Position numbers and translations under genes: made by a program. From Sorangium aterium (GTDB taxonomy: Bacteria; Myxococcota_A; Polyangia; Polyangiales; Polyangiaceae): a DNA stretch of 64,000 bases. Each line of letters opens with the position of its first letter. Position 1 is the first letter of the stretch. Below the pieces are notes generated by a model. It searched no databases, was not told where the DNA came from, and saw only the letters and a program-made list of their open reading frames with translations. The DNA lies in NCBI RefSeq assembly GCF_028368935.1, contig NZ_JAQNDK010000007.1:186001-250000 (forward strand), read 5' to 3'. This document shows, piece after piece, positions 1 to 64,000 of this stretch.

Positions 1-1
1 G

Positions 2-244
2 CGCGAGGCGCTCGCGCGGCTCTACGCGCTGCTCGACAGGCTGGACGACAGGGCGCGGCTCCTCTTCGTGCTGCGGCACATCGAGGGGCTGGAGCTCGCG
101 GAGACCGCGCAGGCGAGCGGGATGTCCCTGGCCACGGCCAAGCGCCACCTGGCCAAGGTGACCGCGCGCGTCCACGCGATGGCCGAGCGGGATCCGCTCC
201 TCGCGGCCTACGTCGAGCCGGTGGAGGAGGCGAGCGATGGCTGA
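2..244 (+). CDS. ECF-type RNA polymerase sigma factor, C-terminal part (partial)
   Basis: Only the last 80 codons lie in the window; the gene starts left of it. The reading frame holds a helix-turn-helix typical of sigma-70 region 4, which contacts the -35 element: RLDDRARLLFVLRHIEGLEL followed by AETAQASGMSLATAKRHL. The ending overlaps the next gene by 8 bases (ATGGCTGA), so the two are probably translationally coupled. Sigma factor followed directly by a FecR-like membrane protein is a common surface-signalling arrangement. Regions 1-3 cannot be seen, so the ECF subgroup is unknown. Confidence 0.8.
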   Translation, partial: REALARLYALLDRLDDRARLLFVLRHIEGLELAETAQASGMSLATAKRHLAKVTARVHAMAERDPLLAAYVEPVEEASDG

Positions 245-1694
245 TCCGAAGCCCGGGGTGTCGCCGGAGGTCGCCCTGCGGCGGCTCGCGGCGCTGGCGC
301 GCGAGGCGGGGGCGGCCTCGCCGGCGGACCGCGCGCTCGCCCGCGGCCGCGCGCGGCTGATCGACGAGGTCGAGCGCCCCGTGTTGCCGCTCGCGCCGCG
401 GCGGCGCTGGCTCCTGCCGGCGGCGCTCGCGCCGCTGCTCGTGATCCTGGGCCTCTGGGCGCTGCGTCCGGCGGCGCGCCTGTCGTACCAGGTCGACGGT
501 GTCGCGCCGGGAGAACGCGCCGACGGCGCGGCGCTCGCGGACACCTACGTGCGCGGGGGGACCAGCGGGGCGACGGCGCGCTTCAGCGAGGGGACGACCG
601 TCCGCTTCGCCCCGGGGGCGCGCGGGCGCATCGCCCGCGTGACGGCGCGCGGCGCGCAGATCCACATCGAGGGCGGCGCCGCGCACTTCCGGGTCGCGCA
701 CCTGCCCGAGGCCGAGTGGGTCGCGGCGGCAGGGCCGTTCACCGTCAGGGTGACGGGTACGGAGTTCGACCTGAGCTGGGAGCGCGAGCGGCTCGAGCTG
801 ACCATGCAGAGCGGCTCGGTCGCGGTCCGCGGCCCGCTCGCGTCGGGCGGCGTGGCGCTCCAGGGCGGCCAGCGCCTGGTCGCCGACGTGGTCCGCGGCG
901 AGCTCACGATCGCGGACCTGAGCGCCGCCGGCGCGCGTGCGCCAGAAGGAGGCGGGCTGCGCGAAGCCGACGCGCCGGCGAGGACCGACGTGCTGGAGGA
1001 CGCCAGGGCGCCGGCCGAGATGGGCATGCCGGAGGACGCCGGGGCGCCGGCCGAGATGGGCGGGGCAGCCGCGGCGGGAGCGCCGGTCGCGGTGGGAGCG
1101 CCGGTCGCGGTGGGAGCGCCCGTCGCGGCGGGAGCGCCGGCCGCGGCGGGAGCGCCGGTAGCGACCGATCCGATGGCGACGCTCGCGCCAGCTTCGGCTG
1201 CGGTCCGCGCGCCCGCGGCGCCTGCGCCCGCCTCGGGGAGCTGCAGCGAGCATGTTGCCCGCGGCGACTTCGCCGGGGCGATCGCGGTGGCGGAGGCGCG
1301 GGGCGTCGACGCGACGATCGCCGCGAGCCCGCTCCCGGAGATCGCCGCGCTGGCCGATGCTGCGCGCTACACGGGGCGGAACGACCTCGCGCGGCGCTCG
1401 CTGCTCGCCGAGCGCTCGCGCTTCCCCGGCTCGCCCGAGGCGCGCTCGGCGGCGTTCCTCCTCGGTCGCATCGCGGAGGCGGGCTCGCCCGCGGCGGCCA
1501 TCGACTGGTACGATCGGTACCTCGCCGAGTCGCCGGCCGGCTCGCTCGCAGCCGAGGCGCTCGGGCGGAAGATGATCGTGCTGCGCGCCTCCCAGGGCGA
1601 CGGCGCGGCCCGGCCGATCGCCGAGCAGTACCTCGCGCACCACCCGCGCGGGGCGTTCGCGGCCGCCGCGGCGGCGATCCTCCGCCGCCCATGA
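237..1694 (+). CDS. FecR-domain membrane protein with repeat linker and TPR-like C-terminus
   Basis: A protein of 485 residues. A short cytoplasmic head (1-57) is followed by one membrane segment (about 58-76, WLLPAALAPLLVILGLWAL) and a FecR-like domain (about 104-218; GPFTVRVTGTEFDL and LTMQSGSVAVRG are typical). Next come an Ala/Pro/Gly/Val linker (about 235-330) with short tandem repeats and a helical region (about 335-480) that looks like TPR or Sel1-type repeats (GDFAGAIAVAEARG, SPAAAIDWYDRYLAESP). Family knowledge: FecR proteins regulate a partner ECF sigma factor across the inner membrane. The sigma gene overlaps it upstream and the barrel-like gene overlaps it downstream (ATGA), so the three probably form one signalling unit. 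The signal sensed is unknown. Confidence 0.82.
   Translation: MADPKPGVSPEVALRRLAALAREAGAASPADRALARGRARLIDEVERPVLPLAPRRRWLLPAALAPLLVILGLWALRPAARLSYQVDGVAPGERADGAALADTYVRGGTSGATARFSEGTTVRFAPGARGRIARVTARGAQIHIEGGAAHFRVAHLPEAEWVAAAGPFTVRVTGTEFDLSWERERLELTMQSGSVAVRGPLASGGVALQGGQRLVADVVRGELTIADLSAAGARAPEGGGLREADAPARTDVLEDARAPAEMGMPEDAGAPAEMGGAAAAGAPVAVGAPVAVGAPVAAGAPAAAGAPVATDPMATLAPASAAVRAPAAPAPASGSCSEHVARGDFAGAIAVAEARGVDATIAASPLPEIAALADAARYTGRNDLARRSLLAERSRFPGSPEARSAAFLLGRIAEAGSPAAAIDWYDRYLAESPAGSLAAEALGRKMIVLRASQGDGAARPIAEQYLAHHPRGAFAAAAAAILRRP
1071..1160 (+). repeat. 18-bp tandem repeat, 5 copies, in the FecR-like gene
   Basis: Five consecutive 18-base units close to GCGGTGGGAGCGCCGGTC, each encoding a six-residue Ala/Gly/Pro/Val unit. 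They form the periplasmic linker. Being in-frame multiples of three, gain or loss of a copy would only change linker length. Confidence 0.9.
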
Positions 1695-2893
1695 GGCGCA
1701 GCGGGTTCGGGCTTGCCCTTGCGCTGTGCGCCGCGCTCTTCGTGTCCCGGGAGGCGAGCGCCGCGGAGGAGATCGGCGTGATCGTCGTGCGCGCGCCGCA
1801 CGCAGGGAAGGTCGTCGAGGAGGCCACGGTGCGCCTCGCGGGCGAGCTGCGCGCCGTGGGCTTCTCGGTCCGCTCGCTCGAGGGCGCGCCGGGCGTCGAC
1901 GGGCGCGCGCAGATCGAGGGCGCGGACGGCGTGTTCGCGGCCATCGTCATCCTCGAGACCGACCGCGGAGCCGTCGCCGACGCGTGGATCGCCGATCACG
2001 CGACGAAGGAGACGCTGGTCCGCCGCGTGGAGCTCGGCGTCCCCGGTGCCAGCAACGCGGCGAGCGATCTCGCCGTGCGGTCGGCGGAGCTGCTCCGGGC
2101 CAGCTTGCTCGAGCTGAGCGGCGAGCAGCGGCGTGAGCTGCCCGCGCGGGTGGCGCAATGGATCGCCGACGCGGCCGCGCCGGCGAGGCGCGAGGCCATC
2201 GCGCTCGACGCGGCGCTGCTGCAGCCGCGAGCGGCCGTCGCGCCCGCGGATCGAGCCACGGCGGCGAGCGGGGCGGCCGCGCCTGCGGGCGGATCCCGGG
2301 CCGCGCGCGGGTCGGCCGCGCCCGGGCGGCTCGACCCCCGGAGCGCCGCGCCCCGGGCGCCCACGGCGCCCACGTCCGACGAGCGCCGGCTGAGCGTCGA
2401 GGCGGGGCTGGCAGCGTTCGCCGGCGACGTCGGGGTCGTCCCCGGGCCTTACTTCCGCGTGGGATACGATCTGGCGGCCGGCGTCTCCCTGCGCGGGACC
2501 CTCGTGCCGGCCGTCATGGCCAGGAACCTCGACGCTCCCGGCGGGCGCGTGGCGCTGCGGCAGACCGCGGCCATGATCGGCCTGGCGTACGCCGCCGGCC
2601 CCGAGGCGTGGCGGATCCATCCGGTGATCTCGCTCGGCGCGGGCGTCTATCATGTGACGGTTGCCGGCCGGGCGAACCCTCCTTATCGCGACCGGCGTCA
2701 GGACTGGCTCACCGCCGGCGTCTCCGCAGGGGCCGGCCTCGGCGCCCGCGTCCTGCCGTACCTCGCCGCCCACGCGGCGCTCGACGTCCTCGTGCTCGCA
2801 AGACAGCCTGTCTTCACCATCGCTGGTGTGGAGGTGGGCCGCACCGGGCGCCCGGCGCTGCTTCCGAGCCTCGGCCTGCAGGTGAGCTTCTGA
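1691..2893 (+). CDS. Exported protein with outer-membrane beta-barrel-like C-terminus, function unknown
   Basis: A protein of 400 residues; the start overlaps the FecR-like stop (ATGA), which fixes it. A signal peptide is clear ([24 protein letters not shown], cut after about residue 24). Residues 25-160 look like a soluble periplasmic domain ([20 protein letters not shown]), then a Pro/Ala-rich linker (about 165-235). The C-terminal half alternates polar and hydrophobic residues, is rich in Gly and Tyr, and ends in Phe (LGLQVSF), as transmembrane barrel proteins do. Inference: the outer-membrane part of the sigma/FecR unit. It is far too short for a TonB receptor, and no enzyme motif was recognised. 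Confidence 0.7.
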
Positions 2894-2999
2894 GTCGCCG
2901 GATTCTTCTGACTCGTTGATTTTGGTGAGCCACGGAGAGGAGCTCGCGTCCACTTACCAGAGCGAGGCAAAACTCGGCTTCGCTTCGAGAGGGAGAGTC

Positions 3000-3704
3000 A
3001 TGCGTCATCATCTTCTTTCGCGCCGTCCGCTGCTCGCCGTCGCAGGGCTGTTCTTGATGCAGGCCGCGTGCGAGGTGCGCTTCATCGAAGGGGTCGACTC
3101 GCCAGAGGAGAGCTCGGGCACGGGGGCGTGTGTCGAATGTTGTTCCTCCTCGACGGACTGCGCGGCCGGAGGCAGCGCCGTGGGCGGGGCGAGCGCCGGC
3201 GCGGTGTGCGGAGACGGCGTTGTGGACCCGGAGTGGGAGCAATGCGACGACGGCAACACGGCGGATGGAGATGCGTGCTCGAGCGACTGTCAGCTCCGCG
3301 CAGCGGGGGGCGCGGGCGGGGCGAGCGCGGGTGCGGTGTGCGGAGACGGCGTTGTGGACCCGGAGTGGGAGCAATGCGACGACGGCAACACGGCGGATGG
3401 AGATGCGTGCTCGAGCGACTGCCAGCTACGCGCAGCGGGGGGCGAGGGGGGCGCGAGCGCCGGCGCGGTGTGCGGAGATGGCGTTGTGGACCCGGAGTGG
3501 GAGCAATGTGACGATGGCAATACGGCGGATGGAGATGCGTGCTCGAGCGACTGCCAGCTACGCGCAGCGGGGGGCGCGGGCGGGGCGAGCGCCGGCGCGG
3601 TGTGCGGAGACGGCGTGGTGGACCCGGAGTGGGAGCAATGTGACGACGGCAACACGGCTGACGGCGACGGGTGTACGAGCGCCTGTCAGCTCGGCCCGGC
3701 ATAG
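3000..3704 (+). CDS. Secreted Cys-rich protein with four Myxococcus-type cysteine repeats (DUF4215-like)
   Basis: A protein of 234 residues starting at ATG 3000 after a GAGAGGG ribosome-binding site. The N-terminus has an export signal ([17 protein letters not shown]). Cys23 could be lipidated, although Gln at -3 is a poor lipobox. The rest is four nearly identical 44-residue units, each with [18 protein letters not shown] and a CSSDCQ ending, matching the myxobacterial disulfide repeat family found on secreted and cell-surface proteins. The last unit has diverged ([10 protein letters not shown]). No catalytic domain is present, so it is probably a surface or spacer protein. It stands alone, convergent with the lipoprotein gene to its right. 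Confidence 0.82.
3204..3704 (+). repeat. 132-bp tandem repeat, about 3.8 copies
   Basis: The motif GTGTGCGGAGA recurs at 3204, 3336, 3468 and 3600, exactly 132 bases apart, and the units are nearly identical at the DNA level, including silent positions. This points to recent duplication or gene conversion. Copy number may vary between strains, and assemblers may collapse it. Confidence 0.93.
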
Positions 3705-3776
3705 CGCCGTGCTTGAAAAGGAGAGGCGGTAAAGCGAAGCGGGGCGCGATCGGCGCAGCCCGCCGCCTTCACCCGA

Positions 3777-4715
3777 TCAGGGCAGCACGGCGCGCCTCGG
3801 GCACTCTCCGTCACCCTGGAAGTCGCCGAGCGTGCGCGCCTGCGCGACCACGTAGTCGTACGCCGTCTCGATCGGGCCGCCGGACGCGCCGGCGAGGTTG
3901 TACTCGTCGCCGAAGACATCGGCGGCGTTCACCTGCTTGAGCTCGTCGATCGTCGTCTCCCCGTCGCCGTCGAGATCGCTGTCCGCGATGTACTGCGCGT
4001 AGCGCTTGGTCAGCTCCACGCCCGCGGTTATGTTGTCGAAGAACCAGTGGTCGCCGTGGATGGTCGGCTTCACCGCGACCGTGCCGCTGGTCGGCACGCT
4101 GAACCCGTTGATCCCGTCCTCGGTCGCGCAATCGTCGAACGACGTCCCGGCCGAGAGGCCCCAGCTGAAGCGCACCCGAGCCGCGGGGACGCACGCGCCA
4201 CCGGGCGGCGGGCACGACTCGCCGTCCGCCTTCTCGATGGATCCCTCGAAGAACAGCGAATAGCCGCCCTCGACCATGAGGTCGACGTCGGCCGCCGTGG
4301 TGGGCGGGAGCGTCTTCACCCCCGCCTTCGCGTTCGGGAGGTCGAACCCGAAGCGGTCCCAGCGCACCGCGCTCACGTCCTGGAAATTCGCGATCACGTA
4401 CCTCGTCGCCGGGGCGTTCTTGAGGTCGAGCACGAACACCGATGCATCGCCGAGCGTCTCCTCGGCATCCGAGCGCGCCGCGCGCACGTTGCCGATCGTC
4501 ACGAGGAACCGCTCGTACGTGACCTTCCAGCCGTCAGCGATGTTCTCCTCCCCCGTGCCCGGCTCCAGGCCCTCGGGGATGGTGTCCTCCGGCTCCACGA
4601 AGATCTGCACGGCGCCGGTCTCGGACGTCGCGCCGCTTTCATCGCCGCACCCGGCGACGAGCGCGAGCGCGCATGCCGCCACCATGAACCCTGTCACCTT
4701 CAGTCTCTGCATCAT
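3777..4715 (-). CDS. Lipoprotein with EF-hand-like calcium loop, function unknown
   Basis: A protein of 312 residues. The start is the first of two adjacent ATGs (4715), with AGGAGCT seven bases upstream. The leader ends in a good lipobox (ALALVAGC). The mature part begins with an acidic stretch and contains a loop near residue 265 with Asp-x-Asp-x-Asp-Gly spacing (DSDLDGDGETTIDEL), as in EF-hand or dockerin calcium sites. Four other cysteines (SCPPPGGAC, DDCATED, GECP) may form disulfides. No enzyme family was recognised. The gene reads leftward alone, separated by about 120 bases from the TonB operon. Confidence 0.72.
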   Translation of the reverse strand: MMQRLKVTGFMVAACALALVAGCGDESGATSETGAVQIFVEPEDTIPEGLEPGTGEENIADGWKVTYERFLVTIGNVRAARSDAEETLGDASVFVLDLKNAPATRYVIANFQDVSAVRWDRFGFDLPNAKAGVKTLPPTTAADVDLMVEGGYSLFFEGSIEKADGESCPPPGGACVPAARVRFSWGLSAGTSFDDCATEDGINGFSVPTSGTVAVKPTIHGDHWFFDNITAGVELTKRYAQYIADSDLDGDGETTIDELKQVNAADVFGDEYNLAGASGGPIETAYDYVVAQARTLGDFQGDGECPRRAVLP

Positions 4716-4834
4716 GATCAAGCTCCTGAGTCGTCTCGAAATCCCGACGAGCGCGCACGAACGCGCCCGGCGAGCGCAGGCCCGCGCTCCTCGCGCGCCC
4801 AGCGCCCGCATCACCCTCTGGCCTCGTGAGATGC

Positions 4835-5320
4835 TCAGGCCGCCGGCGGGGAGCTCTTCGGCGCCAGGATCAGCAAGGGAATGGGTCGGACCTCGGGCGA
4901 GGGCTGGATCGAGGCGAGGCGGACGACCTCGAGCAGCGTGGCCTCTGCAACGCAGTGCACTGGCGCGCCGAGCTGGCCGCGCAGCGCGAACGCGTCGCAG
5001 TGCTCGTCGCCCTCGTGGCGCGGCGCGAGCGCGTCGCACAGGTCGTCACCCCCGCCGGGCCGCGCTCCGGGCGCGCCGGGCTGGTCGCCGGGAGGACGGC
5101 GCTCGGCGTGAAGCGTCGCCGCGGCGGCTGCGATCGTCGCCGCGTGGACGAGCTCGCCGTGCTCGCAGCGGGCGTGCCGGACGAGCAACGCGTGCGTCAG
5201 GCTGCACAGCTGCGCCGCGAGCGCGAGCGCCACGAGCCAGCGCGCTCGCCACCGGCAGGCGGGGCTCCGGCCAGGCCGCCGCCGCGCTGCGGCCGTCGCG
5301 CGGGCCGGACGGCGGCTCAC
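4835..5320 (-). CDS. Small Cys/His-rich membrane-anchored or exported protein of the TonB-receptor operon
   Basis: A protein of 161 residues with a GTG start only 10 bases after the preceding stop. A basic N-terminus leads into one hydrophobic segment (WLVALALAAQLCSLTHALLV, about 29-48). After it come residues that could bind metal: RHARCEHGELVH, then DDLCDALAPRH and GDEHCDAFALRG. Such Cys/His clusters next to a membrane segment suggest metal binding or a redox role, but this is inference. As last gene of the operon it is probably made together with the receptor and the protein between them. Confidence 0.6.
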   Translation of the reverse strand: MSRRPARATAAARRRPGRSPACRWRARWLVALALAAQLCSLTHALLVRHARCEHGELVHAATIAAAAATLHAERRPPGDQPGAPGARPGGGDDLCDALAPRHEGDEHCDAFALRGQLGAPVHCVAEATLLEVVRLASIQPSPEVRPIPLLILAPKSSPPAA

Positions 5321-5330
5321 GGAGACCGCC

Positions 5331-6083
5331 TCATGGCGACGTCGACCAGAGGAACTGCGGCCGGTGCACCGCGATCATGTCGTAGCGCAGCCGCTGGTGC
5401 GCGGGCGACCCCGGCGCGATGGCGACCCTGGTCGCTCCTCCCTCGGCCAGGGCGTCGAAATCGACGCTCGCGAGCCACTCGTCCACGACGTCGAAGCGGA
5501 CCGCGAGGCGGACCGGCGCGGCGCCGACGCTCGCGGCGACCGCGAGGCTCGGCACCGCGAGCAGCCCCTGGCGCTGCGGCACGGCGTCGACGTCGGCCTC
5601 GAAGTCGAGCGCCTCCGCGCCCCGCGTCGCGCGCCCGCGCAGGTGGACGGAGCTGACGCCGGGAGCCTCCGGCGCCGGCGTGGGCGACGACTCGGTCGAG
5701 AACCAGTGGATGCCGTAGTTGAACGACACGCTCCGGATCTCGCCCTCGAAGCCGTGGACCAGGCCGAGCGGCTGCGGCGCGGGGTCGAGCAGGTTCACGC
5801 GCGTGATCGTGGTCAGCTCGGCGATCGCGGTCTCGCACAGCGTCGACGCGCCGGAGTCCGCTGCGCAGAAGTAGGCCGGGCCGAAGGCGACCGTCGCCTC
5901 GTCGAGCGCGATCGTCCACGCGCCCGCGGCGATCTCCCCGGGGACGTCGGCCTCGGCGTGCGCCGCGTACGTGACCTCGGGCTGGCCGGTGCCGGCGCAG
6001 GCGGATGCGGACAACGCGGGCGACCCCAGGAGGACAGCGGCGAGGAGGCGGCGCGCGCCAGGGGAGAGGTTCGGGGCGTTCAT
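5331..6083 (-). CDS. Exported protein of the TonB-receptor operon, function unknown
   Basis: A protein of 250 residues whose ATG overlaps the receptor stop (ATGA). The leader (RRLLAAVLLGSPALSASAC) resembles a lipoprotein signal with candidate Cys29. The rest is predicted beta-rich and carries two cysteines close together (AYFCAADSGASTLCETAI). I see no match to a family I can name. Its position between receptor and Cys/His-rich protein suggests a periplasmic or outer-membrane partner that delivers or senses the receptor's ligand. Confidence 0.65.
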   Translation of the reverse strand: MNAPNLSPGARRLLAAVLLGSPALSASACAGTGQPEVTYAAHAEADVPGEIAAGAWTIALDEATVAFGPAYFCAADSGASTLCETAIAELTTITRVNLLDPAPQPLGLVHGFEGEIRSVSFNYGIHWFSTESSPTPAPEAPGVSSVHLRGRATRGAEALDFEADVDAVPQRQGLLAVPSLAVAASVGAAPVRLAVRFDVVDEWLASVDFDALAEGGATRVAIAPGSPAHQRLRYDMIAVHRPQFLWSTSP

Positions 6084-8707
6084 AGCGAGAGCGTCACGTT
6101 CGCGAGGATCGAGCGCGGCGACCCGGCGCTGATGTGCCGGGCCGGCAGCTCCGAGGGGATCGACGGCTGCGACGCGCCCCCGGCGCCGGGCCAGGTCGAC
6201 TTGAACGAGTACTCGGCGTCGGCGTACTCGGCGTCGAGCAGGTTCTGCGCCTCGACCCCGACCTCGATCCAGGGGCCGCCCTGCGCGGCGTCGCGGCCGA
6301 CGCGCAGGCTCCGCCGGAGAGAGAGGGACGCGTCCACCACGAAGACCGGCGCGGCGGTCTGCGCGTACGGCAGCGGCCGCGGGGAGAGGAACGTCGCGCC
6401 GTAGCCGAGCCGACCCTCGACGGGCGCGCCGGCGATCGTGAAGACGGGCCGCTTCAGCGCGAGGTCGGCCCGCACCACGACGGGCGGCACGAACGGGAGC
6501 TGCTGTCCCTTCACGTACGGCGGCGACGGGTTCTCTGGCGTCGGCGGGGGCGGCTCGTCCAGCGTGGCGTGGACGAGCGTCGCGCTCACGCCCGCCGTGA
6601 GCGTGGGGCTCGGCGCGGCCTGCAGGTAGGCGACGAGCCCGCGGCGGGTCGTCCGGCCGATGCGCACGAGCGCGCCCTCCGCCGCGTCGAACGCGAGGTC
6701 GTAGGAGAGGCGCGTCTCGTACGCGGCCGCGGTCACGCTGAGGCCGCCGCCGGGGCGCAGCGTGGCGCCGGCCTCGTAGCTCCTCACGGTCGCGAACGGC
6801 GCGTTGTCCCCGTCCTCGAGCAGCCGCGCCTGCGGCGAGCGGTAGCCGTGCCCGTACGAGGCGGAGACGCGCAGGGCGGGCAGCGGATCGAGCTCCAGCG
6901 TCACCCGCGGGCCGGCGGCCAGGCCCGCCGCCGTGCGACGGAACCCCTCGATGTGCGTTTCCTTCTGCGCCGCCGGGATGAAGTTGCCGATGCGGTCGTC
7001 CACGTCGAAGACGAGCAGGTCGGCGCGCAGGCCGCCGCGGAGGCGCGCGTAATGCGACAGCTCGAGCAGCGCGTCGGCGTGGGCGCCGATCCCGGTCAGC
7101 TGGATCGACGCGTCGACGCGCTGATCCCACGTCTCGTTCTGCGGCGGCTGGAGCAGGTTCTGCGCCTGGTCGATGCCGTCGGTCTGCACCTCGGCGCCGA
7201 CGGCGACCTGGCCGGAGAGCCAGGACGCGAGCGGGATCCGCGGCGTGCGGTAAGCGATGCCGCCGCCGAGCGCCGCGTCCTGGTTCGCCTGCTCGATGAG
7301 GTCGCCCCTGCCGACCCACTCGGGCCGCCGGCGCGAGCGCTGCGTGTAGCCGGTGAAGTTCATCCGGCTCCGGTACCCGGTCGTCGCCGCCCAGAGCCAG
7401 GCGCTCTTCTGAGAGCCGTCGTCGTCGGACCGCTCGACGCTCAGCGCGAGCTGAAGCCGCGTCGACGCGGCCGACTGCGCGCGGGCCGCGAGATCCGGGT
7501 AGGCGTCGTGGAAGCCGACGCGCCCCGCCTCGATGTCGTCGCGCCGGAGCACGCCCGCGAGGTTCGCGCGGCCGCCGTGGGCCGCGACGTGCAGCAGCGC
7601 CGAGTACTCGTCCGGCAGCGGCACGCGGTACTGGCCGACGGCGCCCCCGGAGATCGCCCCGCGCGTCCCGTCGCCGAAGCCGTCGGTCGTGCGCACCACG
7701 GCGGCCCCGAACGTGTCCTCCGACTGGCCCTCCGGCGCCCAGAGCGCGAGCAGCCGCCGCGTGCCGAACGAGCCGAGCGTGCCCTTGAGCAGCAGCCCGC
7801 GCTCCTCGACGCCGAGGTCGAAGTACGCGCTGCCCGCGACCGCGAAGTCGCCTTGCTGCGGGTCGTAGACGCCCTCGACGACGCGGAGCGACCGCACCAC
7901 CTCCGGGATGATCACGCTGAGATCCGCGTAGCCCTGGCCATGGAGGTGCGAGCGCTGGTTCAGCGGGATCTGCCCGACGCGGAGCTCGACGTCCTGGCCG
8001 TGCTCCGCGTCGAACCCGCGGAGGAAGATGCGCTGCGCGACCGCCTCGCCCTCGGGGTGCGCGACGTGGACGCCGGGCGCCGTGCGGAGCAGATCCGCGG
8101 CGGTCGCGTGCGGCGCGGCGGAGAGCGCCGCGCGGCCGATCCGGAAGTCGCTCGCGGCGCGGCGCGGCGGGTTCGGGCGGCCCTGCACGTGGATCTCGAT
8201 CGGCTTGCCGGGCTCGGCGACGGCGTGCGGGCCCGCGACGCCCCCGGCGAACTCCACCGGCTTCGGCGCCGCCGGCCGGGGCGGCGGGGGCGCCGCCGGG
8301 CGATCCGCCGCCTTCGGCGCCTCGGTCTGCGTCGGCGCGGGTTGTTGCTCGTGGGGGCCCGGCGCGAAGTGGAACGGCACCCGGATCCGCGCCCGCAGCG
8401 GCGTGCCGCCGCGCATGGCCGGCGAGAAATGCCACCTCCGCACGGCCTTCATGGCCGCGTCATCGAACGCCGCGCCCCCGGACTCGGCCACGACCGCGTC
8501 GCTGACCGTGCCGTCCTTCTCGACCGTGACGAACAGCGTGACCGTCGTGTCGACGCCCTCCGCGAGCCGCTCGGGCGGGTACTCCGGGTCCACGTGCTCG
8601 AGGATCTGCGGCGCCACGGGCGCCTCGGCGCGCGGCTCAGGCTGCCCGAGCGCCGCAGGCGCGGCGAGGGCAATCGCGGAGAGGCAACAGAGGGACGACC
8701 AGCGCAT
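6080..8707 (-). CDS. TonB-dependent outer-membrane receptor with N-terminal TonB-type domain
   Basis: A protein of 875 residues. I prefer ATG 8707 to the in-frame TTG at 8713. After a signal peptide (about 1-22) comes a domain of the TonB C-terminal type (about 28-110: EHVDPEYPPERL, VEKDGTVSDAVV, VRRWHFSPAMRGGTPLRARI). A Pro/Ala linker precedes a plug domain (about 185-310: RIGRAALSAAPHATAADLLR) and a 22-strand-type barrel ending in LANVTLSL. Family knowledge: such receptors import scarce ligands (metal chelates, cofactors, glycans) using ExbB/ExbD/TonB energy. Fusing the TonB-like domain to the receptor is unusual but recurs in myxobacteria. The ligand cannot be read from the sequence; the Cys/His-rich partner hints at a metal. 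Confidence 0.85.
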   Translation of the reverse strand: MRWSSLCCLSAIALAAPAALGQPEPRAEAPVAPQILEHVDPEYPPERLAEGVDTTVTLFVTVEKDGTVSDAVVAESGGAAFDDAAMKAVRRWHFSPAMRGGTPLRARIRVPFHFAPGPHEQQPAPTQTEAPKAADRPAAPPPPRPAAPKPVEFAGGVAGPHAVAEPGKPIEIHVQGRPNPPRRAASDFRIGRAALSAAPHATAADLLRTAPGVHVAHPEGEAVAQRIFLRGFDAEHGQDVELRVGQIPLNQRSHLHGQGYADLSVIIPEVVRSLRVVEGVYDPQQGDFAVAGSAYFDLGVEERGLLLKGTLGSFGTRRLLALWAPEGQSEDTFGAAVVRTTDGFGDGTRGAISGGAVGQYRVPLPDEYSALLHVAAHGGRANLAGVLRRDDIEAGRVGFHDAYPDLAARAQSAASTRLQLALSVERSDDDGSQKSAWLWAATTGYRSRMNFTGYTQRSRRRPEWVGRGDLIEQANQDAALGGGIAYRTPRIPLASWLSGQVAVGAEVQTDGIDQAQNLLQPPQNETWDQRVDASIQLTGIGAHADALLELSHYARLRGGLRADLLVFDVDDRIGNFIPAAQKETHIEGFRRTAAGLAAGPRVTLELDPLPALRVSASYGHGYRSPQARLLEDGDNAPFATVRSYEAGATLRPGGGLSVTAAAYETRLSYDLAFDAAEGALVRIGRTTRRGLVAYLQAAPSPTLTAGVSATLVHATLDEPPPPTPENPSPPYVKGQQLPFVPPVVVRADLALKRPVFTIAGAPVEGRLGYGATFLSPRPLPYAQTAAPVFVVDASLSLRRSLRVGRDAAQGGPWIEVGVEAQNLLDAEYADAEYSFKSTWPGAGGASQPSIPSELPARHISAGSPRSILANVTLSL

Positions 8708-8893
8708 GGGCAACCGAGCTCAACGCGACTACCACGCCGTACAGCGGCCGCAAGCGCCGCTTTGCCGGGCTCCGCGCGCGCAGACGACGGTGACGGAAGC
8801 GCGCGACGTCCACGCGCGCGGCTTTTCGGCGACACGCCGCGCCGGTGCAGCGGCGGTCTCGCCGCGGGGCGCGGGGCCGTGTATCGTCTCGTC

Positions 8894-9310
8894 ATGCCGA
8901 ATGAGACGCTCGTCCAGGCGGTCAAGACCATCGTCGCCCTCGCGCGCGGTGGCGACCTCGACGCGGCCTACCGGGGGTACCGCGATCTCTTCCAGAAGCC
9001 GGAGTTCCTCAAGCAGCGCCCCGAGGATCAGCGCCAGGTGCTGCGGCTCATGATCCTCGCCAAGGGCGTCCCGTCGACGCCGACCGAGGCGATGATCGAC
9101 GCCCACCGCGCCGCGGTCCCCGCGCTGACCGAGCTCGTGTCGATCCACGGCGATCCCGGCGATCACGAGCTCCTCGGGCTCTGCCACGTCGTGCTCGGCA
9201 ACGTCGAGAGCGCCGACAAGATCTTCCGCGCCGGCCTCAAGATCGAGCGCGAGCGCAACCCCCAGAGCGATCTGTGCGGCACGCTGATGAAGCGGATCTC
9301 GCTGCTCTAG
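8894..9310 (+). CDS. Small helical (TPR-like) protein, function unknown
   Basis: A protein of 138 residues with no signal peptide, so probably cytoplasmic. The sequence is almost wholly helical with one TPR-like pair (ARGGDLDAAYRGYRDLF; LGNVESADKIFRAGLKIERE). It is divergent from the TonB receptor, with about 190 bases between them that must hold both promoters. No catalytic motif was seen; a scaffold role is likely. Confidence 0.68.
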   Translation: MPNETLVQAVKTIVALARGGDLDAAYRGYRDLFQKPEFLKQRPEDQRQVLRLMILAKGVPSTPTEAMIDAHRAAVPALTELVSIHGDPGDHELLGLCHVVLGNVESADKIFRAGLKIERERNPQSDLCGTLMKRISLL

Positions 9311-9403
9311 TTCGCGCTCGTCAGGGACGGGACTAGTTCTCAGCCGCACCCGTCCTGTTAGGATGGCCCCCGGGCGCCATGACAGCGCGCCGGCAGGGAG
9401 TCC

Positions 9404-10213
9404 ATGCACGTCATCGCGGTCGCGAGCCAGAAGGGCGGCGTCGGAAAGACCACGATTTCCCTCAACCTCGGGCTTGCCCTCGGGCGCGCAGGCAACCGCG
9501 CGTTGATCCTGGAGCTCGACGCGCAGGGGAGCCTCGGGCTGTCGCTCGGCCTCGCCGACCGCGCGCGGCCGGGCGTCGCGGAGCTGCTCACGGGCGCCGA
9601 GCGGCTCGAGTCCGTGCTGCTCCGGACGCGCGAGCCGCAGCTCCAGGTGCTCACCGTCGGCCGGGTCGATCCCACGACCGTCGCGGGCTTCGAGGACGCG
9701 CTCGCCCGCGGGCCGGTGCTCCCGAGCGTTCTCGCGCGGCTCTCGCCCGACTTCGACATCGTGGTCGTCGATTGCCCCGCGGGGCTCGGCAAGGTCACGA
9801 CGCGGGCGCTCGAGGTGGCGACGCACGCGCTCCTGCCGCTCCAGGCCGAGCCGCTCGCGCTCCGCTCGATCGGCCAGCTGCTCGCGGTGATCGATCGCGT
9901 CCGCGCCGAGAAGAACCCGCACCTGTCGCTGCTCGGCATGGTGCTGTCGATGTTCGACCGGCAGGCGTCCGCGTCGCTCGACGTGGCCGAGACGCTCTGG
10001 ACGAAGTTCCCCGACGGGATCATCCTCGATACGGTCATCCCGCGCGACGAGGCGTTCCTCGAGGCGTCTCTCCGCGGGGCGCCGCTCCTGCTCATGCAGA
10101 AGCGCCCTCCGCCGCTCGCGCGTGTCTTCGATCAGCTCGCGAACGACGTGCTGGTTCGCCTGGACCCCACCTCGCCGGACGACGACGATGGCCCGATCTC
10201 GCTCCTCCTTTGA
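9404..10213 (+). CDS. ParA/MinD-family ATPase
   Basis: A protein of 269 residues. It has the deviant Walker A motif of ParA-type ATPases (QKGGVGKTT at 9-17, with signature Lys10 and Lys15), a Walker A' region (LILELDAQGS) and Walker B (DIVVVDCPAG, Asp123). Family knowledge: these proteins dimerise on ATP, bind DNA or membrane, and position chromosomes, plasmids, chemoreceptors or other cargo. No parB gene or parS-like site lies next to it. It heads a four-gene operon whose second gene overlaps its end by 26 bases, so an orphan ParA that places a protein complex is more likely than a chromosome-segregation ParA. Confidence 0.87.
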   Translation: MHVIAVASQKGGVGKTTISLNLGLALGRAGNRALILELDAQGSLGLSLGLADRARPGVAELLTGAERLESVLLRTREPQLQVLTVGRVDPTTVAGFEDALARGPVLPSVLARLSPDFDIVVVDCPAGLGKVTTRALEVATHALLPLQAEPLALRSIGQLLAVIDRVRAEKNPHLSLLGMVLSMFDRQASASLDVAETLWTKFPDGIILDTVIPRDEAFLEASLRGAPLLLMQKRPPPLARVFDQLANDVLVRLDPTSPDDDDGPISLLL

Positions 10214-11033
10214 TGTCGACGGCGCCGTCGTCACCGCGGCGGCGCTGGTCAAGCGGTCGAAGTCGCGGAGGCCGCGGGCCGCGTCGGTCGCGCCCGCAGT
10301 CGAGCCGCTCGTGTCGTTCGAGTCGCGGCCGCCGCCCTCGCGGGTGGAGCCCGAGCCGATGTCCTCGTCGCCGCTCTCGCCGTCGTTCGAGGAGCTCGCG
10401 CCCTCGAGCGACCTCCTGCCCATGTCGAGCCCCCTGTCGAGCCCCGGCGTGGGCGGCGAGCTCGGGCTCCGGGGCGCGCTGCCCTCGTCCGCCGACGACG
10501 TCGACTCGCGCCGCGGCGCGCCGCTCGACCTGCGGCCTCTGGGCTCGCCGCCCTCGTTCGCGGCGGCGCGCGAGCCCCTCGAGGAGCGGCTCGACGGCGC
10601 CATCGAGGCGCTCTCGGCGGGCCGCGCGCCGCGCTTCCCGGACCTCGCCGCGGCAGGCGGGCCGGTCGCGCGCTGCGAGCGGGTGATCGAGTGGATCGCC
10701 GAGGCGACGGGCGCCACGGACGTGTTCCTCGCGGACGCAGCCGGGCTCCCGTTCGCCGGCGCGATCCGCGACACGGAGGCGAGGCTCGCCGCCTCGGGCC
10801 TCATCGCGTCGGCGATCGGCTCGCTCGTCGCGGCGCTGCCTGGCGCCCCGTCGCAGCGCTTCGAGCTCTGCGTCGGCGACGGGCCGTTCTTCCAGCTCAT
10901 CGGCTTCCAGGTGCGCTCCGCCGCGTACATCGTCGGCCTGATGCGTCCGGGCCCGCTCACGCCGCGCGAGGCGCACGCCGTCCGGATCGCGTGCCGGCAC
11001 GCGCTCGACGCCGCGGTCGGGGTCGTCGGGTGA
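10188..11033 (+). CDS. Roadblock/LC7-like protein with long disordered N-terminus
   Basis: A protein of 281 residues with its ATG inside the ParA gene. Residues 1-145 are rich in Ser, Pro and charged residues and probably disordered. Residues 160-280 look like a roadblock/LC7 fold: RVIEWIAEATGATDVFLADA, GLPFAGAI, LIASAIGSLVAAL and a final strand-helix. Family knowledge: bacterial roadblock proteins such as MglB regulate small GTPases that set cell polarity. No GTPase gene is present here, so partnership with the neighbouring ParA is inferred from the overlap alone. Confidence 0.62.
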   Translation: MARSRSSFDVDGAVVTAAALVKRSKSRRPRAASVAPAVEPLVSFESRPPPSRVEPEPMSSSPLSPSFEELAPSSDLLPMSSPLSSPGVGGELGLRGALPSSADDVDSRRGAPLDLRPLGSPPSFAAAREPLEERLDGAIEALSAGRAPRFPDLAAAGGPVARCERVIEWIAEATGATDVFLADAAGLPFAGAIRDTEARLAASGLIASAIGSLVAALPGAPSQRFELCVGDGPFFQLIGFQVRSAAYIVGLMRPGPLTPREAHAVRIACRHALDAAVGVVG

Positions 11034-11947
11034 GCGCGGAGCACGGCGAGCCCTCGTTCGGTCGTGGCGTCGCGGCCGTCGCGGGCGCGCTGGACGACGA
11101 CGACCCGCTCGCGCCGATCGCGCTCGACGGCCTCGGCTACGGCGTCGGCGGCCTCGACGCCATCGTCGTGTTCCACCTCGGCGACGCGCGCGTCCACGCC
11201 GTGTTCGTCCGCGAGGGCGCGGCCCTCTCTCCGAGCGACGTGGCCGCGGGGCTGCGCGACGCGTACCTCGGGAGCCAGCTCGCCGCGCAGCGGCTCGTCC
11301 CGGAGCGGGAGGGCTCGATCCGGCCCGCCCGGAGCCGCGGCGCGCGATCGTCGAGCAAGCCGCCGCGCTCGCAGGGCCGCGCGGAGGAGCTCCCGGACCC
11401 GGTGGTCACGCTGGAGCTGAGCGGCCGGACCGTCCTCCTGCGCCGCGTCCGCGCGTGCGTCGTCGCGAGCCTGTTCGACGCCACGATGCCGCTCGGCATG
11501 GCGCGGCTCGTGGCGCAGCGGCTCGCCGCGACGCTCGCGCCCGAGCTGCCGCTCGAGGAGCCGCCCGAGGAGATGCTGAGCGACCCGTCGGGGCTCTTCG
11601 AGGAGCCGCTCAGCGCGGACACGGTCGACGATCTCGTGCGGGGCGTCGCGCGGTCGGCGCCGCCGAGGGGCTCGTCCAGCATCCCGGCGCGCCGGACCGG
11701 CGGGACGCCGCCGCCCGTCGATCCGCCGTCGGCCGAGGTCGCGCGGATCCAGCGGCTGCTCGCGCTGCTCGAGGCGCGCGCGCCGGAGCCTCACGTGGCG
11801 CGGCTCCGGCTCGCCCTGCGCGCCGGGCTGACGCCGCTCGCGCTCGAGCACCCCGACGGGCTCGGCGCGGAGGCGATGGTGCTCGTCGAGACGGCGGTCG
11901 CGGACATCCTCGGCCTGGAGCGCGCCGCGCTCCGGAGGCTCCTGTGA
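11030..11947 (+). CDS. Protein of unknown function in the ParA/V4R operon
   Basis: A protein of 305 residues. The GTG start overlaps the previous stop (GTGA) and its own stop overlaps the next start (GTGA), so it is firmly part of the operon. It has no signal peptide. Two alpha/beta segments (about 25-80 and 125-175: VVTLELSGRTVLLRRVRACV, then FDATMPLGMARLVAQRLA) recall the roadblock layout but are too weak to assign. A Pro/Ser-rich break precedes a helical C-terminus (about 235-305). No catalytic residues were recognised. Confidence 0.62.
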   Translation: MSAEHGEPSFGRGVAAVAGALDDDDPLAPIALDGLGYGVGGLDAIVVFHLGDARVHAVFVREGAALSPSDVAAGLRDAYLGSQLAAQRLVPEREGSIRPARSRGARSSSKPPRSQGRAEELPDPVVTLELSGRTVLLRRVRACVVASLFDATMPLGMARLVAQRLAATLAPELPLEEPPEEMLSDPSGLFEEPLSADTVDDLVRGVARSAPPRGSSSIPARRTGGTPPPVDPPSAEVARIQRLLALLEARAPEPHVARLRLALRAGLTPLALEHPDGLGAEAMVLVETAVADILGLERAALRRLL

Positions 11948-13251
11948 CGGCGCTCCGGCACGGCCTGCGGGGCCGCATCGAGGGCCCGCTCGGCGATCTG
12001 GTCGGCCCGATCCTCCCGCACGGCCTGCTCCACGTGGCCGATCAGCTGGTGGTCGCGCACTCGCACCACTTCGCGCTCTTCCTGGAGCAGACGATCTTCG
12101 ACGCGCTCGGCGGGGAGAGCCGCGGCGTGCGCCGGCAGGCGGCGTTCGAGGCGGCGCACGCGCTGCTCGAGCCGCTGTACGAGGACCGCCACGGGGCATC
12201 GCCGCGGGAGAAGCTCGAGCTCGCGGGCGAGCTGTTCGCCGCGATGGGGCAGGGGCGGCTACGGTTCGAGGTGAGCGCGGAGGGCGGCGTGGTGCACGCG
12301 GACTCGCTCTTCCACGGGACGAGCTTCCTCGCGAAGTACGGCGGTCGCGTCCAGAACCGGCTGGCGGTGGACGCGTTCGCCTCGGGCTACTGCGCGGCCG
12401 CGGCGAGCCTCGCGTTCCCGTCCGACTGGGGGCGGCTCGACGCCGACGAGGTGACGTGCGTCGCGCGGGGCGACGCGGCCTGCACCTTCCTGCTGACGCG
12501 GCGGTCGGAGCGGCCGCGCTTCGGCGAGGCGCTGACGCGCAAGCAGATCGAGTCGGCGCGCGTGCGCTGGGAGCCCGACGGCGGGCCGCTCTCGCGGGCG
12601 CAGCGCGTCGAGGGCGCGATGCTCGAGGAGCTCGGGGCGCTGCGGTCCGACGAGCGCGGTCTCATCTCGGCGTACGGGGTGAACCTGGCGCTCGTGCCGG
12701 TGGGCTACATCGATCAGAAGACGTTCGACACGGTGCACCTCATCGAGCGGCGGTCTCCCGAGCTCGTCCCGGTGTTCGAGGCGCTCGTGCGGGAGGCGGC
12801 GCAGACGGGCGCGTTCCACCTGCTCGGGGGGATGCTCTCGTCCTCGTCGTTCGAGGCGGCGTGCGGTCCGGTGGGCAGGGATCAGCACGAGCGCCTCGAG
12901 CAGCTGCTCGGGCTCGCCCGCGCGCTCGGCTGGGGGGCGCTCTCCGCGCCGGAGTTCCAGCCGGGCCGGGCGCTCGTGCTGCGGGCGCCGATCACGCACG
13001 AGAGCGCGTATTACGCCATGAAGCACGGGTCCACGGCGCGGGGGCGGCTCCTGTTTCAACAGGGAACGGCGCTCGCGATCATGCAGCTCCTGCACCGCGT
13101 CGATTTCGGGACGGCGCGGCCGATCGACGCCGAGACGTATGGCGGGCTGTTCAAGATGGGGACGCGGTTCCGCGCGCAAGAGACGAAGTCGCCGCTCAGG
13201 GGGGATGGCGCGTGCGAGGTGCGGGTGGAGGCGGTCGAGGACAGGTGGTGA
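11944..13251 (+). CDS. Protein with two V4R (4-vinyl-reductase-like) domains
   Basis: A protein of 435 residues, GTG start overlapping the previous stop. The first V4R domain (about 95-185) ends in the family's cysteine signature (VTCVARGDAACTFLL, Cys172 and Cys180). A second, diverged copy occupies about 290-430 (LGLARALGWGALSAPEFQPG, then RGDGACEVRVEAV). Family knowledge: V4R domains are small-molecule-binding sensors, structurally like HNOB and TRAPP/BET3 proteins, and share an evolutionary link with roadblock-type trafficking folds. Inference: the ligand-sensing component of the ParA operon. Confidence 0.68.
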   Translation: MTALRHGLRGRIEGPLGDLVGPILPHGLLHVADQLVVAHSHHFALFLEQTIFDALGGESRGVRRQAAFEAAHALLEPLYEDRHGASPREKLELAGELFAAMGQGRLRFEVSAEGGVVHADSLFHGTSFLAKYGGRVQNRLAVDAFASGYCAAAASLAFPSDWGRLDADEVTCVARGDAACTFLLTRRSERPRFGEALTRKQIESARVRWEPDGGPLSRAQRVEGAMLEELGALRSDERGLISAYGVNLALVPVGYIDQKTFDTVHLIERRSPELVPVFEALVREAAQTGAFHLLGGMLSSSSFEAACGPVGRDQHERLEQLLGLARALGWGALSAPEFQPGRALVLRAPITHESAYYAMKHGSTARGRLLFQQGTALAIMQLLHRVDFGTARPIDAETYGGLFKMGTRFRAQETKSPLRGDGACEVRVEAVEDRW

Positions 13252-13390
13252 TGACGTTCGCCGAGTACGGCGCGCGCAGCGAGTCCTCCGTTGTCCTCTG
13301 GTCCAGCCCTCGAGGAGCACCTCTGGCGGAGCACGGTAAGAGTTAGAGCGCGCTCGAAGTCGAGGGGGCGCGGTCGGTGAGGCCGCGCGC

Positions 13391-14338
13391 TCAGAGCGCC
13401 GCGCGGCGCAGCTCATCGAGGAGGATCGCGTCGGCCAGCAGATCCCTGGCGAACTCTTCGTGCTCGCCGCGCGCGATGGCCTCGAAGACGCTGCGGAAGA
13501 ACTCCGCGAAGCTGTCCGCCGTGGAGACATCGACCGTCCGCCGATGGTTGCGCTCGCTCACGCCGAGCTGGATGGGTTGATCGGCGGGGGGCGAGAACGC
13601 ACGGTCGATGGTCACGACCACGTCTGGGCCGAGGACCTCCAGGCGGTTCTGGTATCCGGTGGTCATCCCGTAATGGCCGACCATGGAGCGGCCGCCCGGA
13701 AAGGTCATGAGCACGCTGAAAGACGACTCGACCTCGCCGGCGCGCTCGACGACGCGGCAAGCGATCGACTCCGGCGCCGCGGAGGCGAAGAAGAGCCGCC
13801 CGAGGGTGACCGCGTACGGCCCGAGATCGAGCAGCGATCCGCCGCCGAGCGCGGCGCGGTAACGGTAGTTGTCCGCCGGCAGAGGAGGAAAGCTGAACGT
13901 CGCCGTGAGCCGCGTGGGCGAGCGGCCGGTGTCGCCGAAGATCCGGCGGACCTCGCGGTAGAGCGGGTGATACCCGTAGACCGTGGCCTCCGCGAGGCAC
14001 CGCCCCTGCTTGCGGGCGAGCCGCACGAGGCGGCGAGAGGCCTCGGCCGACAGGCAAGCCGGCTTGTCGACGACGACGTGAAAGCCCCTCTGGAGGGCGC
14101 GCTCGGCGAGCTCCTCGTGGGTGGAGTTGATCGTCGACACGTACACGAGCGCGGCGTCGCTGCGCGCAAGCGCCGCGCGGTAGTCGTCGTAGCAGCGGCC
14201 CGCCGCGCCGGGCGGCAAGGCGACGTCGGCGCTCCGGGAGACCGACGCGACATCGATGTCGCGCACGCCGAGGCGCGCGAGAGCCGGCAGCACGCGTCTC
14301 CGCGCAAGGCTGGAGTTGCCGAGGAGCAGGACCTTCAT
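13391..14338 (-). CDS. Gfo/Idh/MocA-family sugar oxidoreductase, probable NDP-hexose 3-ketoreductase
   Basis: A protein of 315 residues. The N-terminal Rossmann fold starts KVLLLGNSSLARRRVLPAL. HVVVDKPACLS holds the Lys-Pro motif near the nicotinamide, and GGGSLLDLGPYAV is the usual C-terminal catalytic region of the family. It is the last gene of a leftward dTDP-sugar operon. Relatives in deoxysugar pathways reduce the 3-keto group of NDP-3-keto-6-deoxyhexoses using NAD(P)H. That fits the ketoisomerase upstream, which makes just such a 3-keto sugar. The stereochemistry of the product cannot be predicted. Confidence 0.8.
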   Translation of the reverse strand: MKVLLLGNSSLARRRVLPALARLGVRDIDVASVSRSADVALPPGAAGRCYDDYRAALARSDAALVYVSTINSTHEELAERALQRGFHVVVDKPACLSAEASRRLVRLARKQGRCLAEATVYGYHPLYREVRRIFGDTGRSPTRLTATFSFPPLPADNYRYRAALGGGSLLDLGPYAVTLGRLFFASAAPESIACRVVERAGEVESSFSVLMTFPGGRSMVGHYGMTTGYQNRLEVLGPDVVVTIDRAFSPPADQPIQLGVSERNHRRTVDVSTADSFAEFFRSVFEAIARGEHEEFARDLLADAILLDELRRAAL

Positions 14339-14426
14339 TCGACGCTCTCCTCGCCGGTGCGCCGCCCGAGCCGGCCGCGGCGCAGGGCGCCGCGAGCGCC
14401 GCCCTGCGGCCGCGTCGCGCGCGCCG

Positions 14427-14834
14427 TCACGCTCCCCTCACCTCCTGCACGTACTCCTCCCAGGACCGGATCGAGCGGGACTTGTCGTAATGGGTATTCG
14501 CCAGAACGAGGACGACGGTGCCGGGCGCGAAGTCGAGCAACCGGATGAAGAGCATGGGCACGATGTGGACCCCTCGCGTGGGGGAGTCGAGCGCGAACCG
14601 CCGGCTCTCTACCCCGTCCGAGAGCTCGAGGACGAAGCGCCCCGCGAGCGGGACGATGACCTGCTGCGTGTCGCGGTGGGCGTGCCCTCCCCGGTCCTGG
14701 CGGACGTCGTACAGGTAATAGGCCCGCTTGATCTCGAACGGGATGTCCTTCATCCCTTCGATGAACGTCAGCGCTCCGCGCTCATCCACCACGGAGCGGA
14801 AATCGATCCAGCGTACGATATCGAGCCGACTCAT
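14427..14834 (-). CDS. dTDP-4-keto-6-deoxyglucose 3,4-ketoisomerase (FdtA/QdtA/WxcM-like)
   Basis: A protein of 135 residues; I place the start at ATG 14834, after GGAAGG. It is a one-domain cupin with the catalytic histidine pair of the family in GGHAHRDTQQVI (His51, His53) and the conserved ending LANTHYDKSRSIRSWEEY. Family knowledge: it moves the keto group of dTDP-4-keto-6-deoxyglucose from C4 to C3, the first step towards dTDP-Fuc3NAc, Qui3NAc and other 3-substituted sugars. FdtA and QdtA differ in C4 configuration, which motifs alone do not settle. No 3-aminotransferase is nearby; the adjacent Gfo/Idh enzyme suggests reduction instead. Confidence 0.85.
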   Translation of the reverse strand: MSRLDIVRWIDFRSVVDERGALTFIEGMKDIPFEIKRAYYLYDVRQDRGGHAHRDTQQVIVPLAGRFVLELSDGVESRRFALDSPTRGVHIVPMLFIRLLDFAPGTVVLVLANTHYDKSRSIRSWEEYVQEVRGA

Positions 14835-14853
14835 CTCCAACCTTCCCGCTGTT

Positions 14854-15759
14854 TCACGCAGGCTCAACCGGTGCGGTGCCCCAGCGGCGCACGGGGTGTT
14901 CTCTCAAGAGATTGCGCAGATAATCCGAATACTCGCCTGGCAGCTCGTCCGCGAGCGCGGCCAGCGCCTCCCGGCCGATGAAGCCCATGCGGTAGGCGAC
15001 CTCCTCGGGGCAGGCGATCATCAGCCCCTGGCGCAGCTCGACCGTCTGCACGAAATTGGACGCCTGGAGCAGCGACTCGTGCGTGCCCGCGTCGAGCCAG
15101 GCGGTGCCCCGCCCGAGCATCTCGACCCTGAGCTCCCGGCGCGCGAGGTACACGCAGTTGAGATCAGTGATCTCGTACTCGCCGCGGGCCGAAGGCTTGA
15201 GCGACGCCGCGATGTCGCACACCTTGCCGTCGTAAAAGTACATCCCCGGCACGGCGAAGTGGCTGCGCGGCTCGCGCGGCTTCTCCTCCAGGCTGATCAC
15301 GCGCCCTGATGCGTCGAGCTCGACGATCCCGTGCCGGTGCGGATCGCTCACGGGGTACGCGAAGGCGACCGCGCCCACGTCGAGCCGCGCCGCGCGGCGG
15401 AGCGTCTCCGGGAACCCAGTGCCATAGAAGATATTGTCCCCGAGCACGAGCGCGACGGGCTGGCCGCCCACGAAGCCGCGGCCGATGCGGAATGCGTCGG
15501 CGAGCCCGCGCGGCTGGTCCTGCTCGGCATAGGCGAGCGTGAGGCCCCACTGCCGGCCATCGCCGAGGAGCCGCTGGTAGAGCGGCAGGTCCTCCGGCGT
15601 GCTGATCACGAGGATCTCCCGGATGCCCGCGAGCATCAGTATCGAGAGGGGGTAATAGACCATCGGCTTGTTGTAGACCGGCAGGAGCTGCTTGCTCACG
15701 GCCCGGGTCACCGGGTGGAGGCGCGTGCCGCGGCCCCCGGCGAGAATGATTCCCTTCAC
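14854..15759 (-). CDS. rmlA: Glucose-1-phosphate thymidylyltransferase
   Basis: A protein of 301 residues, close to the usual 290-300. The GTG start overlaps the rmlB stop by 4 bases. The signature [16 protein letters not shown] binds the nucleotide, [15 protein letters not shown] is the second conserved block, and GDNIFYG and EKP follow. It makes dTDP-glucose from dTTP and glucose-1-phosphate, the entry to the sugar pathway. Leloir-type short (RmlA) form. Coupled to rmlB, so both are made from one transcript. Confidence 0.95.
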
Positions 15760-16832
15760 TGGTCCACTCCTCGCTTCGTGTAGTTCCGCTCGATCCAGCC
15801 GTGGTAATCGTCGCGCCGCCCGATCGCGGACAGCCACTCCGGGTTGGCGAGGTACCACTCAATGGTCTCGCGCAGCCCCTCTTCCAGGGAGAAGCGCGGC
15901 TGCCAGCCGAGCTCGCGCTCGATCTTCCGGAAGTCGACCGCGTACCGCCGATCGTGCCCGGGCCGGTCCGGGACGAACCGGAGGAGCCTGCTGTACGGCC
16001 GATAAGGCGATTCGGGGAAGCGGGTGTCGAGGTACGCGCAGATCTGATGGACGATCTCGAGGTTGGTCGGCTGATTGCCGCCGCCGATGTTGTAGCTCTG
16101 TCCGGCGCGGCCGCGCTCGAGGACGCGCAGGATGGCCTCGCAGCCGTCGATGACGTAGAGCCAGTCGCGCACCTGGGCGCCGTCGCCGTAGACGGGCAGC
16201 GGCTTGCCCGTCAGCGCGTTCAGGATCATCAGCGGAATGAGCTTCTCGGGGAACTGCCGCGGGCCGTAGTTGTTGGAGCAGTTCGTGATGGTCGCCGGCA
16301 GGCCGTAGGTGTGGACGTAGGCGTTGACCAGGTGATCGCTGGCGGCCTTCGACGCGGCGTAGGGCGAGTTCGGCGAGTAGGGTGTACCCTCGTGGAACGC
16401 GGCGTCGGTCGGCCCGAGGGAGCCGAACACCTCGTCGGTGGAGATGTGGTGAAAGCGCTTGCCTTCCGCGGCGCCGCGGCCGAGCCACGCGGTGCGCGCG
16501 GCCTCCAGGAGGCGCAACGTGCCGACGACGTTCGTCTCGATGAACGCCTCCGGGCCGGCGATCGATCGGTCCACGTGGGACTCCGCAGCAAAATGAACGA
16601 TGGTGTCGATCCGCCGCTCGGACAGGAGGCGCTCGACGAGCTCCCTGTCGCGTATATCGCCGTGCACGAAGGCGTGCCGCTGCTCCGGCAGCCCGGTCAG
16701 GCTCTCGCGGCGCCCCGCATAGGTCAAGGCGTCGAGGGTGACCACCTGCACCCCGGGCCTCTCCGCCAGCACATACCGGATGAAGTTCGAGCCGATGAAG
16801 CCCGCGCCCCCCGTGACAAGGATGTTCTTCAT
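15756..16832 (-). CDS. rmlB: dTDP-glucose 4,6-dehydratase
   Basis: A protein of 358 residues, an extended-SDR enzyme. NAD binds at [15 protein letters not shown] (6-20). The catalytic Thr-Asp-Glu lies in HISTDEVFG (132-134) and the Tyr/Lys pair in [13 protein letters not shown] (Tyr158, Lys162). It converts dTDP-glucose to dTDP-4-keto-6-deoxyglucose. First gene of the leftward operon, with about 480 bases to the divergent synthase gene. No rmlC or rmlD is present, so the pathway leads away from rhamnose. Confidence 0.95.
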
Positions 16833-17316
16833 GTCTGCACCTGGCGCGCGAGCGCCTTCCACGACACCTGAAAGCCAGCGAGGGCCCGCATCGCCCGGCC
16901 GCAGACCAGCCAATTCGGGACTGCGATCGGGCGTACGGATTCTGGTTCGGATGCAAAGTCTGTCAACCCTCGATCACCTCGACCCGGCGTTTCACGGTCG
17001 CGGCGATCTCGCCGTGTCCCGGATCCCGCAGTCGGACAGCGAAACACCCTCGTGCGCGGGCATGAAGCTTTGGCTTATCCATTGTGAAGTATTGTAAAGC
17101 TTCCGGGAGGTTTCGTCGCGCCATTGGCCATGAAACAGAAGATATCTCGCATACTTACATGCTCACACAGCAAAAATTGCGCGAGGGGCCCCGCGGCGAA
17201 TCCCTGCGTCCAGATCACTTCTCGCCTTGCGATGGAGATCGTTTTCGGGGAGACTCCGCGCGCGCTGGGCCTGGGCGGTCATTCCGCGGCCGGACGCATC
17301 GAGGCAAGGGAGCCAG
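16833..17316. promoter_or_regulatory. Divergent control region between the sugar operon and the lipid-synthase genes
   Basis: About 480 bases with no convincing gene and clearly lower GC than its flanks. It must contain promoters for the leftward sugar operon and the rightward AT-DH operon, so both halves of the cluster could share regulation. It includes a perfect 8-base inverted repeat (listed separately) and AT-rich stretches near 17084-17100 and 17140-17180. No clear -35/-10 pair was found. Confidence 0.55.
17064..17103. promoter_or_regulatory. Inverted repeat GAAGCTTT / AAAGCTTC, candidate operator
   Basis: GAAGCTTT (17064-17071) is repeated in inverse orientation as AAAGCTTC (17096-17103). 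The centres are 32 bases apart, about three helical turns, so a dimeric regulator could bind both halves from one face of the DNA. The spacer is AT-rich for this genome. No regulator gene lies in the cluster. Confidence 0.4.
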
Positions 17317-20253
17317 TTGACACGAGTGGCATCCATCGCAGAGGAGGCGCGCGGCGCGGAGGCCCCTGGGGCGCATTCGGCCCCTGTCGCGCCTGCTCGC
17401 GACACGGCGGAGCTGTTCCTCCTGTCCTCCTCTGACGGCGCGGGCTTGACGCGCGCGATCGACGCGCTCATCTCCCGCGCGGAGGCGGAGCCCTCGGTCT
17501 CCCTGCGCCGGCTGGCGCGCGACCATGCGCGCCAGCCGGTCGCCGAGCGCCGCCTCGCGGTCATCGCGCTCGATCGCCGCGATCTCGCGAACAAGCTCCG
17601 GCGCGGCAAGGCCGCGCTCGCGCGCTCGGGGGAGGGCCGCCTTCGCGTGCGGAGCGGCATTTATGGTGGGAGCGGCGCTCCGGCAGGCCAGGTAGCGCTC
17701 CTCTTCCCGGGGCAAGGCTCCCAGTACGAGGGGATGCTGGAGCAGCTCTACTGCCACTGGCCGGCCTCCCGCGCGTGGTTCGACGCCCTCGACGCAGCGT
17801 ATGCGAGCGCGCGGGAGACGCCGCCGAGCGAGATCGTGTTTCCGCGCGAGCCCGCGGCGAGCGAGGGCGAGCGGCTCGCCCGGGAGCGCCGGCTCGTCGA
17901 CATGGAGCGCGGGGCGCAGGTGGGTTTGATCGCCAGCCTGGCCTCCCACGAGATGCTCCTCTCGCTCGGCGTGCGCGCCGACGTCATGGTGGGCAACAGC
18001 AACGGTGAGCACGCCGCGCTCATCGCGGCGGGCGCGATCCAGGTGTCGACCCGGCGCGCGCTCTGCGACGTCATCGCTCACATCGGCCTCAGCGGCCGGG
18101 CCGTGCCCGCGCCGCCGCTCCCCGAGCGCATGGTCGCGGTCAACGCCTTCGACCGGGGCCTCCTCGACGCGCTGCTGGCGCGCCACGAGGGCCAGCTGTT
18201 CATCGCGATGGACAATTGCCCGAGCCAGGTCGTGATCGCCGGGACCCTGCCTGCGGTGGAGGCGGCGGTGGACGCGATGGGCGGCGCCGGCGCCGTCTGC
18301 ATACGGATGCCCTTCGAGCGCGCCTATCACACACCGCTGTTCGGCGAGTGGCAGCGCGCGCTGCGCGTCCATTACGATCGCTTCAAGACGGGCGTGCCCC
18401 ATACGCCGGTGCGGTGCTGCGCGACCTGCAGCCCGGTGCCGGACGAGCCGTCTGCGGCCCTCGATCTCCTGGCCGCGCAATGGTCCTCCCCAGTGCGTTT
18501 TCGCCAGATGATCGAGGACCTGTACGACGGCGGGACACGGACGTTCATCGAGGCCGGCCCGAACAACCGGCTCACCGCGTTCGTGGAGGACACCCTGCGC
18601 GGGAAGCCGCACCTGGCCGTCCCCGCCTCATCCCAGCACAGGGGCGATACCCTGCAGCTGAAGCACCTCGTGGGCGAGCTGTACGCCCATGGCCTCGCCA
18701 TCCGGGTCGAGCCGCTCGATCTGCTGTGCGACGCGGTGCTGCGGGGCACCCCCGCGCCGGTCGAGCCCGGCGGCCGCGAGGCGAGCCGCGGGCGAGCCCC
18801 CGCCCTGGAGCCGCGCGGCGGGGGCGCCGCGCAGGCCGCGGATCCTGGGCGCCGCGCGCTCACGATCCGCGCGCTCCATGCTGCGCTCATGGCCGAGGCT
18901 GGGGAGCGCGAGGCGCGCGTCCTCACGGCGGCCCGGCGTGTGACGCGGTTCGCCCGCGCCGCCCCGGCGCCGCTGTCGGCCGCGCGGCCGGGTGAACCGG
19001 CGGCGGCGCAGGCCGCGGCCGCGGCGCAGGCGGGCTGCCCCCTGCTCGGCGATGTCTTGCGGCTCGACAGCCGCGAGCTGCACGCCGAGCGGCGCTTCGA
19101 CTGGCGGCGCGACCCGTTCGTGCTCGATCACAGCCTCGGGCCGCCTTCACCGCAGCGCCGGGCGGGCGGGGCTCACTTGCCCGTGCTTCCGTTCACGCTC
19201 AGCCTGGAGATCCTCGCAGAGGCAGCCTGGCGGCTCACCGGCGTGCCGCCCGCGTCCTTCTCGGACATCCGCGCGGGGCGATGGCTGGCGCTCGACCGAG
19301 GGAGGCTCACGGTGGCGGTCCACGCCGAGCGCATGCCCGAGGACGGGCGCGATGCCCGGGTGAGGGTGAGGCTGTTCGAGGTCGGCGGCCCGCGGCGGCA
19401 CCTGGCGTTCGAGGGCACGGTACACGTCTCCGCCGCTCCTCTGCCCGCCCCGCCGCCTTCGCTCCCGCCCGACCCAGGCGCGCTGCCGCCCCGCGCGTGG
19501 TCGGCGGAGCGCTTCTATTCGGGCTTCGCCTTTCACGGGCGCTCCTACCGCGGGATCGAGCGCGTCCTCGCGGTCGGAGAGCGCAGCATCGAGGCCGAGC
19601 TGGCGATCACCGCGCTGCCCGGGCTCGACGCCCTGGAGCTCCGGCTCGACCCGGCGCTCCTCGACTGCACGGGTCAGCTCGTCGCGTTCTGGCTCCTCGA
19701 GCGGGGGGAACGCCAGTTCGGGGTGTTTCCGTTCGAGGCCCGGCGCGTCGTCTGGTATCGGCGGTCGCTGCCGCGGGGCGGGCGCGTGCGCTGCCGCGGG
19801 CACGTCCGCCTCGAGCGCTCGGGCACCACGGAGGCGACGTTCGAGATGGTCGACGGCAGCGGGGCGCAGGTGGCCCGCGTCGAGGGCTTCCAGCAGCGGT
19901 TCGTGCGCTTCCCCGGGGCGATCCATCGCCTGCTGTTCGGCGGCGGGCCGCCGGAGAGCGGCGCACCGCGGGAGGCGGAGGCGGGGGCGACGGCCGGCGC
20001 CGTCGACGCGGTCGATCGCTCCTTCCTGAGCGCGAGCTGGGGTATCTGGGCGCGGGCGCTCGCGCACGTGATGCTCGACCAGCGTGAGCTCGACGCCTGG
20101 TATCGTCTCGGCGACGACGGCGAGCGCCGCGTCGCGAGCCTGCTGTCCCGCGTGGCAGCAAAGGACGCCTGCGCGCCGCGGCCGCGGCTCTCCGGTGGGC
20201 GTCCGATCCATGAACATCCCGAGCAAGGGTTGGAAGCAAAGGAGCGAGAATGA
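17317..20253 (+). CDS. Acyltransferase-dehydratase protein of an iterative lipid/polyketide synthase
   Basis: About 978 residues from TTG 17317 (AAGGGAG 4 bases upstream); TTG 17227 or GTG 17326 are alternatives. Residues 125-435 form an FabD-type acyltransferase: LLFPGQGSQYEGM, nucleophile Ser228 in GNSNGE (the usual His before Ser is Asn) and a catalytic His in RAYHTPLF. An Ala/Pro linker leads to a double-hot-dog dehydratase (about 575-870), with His605 in FVLDHSLG and Asp783 in LLDCTGQ. The last 60 residues (SFLSASWGIWARALAHV, then SLLSRVAAKDA) resemble the start of the phosphopantetheinyl-transferase-like tail of related proteins but stop early. It supplies acyl loading and dehydration missing from, or complementing, the large synthase. 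The stop overlaps the ACP start (ATGA). Confidence 0.85.
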   Translation: MTRVASIAEEARGAEAPGAHSAPVAPARDTAELFLLSSSDGAGLTRAIDALISRAEAEPSVSLRRLARDHARQPVAERRLAVIALDRRDLANKLRRGKAALARSGEGRLRVRSGIYGGSGAPAGQVALLFPGQGSQYEGMLEQLYCHWPASRAWFDALDAAYASARETPPSEIVFPREPAASEGERLARERRLVDMERGAQVGLIASLASHEMLLSLGVRADVMVGNSNGEHAALIAAGAIQVSTRRALCDVIAHIGLSGRAVPAPPLPERMVAVNAFDRGLLDALLARHEGQLFIAMDNCPSQVVIAGTLPAVEAAVDAMGGAGAVCIRMPFERAYHTPLFGEWQRALRVHYDRFKTGVPHTPVRCCATCSPVPDEPSAALDLLAAQWSSPVRFRQMIEDLYDGGTRTFIEAGPNNRLTAFVEDTLRGKPHLAVPASSQHRGDTLQLKHLVGELYAHGLAIRVEPLDLLCDAVLRGTPAPVEPGGREASRGRAPALEPRGGGAAQAADPGRRALTIRALHAALMAEAGEREARVLTAARRVTRFARAAPAPLSAARPGEPAAAQAAAAAQAGCPLLGDVLRLDSRELHAERRFDWRRDPFVLDHSLGPPSPQRRAGGAHLPVLPFTLSLEILAEAAWRLTGVPPASFSDIRAGRWLALDRGRLTVAVHAERMPEDGRDARVRVRLFEVGGPRRHLAFEGTVHVSAAPLPAPPPSLPPDPGALPPRAWSAERFYSGFAFHGRSYRGIERVLAVGERSIEAELAITALPGLDALELRLDPALLDCTGQLVAFWLLERGERQFGVFPFEARRVVWYRRSLPRGGRVRCRGHVRLERSGTTEATFEMVDGSGAQVARVEGFQQRFVRFPGAIHRLLFGGGPPESGAPREAEAGATAGAVDAVDRSFLSASWGIWARALAHVMLDQRELDAWYRLGDDGERRVASLLSRVAAKDACAPRPRLSGGRPIHEHPEQGLEAKERE

Positions 20254-20540
20254 AGGTACGTACGAAGGCGGACGTGTGGCGTTGCGTTATCGAGACCGTC
20301 GAGGAGCTCATGGCGGATCTCGACCAGGAGCCCGGCGAGCTCACGCCTGACGTCACGTTGATGGGCGACCTGGGGATCAAGTCGATGGACGTGATCCACC
20401 TCGTGCTCTTGCTCAAGGACCGCATCGGCCGGTCGCTCACCTACAAGGACGTCTTCGGAGAGGACCAGCAACCCCCGAGCGACCTGTCCCTCGCGCAGCT
20501 CTCCGATCTCGTGTGCAGGGGACTTCGAATCACGGCGTAG
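20250..20540 (+). CDS. Free-standing acyl carrier protein
   Basis: A protein of 96 residues, start overlapping the AT-DH stop. The phosphopantetheine site is Ser in LMGDLGIKSMDVIHL, where LGIKS replaces the common LGxDS. Helix III and the flanks are normal for type II carriers. It probably carries the starter or the growing chain between the AT-DH protein and the large synthase. Activation needs a PPTase, and no intact one is encoded in the window. Confidence 0.88.
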   Translation: MKVRTKADVWRCVIETVEELMADLDQEPGELTPDVTLMGDLGIKSMDVIHLVLLLKDRIGRSLTYKDVFGEDQQPPSDLSLAQLSDLVCRGLRITA

Positions 20541-20673
20541 CCTGCTGGATCGGCCCGGCGCGCCCCTCTCGACTCGCCGCTCTCCCGGAGGGGAGCGGAG
20601 GGCGGAGCTGTCACGCGCCGCCGGGCCACGTCGGGAGAGGGGCCGCTCGAAGGAGACGGCCAGGAGAATTACG

Positions 20674-21963
20674 ATGCATTACACGGTAGTCGCGAGCGGT
20701 TCACGAGGAGACGTCCAGCCGCTCGTCGCGCTCGCAGCCGGTATCAAGGCTGCCGGACACGAGGTGCGGTTCGCCACACAGGTGGATTTCGAGCCGTTCG
20801 TCCGCAAGTGCGGGCTGGAGTATGTACAGCTCGGCGGCAGCGCGGAGGAGTTCTACTCCAGCCGCCTCGCCGTCGCCCTGCGCGAGCAGTCCGGTCACGC
20901 GGGCGAGTTCAGCAAGTTTCTCAGTGAAAATCTGCAAACGTACGTCGTCAACCACCTGCGCGAGTGCTGGAACGCTGTCCGGGGCACCGACGTGTTCCTG
21001 TGCTGGCCCTGGCTGCAGGTCGGCCCATCGATCGCCGAGAAGATGGGCATTCCTTACGTCGTCGTCAGCCCGAATCCGGTCCCGCATATCCCGACGTGGG
21101 GATTTCCAAACCCGTTCCACGCGCCGGTGTGGAAGCTGGGGCCGCTCTACAACCGCCTGACCTGGCTCCTCGCCGAGTCCGTCTCGCGCACGGGCTCGGA
21201 CCAGATCAACCGGTGGCGAAAGGAGGAGCTCGGCCTGCCCCCGAGGCACTGGCGGGACGAGCTGCGGACGATCCGGAACACGAGCCACCTGTTCGGGTAC
21301 AGCCCCGAGGTCCTCCCCAAGCCGCGGGACTGGGCGGACTGGATGCACGTCACGGGCTACTGGATCTTCGATGAAGGGCGCGACTACCAGCCTCCCGAGG
21401 AGCTGAAGGAGTTCCTCGCGGCCGGGGACCCGCCGGTGGCCATCGGCTTCGGCAGCATCGTCGGGCGCAATCCGAAGCAGCTGACGCAGGAGGTCGTCGC
21501 CGCGCTGGAGCGCGCCGGGCAGCGCGGCATCCTGATCGCCGGGTGGGGAGGGCTCAAGGACATCAAGCTCCCGAACACCGTCCTGAAGGTGAAGACGGTG
21601 CCCTACGACTGGCTGCTCCCGCGCGTGGCGGCGATGGTGCATCACGGCGGCTCCGGCTCGTCGGCGGCCGCGATGCGCGCGGGGATCCCATCGATGGCCG
21701 TGCCGTTCGGCTACGATCAGCCGCTCTGGGGGCAGCGGATCGCCGACCTCGGCGTGGGCGTCGCGCCGCTGCCGATCAAGAAGCTCACCACCGACAGGCT
21801 CGCCAAGGCCATCTCACGCCTCGCGCGCGACGGCGCGATGCGCGAGCGGGCGCAGCGGCTCGGGGAGAAGCTCCGCGCCGAGGACGGCGTCGGGCGCGCC
21901 GTGGCGGCCCTGGAGAAGACGGTCGCCGAGGCTCGCAAGCGCGCGCCGGGCCCGCGTCGGTAG
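20674..21963 (+). CDS. GT1-family glycosyltransferase (GT-B fold)
   Basis: A protein of 429 residues, ATG after AGGAG. The N-terminus (YTVVASGSRGDVQPLVALAAG) is typical of sterol/macrolide-type glucosyltransferases. The donor-binding C-terminal motif HHGGSGSSAAAMRAGIPSMAVPFGYDQPLWG is split here for length: it begins at about residue 325 and includes the HHGGSGSS block and the DQ pair that contacts the sugar. It is a soluble cytoplasmic enzyme that would attach a nucleotide sugar to a lipophilic acceptor. With a dTDP-deoxysugar operon and a lipid synthase around it, glycosylation of the synthase product is the natural reading. Confidence 0.87.
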   Translation: MHYTVVASGSRGDVQPLVALAAGIKAAGHEVRFATQVDFEPFVRKCGLEYVQLGGSAEEFYSSRLAVALREQSGHAGEFSKFLSENLQTYVVNHLRECWNAVRGTDVFLCWPWLQVGPSIAEKMGIPYVVVSPNPVPHIPTWGFPNPFHAPVWKLGPLYNRLTWLLAESVSRTGSDQINRWRKEELGLPPRHWRDELRTIRNTSHLFGYSPEVLPKPRDWADWMHVTGYWIFDEGRDYQPPEELKEFLAAGDPPVAIGFGSIVGRNPKQLTQEVVAALERAGQRGILIAGWGGLKDIKLPNTVLKVKTVPYDWLLPRVAAMVHHGGSGSSAAAMRAGIPSMAVPFGYDQPLWGQRIADLGVGVAPLPIKKLTTDRLAKAISRLARDGAMRERAQRLGEKLRAEDGVGRAVAALEKTVAEARKRAPGPRR

Positions 21964-22022
21964 GGCGGGGCGCGCGGCCAGGCGGGCAGGGGGCGCCCGC
22001 GCGAAGCCGCCGCGAAGCGGCG

Positions 22023-22055
22023 CCGAAGTCCGGCCATCCCCTGGCCGGACTTCGG
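22023..22055. terminator. Bidirectional terminator hairpin 1 between convergent genes
   Basis: A perfect 14-base stem (CCGAAGTCCGGCCA and its complement) with a 5-base loop (TCCCC). It lies between the glycosyltransferase and synthase ends, so it can stop transcripts from both sides. No T-tract follows, as is common in very GC-rich genomes. Confidence 0.75.
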
Positions 22056-22065
22056 GCGGGCGGAA

Positions 22066-22108
22066 CTAGACGCTCGAGGCGCGCGGCGGCGCCGCCACGA
22101 GCGTCTAG
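22066..22108. terminator. Bidirectional terminator hairpin 2
   Basis: CTAGACGCTCG (22066-22076) pairs perfectly with CGAGCGTCTAG (22098-22108). The loop itself contains the palindrome GGCGGCGCCGCC. Together with the hairpin just to its left it forms a double barrier ending 8 bases before the synthase stop. Confidence 0.7.
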
Positions 22109-22115
22109 CCGGCGG

Positions 22116-25100
22116 CTACCCGGCGTCGGAGGCGCTGCTCGTCGCGTGACCTGCCCGCGGCTCGGCCGGCAGCGCGGCGTCCTGGCCCGAGGGCGAGGTG
22201 CCGGCCGCGTCGCCGCCGTGACGCCACGGCCCCTCGCCGGCGACGACCACGACGTCGCCCTTGGGACCATACGAGAGCTCCTCCGAGAAGAAGCCGCACC
22301 CGGACTCCACGTCGACGGGCACGATCCCCTGCGCCGAAAGCCGCCGGAGGACGCCCTCGCCGGCCATCCCGACCTCGCGCCAAGGCCCCCATCCGATCGA
22401 GACCACCCGCGTCGCGGGCCAGCGCGCGTCGAGCTGAGCCGCGAGGCGGCTCATGACCTCGTTGGCGGCTGCGTAATCGGATTGACCGCGGTTCCCGAAC
22501 CGCCCGGAGATCGAGCTGAACAGGACGCACCATTTGAGCTCGTCCGGGCGCAGCGCCTGCCCGAGGAGGAAGGTGCTGTCGGCCTTGGTGTCGAAGACCC
22601 GGTCGAACGAGTCGGGGCGCTTGTCGGCGAGGAGCTGGTCCTCGATGACACCGGCGCCGTGGACGACCGCATCGATCCGGCCGAAACGACGATACACGCC
22701 GGTGAGCAGGTCCTGGAAGCGATCCTCGTCGCGCACGTCGATCGCGTGGTACTCCACGGCGGCGCCGCGCCGGCGCAGGGAATCGAGCGTGGCGCGGCGC
22801 TCCCTCGCCTGCCGCTTGCTCCTGATCTCGGCCTCGATCGCGGCGGGCAGCAGGTCGCGCCCCGCGCTCCGCATGTCGAGGATGGCGCGCCGGCGCAGCG
22901 CCTCGACATCATCGCTGCCTTCGTCCTGGAGATCCCCCTCGGGGATCTCGGACCGCCCGACAAGGATCAGCCGGACGTCCGGACGGGCAAGCCGGGCCGC
23001 GATCGCCGCGGTAATGCCGCGCGCTCCGCCGGTCACCAGGACGACCCAGCCGGGGCCCGGCTCCCAGTCGCGGCGCTCCCCGGCGAGCTCGAGCGGCGCG
23101 GGCGCGGTGGACACGACCGTCCGCTGGCCGTTCAGATAGCTCACCTCGAGATCGTCCGGCGCGCGCGACAGCTCGTCGAGGATGCGGCTCGCCATGGCGT
23201 CGCGCGGCAGCGCGTCGTCGAGCCCGACCACCTTGGCGACGGTGCGGGGGTGCTCGTGCGCCACGCACCGCAGGACGCCGTGGCAACCGGCGCTGGACGC
23301 AGATCCGTCGAGGCTGCCCTGCTCGATGCTGCCCCCGATCAGCGTTGCAGCCACGATCCGCAGGGGCTCGCCCCGCGCCTCGGCCAGCTCGCCGGCGCAG
23401 GCTTGCGCGGTGTAGAACAGGCTCTTCACCTGTACCCGGTTGCCGCGCCGGAACGCGGCGAGCCCGTCTACGGCGCCGCGGTGGAGGGACGCGACGTGTA
23501 CGATCCCGCGCACCGCGCCGTGCTCGTGGCGCGCGGCGGCGACATGGCGCGCGATGCGCTCGGACTCCTCGAGCGCATCGCGCGGGATCACGATCGGTCT
23601 GGCCCCGCGCTGCGCCAGCAGGGCGCACAGGCGCGCGCCGACGCCCAGGTCGTCCTCGGTCACCAGGAAGAGCCCCTCGAGCTGCGCCGGCGGATCGTCG
23701 GGCAGCGCCTTGCGCTCGGCGCGCATGACAAAACGAGGGCACGCCCCCGCCCGCGCGCCGCCGGGTGAGGCGGAGCCCGGGAGGGGCACACCGCCGTCGG
23801 CGCCCTCACCGGCCTGGCCCGGGCCGGGGCCGACGGCCTGCGCCGCCGAACCGAGGTCCGCGCCGGCAGCGCCTGCGCCGTTGCGCGGCCGCGCCGGTGC
23901 GCCCTCGCCCGTCTCGCCGGCGGGCAGCGCCGCAGCTTCGCTCGACACGACGTCGACGAGGCCGTTCATCGACCGGATCCGGGAGAGCCGGTCCATCGAC
24001 GACCGGAGCCGCGCGGCCACCGGCTGCGGGAGCTCGCGCAGCAGCGTCTCCAGGATCTCGATCCGCTTGATGGAGTCGATTCCGAGCTCCCCCTCCATGT
24101 CCTGGTCAAGGCCGAGCATGTCCTCCGGGTAGCCCGTCCGGCGGCTGACCAGGGTGGTGAGCGTCTTCCGCAGCGCCGCCGGCTTGAGCATCGCGGGCGC
24201 CAGGTCCCGCTCCTCCGCACCCGCTGCCGCGAGCGCCGCGGGCGACGGCGTGGGGCCACCGAGCGCTGCGGACGGCGGCGGAGGCGGCGACGCACCGGGC
24301 GCCGCGAGCGGGGCGGCCTGGCCGTCCAGCCGCGGGGCCGGAGGCGGAGCGAGCGCAGCCCCGTCCCCGTCGCCGCCGAGCCGGAGGAGGAACTCCGTGG
24401 TGATCCGCTCCTGCATCGTCAGGAACCGGCGCATCGTCTCCTGGTGCTCGCGGTAGGCGAGGAGCGGGATGTCCCCGGCGCCGGAGCCGGCCTCCGGAAG
24501 CAGGTCGTCGACCTCGACCGCGGGGGCGGTGTCGTGATCGAGGAACGGGCGCTCACCGAGAAGGCCCACGGGCTCGTCGGCGCGGCGGAGGCGCCCGCCG
24601 TCGATGCGCCACGCGGGGAGCGGAGCCTCAGGACGGTCGACCGCGAGCGCGCGGAGGTCGAGCCGACCGCAGGGCCGCCCGGCGAACAGCGCCGGCAGGT
24701 CGAGCCCGACGCCAGCGACGCCGAGCGACGCGATCGCCTGCAAGAGACCCTTCAGGCCGCCCCCGGCGCCGTCGAAGCTGACGGCCAAGTGCGGCTGCCC
24801 GTCGAGGATCCGCCGGACGAGGCCGGTCAGCGTGGCCTTCGGCCCGAGCTCGACGAAGGTCCGCGCGCCGTCCTCGTACATCCGCCGGACCTGCGCGACG
24901 AAGTCGACGGGGGCCTCGAGCTGCGCCGCGAGGAGCGCGCGGACGTCCGAGGGATCGCGCGGATACGGGCGGCCGGTCGCGTTGGCGTGGACCTCGATCT
25001 GCGGCGGCGCGATCGCCGTGCGCTCGAGGGCGGCGGTGAACGGGGCCCGGACGGCGCGCATGAGGGGCGAGTGGAACGCGCTCGACACCGGGAGCCACTG

Positions 25101-28100
25101 CGCGCGGATCCCCTTCGCGGTCAGCGCGTCGACGGCGGCGCGCATCGCGCCCAGCTCGCCCGAGACGACGCACTGCTCGGGCGCGTTGTGGTTGGCGATG
25201 CAGACCGCCGGGAACGCCTCGAGGAGGGGCTCGAGCTCGGCCCGGGAGAGCATCACCGCCGCCATCGTGCCCGGCTCCGAGGGCACCTCTTCCATGAGCC
25301 GCCCGCGCGTCTCGGAGAGCGCGAGCCAGTCCTCGCGCGACAGGGCGCCCGCCGCGCGCAGCGCGGTCAGCTCGCCATAGCTGTGGCCGGCGAGCACGTC
25401 GGGGCGAAGTCCGAGGCGAAGCGCGATATGCAGCATCCCGTCGCTGATCGCCCCGATGGCTGGCTGCGCGATCCGCGTGGCCGTGAGCTCGCGGCGCTGC
25501 CGCTCCTTTGCTTCCTCGGAGAACGCGGCCGGCGGCAGGATGAAGCGGCTCAGGCGAGCGGGCAGGAGGCCCTCGAGGCGAAGGTCGGCGAGCTCGATGG
25601 CGCCCCGCATCTCGGAGAAGTACAGGGCGACCTCGCGGCCCATCGAGGGGTACTGCGAGCCCTGCCCGGGGAAGAGGAACGCCGTCTTGCCAGCCTCCGG
25701 GCAGGGCGCGATCCGGAGGTGGATGTGGGCCGGCAACGAGCCTTCTGGCTCGCGCGCGGACTCGAGGTGGAGACGGAGACGCGAGAGCACCTGCTCGACC
25801 GCGCCGAGGAGGTGCTCGCGGTCGTCCGCGACGATGTAGACGGCCGCGCGCGCCGCGTTCGAGGCGCGTCGCGCGCGTCCATCGAGCGCCGCGAGCGCGC
25901 AGGTGAAGGCGACGTCGCGGAGGCTCACGGCGTCGCGCCCCGGCCGGAGCGCGCGCTGCAGCTGCTCCAGCTCGGCGACCAGCGACGGCGCGTCGGGGGC
26001 CTCGACGGCGACCAGCTCGTGAGGCCAATCGGCGGCCCCGAGGGCGGGCGCCGCGAAGTCGCCCTGGTACTCCTCCAGGACTGCGTGGAAGTTCGTCCCT
26101 CCGAAGCCGAACGCGCTCACGCCGACGCGTCGAGGCGCCGGCCCCGCGAGCCAGGGCTGCGGCTCGTCCAGCAGGTACATCGGGCAGTCCTCGGACGTGA
26201 GCGGATCCATCGGGGTGTCCACGCCGGCGTGGGGCGGCAGGACGCGGTGCCGGAGCGCGAGGAGCCCCTTGAGCACGCCGACCAGGCCCGCGGCGTTCCT
26301 TGTGTGGCCGAGGAGAGACTTCACGGACCCGATGGCGCAACGCTGGGGCGGCGCCCCGGCGGCGCGGAGGACGCCCGCGATCGTCTCGATCTCGGCGCGA
26401 TCGCCGACGGCCGTGCCGGTGCCGTGCGCCTCGTACATCCCGATCGTGGCCGGATCGATGCCCGCCCGCCCGTAGGCCCTCTCGAGCGCGATGCGCTGGC
26501 CGGCGGGCTTGGGCGCGGTGAGCCCCATCCCCTTGCCGTCGCTCGATCCGGCGACGGCCTGGATCACGGCGTCGATGCGGTCTCCGTCGCGCTCCGCGTC
26601 CGCGAGCCGCTTCAGGATCAGGACGCCGATGCCCTCGCTGATCACGATGCCGTCGGCCTTGGCGTCGAACACGCTCGCGCGGCCTCGCGGGGAGAAGGCC
26701 CTCGTCTTGCTGAAGGCCAGGTACCCATGCGGGGTCTGCTCGATCTCGACGGCGCCGACGACGGCGACGTTGGACCGACCGGAGACGAGCTCCGTGACCG
26801 CGAGATCGAGCGCCGCGAGGGAGGAGCCGCAGGCCGCGTCGACGGTCATGTTGGGGCCGCGCAGATCGAACGAGTTGGCGACCCGCCCGGCGATGACGTT
26901 CGCGAGGATGCCGGCGTAGCTCTCCTCCGACCACGTGGGGAGTCGCGCGAGGGCCGCCTGCGCTGGGCGGCCCACGCTCAGCGGGAGGAGGCCGCGCGCC
27001 ACGTACGCCTGCTCGAGATCGGCCGTGCCGTTGGCCGCGAAAATCACGGCGGTGTTCTCGCGATCGAAGCCCCCCGAGGTGTACCCCGCGTCCGCGAGCG
27101 CGCGTCGGGTCACCTCCAGGGCGAGGAGCTGGGCCACGCTGATCGATCTCAGCGAGACGGGCGGGATCCCGTAGCGCAGCGGGTCGAAGGGGAGCTCGTC
27201 GATGAAGCCGCCCCACTTCGAGTAGATCTTGTCCTCCGCCCGCGGGTCGGGGTCGTAGTAGAGGCGATAGTCCCAGCGTTGCGGGGGGATCTCGCGGATG
27301 GCGTCGACCTTGCCGAGGACGTTCCGCCAGAGCTCCTCCGGCCGTTGCGCCTTCGGCAGCAGGCACGCCGCGCCGATCACGGCGATGCGCGCGGGCTCCG
27401 CCGCGCGGCGCGGCACGTGCTCCACCGAGGCCTGGACGAGGCCGCCGAGCGCCCTCCGGCTGCCCGAGGACACCTCCTCGTGCAGCGACGAGATCTCGAC
27501 GATGTCCGAGCGCAGCGACGCGACGTCGCCCATCATGTAGAGGCCGCGGGCCGTCTGCCGCTCGTCGTCGGCCGCGTCGAGCTGGCCGCCCTCGCCGCGC
27601 TCGATCCCCTTGGACGCGATCCGCAGGCGGCCCAGCGTCAGTTGCTCGAGCGACGCGCTGATCGCGGCCGCGGCCTGCCCCTCCCGCCGCATCCGGTCGT
27701 GGGCGGCCTGGAACTCGCCCACGAAGGGTGTGGGCGCGCAGCGGATGACGTGCCCCGGCCCCGTCTCGATCGTGACGGTGCCATCGCAGGCGAGCGCCTC
27801 TCGCTGGAACCTCGGCGCGATCGCGCCGCTCGCGACCGCCTGCGCGGTGAAGAGATACGCGGTCCCCATCAGCACGCCGACGCGGAGCCCGGCGGCCGCG
27901 AGGGGAGCGGCCATCGCCGACACCATCGCGGCCGAGCGCGCGTCGTGGATGCCGCCCGCGAACAGCACGTGAACGGCCTCCGCGTCGGGCGTCTTCTCGT
28001 CGAGCAGCGCGTCGATCATCGCATCCCACAGGGCGAAGCTGCTCAGCGGGCCGACGTGACCGCCGCACTCGGCGCCCTCGAACACGAACCGCCGCGCGCC

Positions 28101-29477
28101 GCGCTCGAGGAAGGTGCGCAGGAGCGCGGGCGTCGGCGCGTGGAGGTAGGTGGGGATCCCCTGCGCCTCGAGCTCGGCGGCCTGGTCCGGCCTGCCCCCC
28201 GCGATGAGCGCATGGCGGGGCCGGACCTCCGCGACGGCGGCGAGCTGCTCTTGTCGGATCTCCGGCGGAACGAAGCCGAGGATCCCGACGCCCCATGGCC
28301 GGTCGCCGAGCCGCTCCTGGGTCGCCCGGAGCAGCTCGTCCACCTGGGGGCGGCGCAACAGCGCCAGCGCGAGCAGCGGGAGCGCGCCGCCGTCGGCCAC
28401 CGCCGCCGCGAACTCGGCCCGATCGCTGACCCGCGTCATGGGGCCTTGCACGATGGGATAACGGGTGCCGTGCGAGCGGGCGAGCGGGCCGTCCTGCGCG
28501 AGCACGTCGTGCTTTCGCGCGAGCTCGAGGTGCCCGGACGCGGCGTCTCGCAGCGCGCGGAAAAAGCGCCCGGTCGTCGCGTACTTGCGGGCGTACTCGG
28601 CCCCCCTGCCGGCGGCATGGCCGAGCGGCAAGGCGCAGCGGTCAGGCCGATCCCACCCGAGGAGCGCGCGCGCCCCGGCGACCCAGGCGCGGCGTCGCGC
28701 CTCGGGGTCGAGCTCCTTCCGCTCGAGCTCCTCCGCGAGCCGCACGACCTCCTGGCTGCCCGGCAGATCGGGGCGCGCTGCGATGCGGAGCGGCGCGCCC
28801 AGGCGCTCGCCCACGATCACGGTATCGGTGCTGCCCAGGCCGGACAGGCTCGCGCGGGCGCGCTCCGGCAGCGGCGATTCACGCAGCAGGAGGAGCTGGT
28901 CGTCGACGACGACGCCCGCCGCGCCGGCGGCGCGGCAGGCGGCGGCGCTGTGCAGGCCGATCCCGCCCTGGACAAGGAACGGGCGCGGCTGCCGGGCCAG
29001 CCGCTGCGCGAGCAGGAACGCCGATTCCTTGCCGATGAAGCCGCCGCTCTCGCGCCCCTTCGCGAGCCAGCCGTCGAACGAGAGCGCGCCTGCGGCATCG
29101 AGCCCCTCGCGGTCCCGGATCTCGAGCCACAGCTTGCGTCCGCGGCACGGCGGCAGGGCGGCGAGCGCCGCGCGTGCGGAGGCGTCCTGCCAGTCGCAGA
29201 TCACGAGCCAGTGCGGGCGCGGCTCCAGCGCTGAGAGGAGCTCCGCGCTCGCGGCGATCTGGTCCGAGCGGAGGCGGAGCCCGACGGGGCAGCCCGGGGG
29301 CGCGTGGTCGACGAGGAGGCGGAGGTTCTCGCGCGCCAGCGGGAGCTCCGGCTCGCCGCACAGCTCGCGATCCAGCACCGCAACGCCGCCGGCGCGCGCC
29401 GTGGCGACCGCGACGCCGGGATGGGGCCAATGGACTGGTGACAGCGATACGCAATAAAAATCACTCATGGAAGTCAT
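22116..29477 (-). CDS. Iterative type I lipid/polyketide synthase: PfaD-like ER, KS, AT, ACP, KR
   Basis: A protein of 2453 residues. Residues 1-320 look like a degenerate TIM-barrel segment (FLVQGGIGLHSAAACRAAGA). Residues 335-620 match the FMN-dependent PfaD/nitronate-monooxygenase enoylreductase (YPIVQGPMTRVSD, ECGGHVGP). The ketosynthase (about 697-1120) keeps the full triad: Cys883 in DAACGSSL, EAHGTGT and GSVKSLLGHT. The acyltransferase (about 1285-1600) has GQGSQYPSM, Ser1366 in GHSYGE, and AFHSPLM. One ACP carries Ser1802 in LGIDSIKRIEIL, the sequence style of PUFA synthases. The ketoreductase (about 1985-2400) has VTGGARGI and Tyr in SDYAAANEV. No DH is present; the AT-DH protein can supply it. 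Relatives are PUFA- and heterocyst-glycolipid-type synthases. Start ATG 29477, with ATG 29468 as alternative. Confidence 0.9.
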   Translation of the reverse strand: MTSMSDFYCVSLSPVHWPHPGVAVATARAGGVAVLDRELCGEPELPLARENLRLLVDHAPPGCPVGLRLRSDQIAASAELLSALEPRPHWLVICDWQDASARAALAALPPCRGRKLWLEIRDREGLDAAGALSFDGWLAKGRESGGFIGKESAFLLAQRLARQPRPFLVQGGIGLHSAAACRAAGAAGVVVDDQLLLLRESPLPERARASLSGLGSTDTVIVGERLGAPLRIAARPDLPGSQEVVRLAEELERKELDPEARRRAWVAGARALLGWDRPDRCALPLGHAAGRGAEYARKYATTGRFFRALRDAASGHLELARKHDVLAQDGPLARSHGTRYPIVQGPMTRVSDRAEFAAAVADGGALPLLALALLRRPQVDELLRATQERLGDRPWGVGILGFVPPEIRQEQLAAVAEVRPRHALIAGGRPDQAAELEAQGIPTYLHAPTPALLRTFLERGARRFVFEGAECGGHVGPLSSFALWDAMIDALLDEKTPDAEAVHVLFAGGIHDARSAAMVSAMAAPLAAAGLRVGVLMGTAYLFTAQAVASGAIAPRFQREALACDGTVTIETGPGHVIRCAPTPFVGEFQAAHDRMRREGQAAAAISASLEQLTLGRLRIASKGIERGEGGQLDAADDERQTARGLYMMGDVASLRSDIVEISSLHEEVSSGSRRALGGLVQASVEHVPRRAAEPARIAVIGAACLLPKAQRPEELWRNVLGKVDAIREIPPQRWDYRLYYDPDPRAEDKIYSKWGGFIDELPFDPLRYGIPPVSLRSISVAQLLALEVTRRALADAGYTSGGFDRENTAVIFAANGTADLEQAYVARGLLPLSVGRPAQAALARLPTWSEESYAGILANVIAGRVANSFDLRGPNMTVDAACGSSLAALDLAVTELVSGRSNVAVVGAVEIEQTPHGYLAFSKTRAFSPRGRASVFDAKADGIVISEGIGVLILKRLADAERDGDRIDAVIQAVAGSSDGKGMGLTAPKPAGQRIALERAYGRAGIDPATIGMYEAHGTGTAVGDRAEIETIAGVLRAAGAPPQRCAIGSVKSLLGHTRNAAGLVGVLKGLLALRHRVLPPHAGVDTPMDPLTSEDCPMYLLDEPQPWLAGPAPRRVGVSAFGFGGTNFHAVLEEYQGDFAAPALGAADWPHELVAVEAPDAPSLVAELEQLQRALRPGRDAVSLRDVAFTCALAALDGRARRASNAARAAVYIVADDREHLLGAVEQVLSRLRLHLESAREPEGSLPAHIHLRIAPCPEAGKTAFLFPGQGSQYPSMGREVALYFSEMRGAIELADLRLEGLLPARLSRFILPPAAFSEEAKERQRRELTATRIAQPAIGAISDGMLHIALRLGLRPDVLAGHSYGELTALRAAGALSREDWLALSETRGRLMEEVPSEPGTMAAVMLSRAELEPLLEAFPAVCIANHNAPEQCVVSGELGAMRAAVDALTAKGIRAQWLPVSSAFHSPLMRAVRAPFTAALERTAIAPPQIEVHANATGRPYPRDPSDVRALLAAQLEAPVDFVAQVRRMYEDGARTFVELGPKATLTGLVRRILDGQPHLAVSFDGAGGGLKGLLQAIASLGVAGVGLDLPALFAGRPCGRLDLRALAVDRPEAPLPAWRIDGGRLRRADEPVGLLGERPFLDHDTAPAVEVDDLLPEAGSGAGDIPLLAYREHQETMRRFLTMQERITTEFLLRLGGDGDGAALAPPPAPRLDGQAAPLAAPGASPPPPPSAALGGPTPSPAALAAAGAEERDLAPAMLKPAALRKTLTTLVSRRTGYPEDMLGLDQDMEGELGIDSIKRIEILETLLRELPQPVAARLRSSMDRLSRIRSMNGLVDVVSSEAAALPAGETGEGAPARPRNGAGAAGADLGSAAQAVGPGPGQAGEGADGGVPLPGSASPGGARAGACPRFVMRAERKALPDDPPAQLEGLFLVTEDDLGVGARLCALLAQRGARPIVIPRDALEESERIARHVAAARHEHGAVRGIVHVASLHRGAVDGLAAFRRGNRVQVKSLFYTAQACAGELAEARGEPLRIVAATLIGGSIEQGSLDGSASSAGCHGVLRCVAHEHPRTVAKVVGLDDALPRDAMASRILDELSRAPDDLEVSYLNGQRTVVSTAPAPLELAGERRDWEPGPGWVVLVTGGARGITAAIAARLARPDVRLILVGRSEIPEGDLQDEGSDDVEALRRRAILDMRSAGRDLLPAAIEAEIRSKRQARERRATLDSLRRRGAAVEYHAIDVRDEDRFQDLLTGVYRRFGRIDAVVHGAGVIEDQLLADKRPDSFDRVFDTKADSTFLLGQALRPDELKWCVLFSSISGRFGNRGQSDYAAANEVMSRLAAQLDARWPATRVVSIGWGPWREVGMAGEGVLRRLSAQGIVPVDVESGCGFFSEELSYGPKGDVVVVAGEGPWRHGGDAAGTSPSGQDAALPAEPRAGHATSSASDAG

Positions 29478-29901
29478 GCAACGTCCACCAACGTCTGCCG
29501 AGGAACGGTAACGAATGAGGCAGCTCCGCTGCCTGGCGGGTCGTCAGCCTGCCTCCTCGGGACACAGCGACCCGCGGCGCCGCAACTCTAGCGGACCTGG
29601 CGTATCGGGCCACTCCAAGTCCACGCCGTGCCGCGCGGATCGCTGGCGCTGCAGCTGTATTAAGAAACATGAAGAAGGCGACGCGCTCCCTTCACAAATG
29701 GGAAACATTGCGGTATGCCGTATGCGGGTGCGCGCCGGTGCCGGTGGACGATTGACCGCGCCGCCCCGGTAGCGCGCTTGACATGCCGGTTCGCGCCAGC
29801 CAAATAGAGCGAATCGTCGCCTCGGGGTGCCCGGGCACATGAGTGCGCGACGTCCCCGGTCGAGCGCGATAGCACCGGAAGGTTTCACGAGGTCGACATT
29901 C
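29478..29901. promoter_or_regulatory. Divergent region between the synthase and methyltransferase genes
   Basis: About 420 bases without a convincing gene. It should hold the leftward synthase promoter and the rightward methyltransferase promoter. GC drops near 29655-29710. Confidence 0.5.
29778..29806 (+). promoter_or_regulatory. Candidate sigma-70-type promoter for the methyltransferase
   Basis: A perfect -35 hexamer TTGACA (29778-29783) is followed after 17 bases by CAAATA (29801-29806), a weak -10. Transcription would start near 29813, leaving a leader of about 90 bases before the ATG. Confidence 0.45.
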
Positions 29902-30636
29902 ATGCTCACTGATCAGATCCAAACGGTCGAGTTGTTGGATCATGCGCCTCCGTACTCGGAGGCCTTCCTTGCGGCGCGGGGGCTCGTGGGCCTCAACGTC
30001 GGGTGCGCCTTCTGGAACCTCAGGCCTGCCTGCGTGAACATCGATCTCCTGAAGGTGGAGACGCACAGGGGCCAGGCCACCGAATATGGCCGGATCGCGA
30101 TCCTCGATGGCCGTGCCCACTACCTGGAGTACGACGTCACGACGCCCATCCCCCTGCCCGACGCGTCCTTCGAGTGGCTCCACTCGGAGCACCTCATCGA
30201 GCACATCTCGCAGGAAGGCGCGATCCGGTTCTTGAAGGAGGCGCACCGCCTGCTGAAGCCCGGCGGGGTGCTCCGCATCTCCACGCCCGACCTCGCGATC
30301 TACGTCGAGGGCTACCGGGACCCGGCGCGGACGTTCTTCAACAAACACGCGCGGATCATCGAGCAGCTCGGAAGGATGTACCCCGAGGCAGGCAGCGATG
30401 CTTTCCCCGAGGTGCAGCGCCGGCCGGCGTGGATGGTGAACCAGATCTTCAAGTACTGGGGTCACCAGTGGATCTACGACTTCGAGGAGATGGTGTACGT
30501 GCTCCGCGAGGCAGGGTTCGACGAGAAGTCGATCGAGCGGTGCTCCTTCCGGCGCGGGAGGGCCCCGAAGGTGGCCGAGATCGATCTCGTCATGCACCGT
30601 GACGAGACGCTGTACGTGGAGGCGATCCGGACCTGA
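29902..30636 (+). CDS. SAM-dependent methyltransferase-like protein
   Basis: A protein of 244 residues (ATG 29902). It has the class I methyltransferase layout: GLVGLNVGCAFWN as a diverged glycine-rich SAM loop, then PDASFEWLHSEHLIEHI and the motif RLLKPGGVLRISTPDL typical of Methyltransf_11 proteins. C-terminal aromatic residues (FKYWGHQWIYDFEEMVYVL) may line the acceptor pocket. It reads away from the synthase gene, so it may methylate the lipid product or its sugar. Equally it could belong to general surface-polysaccharide metabolism. Confidence 0.72.
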   Translation: MLTDQIQTVELLDHAPPYSEAFLAARGLVGLNVGCAFWNLRPACVNIDLLKVETHRGQATEYGRIAILDGRAHYLEYDVTTPIPLPDASFEWLHSEHLIEHISQEGAIRFLKEAHRLLKPGGVLRISTPDLAIYVEGYRDPARTFFNKHARIIEQLGRMYPEAGSDAFPEVQRRPAWMVNQIFKYWGHQWIYDFEEMVYVLREAGFDEKSIERCSFRRGRAPKVAEIDLVMHRDETLYVEAIRT

Positions 30637-30737
30637 CCGCGCGCGGCGCCTCTCCCCCGAGCGTGCGCCGCGCGCGCCGCCGGTCAGGCCCCCTCGGCGC
30701 CGCGCGCCCTGGCTGTTCTCATCGAACCAGGAGAACC

Positions 30738-31424
30738 ATGCCTCAGAAGGTCTCGTTTCCTGCGATCCTCGGAGGGCAGGGCATGGGAGAGATCGCGCTG
30801 CCGGAGCGGGAGGATAAGGCGCCGGCGGTCGTCCTCCTTCACGAGTGGTGGGGGCTCAACGATCATGTCCGCGCCACCATGGAGCGGCTCGCCGAGGCGG
30901 GCTTCGTCGCGCTCGCGCTCGACCTCTACCACGGCAAGGTCACGGACGATCCGAGCGAGGCAAGCCAGCTGATCCATGCGCTCGACTGGTCGCGCGCCCT
31001 CCTCGAGATCTCCGGCGCGGTCTATTATTTCCTGGCCGAGCACGAGCGCGTCAACGGCAAGATCGGCGCTGTCGGCTTCTCCATGGGCGGCGCGTTCTGC
31101 TTCTCCGCGGCCGCCACCATCCCGAGGCTCGCGGCAGCGGTGCCTTTCTACGGCATTCCTGGCCAGGCGACCGACTATACCAGGGTGAAGGCCCCGATCC
31201 TCGCCCACTTCGCGGCGCGGGACACGTGGGCGAAGCCTGCCCTCGCCAGGGCGATCCAGAAGGAGCTCACGGCGTGCGGGCAGCCGATGGAGCTCCACGT
31301 CTACGACGCGGACCACGCCTTCATGAACGACACGCGCCCCGAGGCCTACCACCCGCAGGCGGCCCACCTCGCGTGGGCTCGGACGATCGAGTTTCTCCGC
31401 AGGCACCTCGGCTCGGCGGAGTGA
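30738..31424 (+). CDS. Dienelactone-hydrolase-family alpha/beta hydrolase (Ser nucleophile)
   Basis: A protein of 228 residues, ATG after AGGAG. It has the family's HEWWGL motif (35-40), an oxyanion/nucleophile elbow GFSMGG with Ser115, acid Asp162 and base His193 in DADHAF. True dienelactone hydrolases use Cys at the elbow, so Ser here suggests esterase activity. There is no signal peptide. A lipoprotein relative with Cys lies at 58703-59599. Confidence 0.83.
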   Translation: MPQKVSFPAILGGQGMGEIALPEREDKAPAVVLLHEWWGLNDHVRATMERLAEAGFVALALDLYHGKVTDDPSEASQLIHALDWSRALLEISGAVYYFLAEHERVNGKIGAVGFSMGGAFCFSAAATIPRLAAAVPFYGIPGQATDYTRVKAPILAHFAARDTWAKPALARAIQKELTACGQPMELHVYDADHAFMNDTRPEAYHPQAAHLAWARTIEFLRRHLGSAE

Positions 31425-31441
31425 TCGTCCGAGCGAACTGC

Positions 31442-33223
31442 TCACCCCCCCGTGAACGCCTTCTGAAGATCGATCGCCTGGAGGACCCGCTCACCCCCCA
31501 CAGGCGGCAGCTCGAAGCGCTCGAATCGCGTGTCGACCCACGTGACCCATACGAACCCCGGATCGTCGAGCGGCCGATCGAAGCGGAACTCGACCCGCAG
31601 GGGCCGCCTGCCGTCCGGGGTGAGCGAGAGGACGGTCGCCGTCATCCCGGCGAGCTCGACCCGCTCGCCTGCTCGCATGGGAGACCGCGCGGTCCGGTGG
31701 ATCGTGCTCATCGAGTTATGGAAGAACCCCTCCGAGAGCGTGACGACGAGCGTTCGCTCATCGCTCCGCAGGAGGTGCATCGTCCCGAGGCTCGTCACCG
31801 CGAGCTGGCGAATGGTGGCCGGCATGCGCTCGCCCAGGATGAAGCGGGTGGTCACGCCGAGGCCCGCGGCGATGGTATCCGGCGCGTTCACGACGACGAG
31901 CGTGCGGTCCGCCATCTCCGCTGCGGGCGGCAGGCTCGCGGCGGCCCGCCGGACGAGGCCGTCGAGCATGCGCGCGTTCGAGAGCGATCGAGGAACCACG
32001 AGGAGCGGCGCGAGGACGAGGTGGAAGGCGATCATCGCCGCCGCCCCGCCGCGGGCGAGCCTGCGCGCGCCGCGGCCGAGCCCCTCCCGGGGCGCCGTGA
32101 TGAGGCTCGCGATGAGCCCGAACGCCCCGAGGCTCGAGAAGAGCAGCAGCCGGTCGTTCGGCCAGGTGGCGCAGGCGGGCAGGAGCGAGAGCACGGCCCC
32201 GGTGGCGAAGAAGCCGGACATGCGCGCTCGCGGGACGCCGGCCCAGAGGGCGGCGGCGACGAGGCCGACCAGGACGACGACAACGGCGACCGCGGCGGCG
32301 ATATGCTGATCGGGGACGAAGATCCAGAGACTGGACGTCACGAGGGTGAACTGCGCGAGCAGGAGGACGGGAAGCCGCTCGCCGACAGCGGCGATGTACG
32401 CGGTCGGCTCGTGGACGGGATCGACATACAGCCCCCCAGCCGCCGCTCCATAGCCGAGCGCTCGATAGGCGATGGCCCACACGATCGCGATCGCGGCGTA
32501 AGGCAAGAGGACGCGCGCCCTCGAGAGGAGGGTGCCGCGCTCGATCCAGACGGCGTGGGCGAAGAGGTACGCGAGCGTCGCCGCCGCGGCCTCCGCGGAG
32601 AGCATGCCGAGCGCGTAGGCGGCCGGGCCGAGGACGGCGCCGGGCGTCCAGCCGTCGCGCCTCCACCGGTCGTGTGCAAGGAGGGCGGCGAAGCCGAAGA
32701 CGGCGGCCCAGAGGGCGTTCCGGTTGGCGATCCAGGCGACGGTGAACGCGTGGGCGTCGTCGAGCGCGAACATCAGCGCGGCGAGGCCGGCGCAGACCGT
32801 GGCGCCGAGGGAACGGCGGTAAATGGCCGCCGCGAGGAGCGCCAGGATCGCGTAGAGGGCGAGGTTCTCGGCATGCATCACGACGGAGGCGTCCGGCCAC
32901 AGGCGATAATCGAGGGCGTGGTTGAGGGACGCGATGGGCCGCAGGAACGCGAGGCGAAAATCCGGCGCGGTCCACCAGGGGGTCGTGCCCCGATCCATGG
33001 ACTGGTGGAGATGGCCGCGATCGGCGTCCTGGAAGCGGAAGATATCCCAATCCCCCCACGGGCCGCCCTGCGCGCGGAGCTCGGGGTCGAAGGAGATACG
33101 GTGGATGTAGTCATCCATCATGTACCCCGTGCCGAGCGTGGGCGCGAAGAGGACAGCCGCGAGCAAGGCGACCACGAGGGGGGCGTGGCGCGAGGAGAGG
33201 AGGCGCCTCAGCCGATCGATCAT
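31442..33223 (-). CDS. Polytopic membrane protein, GT-C glycosyltransferase-like
   Basis: A protein of 593 residues with about 10-12 membrane segments up to about residue 400 and a soluble C-terminal domain (about 415-593). An Asp pair (GTGYMMDDYIHR, 37-38) sits just after the first membrane helix, in the loop where GT-C enzymes such as PMT/ArnT keep their catalytic Asp. This resemblance is of layout only. If correct, it would transfer a sugar from a polyprenyl-phosphate donor on the outer face of the membrane. It is convergent with the hydrolase gene, 17 bases apart. Confidence 0.6.
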   Translation of the reverse strand: MIDRLRRLLSSRHAPLVVALLAAVLFAPTLGTGYMMDDYIHRISFDPELRAQGGPWGDWDIFRFQDADRGHLHQSMDRGTTPWWTAPDFRLAFLRPIASLNHALDYRLWPDASVVMHAENLALYAILALLAAAIYRRSLGATVCAGLAALMFALDDAHAFTVAWIANRNALWAAVFGFAALLAHDRWRRDGWTPGAVLGPAAYALGMLSAEAAAATLAYLFAHAVWIERGTLLSRARVLLPYAAIAIVWAIAYRALGYGAAAGGLYVDPVHEPTAYIAAVGERLPVLLLAQFTLVTSSLWIFVPDQHIAAAVAVVVVLVGLVAAALWAGVPRARMSGFFATGAVLSLLPACATWPNDRLLLFSSLGAFGLIASLITAPREGLGRGARRLARGGAAAMIAFHLVLAPLLVVPRSLSNARMLDGLVRRAAASLPPAAEMADRTLVVVNAPDTIAAGLGVTTRFILGERMPATIRQLAVTSLGTMHLLRSDERTLVVTLSEGFFHNSMSTIHRTARSPMRAGERVELAGMTATVLSLTPDGRRPLRVEFRFDRPLDDPGFVWVTWVDTRFERFELPPVGGERVLQAIDLQKAFTGG

Positions 33224-33419
33224 CGGCTGGCACCAGGGCGAGAGGGTGTGCCGACGGCGCGAGGCGAGACGACGGTATCGAAAGAATGGGCTCTTTCAGT
33301 AAGCCAGCTCATGCGCCTATAGAATGCATCTGCAGTCGATATGTCAAGTTCGATCCTCGTAACAATACGAGGTCGAACTCTCGAGCGGGCGAGATCGCCA
33401 CATCGCCGTTCGCGCCACG

Positions 33420-34817
33420 TCAGCGCGCCGCTGCGTGCCGCGCGGGCCGCGCGTTCCACACGCGGGTCGCCAGCGCGAAGCCGACGAGCGCGACCGGGAG
33501 CATGGCAGCGGGCCATGACATCCAGTTCCCCGGGTGCTTCGCCGCGTCCCCCGAGGGCAGGATGCTCCCGTAGAGGAACGACTGCGCCGCCGTGCCCAGG
33601 TAGACGAAGCCGTCGATGATGCCAGTCGCCACGCCGGCGTTCTTCCTCCCGCCGAAATCCATGCTCGCGGTCCCGGACAGCATGCCGTGGACGCCGATCA
33701 CGCAGAGGGACATGAACACGACGGTCCACCCGGCGATGGGGAAGCTCAGCGTGAAGAGGACGATGACCGCGCCGAACACGAGGCCTGCGTAGAGCACCGA
33801 GGCCACCGGGCCGCGGCGCGAATCGAAGACATGATCGGAGATGAAGCCGGCGAACACCCCGCCCAGGATGCCGGCGATGCAGAGGAGCATGCCCCAGTGC
33901 GCCGACACGAAGCCCTTGAGCCCGGTCTTGTCGGCGAAGATGAGATACCATTTCATGACGGCGTTGCGGAGGAAGCCGCTGCAGAACTCGATGGCGACGA
34001 TGATCCAGATGACCCGCTGCGAGAACATGCGCCGCGCGACCTCGATCGCCCCCGAGCGCTCGCCTGTGTCGCCCGAGGACGCGTCGGCGGTGTCGAAGTC
34101 CCGGAACCCCGCCTGGCCCGGCGTGTCGCGGATGAGGAAGACATCGAGCGCCAAAAAGCCGAGCAGCAGCAGCGCGGGGATGTGGAACACCCACGGCATC
34201 GGCAGGTGTTTGGCGATGAATCGACTCCAGTCGTAGGCGAAGTAGAGCCCGAGCGAGATCAGGATGCCAAAGATGCCGCCGAGCATCCCGCGCTCGCGGA
34301 CGTGGAACCATGGCGCGTTCACCTTGACGATGGATACGGCGCCGAAGCTCTGGAAATACATGTTGGCGGAGAAGAGCGCCGTCATCGCGGTGATGGCGGT
34401 GCTGTGGTCGAGCTGCCCTTCCTGAGCGAACCGGACGGCCACGCCCAAGAGGACGTTCATGAGCGCGGATCCGCCCGCGGCGAGCAGGATGGTGGCGCGC
34501 CCGCCCCACCGGTCGGTGAGCGGCCCGTTCAGCAGGAAGGCGACCCCATAAACGGCCGAGCCCCAGCCGTCGATGTTCCCGAACTCCTGCTTGCTGACGA
34601 GGTGCAGCGCTCCGAGCTCCGGCGCGTTGGCGGAGAGGTTGTACCGCCCCATGTAGAGGAAGGCGTACGTGAGCCCGAGCGGAAACCAGTTGAAGAACCG
34701 CCGGCGCCGGAACTCCTCCGAGTGCCCGAGATCGATCTTCGGCAGCCGCCGCATGACGACCGCGATGGCCGTGAGCAGGAGCAGGATCGGCAGCAGCTGA
34801 TTGAGCCACGCAGGCAT
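33420..34817 (-). CDS. MFS transporter, organophosphate:phosphate antiporter (GlpT/UhpT-like) family
   Basis: A protein of 465 residues, starting at ATG 34817 with AAGGG upstream. Twelve membrane segments are expected. FLYMGRYNLSANAPE after the first helix matches the GlpT/UhpC signature region, and LTDRWGGRATILLAAG is the MFS loop 2-3 motif. Family knowledge: members exchange phosphate for sugar- or glycerol-phosphates. The substrate is not determined, and a sensor-type (UhpC) role is possible. It is separated from the next genes by a highly structured 435-base gap. Confidence 0.8.
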   Translation of the reverse strand: MPAWLNQLLPILLLLTAIAVVMRRLPKIDLGHSEEFRRRRFFNWFPLGLTYAFLYMGRYNLSANAPELGALHLVSKQEFGNIDGWGSAVYGVAFLLNGPLTDRWGGRATILLAAGGSALMNVLLGVAVRFAQEGQLDHSTAITAMTALFSANMYFQSFGAVSIVKVNAPWFHVRERGMLGGIFGILISLGLYFAYDWSRFIAKHLPMPWVFHIPALLLLGFLALDVFLIRDTPGQAGFRDFDTADASSGDTGERSGAIEVARRMFSQRVIWIIVAIEFCSGFLRNAVMKWYLIFADKTGLKGFVSAHWGMLLCIAGILGGVFAGFISDHVFDSRRGPVASVLYAGLVFGAVIVLFTLSFPIAGWTVVFMSLCVIGVHGMLSGTASMDFGGRKNAGVATGIIDGFVYLGTAAQSFLYGSILPSGDAAKHPGNWMSWPAAMLPVALVGFALATRVWNARPARHAAAR

Positions 34818-34930
34818 GGACGCCCTTCGACGATAACGGCCCACCGCACGAGCGGCCATGCCTTCGCGCTTCCCCCGCTCGCCCGCTCGCTCGAACTCCG
34901 TCCGTGAGGTCGCAGCGCGTTCAGTGACGT

Positions 34931-35064
34931 ATCGCTGTCCTGAGAGCTGCCAGAGCCGCGGTCAGCTGTCGGAGGCGGATCGGTCTGTATCCTGAGAGCA
35001 ACCAGACGGAGCCGCGATCAGCTGCCGAAAGGGCCATCGCTCGCTGTCCCGAGAGCTGCCGGAG
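34931..35064. repeat. Three imperfect direct repeats around CTGAGAGC
   Basis: Related blocks begin near 34934, 34984 and 35043: GCTGTCCTGAGAGCTGCC, TCTGTATCCTGAGAGCAACC and GCTGTCCCGAGAGCTGCC. The first two are also followed by similar text (GAGCCGCGGTCAGCTG; GAGCCGCGATCAGCTG). Copies differ by several bases, so they are old. They adjoin the nested palindrome. Confidence 0.65.
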
Positions 35065-35209
35065 GGGGCAGGGAGCGCGTGCGGCGCGCGTGGGGACGGG
35101 CCGTGTCTGAGCATGGCCGTTGAATCGCCCGTCAAGGGCGATTCAACGGCCATGCGAGTTCGGCGGGGCCCCACGCGCGCCGCACGCGCTCCCTGCCCCC
35201 TCCGGCAGC
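35055..35209. repeat. 155-bp nested palindrome (41-bp inverted arms around a 20-bp hairpin)
   Basis: The outer arms 35055-35095 and 35169-35209 are perfect inverted copies over 41 bases. Between them lies a second perfect inverted repeat with 20-base arms (35111-35130 and 35136-35155) and the loop GTCAA. The RNA would form one very long, stable stem. It sits just after the end of the FAAL gene (stop at 35253, reading left) and before the MFS gene, so it can act as terminator. Its size and perfection also fit a REP/BIME-like or MITE-like element. No transposase or target duplication was seen. Confidence 0.85.
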
Positions 35210-35252
35210 CCCTGCAGTCTCCAGGGGCCCCCTTCCGACCCCCCCTCCAGGA

Positions 35253-37058
35253 TCATCCCCCCCGCCCGCGGAAGATCGCGTGGCGGAAGAAGTTGATCTG
35301 GCTCTTGGCGAACTCCTTCGCCGCGTCCAGCCGGTCCCCCTCGCGCGACGAGCTGCGGATCAGCAGCTCCCCGTTCTCGTAGAGCTCCCGCGTCTTGCTC
35401 CGCTGGAGCTTCCCGCTCGAGGTCTTCGGCAGGATGCCCGACCCGACCGCCACCACGTCATCGACGGTGAGCCCCATGGCCTGCTGGACGACGCGGCGCA
35501 CCTCGCCCTTCAGCGCCTGCTTCTCCTGCTCGTCCGACGCCGGCGTCTCGAAGACGATGACCACGCGCTCGCGGTCGTTGTGCGGCTTCATCGTCCCGAA
35601 CGCGATCACGTTGCCCTTCCGGACCCCGGAGACGCGGCTCGCCTCCCACTCGAGATCCTGCGGGTAGTAGTTGCGCCCGTTGACGATGATGACCTCCTTC
35701 GAGCGCCCGCAGATATAGACCTTGCCCTCCGCGAGGTACCCGAGATCGCCGGTCCGCAGCCAGCCGCCCGCGAACGCTTCCTTCGTGAGATCCGGGTCGT
35801 TGAAATAGCCGGGCATCACGCTCGGGCCCCGCAGCCGGAGCTCCCCGACCTCGCGATCGCCGAGCGGGCGCGCGCTCTCCGCGTCGTCCGACGCGAAGAC
35901 CCCGATCTCGTGCCCCTCGAACGCCGACCCGCACTGCACGAGCGACGACGCGCCCTCGCCGTCGGCCGGGACGGGCGTCGCCTTGCCCTCCTTCCAGAGC
36001 GTCTCGCCGTCCACCGCGTCGGTCTGCAGCCCGGCCCCGAGCGCGCTGAACGACACCGCCAGCGTGCTCTCGGCCATCCCGTACGAGCAGACGAACGCCT
36101 TCTCGTCGAAGCCGACCGGCGCGAACTTCTCGGCAAACGCGCGCAGGTTGTCGGCCCGGATCGGCTCGGCGCCGCACCCGGCGACCCGCCACGTCGAGAG
36201 ATCCAGCCCCGCCATCTCCTGCTCTCGGATCCGCTTCACGCAGAGCGCGTAGGCGAAGTTCGGGCCGAACGACACGTTGCCCCGGTGGCGCGTGATCGTC
36301 TCCAGCCAGCGCACCGGGCGCTTCAGGAACAGCAGCGGCGGCAGGAACGTGATCGTGTTGACGTAGTACAGCGGCGCGATCACGAAGCCGATGAGCCCCA
36401 TGTCGTGGTAGAGCGGCAGCCACGACACGCCCGTATCGACCGACTCCCGCACCCCCAGGCCGAGATCCACGATCGCCCGCACGTTCGCCGCCAGGTTCGC
36501 GTGCGTGAGCACCACGCCCTTCGGGCGCGACGTCGAGCCGCTCGTGAACTGGAGGAAGCACACGTCGTCGAGCTCGACCTTGACCGGCTTGAGCTCCTCG
36601 CGGGCGCCCCGGAGGCCCTCCACCGCCACGATCTGCTCGAGCGCCGGCGCCTGCGCCTGGATCGTGCCGAGCATCCGCTTGATCTCGGCGCTCGTGAGCA
36701 GGACCTTGGCGCCGCTCTTCGCGACGATGTGCAGCGTGTTCTCGAGGTAGCCGGTCAGCTTGCCGAGGCCGGTCGGCGGGTAGATGGGCACCGGGATGAC
36801 GCCCGCGCGGATCGCGCCCAGGAAGGCGAAGATGAAATCGGCGTTGTCCGGCAGGATCAACGCGACGCGATCGCCCTTGCCGAGCCCGAGCGCCTGGAGC
36901 GCGCCGCCGAAGCGCGCGCTGGCCCGCTCGATGCCCCCGTGCGTGAAGAACGGCTCGTTCTCGCTCGACTCCTCGATGAAGCGATAGCCCGTCTTCGTGC
37001 TCGCCGCTGCGTCCTCGATCGCCTGAGCGACCGTCCGCGGTTTCCAAACAGCCGTCAT
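35253..37058 (-). CDS. Fatty acyl-AMP ligase (FAAL/FadD-like)
   Basis: A protein of 601 residues, ATG overlapping the ACP stop (ATGA). It has adenylate-forming motifs in order: FLQFTSGSTSRPKGVVLTH (P-loop region), SWLPLYHDMGLIGF (typical of FAAL rather than acyl-CoA ligases), SYGMAEST, GWLRTGDLGY and GRSKEVIIVNGRNYYPQDLE, with catalytic Lys in LPKTSSGKLQRSK. FAALs activate a fatty acid as acyl-adenylate and load it on a carrier protein, here surely the coupled ACP. The pair could prime a lipopeptide or polyketide pathway, possibly the synthase locus 6 kb away, but no condensing enzyme is adjacent. Confidence 0.88.
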   Translation of the reverse strand: MTAVWKPRTVAQAIEDAAASTKTGYRFIEESSENEPFFTHGGIERASARFGGALQALGLGKGDRVALILPDNADFIFAFLGAIRAGVIPVPIYPPTGLGKLTGYLENTLHIVAKSGAKVLLTSAEIKRMLGTIQAQAPALEQIVAVEGLRGAREELKPVKVELDDVCFLQFTSGSTSRPKGVVLTHANLAANVRAIVDLGLGVRESVDTGVSWLPLYHDMGLIGFVIAPLYYVNTITFLPPLLFLKRPVRWLETITRHRGNVSFGPNFAYALCVKRIREQEMAGLDLSTWRVAGCGAEPIRADNLRAFAEKFAPVGFDEKAFVCSYGMAESTLAVSFSALGAGLQTDAVDGETLWKEGKATPVPADGEGASSLVQCGSAFEGHEIGVFASDDAESARPLGDREVGELRLRGPSVMPGYFNDPDLTKEAFAGGWLRTGDLGYLAEGKVYICGRSKEVIIVNGRNYYPQDLEWEASRVSGVRKGNVIAFGTMKPHNDRERVVIVFETPASDEQEKQALKGEVRRVVQQAMGLTVDDVVAVGSGILPKTSSGKLQRSKTRELYENGELLIRSSSREGDRLDAAKEFAKSQINFFRHAIFRGRGG

Positions 37059-37321
37059 CCCGAGAGCCTTCCTTCGTTCTTGAGCCGGAGCTCGATGGCC
37101 TTGACGACGTCGGCGACCGTGTCGACCTCGCGCAACATGTCGTCGGGGATCGAGAGGTCGAACTTATCCTCCATATCCGCGACGATCTCCATCACTCCCA
37201 GCGAGTCGAGGCTGAGGTCGGCGACGAGGTGGCTCGACTCCTCGATCTTTACCTCGCCGGCCGTGTGTCCCTCCAGGAGCTGGATGATCTCTGCCCGCAA
37301 CGTCTCCCGTGTCCACGTCAT
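37055..37321 (-). CDS. Acyl carrier protein paired with the FAAL
   Basis: A protein of 88 residues with the phosphopantetheine Ser in LVADLSLDSLGVMEIVADME. It is acidic and all-helical, like AcpP. It overlaps the FAAL start by 4 bases, giving a two-gene acyl-activation unit. Its DSL motif is standard, unlike the LGIKS of the carrier at 20250. Confidence 0.9.
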   Translation of the reverse strand: MTWTRETLRAEIIQLLEGHTAGEVKIEESSHLVADLSLDSLGVMEIVADMEDKFDLSIPDDMLREVDTVADVVKAIELRLKNEGRLSG

Positions 37322-37425
37322 CCTACGTTCCTACCCCAACTGCGGCGTGGCGAGGAGGGGCTTGCTCGGCCGCAAGGCCGCGGGAATTCGGCGTCGCACC
37401 CCCTGACCCGACGGCCGCGCGTGCA

Positions 37426-38424
37426 TCAGGGACGGGCGGCGTCGACGATCTCGCGCAGCCGACTGAGCCCCTCGAGCGCCCGCGCGCCGTACCACATGAG
37501 GTCCTTCCCGTCGCACCTGATCACGTGGCCACGGCGGGCAGCGGGGATGTCGAGGGAGCGAAATATTGCCGCGTCGGCGTCGGTGAAGGCGTGCGGCTCA
37601 TCGGGCAGCAGGACGAGCTCCGGGGCGCGAGCGATCACCTCGTCGAGGGTCACGCGGGGGTAGCGCAGGTCGCGGCCCTGGACGCGCTCGGGGGGCAGCG
37701 GCGGCGCCTTGCCCAGGTCGGCCGCGAGCGGGTAGCGCCGGGGCCGATCCTCGAAGACGTTCTGCGCGCCCACGAGGTCGAGCACGTCGGAGATGAACGT
37801 GTCGCCGTGGACGGTCATCAGCGGGTCCATCCAGATCGGGATGAAGGCGCGGATCGGCGGGCGCTCGCGGCGCCGCGCCTCGGCCGCGGCGTGGGCGCGG
37901 TAGGCGGCCGCGACCAGCTCGCGCGCGGTGGCCGGCGGCGGCTGGCCCGGGGCGCCGTGCTCCACATTCGCCGAGGGCGCGGGCGCGCCGGGCTTCGTCG
38001 CGACGTGCCCGAGCAGGCGCGCCAGCCGGGCGAGGTGCGCCACACCGTCGGCGACCCGCTTCGGGAACGAGACGAGCACCCGGAGCCCCGCGGCGTCGAG
38101 GCGCTCGATGTCGCGCTTGCTGTTCTCCTCCTGGTTCGCGACGACGACGTCCGGCTCGAGCGCGGCGATGCGGTCGACGTCGGCGTCCTTCGTGCCACCG
38201 ACGAGCTCGATGCCCTCGACGTCCCCCGCCGGCGCGACGCAGTAGCGGGTGCGGCCGACGAGCTGATCCCGGGCGCCGAGCCGGAGGAGCGAGTAGGTGT
38301 CGCTCGGGACGAGCGAGACGATGCGCCGCGGAGGCGAGCGCCACTCGTGCTTGCGCCCCCGGTCGTCGACGATGCGGATGAACGACCCGGCAAAGGCCGG
38401 TCCCCAGCCTGCGCTGAACGCCAT
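37426..38424 (-). CDS. BtuF-like helical-backbone substrate-binding protein (PF01497 type)
   Basis: A protein of 332 residues from ATG 38424. The pattern RIVSLVPSDTYSLLRLGARDQLVGRT is typed here in part only: RIVSLVPSDTYSLLRLG, then VGRTRYC. With ALEPDVVVANQEEN and MDPLMTVHGDTFISDVLDLV it matches class III binding proteins for cobalamin, haem or siderophores. No signal peptide is apparent, and no permease or ATPase gene is adjacent. Either a start further upstream is used, or it acts in the cytoplasm as an orphan. Substrate not predictable. Confidence 0.78.
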   Translation of the reverse strand: MAFSAGWGPAFAGSFIRIVDDRGRKHEWRSPPRRIVSLVPSDTYSLLRLGARDQLVGRTRYCVAPAGDVEGIELVGGTKDADVDRIAALEPDVVVANQEENSKRDIERLDAAGLRVLVSFPKRVADGVAHLARLARLLGHVATKPGAPAPSANVEHGAPGQPPPATARELVAAAYRAHAAAEARRRERPPIRAFIPIWMDPLMTVHGDTFISDVLDLVGAQNVFEDRPRRYPLAADLGKAPPLPPERVQGRDLRYPRVTLDEVIARAPELVLLPDEPHAFTDADAAIFRSLDIPAARRGHVIRCDGKDLMWYGARALEGLSRLREIVDAARP

Positions 38425-38495
38425 GCGCCGGATGTAGCCCGCCGCCGCGCGCGCCGCACGTGAACTGAGCGGCCCGCGCGCGCTGCGCGTGAACT

Positions 38496-38525
38496 GACGT
38501 GGACCGACGTGGACTGACGTGGACT
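38496..38525. repeat. 10-bp tandem repeat, 3 copies
   Basis: GACGTGGACC, GACGTGGACT, GACGTGGACT in a row, in the control region between the divergent binding-protein and kinase genes. Each copy contains the half-palindrome GACGT. The period of about one helical turn would suit repeated binding of one protein. Confidence 0.6.
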
Positions 38526-38598
38526 GCGCGGCGCAGGGCCTGAACGGCGCGGCGTCCACTTAGTTGGCCCGCCCGGGCGAAGTCTGCGACGACGGCTC

Positions 38599-40065
38599 GT
38601 GCAGATCGATCGCCTCGATGTGCGTCGCGGAGGCACGCTCCCGTACCCGCCTTCCGGCCTGCCCGCTCTCCCCCTCGGCGCCGCGCGCGAGGAAGCCCCG
38701 CGCCGCCGGGCGGCGCCCCGCGGAGGGCGGCTGCTGCCGTGCCAGATCGGCCGCTACACGCTGTTCGATCACATCGGCCAGGGAGGGATGGCCGATCTTT
38801 ACCTGGCCCGGGTGCGCACGGACCTCGGCGCCGCGCGCCTCGTCGCCATCAAGGAGGTCGCCCCGAGGTTCGCGCACGACCCGCGCTTCCTCGAGATGCT
38901 CGCGGGCGAGGCCAGGCTCGCGGCGGGGCTGCGCCACGCGTCCATCGTGCAGGTCGAGGACCTCTGCCGCGAGGACGGCTCGCTCTTCATCGCGATGGAG
39001 TACGTCGAGGGCCTCGACCTTCGCGAGCTGCTCCGCCGCTGCGCGCGCCAGAAGGTGAAGTTCCCGGTCGCGTTCTCGCTGCTGATCATCGCCGAGGCGC
39101 TCCAGGCGCTCGCGTACGCCCACCGGAAGGGCGTCGTGCACCGCGACGTCTCGCCGTCGAACGTGCTCCTGAGCTTCGATGGCGAGATCAAGCTCTGCGA
39201 CTTCGGCATCGCCCGCGCGCACGAGCGCTGCGGCGCCATGGACGAGGCGCTGCAGGGCAAGGCCGGCTACATGAGCCCCGAGCAGGCCCGGGGCGACGCG
39301 GTCGACGCGCGATCCGACGTCTTCGCGGCGGGCATCCTGCTCTGGGAGCTGCTGGCCGGCCGGCGCATGTACAGCGCGGGCCCCGGCGCAGCGCTCTCCA
39401 AGGAGGCGGCGCGGGGCGATCTTCTCGAGCTCGCGCGGCGCGCGTCGATCCCACCGCTCGTGGAGCGCGGGCTCCCCGACGAGGCGGCGCTCCACGCGAT
39501 CGTGGCGCGGGCGCTCGCGGTGGCGCCCGACGAGCGCTACCCGAGCGCGGCGGCGATGCTCCAGGACATCGTCGCCTACGCGGCGGCGGCCGAGCTGACG
39601 GCCAGCCCGCTGCGCTTCGGGGCGTGGCTGCGAGACAACTTCGGCACGGAGCTGGTCGCGCCCCGGCGGGCGCGCGAGCGTGCGGTGCGCGCGCTGGAGC
39701 TCGGTCCGCCTGTGGTGATCGAGCCGATCGCGACCGTGGCTCTCGCGCCGAGCGCGAGGGGGGCCGTCACGCCGAGCGCGGTGGAGGGCGGTGCGCAAGG
39801 CGCGATGGCAGCGGCAGCATCGCCGGCGATGGCGATGGCAGCGCCGCCGGCGATGGAGGCCGCCGCGCGGCTCACGAGGGCGGCCGGCGCGCAGGGCGCA
39901 GAGCCCGCCGCGCGGGCCGTGGCCGAGCCGCCGCCCTGGGCCAGGACGCAGCCCTCGCTCGCCCGCTCGCAGCAGCGCAGGCTCGTGCCATTGCTCCTGC
40001 TCGGCGCGCTGCTGTTCGTCCTCGCCGCGCTCGTCATCGCGGGCCGCTATCTCGCGGCGCGCTAG
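38599..40065 (+). CDS. Tail-anchored eukaryote-like Ser/Thr protein kinase
   Basis: A protein of 488 residues from GTG 38599; the true start may lie further in, since the first 45 residues are not conserved. The kinase domain (about 50-325) has IGQGGMADLYLA (G-loop), Lys85 in VAIKEV, HRDVSPSNVLL (Asp183, Asn188) and DFGIAR (201-206), with KAGYMSPEQARGD in the activation segment. The kinase is therefore probably active. An Ala/Pro-rich linker leads to a single C-terminal membrane helix (about 464-484) followed by only a few residues, so there is no external sensor domain. This Hanks-type form is frequent in myxobacteria. Substrates unknown. Confidence 0.9.
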   Translation: MQIDRLDVRRGGTLPYPPSGLPALPLGAAREEAPRRRAAPRGGRLLPCQIGRYTLFDHIGQGGMADLYLARVRTDLGAARLVAIKEVAPRFAHDPRFLEMLAGEARLAAGLRHASIVQVEDLCREDGSLFIAMEYVEGLDLRELLRRCARQKVKFPVAFSLLIIAEALQALAYAHRKGVVHRDVSPSNVLLSFDGEIKLCDFGIARAHERCGAMDEALQGKAGYMSPEQARGDAVDARSDVFAAGILLWELLAGRRMYSAGPGAALSKEAARGDLLELARRASIPPLVERGLPDEAALHAIVARALAVAPDERYPSAAAMLQDIVAYAAAAELTASPLRFGAWLRDNFGTELVAPRRARERAVRALELGPPVVIEPIATVALAPSARGAVTPSAVEGGAQGAMAAAASPAMAMAAPPAMEAAARLTRAAGAQGAEPAARAVAEPPPWARTQPSLARSQQRRLVPLLLLGALLFVLAALVIAGRYLAAR

Positions 40066-40126
40066 CGCCCGCCCGGGCGAGGAGAACGTATCTCGCTCCC
40101 GTCGGGCGCGCCGGCGCTCGTCGCGA

Positions 40127-40723
40127 TCACCCCGCGTCGGCGATCGGCGCTTCGGGCACGGGCACCTGCATCTCCGGCTTCCGCGCGCACGCGTCGTTGC
40201 CGATGCCGACGCCGTAGCGGTAGATGAGCTCTCCGCCGAGCCAGCCGCTCGCCCCCGCGAGGCCGAACCCCGCGGTCGACAGCGCGATCCCGAGCGGCCG
40301 CAGCCCGATCGCCCGGGAGGCGAGCGAGGCGCCGTACAGGCCAGCGATCGCGAGGTTCAAGGCGCCGTGGACGAAGCCGATCCGCTTCGCGGGGCCGAGG
40401 GTGGTGCTCCAGTCGGCGAGCCCGGCGAAGGTGGCCACGAGCGCCCCGCCGAGGCCGATGGCCACGGTCGCGTCCGCTCCCCGATGGAAGCGCCGCCTGC
40501 GGCCGATGCCGGCGAGATCGAGCACCAGCGCGCAGGACCAGGCGCCGATGGGGATGGTCACAAGCACCGGGTGCAAGGGGTGCCCGAGGAACTCGCCATG
40601 CAGCACCTTGGCGACCGTGGGCGCGCGCCTCAGCACGGACTGGATCCCGCGCTGAAGCGGGTCGGCGATCTGGTCGATCCAGTCCTGCTCCTCGATTCCC
40701 CCCAAGACTGCGGTTCCGATCAT
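40127..40723 (-). CDS. DUF2231-family membrane protein
   Basis: A protein of 198 residues, ATG after AGGAGGGG. Four membrane segments are seen. The family signature GHPLHPVLVTIPIGAW (about 47-62) has conserved His residues at the membrane border, and FVHGALNLAIAGLY carries another. Family function is unknown, although heme or metal binding has been suggested from the histidines. Convergent with the kinase gene. Confidence 0.8.
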   Translation of the reverse strand: MIGTAVLGGIEEQDWIDQIADPLQRGIQSVLRRAPTVAKVLHGEFLGHPLHPVLVTIPIGAWSCALVLDLAGIGRRRRFHRGADATVAIGLGGALVATFAGLADWSTTLGPAKRIGFVHGALNLAIAGLYGASLASRAIGLRPLGIALSTAGFGLAGASGWLGGELIYRYGVGIGNDACARKPEMQVPVPEAPIADAG

Positions 40724-41200
40724 GTCCCCTCCTCCGAGGCGCGTGGCTGCGCAGATTTCCAGCGCATGGCGCCCGCCCCGCCGACCGTCCAGCGGTGAAC
40801 CCCTGACCGGATCCCGAGCAATCGGCGGACCCCGCGGAGCGGGTAGGGCGTTCCCATCCCCTCCCGCGGTGCGTGCGTCTGCGACGCCCGAGCTGGCCGC
40901 ACAGTTCGCTTCTGCAAGGGTGCTCTACAGAAATTTCAGGTTCGAAATCAGCGAGCGACCCATCTGGAGTGAAATACGTTCGGATCGCGAATCGCGCGGA
41001 TGGCATGGACGGTGCTCTATGTCCGGCCAGCGCTGCCGGCGCGGCCTTCCCCCCCCCGAGGCCCCGGCGGCGCTTTTTTTTTGGACTCTTTCCTTTTGCG
41101 CCCAGGGCGGGTGCCCGCGCGCATGCCCTGCGTTCCTCGTCCTGGGCGGCGTTCTCTGGTATCTCGCCCGTGCCGCGCCGCGCGCGGCCCTCCCGGAGCG
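40724..41200. other. Gap before priA with homopolymer C9 and T10 tracts
   Basis: About 480 bases without a convincing gene. A run of nine C (41049-41057) and a run of ten T (41074-41083) stand out in a genome so rich in GC. The T-run follows a GC-rich stretch, so it could end transcripts on the + strand, or be part of the priA leader. No promoter was identified. Confidence 0.5.
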
Positions 41201-43627
<2,427 letters not shown>

Positions 43628-43676
43628 CGGGCGATCCGCGGGGAAACGGGCGCGCTCGCTGCGCCTGAGGCGCTCT

Positions 43677-44282
43677 CTATCCAGGCGAGGTGACGCCGGG
43701 CGGGGTGAGGCCGGGCGCGGTGAGCTCGCCGAGCTCGTCGCGCGACGCGCGCGAGAGCCGCTCGAACTCCGCGCCCAGCCAGTCGAGGAACGCCGCGTCC
43801 CACGTCGGCCCTTCCGGGCGGGAGGCGACCGCCTCGGCGAGCTCACGGTCCCAGCGGCCGTAGACGTCCCGGAGGAGCGCGTGCGCCCGGCGGCTCTCGG
43901 CGGACGCAGGATCCATCTGGCCGTCCGTGCGCTCGGCGAAGGCGTCCTCGCAGAGGAAGTAATTGCATGTCGCGGCGCGCCGCTCGGCGGGGACGGTGCA
44001 GCCGCGCGCGCCGTGATAGACGCACTTCGACTGCCGCGGGGCCGTGCGCTCCTCCCGCTTCCGCACGCGCCGGAGATCGAGTCCGCGGCTCACGGGGAGC
44101 AGGTTGCCGGCGGCGATCTGCTCGAGCAGCCAGGCACGGCCGTCGAGGGAGACGATGCGCCCGATGTCCGTCCAGTCGAGCTCGGGCGGGCTGACGCAGC
44201 ACCCCGCGGGGCCTTGCGGGCACTGGGCGCACAGCGTCGAGTGCAGCCGGGTGTGCTCTCCTGAAAGCTCCAGACGGATCAT
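43677..44282 (-). CDS. YkgJ-like cysteine-cluster protein (zinc/iron-chelating domain family)
   Basis: A protein of 201 residues. I choose ATG 44282 because the open frame further upstream encodes only the product of a simple DNA repeat. The N-terminal half holds CAQCPQGPAGCC and the second half KCVYHGARGCTVPAERRAATC, followed by NYFLC. This CxxC..CC plus later Cys arrangement is that of the YkgJ/UPF0153 family, thought to bind zinc or iron. Reaction unknown. Confidence 0.75.
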   Translation of the reverse strand: MIRLELSGEHTRLHSTLCAQCPQGPAGCCVSPPELDWTDIGRIVSLDGRAWLLEQIAAGNLLPVSRGLDLRRVRKREERTAPRQSKCVYHGARGCTVPAERRAATCNYFLCEDAFAERTDGQMDPASAESRRAHALLRDVYGRWDRELAEAVASRPEGPTWDAAFLDWLGAEFERLSRASRDELGELTAPGLTPPGVTSPG

Positions 44283-44382
44283 CGAACCCCTTGCCGTCCC
44301 CCGAAGGGGCCGAGACACGCGCTCGATACAGCGCACATCCTGCCAGCGAACGCGCCAGGAATGACAGAAGCGCCCAGCGGCT

Positions 44383-44433
44383 GCAACCGACGCGACCGAC
44401 GCAACCGACGCAACCGACGCAACCGACGCGACC
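44383..44433. repeat. 9-bp tandem repeat, about 5.7 copies
   Basis: Units of GCAACCGAC (two variant copies read GCGACCGAC). It lies 100 bases upstream of the YkgJ-like start, in its presumed promoter region. A multiple of three, it also leaves an open frame reading Val-Ala-Ser repeats, which I regard as non-coding. Confidence 0.85.
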
Positions 44434-44655
44434 ATCGCATCGCTGACCGCGCCTCGATCCGAGCGGCGGCCAAGCGCCCCTCCTCACCGACATAGCGATC
44501 GAGAAGCGCGAGAACTCGCACTCCCGGGCGCTCTTGGAGGAGCTGAATCAGTTATAGTAAGTAACGGTCATCGACGCGCGTTTCGCGTGAATGCAGGGAG
44601 AAACGTGCGATCGTCCTTTTCCGGCCGCGGCGGGAGTTGATAGGCTGCGCCGGCC

Positions 44656-45102
44656 ATGAGCGATGAGCTTCCCAAGGAGGTCGGTCGGGCCATTCGCGTG
44701 CTCCGGCAGCTGCACGGGCTCACTTACGCCGAGTTCGCCGAGAAAGCGCGCCTCTCGGCGACCTACCTGCGGCAGGTCGAGCGCGGCGAACGCGATCTCG
44801 GGCTCGGCGCGCTGGCGCTCATCGCACAGGGGCTCGACTGCGATGCTCGGCTCCTCCTGCCCGGCGACGGGAGGAGCCCGGTCTCCGCGGTCGTCGCCGA
44901 TCGCTTCGATCGCGCGCCCGAGGCCCTCCAGGAGGCGCTCCTCTTCCTGTTGATCGAGCCCGACGACTCGCCGAAGAAGCAGGCCATCCTCGCGCTCATC
45001 AACGAGGATCCGGAGCGCGCGCGGCTCCGCTCGCGGCCTCGGTCGGAGGAGCGCGGGTCGCGCGGCTCCGCCCCCTCGTCATCGAGCCGGCGCGGGCGAT
45101 GA
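44656..45102 (+). CDS. XRE-family DNA-binding regulator
   Basis: A protein of 148 residues. Residues 8-68 form a lambda-repressor-type helix-turn-helix (GRAIRVLRQLHGLTYAEFAE, LSATYLRQVERGERD, LGLGALALIAQGL). The middle is acidic and helical and the tail basic and Ser/Arg-rich. It is convergent with an ECF sigma gene 15 bases away. Target sites unknown. The leader contains AT-rich sequence (44550-44570) in which its own promoter may lie. Confidence 0.85.
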   Translation: MSDELPKEVGRAIRVLRQLHGLTYAEFAEKARLSATYLRQVERGERDLGLGALALIAQGLDCDARLLLPGDGRSPVSAVVADRFDRAPEALQEALLFLLIEPDDSPKKQAILALINEDPERARLRSRPRSEERGSRGSAPSSSSRRGR

Positions 45103-45117
45103 GCCCCTGCTGAGCCC

Positions 45118-45759
45118 TCACGTCCGCGCGGACCAGCCCGTGACGCGAGGTGGCCCGGCGCCGGACTCCTGCCGGCCACCGCCCCGCGTCTCTGCGCCGG
45201 GCATCGACGCGAGGCGCCGCGTGGCCAGCTGCTGAAATGCGGCGAGCGCTCGGCTCCGCCGCTTGTACGCCGTCGAGAGGGGGATTCCGGCCCGGCTCGC
45301 GAAGTCCGCCATCGGGACGCCCTCGATGTCGTGGGCCATGAGGATCGCGCCGAACTCGGCGTCGAGCTCGCGCAGGACCGCGAGCACGAACAGGCGATCG
45401 CACTCCGAGATGATCTGCTCCTCGGCCGAGGGCTCGTCGAGCTCTGCGTCGAAGTCGTCCGGCAACGGCTCCTCCCTCCGGCGCCGCTCGCGCAGCCCGT
45501 AGTGGGACGCGGCGTGGACCGCGATCTTGTTCAGCCAGCGATCGGACGGCCCGAGCTCCGGATCGTAGTTCCCGAAGCTCTCGTGCGCCGCGAGCATCAC
45601 GTTCTGCGCGATGTCCCAGCGATCCCGGCGCGGAACCCCCAGGAGGCGGAGCCATCGCCGCACGAGCACGATCGTTTTCTTGTTGAAGATCCGCCAATAG
45701 GCGCCTTCTCTGTCGTTCGGCGGCCCTGAACCGTGGCCTCGACGCCCCGTTCCCGACAT
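45118..45759 (-). CDS. ECF-type RNA polymerase sigma factor
   Basis: A protein of 213 residues. Region 2 is recognisable (RRDRWDIAQNVMLAAHESF, then PSDRWLNKIAVHAASHYG) and region 4 is a helix-turn-helix (MADFASRAGIPLSTAYKRRS). No anti-sigma gene is adjacent on either side. The last 35 residues are a low-complexity tail. A palindromic motif lies three bases upstream of the start codon, suggesting autoregulation. Confidence 0.88.
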   Translation of the reverse strand: MSGTGRRGHGSGPPNDREGAYWRIFNKKTIVLVRRWLRLLGVPRRDRWDIAQNVMLAAHESFGNYDPELGPSDRWLNKIAVHAASHYGLRERRRREEPLPDDFDAELDEPSAEEQIISECDRLFVLAVLRELDAEFGAILMAHDIEGVPMADFASRAGIPLSTAYKRRSRALAAFQQLATRRLASMPGAETRGGGRQESGAGPPRVTGWSART

Positions 45760-45762
45760 CGC

Positions 45763-45774
45763 GTAACGATCGTT
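45763..45774. promoter_or_regulatory. GTAACGATCGTT motif, copy 1 (within palindrome TAACGATCGTTA)
   Basis: This 12-mer occurs 3 bases upstream of the ECF sigma start codon, where a ribosome-binding site would be. It recurs identically at 45953-45964. The core is part of the perfect 12-base palindrome TAACGATCGTTA (45764-45775), as expected for a dimeric regulator. Confidence 0.5.
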
Positions 45775-45952
45775 ATCACAAGAAACGGAACTTGCAAAAA
45801 CTGGTCGGGGCGATCACAGGCGAAATTTGATCGAAAAAGTGGTCAGGTGTATGCGCATGTGGTTATCGCCTGCGCCACCCTCCGCGTGCGCACTCGCGCG
45901 CATGCAGGCCGAATCGCTCGGGAAAGCGTCGTTCGACGATGGTTCTCGCGAT

Positions 45953-45964
45953 GTAACGATCGTT
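45953..45964. promoter_or_regulatory. GTAACGATCGTT motif, copy 2
   Basis: Identical to the copy 190 bases to the left, on the same strand, in the region between the sigma gene and pheA. A palindromic 12-mer repeating by chance within 200 bases of GC-rich DNA is unlikely. It may control the sigma gene, pheA or both. Confidence 0.5.
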
Positions 45965-46100
45965 CCTCATCCGAACTGCTCCAGGGTACCTTCGGGCATC
46001 GTCGAGCACGATGGTGCTCCACCTGGCAGCTGCGGCGCGATCGCCGCGCGGGCGGGCTCGGCGGCGGCCTGGTGCACCGCGGCGGCGGGCGCCTCCGCGC

Positions 46101-46130
46101 GCAGGCAGGCAGGCAGGCAGGCAGGCAGGC
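46101..46130. repeat. Tetranucleotide repeat (AGGC)7
   Basis: Seven uninterrupted AGGC units preceded by GC, in the 540-base region between the divergent sigma and pheA genes, about 170 bases before the pheA start. Tetramer tracts of this kind are prone to slippage. The rest of the region shows only the two GTAACGATCGTT motifs and no supported gene. Confidence 0.9.
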
Positions 46131-46298
46131 GAGGCGCCGCCGCTTTCCTCGCTGGACTCCGCCGCATCGCGCCGGTAGACAGGCGGCGCTCGATGCACAG
46201 CTTCCATCGAAGGATGCCGGCCCCAGGGCGGAGCGGCGCGCCCTGCTCGGGGCGTGTCGCGACCGTCCGCGCGGGCTCGGGCGGGGCGCCCATCGCTC

Positions 46299-47207
46299 AT
46301 GTCGGCTGACGCGGGGAAGCCAGGGACGGCGCGCGGCGACGGCGCGGCGAGCGACGCGGCGGAGGTCCCGGCGCCGCGCCAGCGGGTCGCCTACTTCGGG
46401 CGGCCCGGGACGTTCAGCCACGAGGTCGCGTCCCGGCGCTTCGACGCGAGCGCGGACCTCACGCCCCGGCGCACCATCTCGGAGGTGTTCGACGCCGTGG
46501 CCGGCGGCGCGACGACCTACGGCGTCGTGCCGATCGAGAACGCGCTGGGCGGCCCGATCTACGACACCGTCGATCAGCTGATCCGCCGCGAGGGCACCGG
46601 CGCCGCGCTCGCCGTGTGCGAGGAGCTCTCGCTGCACGTCACGCTGTCGCTCCTCGGCAGGGCGGGCGTGGCGCCGAAGCGCATCTATTCGCACTTCGTC
46701 CCGCTCAAGCACTGCGGCGACTGGCTGCGCGAGACCTACCCAGACGCGCAGATCCTCGAGGCCGAGAGCACCGCCGAGGCCGTCGAGCGCGCGGCGCAGG
46801 ACGGCGAGGCCTGCGCGATCGGCAACAAGGGCGCGGCGGCCATCTACAAGCTGGAGATCCTCGTGCCGAAGCTCGGCGCGAAGGGCGAGAACATCACGCG
46901 CTTCTTCATCGTCGGGAAGACCGCGGAGCCGCCGGCGTCGGGGGGGCGGACGCTGCTCCTGTTCGGGCTGGACCACCGCCCGGGCGCCCTGGTCGCGGCG
47001 CTCTCCGCGCTCGGGAGACACCACATCAACCTCACGCGCATCGTCTCTCGCGCGCTGCCCGACAGCCCTGAAGAGTACCTCTTCCTCGTCGAGTGCGAGG
47101 GCAGCACGGAGGAGCCTGCGTTCAAGGAGGCCCTCGCGCTGCTCGAGCAGCACGCGACGGGCGTACGCTCGCTCGGCTCGTTCCGCGTCAGCCAGAAGTA
47201 CGAGTAG
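46299..47207 (+). CDS. pheA: Prephenate dehydratase with ACT domain
   Basis: A protein of 302 residues from ATG 46299. The dehydratase domain (about 28-205) has VAYFGRPGTFSHEVA, the dimeric-lobe motif YGVVPIENALGG and the catalytic Thr-Arg-Phe in ENITRFFIVG. An ACT domain follows (about 220-295: LLLFGLDHRPGALVAALSAL, INLTRIVSRALP), the usual site of phenylalanine feedback. It converts prephenate to phenylpyruvate. There is no chorismate-mutase domain, so it is the monofunctional form. The first 25 residues are a poorly conserved extension. Confidence 0.93.
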   Translation: MSADAGKPGTARGDGAASDAAEVPAPRQRVAYFGRPGTFSHEVASRRFDASADLTPRRTISEVFDAVAGGATTYGVVPIENALGGPIYDTVDQLIRREGTGAALAVCEELSLHVTLSLLGRAGVAPKRIYSHFVPLKHCGDWLRETYPDAQILEAESTAEAVERAAQDGEACAIGNKGAAAIYKLEILVPKLGAKGENITRFFIVGKTAEPPASGGRTLLLFGLDHRPGALVAALSALGRHHINLTRIVSRALPDSPEEYLFLVECEGSTEEPAFKEALALLEQHATGVRSLGSFRVSQKYE

Positions 47208-47242
47208 GGCGCCCCGGGTCGACCCGCCGACGATCGCCTAGC

Positions 47243-47262
47243 CGCGCGGCCCTGGCCGCGCG
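47243..47262. terminator. Hairpin after pheA
   Basis: CGCGCGGCC and its perfect complement GGCCGCGCG separated by CT, 35 bases after the pheA stop. No T-tract follows. Probable terminator of pheA. Confidence 0.6.
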
Positions 47263-47494
47263 ACGCGGCCGGTACGTCCGATGACCGCGAGTCCGCCGCG
47301 GCGGGCGTGCGCCTGCCGCTCATCGCGTAGGCGCCCCCACGCGCGGGGACGACAACACCGCTGCGAAGCTGGGAATATCTTCGCGCGGGGTATCCTGCGT
47401 GACTCATGCGCTCTTTTCAATAACCAGTTACCCCTCGCCTGTGACTAGAACGCTCGCCAGGTGCGGTCTCGCACTTCTCAATAGGCAGGGTGAC

Positions 47495-49597
47495 ATGGAT
47501 CTGCATTGGCGATGGCTCTTCGTTGTGGTGCCGGCGCTCATGGGTTCTCTGGAAGCGTGTGATGTGGACCCATGGGAATCGGAGTTGACGGGCGACAGTA
47601 AGCTGCAGAGCGGCGGAGCGGGCCAGAAGCACCAGCCCGTCGGCGCGAGCTGCAGCTGCGATGCGGACTGCGACGGCGAGGCGGCCGTCTGCATGCTCGG
47701 CATCTGCATGCAGCGCGCGGCGGGGCTGTGTACGGCGCCGAACAGCGAGCAGGGCTGCGCGCCCGGCTCTCGCTGCTTCAACACGGACATCCTCTCCGAC
47801 TCGGGGGTGTGTTACCCCCTCTATGATCCAGCGACCTGCGATGGCGTGCAGAACCGTCATGGCCTGTGCTCTCCTCGGCGCGGCGACGGGTGCAACGCGG
47901 CCTGCGGCGCGGCGTGCGCGGAGGATACGGTCGGCGCCGGGGAGGTCGGCGCGGCCTGCGACGACGAGGAGGCGTGCTCGCTGCGCGGCGGGACCTGTTA
48001 TCGCGACGAGGACCCCTCGTCGCCGAACGGCTGGGTGGAGGGGTACTGCCTCGCCTTCGACTGCGAGAGCGACGACCAGTGCGGGCCGGGCGCGGGCTGC
48101 TTCCCCGCGGCGGAGGGCGGCTCGCCCGTGTGCATGAACACCTGCGGCAGCGATCTCGACTGCCGGCCTGGCTACGTGTGTCACACCGTCGACGGCGAGG
48201 GCAGGTCGGCCTGCTACGCTGGCTGCGACGCCGCGTCGACCTGCCCGGAGGGCACGACCTGCCTCGGGGAGCTCTGCGTATCGGACGAGGTCGCGTGCTC
48301 ACCCGACGTCCCGTCCGGCTGGTGCCCGGAGGGCAGCTCCTGCGATGGCGGCGAGTGCCGCAAGGGCCCTTCCGGCTGCGGCGCCGAGGGCGACGCCCTC
48401 GAGCCCAACGACGACCTGGGAGCAGCGGCGACCGCGCCTACGGGCGTCACGAACGAGCTCACCCTCTGCGAGGGGGACGAGGACTGGTTCAAGATCGTCG
48501 TGCCGGAGCGGACCATCGTCCGCGTGGGCATCCGGTTCCGTCAGGCCGCGGGGGACATCGATCTGGTGGTCTATGACGGCGTGGGCCGCCTGCTCGGCTC
48601 GCGCGACGGCGCGCAGTACCCGTACTCGTACCGCGATCAAGAGACGGACACCGAGTTCTATGGATTCTACTCCGAGCGGGGTGGCGCCGAGTACTTCGTC
48701 CGGGTCGTCGGCCATGACGGCGCGCAGAACACCTATGGCCTGGACGTGACATCGACTCCGTATGTCGATGGCCCGAGCTGCGTGGACGCCGGCTTCTCGT
48801 TCGACGAGTGCGCCGGCTTCGGCGAGGGCGGCGGCGGGCTCTTGCCGTTCCCGTTCCCCGATCCCGACGACTCGGTGGTCGGCGGCGGTTACGTCTGGGA
48901 GACGTTCAGCAATTACCGCTTTGCCAGGCGCGAGCTCATCATGCTCGTCCGGGACGCCCTCGCCGAGACGATGCGGGCGTTCCCGGGCACGACGCCGCTC
49001 TCGCTGATCGACGTCTGCCAGATGAACGGCGTCACGCCCGGCTACGACGTCGACAGCCCGCGTCACCCCCAGTCGACGCACGACCAGGGTGGCAACATCG
49101 ACATCGCCTATTTCCAGACCGACGGATCGAATGATGGGCAGATCATCTGCGGAGACGGGTCGAAGCACGAGGACGGGTACTGCTCTTCGGCGGCGAAGCG
49201 GAAGCACATCGTCGACCTCGAGCGGGAGGCGTTCTTCATGGCCCGGCTGTTCCGCTCGCCCCGCACGCGCGTCGTCGGCGTGGACAAGGTGATCGCGCCG
49301 TTCCTCTCGAGGACGGCGGCCAGGCTGAACGCTCTTCCGGCCCGGGATCGGCGGAAGATCACCGACGACGAGCTCGCGAGCTTCTCGGACCGGATGGCGT
49401 ACGGCGAGGGGTGGCCATATCACCATCACCACATCCACCTCAGCATGGACTGGTGGCCGAGGGACGCCGCGGCCGGCGGCACGCCGGAGGCGTCGTTCGC
49501 GGCGCCGCCCGCCATCCATCGTTCGCCCGCGCTCGCGGCCGGGCAGCGGATGGTGTGGCCACCGCTGCCCGATCATGGTCGTGCGGTGAACGACTAG
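47495..49597 (+). CDS. Cys-rich lipoprotein with PPC domain and LAS-type (M74/M15-like) metallopeptidase domain
   Basis: A protein of 700 residues from ATG 47495 (AGGG upstream). The leader may end in a lipobox (SLEAC). Residues 35-300 hold many cysteines in short EGF-like blocks (CSCDADCDGEAAVC, CGSDLDCRPGYVC). A PPC domain follows (about 305-420: EPNDDLGAA, LCEGDEDWFKI). The C-terminal region (about 460-660) has STHDQGGNIDI (His529 and Asp536, spacing H-x6-D) and HHHHIHL (643-649). These match the zinc ligands of LAS peptidases (VanX, MepA, D-Ala-D-Ala carboxypeptidases). Inference: a secreted or surface enzyme cutting peptidoglycan or a similar peptide. The architecture is unusual, and the peptidase call rests on motifs only. 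Confidence 0.7.
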   Translation: MDLHWRWLFVVVPALMGSLEACDVDPWESELTGDSKLQSGGAGQKHQPVGASCSCDADCDGEAAVCMLGICMQRAAGLCTAPNSEQGCAPGSRCFNTDILSDSGVCYPLYDPATCDGVQNRHGLCSPRRGDGCNAACGAACAEDTVGAGEVGAACDDEEACSLRGGTCYRDEDPSSPNGWVEGYCLAFDCESDDQCGPGAGCFPAAEGGSPVCMNTCGSDLDCRPGYVCHTVDGEGRSACYAGCDAASTCPEGTTCLGELCVSDEVACSPDVPSGWCPEGSSCDGGECRKGPSGCGAEGDALEPNDDLGAAATAPTGVTNELTLCEGDEDWFKIVVPERTIVRVGIRFRQAAGDIDLVVYDGVGRLLGSRDGAQYPYSYRDQETDTEFYGFYSERGGAEYFVRVVGHDGAQNTYGLDVTSTPYVDGPSCVDAGFSFDECAGFGEGGGGLLPFPFPDPDDSVVGGGYVWETFSNYRFARRELIMLVRDALAETMRAFPGTTPLSLIDVCQMNGVTPGYDVDSPRHPQSTHDQGGNIDIAYFQTDGSNDGQIICGDGSKHEDGYCSSAAKRKHIVDLEREAFFMARLFRSPRTRVVGVDKVIAPFLSRTAARLNALPARDRRKITDDELASFSDRMAYGEGWPYHHHHIHLSMDWWPRDAAAGGTPEASFAAPPAIHRSPALAAGQRMVWPPLPDHGRAVND

Positions 49598-50213
49598 CGC
49601 CCCCCGTTCGGCCGCGCCGCCCGCCAACGGCGGAGTCGCGCGACGCTCGACATCCAGTACGCCCGGATCGTGAAGACTCCCATTGAAACCGCGTTCTCGC
49701 AGCTCTGTCTGGGCTGCAAGCACGTCGACCACGTCGGGTGCTGGCATCACTCGCGGTAGAGCCCGCCTCCCTGGCGTCTCGGGCGACAGAAGGTCCCTTG
49801 TCGACTCGCATCCATTCTGCAAAAGTGCGCCGTGTCCACAACGCACTCGTGCATCGAAGGGGCCTCGTCCTACTCCACAGCCGCTGGCCGCGGGGCCTCC
49901 TGCCAGGGGACATGCAACAAGCGACCGATGCCGGCCCGAACCACGGGATTCCCAGCGGCGATCGAGGTTCTTCGCACGTGGATCCAGGGTGGCGCGCAGG
50001 CCTCCGTCACCCTCGATCCATGACGCGCCGAAGCGCGTGAAACAGCGGAGGATAACTACATGAGGGCGGGAATGTGGGATTAGCTCGGGTCCCGCCTTCC
50101 ACGCCCCGCGGCGCCATGCTTTACTGTCGCCGTTCTTGGGAAGATGCTGTCGCCTTTTCGGCGCCTTGTCCGCCGGACGGACAGGTCATCGGACCACCTG
50201 AGGAGAGTTTCTT
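49598..50213. other. Gap with no firm gene; short Cys/His-rich reading frame
   Basis: About 615 bases of lower coding quality. In frame with the end of the preceding gene, GTG 49670 could start a 29-residue peptide ending at 49759 with CLGCKHVDHVGCWHH. A second short frame (49832-50023) contains CQGTCNK. Neither has a good ribosome-binding site. They may be remnants. The promoter for the dioxygenase gene presumably lies near 50100-50200. Confidence 0.4.
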
Positions 50214-51329
50214 ATGAGCAAGGAACGAGATACCGAGACCCAGGGCCCGTTGTTCAAGGTCGTTGACCGGCGCCAGGCGCTCCTGGGGCTGGGGGTGATT
50301 GCCGTCACCGTGTCGTGCGGAGATGGCGGCGAGTCGGAGGAGCCCGGAGGCACCGGCGGCGGAAGCTCCACGAGCTCCGGGAGCAGCGGGTCCACGGGCT
50401 CGGCCTCGGGCTCGGGCTCGGGAGGCGGGGGGGCCGACCCTTCCACCTCCACGGCGAGCTCGGGCGGCGCGGGACCGGGCAGCACCAGCGCCACGGCGGG
50501 CTCGGGCGGCTCAGGCGAGGGAGGCTCCGAGCCGGGCACGGGAGGTGGTGGGGGTAGCGGCAGCGGTGACGGCCTCACGGCGCCGCCGTTCGACAATGTG
50601 CCGACGTGCAGGGCGCTCAACAAGACGGACGGCGCCGGCCAGGGCCCCTTCTTCATTCACGAGCTCGAGAAGAACGACGACATTTCCCTGGTCCGACAGG
50701 ACATTCGTGGTCGCTACAATGAGAGCGCGCCGCCCGGCGTGGAGATGCATCTCCACCTGCGCGTGCTCGACATGAGCAAGCCCGATTGCGACGGCAATGG
50801 CGTGGGCTTGGCCGGCGTGGAGGTCTACATCTGGCACACGGACGGGCAGGGGTTCTACAGCGGCTTCGGGACGAGGGGTGGCGCCAACGAGCAGAAGCCC
50901 GACGCGCCGTACACGGGCAGGCCGGGGCAGAACGATCTCAACAACACGGACCGTTTCTGTCGCGGCGTGCAGACCACGGACGCGAACGGCGTCGTCTCGT
51001 TCCGGAGCATCTTCCCCGGCTGGTACAACGGCCGCGACGTTCACATCCACTTCGTCTGCTTCAAGAAGGGGTCGATGTCGAAGGGGCGCACCACGTACCA
51101 GGGTGGAGATCACATTTTCACGACGCAGTTCTACTTCGATCCCGCCTTCACCGACTCCGTTCATACCAAGTACGATCCGTACAAGGCGCGCACCACCGGC
51201 AGCCTGGCGAATTACTACCAGGGCGCCATCAAGGCCGACGAAGCCGGCAACAGCGGGCTTCGTGCCAAGGCCGTGCTGGAAGGGGACATCGTGATCGCCC
51301 AGATGCAGATCGCGGTGAATCCGGCCTGA
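50214..51329 (+). CDS. Exported intradiol ring-cleavage dioxygenase-like protein
   Basis: A protein of 371 residues, ATG after GAGGAGAG. The leader has a twin-arginine look (VVDRRQALLGLGVIAVTVSC) and candidate lipid Cys35. A Gly/Ser linker spans about 36-120. The catalytic domain (about 125-370) aligns with protocatechuate/catechol dioxygenases. All four Fe(III) ligands can be named: Tyr215 (QGFYSGF), Tyr271 (FPGWYNGR), His277 and His279 (DVHIHF). It probably cleaves a catechol-type ring outside the cytoplasm, a type known among Gram-negative and fungal exported dioxygenases. A paralogue with degenerate ligands lies at 56163-57083. Confidence 0.85.
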   Translation: MSKERDTETQGPLFKVVDRRQALLGLGVIAVTVSCGDGGESEEPGGTGGGSSTSSGSSGSTGSASGSGSGGGGADPSTSTASSGGAGPGSTSATAGSGGSGEGGSEPGTGGGGGSGSGDGLTAPPFDNVPTCRALNKTDGAGQGPFFIHELEKNDDISLVRQDIRGRYNESAPPGVEMHLHLRVLDMSKPDCDGNGVGLAGVEVYIWHTDGQGFYSGFGTRGGANEQKPDAPYTGRPGQNDLNNTDRFCRGVQTTDANGVVSFRSIFPGWYNGRDVHIHFVCFKKGSMSKGRTTYQGGDHIFTTQFYFDPAFTDSVHTKYDPYKARTTGSLANYYQGAIKADEAGNSGLRAKAVLEGDIVIAQMQIAVNPA

Positions 51330-51700
51330 GGGAGCGGGCTCGCTTCCTTCCCACAGCTGCGTCGACCGACCGCCGGGCGCGTTCGAGCCGCGCCGGCGGG
51401 CGCCCCTCGCCGGTCGACGCTGTCCGCTCGATGAGACCCCGCTCATGAGAATGTCTTGATGCCACGGGGATCCCGCGCGCCTCCTTGAAGTAGCATCACG
51501 CGTCCTACGCAAGACAGCACTCCCAGGACTCGCTCGGCGTGACCGACCGGAGCTGTCATGATGATCGCCTGTCGCCGGAAGCTCGGGAGTCGTCCTCCGA
51601 GGAGGGCCGATCAACGGGGATCCGGCGGGCGCGGTGCGGATCCCGTTGGTCTCGGCGCGCGGGCAGGAAGAGGGGCAGCGGGCATGCTAGGCTCGGGGCC

Positions 51701-52264
51701 ATGCGATGCGACAGCCCTGACGCCGCTCCCTCGTCCATGGCCAGCGAGGTCGGCGGCTACTTGCTACGGCAGTTCGAGATAGCCTGGCAGCTCACCAGTT
51801 TTCACCTCGACGGGCTTTCCACCGAAGAGTGCTTGTGGCGCCCTGCTGACCAGGGATTGCACGTTCGTCAAACCCCCGATGGCCAGTGGCGCGCCGACTG
51901 GCCGGAGCACGAGGGATACGATCTCGGCCCGCCGAGCGTCGCGTGGCTGACGTGGCATCTCGGCTTCTGGTGGTCCATGGTGCTCGACCACGCCTTCGGC
52001 GACGGCGCTCTCGCTCGCGAGGACGTGACGTGGCCTGGCAACGCCGACGACGTGCGCGCGTGGCTCGGAAGGCTTCAAGGCCAGTGGCGAGCGGTGATCG
52101 AGCAGGCGACCGACGACGACCTGCGCTCGACACGACGGACGCGATGGCCTTTTCAGGACCGTCCGTTCGGTGATGTCATCGCGTGGGCCAACGTCGAGCT
52201 CACGAAGAACGCCGCCGAGATCGGCTATGCACGCTTCCTCTACGCACGAAGGCCGCGCAGCTAG
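51701..52264 (+). CDS. DinB-family protein
   Basis: A protein of 187 residues from ATG 51701; ATG 51737 is an alternative. It shows the four-helix layout of DinB/YfiT-like proteins (LRQFEIAWQLTSFHLDGLST, then VAWLTWHLGFWWSMVLDHAF) with His residues that in the family bind a metal. Members include bacillithiol/mycothiol-dependent transferases and DNA-damage-induced proteins. The exact reaction is not predictable. Confidence 0.75.
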   Translation: MRCDSPDAAPSSMASEVGGYLLRQFEIAWQLTSFHLDGLSTEECLWRPADQGLHVRQTPDGQWRADWPEHEGYDLGPPSVAWLTWHLGFWWSMVLDHAFGDGALAREDVTWPGNADDVRAWLGRLQGQWRAVIEQATDDDLRSTRRTRWPFQDRPFGDVIAWANVELTKNAAEIGYARFLYARRPRS

Positions 52265-52411
52265 GGGGGCGAGCCTGCGTGCCTGGAGGGCTGGTGGGCG
52301 CCGCAGGTAGGCACGGCGTTCCAGGGGAAGACGGGCTGCGTCGAGGCGAACGACTCGGCCTGCGAGCCGCTCCTGGGCTTGAAGATCGACGGCAAGCTGA
52401 CGCTGGGGTGA
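52265..52411 (+). pseudogene. Possible 3' gene remnant
   Basis: Directly after the DinB stop and in the same frame, 48 codons read as protein-like sequence (GGEPACLEGWWAPQVGTAF, then GCVEANDSACEPLLGLKIDG) and end in TGA. There is no start codon with a ribosome-binding site. It may be the tail of a degraded secreted Cys-containing protein, or chance. The following 100 bases to the nucleotidase stop show nothing. Confidence 0.25.
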
Positions 52412-52513
52412 GAACAGAACATTCTTCTACGCGATCCGCCATCTGCTGGAAGAGCCAGCTCGTCCACGGGTGACGAGGCACCCGAGACGTGAACGACCGA
52501 TCCAGAGGGCCGA

Positions 52514-54574
52514 TCAGGGCACGACCGTGATCCGATCGAGCACGGGCGGGGAGACGGGCGAGTTCGCCGCGAAATAGTCCCGCAGCGCGTCCAGATCCAG
52601 CGCGCCGCCGAGCCGATCGGTCCCGTCGTTGAGCACGGTGAAGCCGTCGCCGCCCGTCGCCAGGAAGCTGTTCACCGTCACCCGGTAGGTCCGCGCCGCC
52701 TCGATCGGGACGCCGTTGATCCGGATCGAGGCGATGTCGACCTTCGCGCCGATGGGCGCGCTCTGGCTGTACGTGTACGTGAAGCCGTCCGAGATCTGAA
52801 GGATCAGGCTCTGCCTTACGCCCCCCGCGTCCAGCCGGAACTGCTGCTCCAGCAGCGTGTCGATCTGCGCCCCCGTGAGGGTCATCACGACCAGGCTGTT
52901 GCCGAAGGGCTGCACCGTGAACACCTCGCCGAACGTGACCACCCCGTCAGTGGGCTCGGTGGCAGAGGCCGCGTACGTGATGTCCGCGCGGATGCCTCCC
53001 GGGTTCATGAACGCGATCTCGGCTCCGCCGGTCCTCGCGTCGCGCGTGGCGGCGAGCTGGGCGTCGGCGATCACCGCGCCCATCGTGAACAGCCCGGCGC
53101 CCATGGCCGGGACCGCGCGGTCGAGCGTCGCGGTGATGGTGCCGATCTGCGTGTTGGCGAGCGGCGCCGCGAGGTCCTTGTAGCGCGTCACCAGGGTGCT
53201 CACGCCCGCGTCGGGCGCTTCGCGCGTCACGATGACGTTGTTCGCCGTCTTTGCCGTCACGTCGCCCGTGCTCTTGCTGATCTCCAGATCGATGTCAGTC
53301 ACCAGGCGGCCGAACGACGCCGCGCTCGTCACGATCTTGTCGCCGAGGATGCAGTTGTACGCCTGATGGGTGTGCCCTGAGACGATCACGTCCACGGCGG
53401 GGTCGATGTTCGTGGCGATGTCGACGATGGGGCCAGAGATGCCCGGGCACTCGTTGAAGAGGCCGGTGGGGAGCCCTCCCTCGTGGAGCACCACGACGAT
53501 CGCCTCGATTCCCTGCGCCTGGAGCTCCGGGACGATGTCGTTCACCGTATCGACCTCATCCATGAACGACAGCCCCGCGACGCCGATCGGCGTCACGATG
53601 GACGGCGTGTCCTCGAGCGTCATGCCGATGAAGGCGATCTTCACGCCGTCGAACTCGCGGATGTCGTAGCGCGGGAAGAGCGTCCTGCCGCTCGTCGTGT
53701 CGACGACGACGTTGGCGGCGAGGAACTTGAAGTTCGCGCCCGGGAAGAAGGTGCCGTCCGTGCAGCCGTCGGCCGGGCTGCACCCGCCGTACTGCATCCG
53801 GAGGAGCTCCGCTGTGCCCTTGTCGAACTCGTGGTTACCGACACCGTTGATGTCGAGGCCGAGGAGGTTCATGGCCTCGATCGTGGGCTCATCGTGGAAC
53901 AGCGCCGACACGAGCGGGCTCGCGCCGATGAGGTCGCCGGCCGAGACCACCACGGTGTTCGGGTTCGTGGCGCGGAGCGCGGCGACGCGCGACGCCAGGT
54001 AAGTGACGCCGCCGGCGTCCACGGTGGTGTTGGTGGGTGTGGCAGGCACGGTGATCCTGCCGCTGCTGCCGGTCGGGGGCTCCAGGTTGCCGTGGAAGTC
54101 GTTGAAGGCGATGATCTGCACGCTCACGGTGTCGCCGCCGGAGCCGCCAGCGCCATCCGAGCCGCCGGAGCCACCAGCGCCGCCGGCGCCATCCGAGCCG
54201 CCGGAGCCACCAGCGCCGCCGGCGCCATCCGAGCCGCCGGAGCCGCCAGCGCCGCCGGCGCCATCCGAGCCGCCGGAGCCGCCAGCGCCGCTGCCGCCGG
54301 AGCCGCCGGAGCCGGCAGCGCCGCTGCCGCCGGAGCCGCCGGAGCCGGCAGCGCCATTGCCGCCGGAGCCACCCGAGCCCCCAGCGCCGCCTCCGCCCGA
54401 GGTGGTGCCCGCCGCGCCGCCGCTGCCGCTGGACACCGCGGCGGGGGTCGTCACATCGTCGTCTCCGCAGCCCGTGCTGGCGACCGGCGGCACGCACAGC
54501 ACGGCTCCCAGGAGCGTGACCCGCCACGCTCGTGCGCATCGCCCGAAGACCCACGAAGCTCCGCTCGATCTCAT
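52514..54574 (-). CDS. 5'-nucleotidase/UshA-family lipoprotein
   Basis: A protein of 686 residues; ATG 54574 has GGAGGAG 5 bases upstream. The leader ends in PVASTGCGDDD (lipid Cys). A Gly/Ser/Ala linker with repeats spans about 40-145. The metallophosphatase domain has IIAFNDFHGNLEP, SAGDLIGASPL, GVGNHEFDKG and VIVSGHTHQ, giving the two-metal site. The C-terminal substrate domain has FMNPGGIRADI, VQPFGNSLVVMTL and FLATGGDGF. Family knowledge: it hydrolyses nucleotides, UDP-sugars or cyclic nucleotides at the cell surface, salvaging phosphate and nucleosides. Confidence 0.93.
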   Translation of the reverse strand: MRSSGASWVFGRCARAWRVTLLGAVLCVPPVASTGCGDDDVTTPAAVSSGSGGAAGTTSGGGGAGGSGGSGGNGAAGSGGSGGSGAAGSGGSGGSGAGGSGGSDGAGGAGGSGGSDGAGGAGGSGGSDGAGGAGGSGGSDGAGGSGGDTVSVQIIAFNDFHGNLEPPTGSSGRITVPATPTNTTVDAGGVTYLASRVAALRATNPNTVVVSAGDLIGASPLVSALFHDEPTIEAMNLLGLDINGVGNHEFDKGTAELLRMQYGGCSPADGCTDGTFFPGANFKFLAANVVVDTTSGRTLFPRYDIREFDGVKIAFIGMTLEDTPSIVTPIGVAGLSFMDEVDTVNDIVPELQAQGIEAIVVVLHEGGLPTGLFNECPGISGPIVDIATNIDPAVDVIVSGHTHQAYNCILGDKIVTSAASFGRLVTDIDLEISKSTGDVTAKTANNVIVTREAPDAGVSTLVTRYKDLAAPLANTQIGTITATLDRAVPAMGAGLFTMGAVIADAQLAATRDARTGGAEIAFMNPGGIRADITYAASATEPTDGVVTFGEVFTVQPFGNSLVVMTLTGAQIDTLLEQQFRLDAGGVRQSLILQISDGFTYTYSQSAPIGAKVDIASIRINGVPIEAARTYRVTVNSFLATGGDGFTVLNDGTDRLGGALDLDALRDYFAANSPVSPPVLDRITVVP
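54145..54300 (-). repeat. 36-bp tandem repeat, about 4 copies, in the nucleotidase linker
   Basis: The mark CATCCGAG recurs at 54154, 54190, 54226 and 54262, 36 bases apart. The repeats encode a 12-residue Gly/Ser/Asp/Ala unit. Shorter Gly/Ser units continue to about 54400. Linker-length variation is likely. Confidence 0.88.
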
Positions 54575-54665
54575 CTCAGCTCCTCCACGCCGCAGCGCTC
54601 GCCGCTCCATGCTGCCACATGCTGGATTCCCGTGGAAACGTCCGTGTGAACGCCGCGCGGCGGGC

Positions 54666-55949
54666 TCATGGCCGGCCGCGGTCGCGGCTCCAGAATGCGA
54701 CGACGTCCTCTGGCATCTCGCGCTCGCGCAGGACCCGGATGTCGTCGGCGTCGACGCCGAGCACAGCAGGGATGCCGCGGCTGCAGTGGCGAGACCACAT
54801 GCTCAGCGTGTAAGCCCCCGTGTCGCGGATGAGCACGAGATCGCCGGGCGACAGCTCCGGAAACGCGAGCTCGCGGGCCAGCACGTCGCCGCCGAAACAG
54901 AGCGGGCCGCCGAGGGTGCACGGCGAGAGCGGCCCCTCCTTGGGCTCGGCCTCGGGATCGAGCGCCATGAAGTCATGGTGCCAGTCGTCCGGGTGATACG
55001 CGCGGCGCAGCAGGAAGTCGGCCCCGAGGTGGAGGATCGCTGTGCGCCCGGCCGAGTCCTTCTTTACGTACTCCACCCGCGAGACCGCGAAGCCGCAGCC
55101 CGCCTGGACCCAGCGCCCGAACTCGGTGATCAGCGCGGTCCCCTCCTCGAAGAGCGTCGGCACCTCGCGCCGCAGCGCGGCCGCGTAGTCCTCGAGCGCC
55201 GGGGGGCGGTCCGTGCTCCGGTAGGCGACCGGCAGACCGCCGCCGATATCCATGGTGCCGGCGGCGAGCGGCCCCATCGCGCGCCGGAGCTCCTGGCGCA
55301 GCGCCTCGACGCGGCCGATCCCGTCGACGAGCTGCGAGAGCGCGCACCCCTGCGAGCCGACGTGCACGTGCAGCCCGGCGAGCCACGGATACCGCGCGAA
55401 GGCGGCGCGCACGGCGTCGGCCTGTTCGAGGGGGACCCCGAACTTGGACCGCCGATCCGCGACGCTGGTCAGGGCGATGCTGGAGGCCCCGACCTGCGGG
55501 TTGATGCGCAGCCCGATGCGGCTGGCCGCCCCCTCGTGACGGACGAGCTCGTCGATGCGAGCGAGCTCATCGAGGTTGTCGGCGTTGAGCCGCACGCCCA
55601 GGCCGAGGGCCTCCGCGATGTCGGCGCGGGACTTTGCGGGAGAGTCGTAGACGATGCGGTCCGGAGGGCAGCCGGCGGCGAGCGCGAGCTTCACCTCCTC
55701 GAGCGAGGCCGCCTCGAGCCCAGCGCCGCAGTCGACCGCCGCCCGCAGGACCTCGACGAGGGGGTTCGCCTTGATCGCCACGGTGTGGAGGGCGCCCGGC
55801 GGGAACGCCGCGTCGATCCGTCCGATGCGCGCCCGCATGCGCCCCAGGTCGTGGAACAGGACCGCCGGCTCCACATCCATCCCCCGGCGCCGCGCCTCGC
55901 GGAACGCGCGCGCCATGCTCCCGGGATCCAGCCGATCCGTGTCGCTCAT
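54666..55949 (-). CDS. PLP-dependent decarboxylase of the Orn/DAP/Arg group IV family
   Basis: A protein of 427 residues. PLP-binding Lys60 lies in HTVAIKANPLVEV. HVHVGSQG, DIGGGLPVAY and ITEFGRWV bind the cofactor phosphate in the barrel. GPLCFGGDVLA carries the catalytic Cys contributed across the dimer, and RDTGAYTLSMWS the conserved Tyr. The family includes diaminopimelate, ornithine, arginine and carboxynorspermidine decarboxylases. It lacks the usual lysA context and is not close enough to any one motif set to pick the substrate. A role in polyamine or natural-product metabolism is possible. Confidence 0.85.
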   Translation of the reverse strand: MSDTDRLDPGSMARAFREARRRGMDVEPAVLFHDLGRMRARIGRIDAAFPPGALHTVAIKANPLVEVLRAAVDCGAGLEAASLEEVKLALAAGCPPDRIVYDSPAKSRADIAEALGLGVRLNADNLDELARIDELVRHEGAASRIGLRINPQVGASSIALTSVADRRSKFGVPLEQADAVRAAFARYPWLAGLHVHVGSQGCALSQLVDGIGRVEALRQELRRAMGPLAAGTMDIGGGLPVAYRSTDRPPALEDYAAALRREVPTLFEEGTALITEFGRWVQAGCGFAVSRVEYVKKDSAGRTAILHLGADFLLRRAYHPDDWHHDFMALDPEAEPKEGPLSPCTLGGPLCFGGDVLARELAFPELSPGDLVLIRDTGAYTLSMWSRHCSRGIPAVLGVDADDIRVLREREMPEDVVAFWSRDRGRP

Positions 55950-56162
55950 GGAACCTCCCTACCGCAGTCTGGCGCCCCGGAGCGAGATTGTCCGCCGCGC
56001 GGGCGCCGCGAAGGGGAGAGGTGCCCTGTTTCCTCGAAATTTCGTGTCGTCCGGCAGGCAGCGGGCAGGCGCCGTTCCGGCTTGCCGAGGGGTGGCCCGG
56101 GTCGAACTGGGGACGGTGACGCACTGCCCCCCGGGCGCCCCCCGGGGGGGACTTCCACGCGC

Positions 56163-57083
56163 TCAGGCATCGACGATGATGTCGAGAATGCTGGTGACCA
56201 GCCCCGAGGTGTACGTCGTCGGCATGACCACGCTTCCTGGAGGCGGATTGAGGCTGGACGCCGGGATGTTCGTCGAGCGAGCCGCGTAGGCGGGCTCCTT
56301 CTGGAAGACCTCCGCGCTGAGGTCCGCTTCGAAATAGAGCTGCGTCGTGATCCGCCTGGTCGTGGCTCCGTTGATGCGAGCGACCATGTGGACGTGGACC
56401 GGCCGCCCTGCCTCCGATCCGGGATAGATCGACTTGAAGCCCACGACCCCGTTGCGGTCGGAGAGCTGCACGCCGCGGCAGAAGCGATCCTGGCTCTCCG
56501 GCGTACGCTCGGCCGCGCCCGTGAACGGCGTGGAGGGGTCCTGATGCTCGAAGCCGCTGGTGTGCCCCTCCGCGTCACAGTGCCAGATGTAGACCTCGGC
56601 ATCGGGGATGGGCTCGTGGTTGTTCCGGGCGTCGAGCAGGCGGACATAGAGCCTGAGCTCGCAGCCGGGGTGGTCGTCCCGGATGTCGTTGCGAAACAGG
56701 CTGATGTCGTTCGGGATCTCGCTGTCGTCGATGAAGGACGACCCCCCGATGTCGGTGGCGGTCAATCGGCAGCTGCCGGCGCCCTTGAAGATCAACGGAT
56801 CCAGCGCGTCGGCGCCTCCTGCGCTCACGCCGCCGCCCGCGCTGCTCGGGCTGGTGGCGAAGGGGCCCGCGGTGCTGCTGCCCGTGCCACCAGGGCCGTT
56901 CCATGCGCCTCCTCCGCCGCCGGTGCCGCTCCCGCGCAGGTCGCCGCCGATCTCGTCGTCCTCTCTGCAGGAAACGAGTACGGGCTTGGTGATGGCGAAC
57001 GCCCCGAGCTTGACGAGGGGCTGCCGACGGTTGAAGACCCAGTCGATCAGATCTCGCGGCACGGCTCCTTGCCTGTTACCCAT
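56163..57083 (-). CDS. Intradiol-dioxygenase-like exported protein lacking the tyrosine iron ligands
   Basis: A protein of 306 residues; ATG 57083 has AGGAG 8 bases upstream. The leader (FNRRQPLVKLGAFAITKPVLVSC) and a Gly/Ser linker mirror the protein at 50214. The catalytic-like domain (about 105-305) aligns closely with it: EVYIWHCDAEGHTSGF against EVYIWHTDGQGFYSGF, and YPGSEAGRPVHVHM against FPGWYNGRDVHIHF. Thr175 and Glu224 replace the two Tyr ligands, while His230 and His232 remain. It is therefore unlikely to be a normal Fe(III) dioxygenase; it may bind another metal, or act as binding protein or non-catalytic partner. Confidence 0.8.
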   Translation of the reverse strand: MGNRQGAVPRDLIDWVFNRRQPLVKLGAFAITKPVLVSCREDDEIGGDLRGSGTGGGGGAWNGPGGTGSSTAGPFATSPSSAGGGVSAGGADALDPLIFKGAGSCRLTATDIGGSSFIDDSEIPNDISLFRNDIRDDHPGCELRLYVRLLDARNNHEPIPDAEVYIWHCDAEGHTSGFEHQDPSTPFTGAAERTPESQDRFCRGVQLSDRNGVVGFKSIYPGSEAGRPVHVHMVARINGATTRRITTQLYFEADLSAEVFQKEPAYAARSTNIPASSLNPPPGSVVMPTTYTSGLVTSILDIIVDA

Positions 57084-57447
57084 ACAACGGTCTCCTTCGA
57101 TGAGTCGCCGATCTGACCCGTGCAATCACCCTGGTTTGACCGGACACGGAGCGGCGCCTCGCCCGTGCGCCAGCGTCGGGGCCAGCGCCGGCGCTGCCCA
57201 GGCTCGCGCCGCGGCCGGCGGTAGGGCCGCGGTCGACGCCGCCAGCGCCGCTCGTCCCCGAGGAGGCGCTCGTCGGCGCCGCGTCATCCGGGGCGTCATC
57301 GCCGTTCCCGGTCTCGGACTGGCACGCCACCATGACGAGCGACGGGATGAGCGCGCCGAGGATGGGTCGGGGAGCACGGGTACCGAAGCCGCCCGAGGAC
57401 AGGCTGCCCCACCCGCTGTTCACGGTGAGACAGTGCTTCAAGGACAT
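57076..57447 (-). CDS. Possible small lipoprotein upstream of the degenerate dioxygenase
   Basis: A reading frame of 123 codons with AGGAGG about 11 bases before its ATG. It has a credible lipoprotein leader (ILGALIPSLVMVACQSETG) and an Asp/Ser/Gly-rich mature start. The last 35 residues are Arg-rich and look less natural, so a frameshift or a chance frame cannot be excluded. Its end overlaps the next start by 8 bases, which favours coupling. Confidence 0.45.
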   Translation of the reverse strand: MSLKHCLTVNSGWGSLSSGGFGTRAPRPILGALIPSLVMVACQSETGNGDDAPDDAAPTSASSGTSGAGGVDRGPTAGRGASLGSAGAGPDAGARARRRSVSGQTRVIARVRSATHRRRPLYG

Positions 57448-58231
57448 ACGGGCTTGGCCCTCCTAAGTAAGAACCGGGCGACGCGCCGAGGTGCGCGATC
57501 GCGGAGCGACGGACCACAGATGGGATATCGTCGCTCGCTCTCGTCGTCAAAAGGATCGATTGATTTCTAGACCGAGGGAGAAATGGACATTCCGATGCTG
57601 AGGCCGAGTCGACTCGCGGGCGGCTGGTGAGGACAGGACCGACCTCCCCGGGAGCATCTCACGCCAACCTGCTGAGCACGGACCGTGCCCTGGCCGCCGG
57701 GCTCGTTGCATCTCGTCTCTCTCTCGCCTCGTCCAGATACCTAGTGGAAGAGCCAGGGCTCTCCTCGAAGCAGCCCTGGCGAAGAAGTGCAGCGCGCGCG
57801 GTGCGCACAAGGTTTCCTGTGTGACTCAGACGAATTCCCGGAACGGGCCGATATGATCACGCCGCGGGCGCGAGGAGGGGCCGTGCCGGTCCTCGGAGGC
57901 CGCCGCGGGGCAGCTGACCAGCGCGGATCCCGTTGTTTGGAGCGGCTGCCGGCGGGGGGCGGCGACGGTTCGGGGCCTGGCGGCCGCCTGTACAGGTCGG
58001 CTCGTTCCAGAGGATGAGCCCGCTCGCCCGAGGACCAGGCGGGCCTTGTCCGAGGAAGGCGAGGCACGATCGCCGTGCTCCCGCTCGGCGTGGGACCCTC
58101 CGGGCGATGACGGTGCAGGCGTAGCCGGACGTGGAGGGGGCCCTCGCCTGTCGGAAAGCCGACGGACGCTTCTGATTTTGTCGGTTTTGGTGTACTAGGC
58201 GCCCCCTCGAGAGCTCGAACCGGACCCCCGC
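57448..58231. other. Gene-poor region with one hairpin (57752-57780)
   Basis: Nearly 800 bases with no supported gene. GCCAGGGCT (57752-57760) and AGCCCTGGC (57772-57780) form a 9-base stem with an 11-base loop, with no T-tract. The last 60 bases before the receiver gene are less GC-rich and may hold its promoter. Confidence 0.5.
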
Positions 58232-58639
58232 ATGACCCGCATCCTCCTCATCGACGACTCCGCCGCGATGCGGGCGCACATGCGAGCCGCGCTCGAGGGG
58301 GCGCCACAGCTCGGGCCGGCGGTGGAGATCGACGAGACGGCGAGCGGGTTCGAGGCGCTCCGGCGGATGCACCGGGGCGCCTACGACGCGGTGATCATCG
58401 ACATCCACCTGCCGGACATCGACGGCCTCGAGCTCATCCGTTTCATCCGGCAGAGCCGGCACCATCGCGACGTCGCGGTCGTCATCGTCTCGTCGATGTC
58501 CTCGCCGCGCGAGCGCGAGCGGGCGTTCCGGCTCGGCGCGCATGCGTTCGTCGCGAAGCCGTTCGCCCCGGATACGCTGGCGTCTGCGGTCCGGCGGGGG
58601 GTCGCGTCGAGCCAGCTGCGCCTGCGCGTCGCGACGTAG
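58232..58639 (+). CDS. CheY-like response regulator receiver protein
   Basis: A protein of 135 residues consisting of one receiver domain. Acidic pair Asp8-Asp9 (LLIDDSAAMR), phosphorylation site Asp57 (VIIDIHLPDIDG), Ser in VIVSSMSS and Lys109 in VAKPFAP are all present, so it should be phosphorylatable. No output domain and no adjacent histidine kinase, so it probably acts by protein-protein contact with an unlinked partner. Confidence 0.92.
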   Translation: MTRILLIDDSAAMRAHMRAALEGAPQLGPAVEIDETASGFEALRRMHRGAYDAVIIDIHLPDIDGLELIRFIRQSRHHRDVAVVIVSSMSSPRERERAFRLGAHAFVAKPFAPDTLASAVRRGVASSQLRLRVAT

Positions 58640-58702
58640 GCGGGCGCGACGCCTCGCGGCGAGGCTTCCGGCGCACCGCTCCGAGCTGGTAGGGTGCGGG
58701 CC

Positions 58703-59599
58703 ATGACGCTCCTGTCCCACCTCCGCCGCCTCCGCTTGGCTGCGCCGCTGGCGCTGCTCGTCGCGACCGCCTGCTCTGCCTCGTCTCCCACGCCCCGCGT
58801 CGAGCCGCCGACCGGGGCCGCGGCGCCGGTGCAGGCGTCGTCCGGCGCCGCGGATAGCCCGACCGGGCTGCTCTCGGAGGAGGACTTCAAGGCCCTCCAC
58901 CAGCTCAGGGCGGACAAGGCCCCGCCCGCGCGAGGACAGACGGTCGAGGTGGCCAGCACGAAGGCGTACCTGAGCCTGCCGCGGGACGCGAAGCCGCCGA
59001 TCGCGGGCGTCGTCGTCATCCACGAGTGGTGGGGCCTGAACGAGCACATCAAGCACTGGACCGATCGCCTCGCGGAGGACGGGTATGCGGCGCTCGCCGT
59101 GGACCTCTACGGCGGCAAGGTCGCGACCACGCCGGACGACGCGATGGCGGCGATGAAGGCGGTCGACGAGGCGAAGGGGATCGAGATCGTGCGCGCGGCG
59201 CACCGCTTCCTCACGACGGACGCGCGCGTCCTCGCGCCCCGCACGGCCTCGATCGGGTGGTGCTTCGGCGGCGCGTGGTCGCTCAAGCTCGCGCTGAACG
59301 AGCCCGAGCTCGACGCGGCCGTCATCTACTACGGCCGGCTCGTCACCGACCCCGCGCAGCTCAAGGCGATCAAGGCGCCCGTGCTCGGCATCTTCGGCAA
59401 CCAGGACAAGGGCATCCCGCCCGAGGTCGTCAACGACTTCGACAAGGCGCTCCACGACGCGGGCATCGAGCACGAGGTGCTCCGGTACGACGCCGACCAC
59501 GCCTTCGCGAACCCGTCCGGAGAGCGGTACAACACCAAGGCCGCGGCGGACGCGTGGGAGAAGGCGCGGCGGTTCCTGGCGGCGAAGCTGAAGGGCTGA
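58703..59599 (+). CDS. Dienelactone-hydrolase-family lipoprotein (Cys nucleophile)
   Basis: A protein of 298 residues. Lipoprotein-like leader (LALLVATACSAS, Cys24) and a short Pro/Ala linker precede the hydrolase domain (about 80-298). It has HEWWGLNEHI, nucleophile Cys187 in GWCFGG, the acid in GNQDKG and His in DADHAF: the classic Cys-Asp-His triad of dienelactone hydrolases. Related to the cytoplasmic protein at 30738, which uses Ser. Its export fits the exported ring-cleaving dioxygenase of this region, although the genes are 8 kb apart. Confidence 0.85.
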   Translation: MTLLSHLRRLRLAAPLALLVATACSASSPTPRVEPPTGAAAPVQASSGAADSPTGLLSEEDFKALHQLRADKAPPARGQTVEVASTKAYLSLPRDAKPPIAGVVVIHEWWGLNEHIKHWTDRLAEDGYAALAVDLYGGKVATTPDDAMAAMKAVDEAKGIEIVRAAHRFLTTDARVLAPRTASIGWCFGGAWSLKLALNEPELDAAVIYYGRLVTDPAQLKAIKAPVLGIFGNQDKGIPPEVVNDFDKALHDAGIEHEVLRYDADHAFANPSGERYNTKAAADAWEKARRFLAAKLKG

Positions 59600-59665
59600 T
59601 GAGCGGCGCGGCGGCGGGGCTGGCGAGGAAGACTCGAGCGGCCATCCCCCTCGCCGGCCAGGCGC

Positions 59666-60589
59666 TCAGCGCGACTTGAGCCGCTCTATCTCCGCGCGCG
59701 CCTGCGCAAGCTGCCTCTCTGTCTCCTCGCGCAGGCGCTGCTCCTCCTCGCGCAGGCGCTGCTCCTCCTCGCGCAGGCGCTGCTCCTCCTCGCGCAGGCG
59801 CTGCTCCTCCTCGCGCAGGTGCCGCTCCCTGTCGAGCTCCGCAGCAAGCTCCTCGGCGACGCGCTGCGCGTCCTCCTGGTGGGAGATGACCTGATCGAGC
59901 ATCCCGCCAAGGCGAGCGATCATCTCGTCCGCGTCCTCGAGAGGGGCGTTGCCCGCGAAGAAGCGGAGGCGAGGGCCGTCGACCAGCAGATCGAGGCCGA
60001 GCACCTCGGAGGCGAACCGGCCAGCCTGAGGCACGATGCGCTGGTAGGCGCGCGGGCGTGAGGGATCGCTCTCCTGGGCTGCGGGCAGCCTGTAGGCGTG
60101 CAGGCGCAGGCGGGCGCGGTCGAAGAGGAAGTACTCGCGGATGCCGAGCCGGGCGTAGCGGTCGACGTTGAGCTTGTGATCCTTCGTGCGGCTGCCGGCG
60201 ACGTGGACCTCGATCACGAGATCGAGCCCCTTGCCCTCGTGGTCGACCGCCCACCGCATGCGCTCGTGGGGCTCGACGTCGACAACGGCGAGCAGGTCGG
60301 GCGCGAACCGCGGCTCGCCGGGATAGAAGACGGCGAGCTCGGAAGAGAGGTAGATCTTCCGGGCGGTGCGGCGGAAGAAGCCGTCCAGGGCGTCGAGCGC
60401 ATCGCGCTTCGCCTTGCGGTGCGCGTCTCCCTCGGGAGGCATGAGCTCCAGGGGGACCTCGGCAGGGAGCATGTCGACGACGCGCGCGCGCTCGGCCGGG
60501 GTCATCCGCGCCCACTGCTCGCTCGTCGGCGCGCGCGGGTCCGCAGGGTCGAAGAGATAACCGGCAGGGAGGGCCTGAACCACACGCAA
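59666..60589 (-). CDS. Uma2-family (DUF820) PD-(D/E)xK nuclease-like protein with heptad-repeat tail
   Basis: About 307 residues from TTG 60589 (GTG 60583 also possible). The nuclease-like domain (about 20-200) has FAPDLLAVVDV (Asp of the PD motif), LDLVIEVHVAGSRTKDHKL (Glu and Lys) and YARLGIREYFLFD, the Uma2 hallmark. The C-terminus (about 225-307) is a coiled coil dominated by four LREEEQR units and one LREETER. Family function is unsettled (restriction-like fold, widespread in cyanobacteria and myxobacteria). Confidence 0.82.
   Translation of the reverse strand: MRVVQALPAGYLFDPADPRAPTSEQWARMTPAERARVVDMLPAEVPLELMPPEGDAHRKAKRDALDALDGFFRRTARKIYLSSELAVFYPGEPRFAPDLLAVVDVEPHERMRWAVDHEGKGLDLVIEVHVAGSRTKDHKLNVDRYARLGIREYFLFDRARLRLHAYRLPAAQESDPSRPRAYQRIVPQAGRFASEVLGLDLLVDGPRLRFFAGNAPLEDADEMIARLGGMLDQVISHQEDAQRVAEELAAELDRERHLREEEQRLREEEQRLREEEQRLREEEQRLREETERQLAQARAEIERLKSR
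59723..59820 (-). repeat. 21-bp tandem repeat, about 4.6 copies, in the Uma2-family gene
   Basis: Units with CTCCTCCTCGCGCAGGCGCT recur every 21 bases (59741, 59762, 59783, 59804). Each encodes one heptad, so copy changes lengthen or shorten the coiled coil without breaking its register. Confidence 0.92.
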
Positions 60590-60716
60590 AGCCTAGCTCA
60601 ACCGACCTCGCTCGGGGAGGCTCCCAGGGCGCCGCGCGCCAAGGGCATGCCTTGCACCCCTTACGGCCAGGCATCGTTTTCCGTTCGATTTTCAGGGGCG
60701 GTCGTCGCTCCTCGCT

Positions 60717-61970
60717 TCAGCGGAGCTCGCGCAGCGCTGCGATGAGCTCCGACAGCGACGTCGCGTCGCTCCGATCGAGCGCCGCCGAGCCCGCGGCGAG
60801 CGCCTCGGCGAGCGCGCGCGAGCCCCCGGCCTCCGGCGCGGCGGCGGCGATGGCCGACTCGGCGCGCGCTATCTCCGTCACGAGCGCGCCGATCGCCGCC
60901 GGGTCGATCGCCGCTGCCCTCGCCGTCGCGGAGAGCGCGCCCGCGGCGCTCTCGACCTGCTCGACAGACGCGCGCGTCGAAGCGTGGAGCTCCGCCAGGC
61001 GCAGCCGCTCTAGCAGCGCGCCGTACGCCGACTCCATCGCGGCGAGCTCGCGCAACGCGAGCGCCGCCGGGCCCTCCGCCGCCTCTGGACCGGCCGCACT
61101 GTCGACGGCGCCGAGCGCGCCCGGCGCGCGCCGCCCCGCGATCTCCATGACCTCGACGCGCGCCGCCCGCACCTCGCCGAGGAACGCCTCGAGCGACGCC
61201 GCCGCCGGCGCGAGGGCGCCCGCGCCCAGGGTCGCGAGCGCCTGCGTGGCCTCGCGCGGCCGCCGCCGCAGCAGCCGCCGGAGGGGCGCGTTGCACGCGA
61301 TCCGCAGCGCCGCGGCCTCCGCGGCGGCGAGCACCCGCTGGCCCATCGACAGCTTCAGCGCGGCCTCGTCGCACGCGCGCGCGAGGTCCTCGGCGAGCGC
61401 GCTCGCCTCCGGTCGCGTCTCCGATCGGGGCCCGTCCTGCGCGCCGGCGCGCTTCGCCTCGAGCGCGGCGCGCGCGTCGGCCAGCGCGCCGACCGCGGCG
61501 CGCAGCCGCGCGACGGCGTCGTCGGCCGAGGCCGTCTCGGCGGCGAGGTCGTCTCCCTCGGCGTACGCGCGCTGGCTCGCCGCGAGCAGGCGGCGCCGCT
61601 CGTCGCCGGCCCGCAGCGCCGCGGCGCTCCGGCGGGCCCGCGCCGCCCCGAGCGCAGCCGCGGCGCGCGCGCCGAAGGTCCACGCGCACGCCGCGGTCGC
61701 CCCGATCGCGGCCGCGGCGGCGATCCCCACGGCGGCCGTCGGGACGGCCGCGCCCGCGCCAGCGCCCACGCGCAGCCCGATCATCCCGGCCGCGAGCGCG
61801 CAGGCCGCCGCGCCCGTGCCGACCGCGCGCGCGCCGCGCTGGCGGGGCGCGGCCTCGAGCGCCGTCACGCCGAGGTAGGCCACCGAGCCGAGCGCCACGA
61901 GCAGCAGGACGAGCGACAGCGGCGAGGTCAGCGTGATGAGGAGCCAGCCGAGCAGCGAGACGTCGATCAT
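60717..61970 (-). CDS. Membrane protein with helical, coiled-coil-like cytoplasmic or periplasmic tail
   Basis: A protein of 417 residues; ATG 61970 overlaps the previous stop (ATGA). Three or four hydrophobic segments lie in the first 115 residues (LLGWLLITLTSPLSLVLLLV and two Ala-rich ones). The rest is Ala/Glu/Arg-rich helix with no known domain. The coupling suggests that it anchors or exports the VIT/vWA-TPR protein made just before it. Confidence 0.65.
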   Translation of the reverse strand: MIDVSLLGWLLITLTSPLSLVLLLVALGSVAYLGVTALEAAPRQRGARAVGTGAAACALAAGMIGLRVGAGAGAAVPTAAVGIAAAAAIGATAACAWTFGARAAAALGAARARRSAAALRAGDERRRLLAASQRAYAEGDDLAAETASADDAVARLRAAVGALADARAALEAKRAGAQDGPRSETRPEASALAEDLARACDEAALKLSMGQRVLAAAEAAALRIACNAPLRRLLRRRPREATQALATLGAGALAPAAASLEAFLGEVRAARVEVMEIAGRRAPGALGAVDSAAGPEAAEGPAALALRELAAMESAYGALLERLRLAELHASTRASVEQVESAAGALSATARAAAIDPAAIGALVTEIARAESAIAAAAPEAGGSRALAEALAAGSAALDRSDATSLSELIAALRELR

Positions 61971-64000
61971 GGCAGCGCGCCGCTTGCCAGCGCGACCTCC
62001 CGGTCCTTCGCGCCGATCGACCCCGGCGCGCTCGTCACCTGGAACGACGCGCCGTCCCACACGATCGTCGTCACCACGAAGCGCACGTCCCTGCCCGGCG
62101 GATCGCTGCGGAACCGGACGCGCCACTCGAGGCGCGCGAGCTCCGAGGCGGGCAGCTGCACCGCCGCGAGCCCGACCGCCGGCGCGAAGGTGCCGTCGCC
62201 GAGCGCCGCGTCCACCTGGCCGTCCCGCGCCGCGAGGGCGAGCTCCGCGGCGTAGTCCTCCCAGAGCACGACGCGCAGCGCCCCGGGGCCGCTGAAGAGC
62301 TGGAGCTCCTTCAGCTTGCGGGCGAGGCTCTCGGCCTCGGCGCCGGGGGCGGCGCCCCCGGCGAGCAGCCGGCCGATGCGCGCCGCCGACAGGAGCCGCG
62401 CCCACGCGCGCGGATCGTCGGCCCCCGGCGTGCCCTCCGCGGCGGCGACCTTGCGCTGGATGCGGAGCGCCTCGTCGACGCGCCCGCTGCCCGCGGCCGC
62501 CGCGGCGAGCCTCAGCCAGCCCTGGGGCTCGGCCGGCGCGAGGTCCGTGAGCGTCGTGTACTGGCGGTACGCCGCCGCGTACCAGCCGTGCCGGAGGTAG
62601 ACGTCGCCGAGCATCGCGCGCGACGCGGGGCTCGCCGGATCGAACTCGACGACCTCCGAGTACGTGCGCAGCGCGTCCGCCTCGAAGCCGCTCGACGCGA
62701 GCACGTCGCCGAGATCGAGCGCGAGCGCCGGGCTCATGAAGCCGCGGTCGCGCAGCCGCCGCCCGTAGGCGAGCGCCTCGTCCTTCCGGCCCGCCTCCGC
62801 GAGCAGGCGCACCCGCCGGATCTCCCCCTCCGGATCGTCGGGCCGGTCGGTGAGCGCCTGCCGCACCAGCGCGAGCCGCTCGTCCACCGTCGGGAGCGCC
62901 GCGAGCCGCTCGTCGAGGAGCGCCCAGCTCGCCCTCGGATCGACGCCCCCGAAGAGCGTGCGCCGCACCGCCGCGGAGATCGCGGGATCCACGCTCCGCC
63001 GGAGGAGCGCGTGCGCGATGAACCGCTGCGCCTCGGGCTCGCCGGCGAACCGGGCGAGCAGCGCCTCGGCGCCGCCCTCGGTGGACACCTTCGCCTGGAG
63101 GAGCGAGAGGAGCGCGGCCCTCGAACGCCAGTCCGGCAGCTCGCAGGTCGTGAGCGCGCCCTCGTAGCGCGCGATGAGCTCCTCCGCCGCCGTGGCGCGG
63201 GCGAGGCGCTTCGACCAGACGACGATGCGCTCGGCGAGCGGCCGCCGCGCGGTGTCGCTGCACGGCGCCATCGCGACCTGCGGGCGCCTCGGCGGCGGGG
63301 AGGTCCGGGGAGCGGGGCGCACCGCCGCGGGCGCTGTCTTGCGGGCCTTCTCCAGGCGCGTGATGGCGTCGGACGGCGTGATCGCACCGCCGCCGCCCAC
63401 CGCGCCTTTGAACCCGAGCGCGCCGGCCGCGCGCCGCGCGGGCGGCTCGCCGGCCGCCGGTGCGCTCATGGGCGCATCCAGCGGGCGGGGGGCGTCCGCC
63501 TGGTTCGCCGCGGCCTCCTGCTTCAGCCGCGCCGGCTCTTGCTTCACCTCCGCCTCCTCTGCCGGGGGCGCCGCCGTCGCGGTGGGCGCAGGGGGCGGGG
63601 CCGCCTGTGCGGCGCCGGGCGAGGCGACATCCCCCCGGGCGCTCTGGTCCCGCTCGTTGCCCTGCTCCGCGATCGCGGGCGCCATCGCCGGCGCTGGCGC
63701 CGCCGCCTGCGCCCTCGCGCCGTAGCCGCCTTCTTTCGCCGGGCTCTCCTCGTAGCTGGCGCTCGGCTCGCTCCTCCCGCACCCGGCGGCGACGGCCGTG
63801 GAGGGCGGCGCGAGCAGCGCCGCGAGCTCGCGCTCTCGCTGGGGCGTGAGCGACGTCAGCCGCTCGCCCCGGAGCGGCGAGCGCCGCCGCCGGATCCCCT
63901 GGTTCATGTAGGCCTGCTCGCTCTCGAGCGCCAGCGTGCTCGTGAACGGCGTGATCAGCCCGTAGTCGAGCCCGAGCTCCACCACCTTGCCCCGGTGCGC
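61967..64000 (-). CDS. Probable VIT/vWA-type protein C-terminus with TPR repeats (partial)
   Basis: The frame is open to the right edge, so the true start lies outside; 677 residues are visible. The first visible residues (VVELGLDYGLITPFTSTLAL) match the end of the vWA part of inter-alpha-trypsin-inhibitor-like proteins. A long Ala/Pro linker (to about 200) leads to TPR-like helices (about 230-530: GRKDEALAYGRRLRDRG, ADALRTYSEVVEFDPASP) and a beta-rich C-terminus. Such proteins are exported and bind partners through the vWA domain. Confidence 0.7.
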   Translation of the reverse strand, partial: AHRGKVVELGLDYGLITPFTSTLALESEQAYMNQGIRRRRSPLRGERLTSLTPQRERELAALLAPPSTAVAAGCGRSEPSASYEESPAKEGGYGARAQAAAPAPAMAPAIAEQGNERDQSARGDVASPGAAQAAPPPAPTATAAPPAEEAEVKQEPARLKQEAAANQADAPRPLDAPMSAPAAGEPPARRAAGALGFKGAVGGGGAITPSDAITRLEKARKTAPAAVRPAPRTSPPPRRPQVAMAPCSDTARRPLAERIVVWSKRLARATAAEELIARYEGALTTCELPDWRSRAALLSLLQAKVSTEGGAEALLARFAGEPEAQRFIAHALLRRSVDPAISAAVRRTLFGGVDPRASWALLDERLAALPTVDERLALVRQALTDRPDDPEGEIRRVRLLAEAGRKDEALAYGRRLRDRGFMSPALALDLGDVLASSGFEADALRTYSEVVEFDPASPASRAMLGDVYLRHGWYAAAYRQYTTLTDLAPAEPQGWLRLAAAAAGSGRVDEALRIQRKVAAAEGTPGADDPRAWARLLSAARIGRLLAGGAAPGAEAESLARKLKELQLFSGPGALRVVLWEDYAAELALAARDGQVDAALGDGTFAPAVGLAAVQLPASELARLEWRVRFRSDPPGRDVRFVVTTIVWDGASFQVTSAPGSIGAKDREVALASGALP

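Follow-up and report, generated by a model that had tools for sequence, protein, structure and literature searches.

Bacterial ATPases of the ParA/MinD class, such as those of the ParAB, McdAB and ParC/ParP systems, are thought to place their cargo largely by their own cycle. The partners of ParA ATPases use an N-terminus that is charged and disordered to contact the ATPase (PMC10241942); for McdB, its first 20 residues are enough (PMC12204374). A different arrangement is found in MglA/MglB and in the conservons (Cvn) of Streptomyces, where roadblock proteins share an operon with a P-loop NTPase that is a Ras-like GTPase; PATAN proteins have been described near MglB/MglA genes in a paper that mentions neither ParA nor V4R (PMC4316618). 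Roadblock/longin-type and V4R/Bet3-type folds together make up the TRAPP fold set, and V4R/TRAPPC3 proteins have a two-layer fold and a cavity that binds hydrophobic ligands, with a metal site present in PoxR and in Thorarchaeota TRAPPC3 (PMC10933270). V4R domains also occur in the regulators PoxR, MopR, DmpR and MobR, in company with AAA+ or DNA-binding output domains. The operon analysed here has a likeness to each of these systems, and we found no description of its ParA-roadblock-V4R gene set in the open-access literature, in keeping with an earlier reading of the same DNA made from its letters and open reading frames (the sequence-only reading), although such a search is weak evidence of absence.

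The operon lies in a 64,000-nucleotide stretch of the Sorangium aterium genome (NZ_JAQNDK010000007.1, positions 186,001 to 250,000; herein the window) and comprises four consecutive genes on the forward strand between positions 9404 and 13251: a ParA/MinD-type ATPase (gene 1, P0001; 9404..10213, 269 aa), roadblock-1 (gene 2, P0002; 10188..11033, 281 aa), roadblock-2 (gene 3, P0003; 11030..11947, 305 aa) and a tandem V4R protein (gene 4, P0004; 11944..13251, 435 aa). Start and stop codons are clean in all four ORFs, which are chained by overlaps of 26 (10188..10213, the end of parA and the start of roadblock-1), 4 and 4 bases, exactly as the sequence-only reading had it. Compared with four Sorangium strains, dN/dS is 0.12–0.32 for ParA, 0.38–0.59 for gene 2, 0.36–0.45 for gene 3 and 0.30–0.42 for gene 4, and all four genes are therefore translated and under purifying selection; the gene 4 product shares 81–90% identity with its counterparts in Sorangium cellulosum strains. 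No sigma-70-type promoter or terminator pattern was found between positions 8700 and 13500, a result of little weight in a genome of >70% GC. The source assembly totals 13.5 Mb in 7 contigs.

The gene order is kept in all five named relatives that were found (four Sorangium and Minicystis), and a profile search of fetched loci recovered the same order in many further Myxococcota genomes. These include many members of the family of Sorangium and Minicystis, one genome of a second family, and four loci in three more families (f5, f10 and f11); the gene 3–gene 4 pair was additionally found on cut-off contigs of two families outside the class (f25 and f49). By our own tally, based on draft genomes and a survey within Myxococcota, the complete four-gene set occurs in ~18 genera of 5 families and the roadblock-2 and V4R pair in ~24 genera of 7 families. 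The neighbourhood survey that the sequence-only reading had proposed as a check thus finds the four genes recurring together. Of 377 Myxococcota genomes sampled, 17 gave a match to a gene 3 marker, a weak one in four cases, and the operon is therefore widespread but patchy. No fewer than 20 of the 27 measurable loci have a parA/gene 2 overlap of 26 bases, six have 29 and one has 35 (three of these overlaps, in L090, L092 and L186, were measured by hand). A tree built from 44 V4R proteins puts the operon-linked V4Rs on one side of a single branch, with 1 change required as opposed to a mean of 11.4 in shuffles; the support for this branch is just 76, so that a single origin of the operon-linked V4Rs is consistent with the tree but not proven by it. 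That four unrelated genes have become neighbours by chance is refuted by this conservation of order and overlap length across ~18 genera and by the single-branch placement on the V4R tree, and we attach almost no probability to it.

The product of gene 1 matches Pfam AAA_31 (E 1e-29) and CbiA (E 7e-21) as well as Soj of Thermus (1wcv; E 5e-30), which bears out its original designation as a ParA. It carries the deviant Walker A motif KGGVGKTT, with signature lysine K10 and Walker lysine K15, and none of the 25 operon ParAs compared departs from K10, K15, D39 or D123; by these residues it is a ParA-type ATPase whose catalytic site is intact. Two features near the C-terminus are also conserved, namely a K/R-rich basic patch before PPP and an acidic-hydrophobic tail (DDxPIxLL) encoded in bases common to gene 2. 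Identification of the ATPase as the cellulose protein BcsQ was rejected (90 bits vs. a cut-off of 158), and so was assignment of the operon to a defence system, since PADLOC returned just a weak generic ParA match (E 3e-4).

In the systems ParAB, McdAB and ParC/ParP, as here, an intact Walker ParA adjoins a gene for a protein with an N-terminal peptide and a disordered linker. Roadblock-1 consists of a conserved N-terminal peptide (MARSRSSFDxDGAVxTAAxL), a low-complexity linker that is long and variable in length, and a C-terminal roadblock-like domain (~residues 155–281). Unlike the known partners, it ends in a roadblock domain and is accompanied by another roadblock protein and a tandem V4R protein, and the operon lacks a linked ParB, parS or microcompartment gene. 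The roadblock call that the sequence-only reading made for gene 2 is supported at the level of the family: Robl_LC7 matches 5 of 21 relatives (best E 5e-5), although the protein of the window itself has no Pfam match, and the family profile aligns with that of MglB over its first half (hhalign 83%, compared with <0.5% for unrelated pairs). A search of PDB sequences with the roadblock-1 profile returned weak rows only (ribosomal S6, E 1.1), and the AF2 model, built from five sequences, has a pLDDT of 39. From the profile comparisons we infer that roadblock-1 has the roadblock fold. Over its first 30 residues the net charge is +6 in the window and in Sorangium; elsewhere the mean is +1.7, and several genera have 0 or −1. 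Much of the N-terminal motif is encoded in bases common to parA, and its conservation may reflect, via these shared bases, that of the ParA tail.

Gene 3, left as "unknown" by the sequence-only reading, can now be assigned. AF2 predicts a b-b-a-b-b-b-a arrangement over residues 42–172, followed by a helical C-terminal domain (mean pLDDT 60, with 70–88 in the ordered parts), and the best Foldseek rows for this model are chains of human Ragulator p14/MP1, roadblocks from Thorarchaeota and Streptomyces, and Myxococcus MglB. In a second alignment (VIA), the model matches Ragulator with Z 11.0 (rmsd 2.7 over 110 residues) and MglB with Z 9.5–9.7, values being Z 9–11 across Ragulator, MglB and Streptomyces roadblock structures. 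The family profile also aligns with that of MglB over its last third (hhalign 62%), and a search of PDB sequences with this profile places MglB entries first (E 0.09); Pfam Robl_LC7 matches none of the 25 family members. From the fold matches of the model and the profile comparison with MglB, the gene 3 product is thus another protein of the operon with the roadblock fold (residues 39–178), one only remotely related to the Pfam family.

The remainder of roadblock-2 links it to gene 4. At eleven V4R loci that are free of the ParA/roadblock operon, the gene immediately preceding V4R encodes a protein of 60–80 residues, and this protein aligns with the helical C-terminal domain of roadblock-2 (residues 235–305; 11732..11944, forward strand) with hhalign 87.6%, as against ≤0.4% for 20 column-shuffled controls and ≤1.4% for other operon domains. 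By this homology, therefore, a small helical domain that is a regular neighbour of V4R proteins occurs here as a fusion with a roadblock, which we consider to be the best evidence for the roadblock and V4R proteins working together.

The V4R call first proposed for gene 4 is likewise supported through its family: Pfam V4R (PF02830) matches 24 of the 32 relatives (E ≤0.1; best E 2e-13), the window protein itself scoring 22.6 bits, below the cut-off of 31. The claim of a double V4R is supported too, because the N-half (~residues 20–190) and C-half (~225–430) match one another (hhalign 97%), and at six loci the two halves are separate adjoining genes. With the V4R profile, a PDB sequence search yielded weak rows only (MJ1460, E 0.056; MopR, E 0.58), and placement in the Myxococcus TIGR02265/DUF2378 family was rejected, there being no such Pfam or NCBIfam match. 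The N-half contains the motif E169-x2-C172-x7-C180, which 27 of 32 N-halves and 4 of 32 C-halves possess and whose spacing is also seen in MopR; going by the V4R literature, this motif is a putative zinc site. That gene 4 binds a ligand and has a metal site is, by analogy with characterized V4R proteins, a reasonable inference. The operon protein shares the V4R domain with PoxR, MopR, DmpR and MobR, and this motif with MopR, but it is a tandem protein that lacks an AAA+ or DNA-binding output domain, and its output likely proceeds via protein contacts.

V4R relatives encoded apart from ParA occupy several kinds of neighborhood. One sits in a CheA/CheW/MCP/CheB/CheR operon and another in a flagellar cluster, four adjoin hybrid histidine kinases, and class-V aminotransferase (NifS-like) genes adjoin those at eight loci; additionally, one relative has a weak match to BchJ. 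The ParA-free neighborhoods hint at signalling and motility. The aminotransferases and the BchJ match could instead be taken to indicate a metabolic or maturation system, in which ParA is a maturation ATPase and the V4R protein acts as a chaperone or an enzyme, resembling BchJ or connected with a cysteine desulfurase. We judge this improbable, given that the ParA/roadblock operon itself is without any such enzyme and that the roadblock and TPR/PATAN partners are of scaffold or signalling types.

The composition of the operon extends beyond the four genes to which the sequence-only reading had confined it; the set recurs as that reading described, but a TPR or PATAN-TPR gene, which it missed, is usually part of the operon. 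Such a gene precedes ParA in most loci beyond Sorangium and its nearest kin, where most loci also have a gene of ~100 aa, with no Pfam match, 3' of the V4R gene. At six loci, parA is preceded by a TPR or PATAN(DUF4388)-TPR gene, and at the five whose coordinates were read (L069, L090, L092, L096 and L097) this gene overlaps the start of parA by 4 bases. The corresponding position in Sorangium is occupied by P0005 (8894..9310, forward strand; 137 aa), a small TPR-like protein with a weak match to TPR_14 (E 0.07), whose gene ends 93 bases upstream of parA. P0005 is kept upstream of ParA in Sorangium and at five further loci (~12 bases from ParA in one of them, L080), and is a probable accessory gene of the operon. 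No constant cargo gene adjoins the operon across loci.

The 4-base overlaps that couple TPR and PATAN-TPR genes to ParA in several genera, together with the ties of V4R relatives to histidine kinases and Che genes, speak for a rival reading, a soluble signalling switch in which the roadblock pair governs the nucleotide state of ParA in the manner of MglB with MglA, with V4R as input and TPR/PATAN as output, and in which location is irrelevant. The roadblock superfamily has indeed been described as NTPase regulators, and PATAN proteins are encoded near MglB/MglA (PMC4316618). We nonetheless regard such a switch as possible rather than likely, since the ParA-class ATPases that have been studied mostly position cargo (PMC10241942) and the disordered N-terminal extension of roadblock-1 is typical of ParA partners.

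The roadblocks, with their PATAN and TPR neighbours, also recall MglAB and the conservons in sharing an operon with a P-loop NTPase. In contrast to these, the operon has a ParA-class ATPase and not a Ras-like GTPase, its two roadblocks differ from one another, and V4R replaces the histidine kinase. Like the TRAPP and Ragulator machinery of eukaryotes and Asgard archaea, the operon combines roadblock/longin-type with V4R/Bet3-type folds, the fold of roadblock-2 being closest to Ragulator p14/MP1; however, identity is ~15%, the operon is without a GTPase gene or membrane-traffic context, and the likeness is one of fold classes. As its NTPase differs from those of both MglAB and TRAPP, the operon cannot be filed under either. 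The sequence-only reading had drawn attention to GTPases and vesicle trafficking, a link of which nothing at these loci gives a sign: no small Ras-like GTPase gene occurs in any operon examined, and the NTPase present is the ParA-class ATPase. The roadblocks might still act on an MglA-type small GTPase encoded elsewhere, with ParA merely delivering the complex, for the roadblock folds of MglAB and Ragulator bind GTPases and the genome encodes one clear Pfam roadblock protein and an Arf/Ras-type GTPase. Against this proposal, to which we assign a low probability, stand the lack of a GTPase gene in the operon at every locus examined and the fact that ParA is itself a co-inherited, translationally coupled NTPase. 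Tentatively, and with the expectation that it is unlikely to prove correct, we also put forward that a TRAPP/Ragulator-like core of two roadblock and two V4R units, with a TPR accessory, controls the ParA-class ATPase in place of a small GTPase such that a chemical signal sets the site of the cargo.

We hypothesize that the operon encodes a ligand-gated ParA partner complex, in which a roadblock heterodimer with a V4R sensor controls ParA cycling and cargo placement, and we give this proposal about an even chance of being right. Because roadblock proteins commonly dimerise, the products of genes 2 and 3 would probably pair as a heterodimer through their roadblock domains. The N-terminal peptide of roadblock-1, carried on its flexible linker, would reach the ATP-bound ParA dimer, and roadblock-1 would stimulate ParA release, like ParB and McdB; the helical tail of roadblock-2 would hold the tandem V4R protein. 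The V4R pocket is envisaged to bind a small hydrophobic ligand, aided by the metal site of the N-half, and ligand binding would alter how the complex contacts ParA and thus the ATPase cycle, and with it the place or number of the bound cargo. For this cargo, motility or chemosensory machinery is our guess, based on the neighborhoods of V4R relatives. As a putative role for the operon, ligand-responsive spatial positioning fits all of the findings. The conserved gene order and overlaps, the invariant Walker residues, the roadblock-2 tail, the V4R motif and, with the weight of a single locus, the altered roadblock-1 of a locus without ParA (below) speak for the proposal; the uneven charge of the roadblock-1 N-terminus among genera, the lack of a constant neighbouring cargo gene and the persistence of roadblocks and V4R at the ParA-free locus speak against it. 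If the hypothesis is true, a compact operon widespread in Myxococcota would allow a small molecule to tune ParA positioning directly via roadblock scaffolds and a ligand sensor, and roadblock and V4R folds, known jointly from eukaryotic and Asgard GTPase machinery, would serve another class of NTPase in bacteria, with a bearing on the history of how these scaffolds were recruited.

One locus (L189) departs from the usual arrangement: parA is absent, the PATAN-TPR gene runs directly into gene 2, and the roadblocks and V4R are kept, so that the proposed sensor complex can exist without ParA. Roadblock-1 of this locus is without the usual N-terminal motif, which, for a single locus and a motif partly encoded in bases shared with parA, fits an N-terminal peptide that serves ParA.

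Divergent to the operon, and adjoining it in every Sorangium strain fetched and in no other genus, lie the gene for a TonB-dependent-receptor-like protein, whose N-terminus is TonB-like, and small neighbouring genes (window 5331-8713). The minus-strand genes that follow the operon in the window (13391-16913) were identified by eye as a nucleotide-sugar set comprising a dehydratase and a thymidylyltransferase of the dTDP-rhamnose type, a cupin and a Gfo/Idh-like oxidoreductase; the other Sorangium loci carry different genes past the operon. Elsewhere in the window, a single minus-strand ORF of 2453 codons spans 22116-29477.

Two genomes each hold the operon in two diverged copies (G312, at loci L082 and L097; G314, at L096 and L098). 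In the public record of Sorangium cellulosum So0157-2, the gene for roadblock-1 (L001:6243-7090) carries a frameshift, which is either real or a sequencing error.

Directly 3' of V4R, with the ParA operon present or absent, stands the gene for an uncharacterised family of ~100-aa proteins (c5; loci L063, L064-L067, L073, L076, L077, L088, L090, L092-L097, L185-L187 and L189-L191), one member of which was scanned against Pfam and gave no match. Genes for class-V aminotransferases (cysteine desulfurase-like) also repeatedly adjoin V4R genes (L064:8256-13781, L071:9661-12496, L075:7397-9937 and L079:7325-9875), and in L071 the aminotransferase is fused to a domain resembling the ~100-aa V4R neighbour.

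Tandem V4R genes occur in motility and chemosensory surroundings as well. In locus L068 (7451-10236, and also 1135-3447 and 10754-18935), a flagellar gene cluster (FlgI confirmed with Pfam) encloses one, accompanied by the small helical partner encoded directly before V4R, a ~100-aa gene and a class-V aminotransferase; a FIST sensor gene in the same locus is preceded by another small helical protein that resembles this partner. Locus L070 (2215-10252) contains a CheA-CheW-MCP-CheB-CheR operon closed by a tandem V4R gene and the small helical protein paired with it, an arrangement that suggests a soluble chemosensory input.
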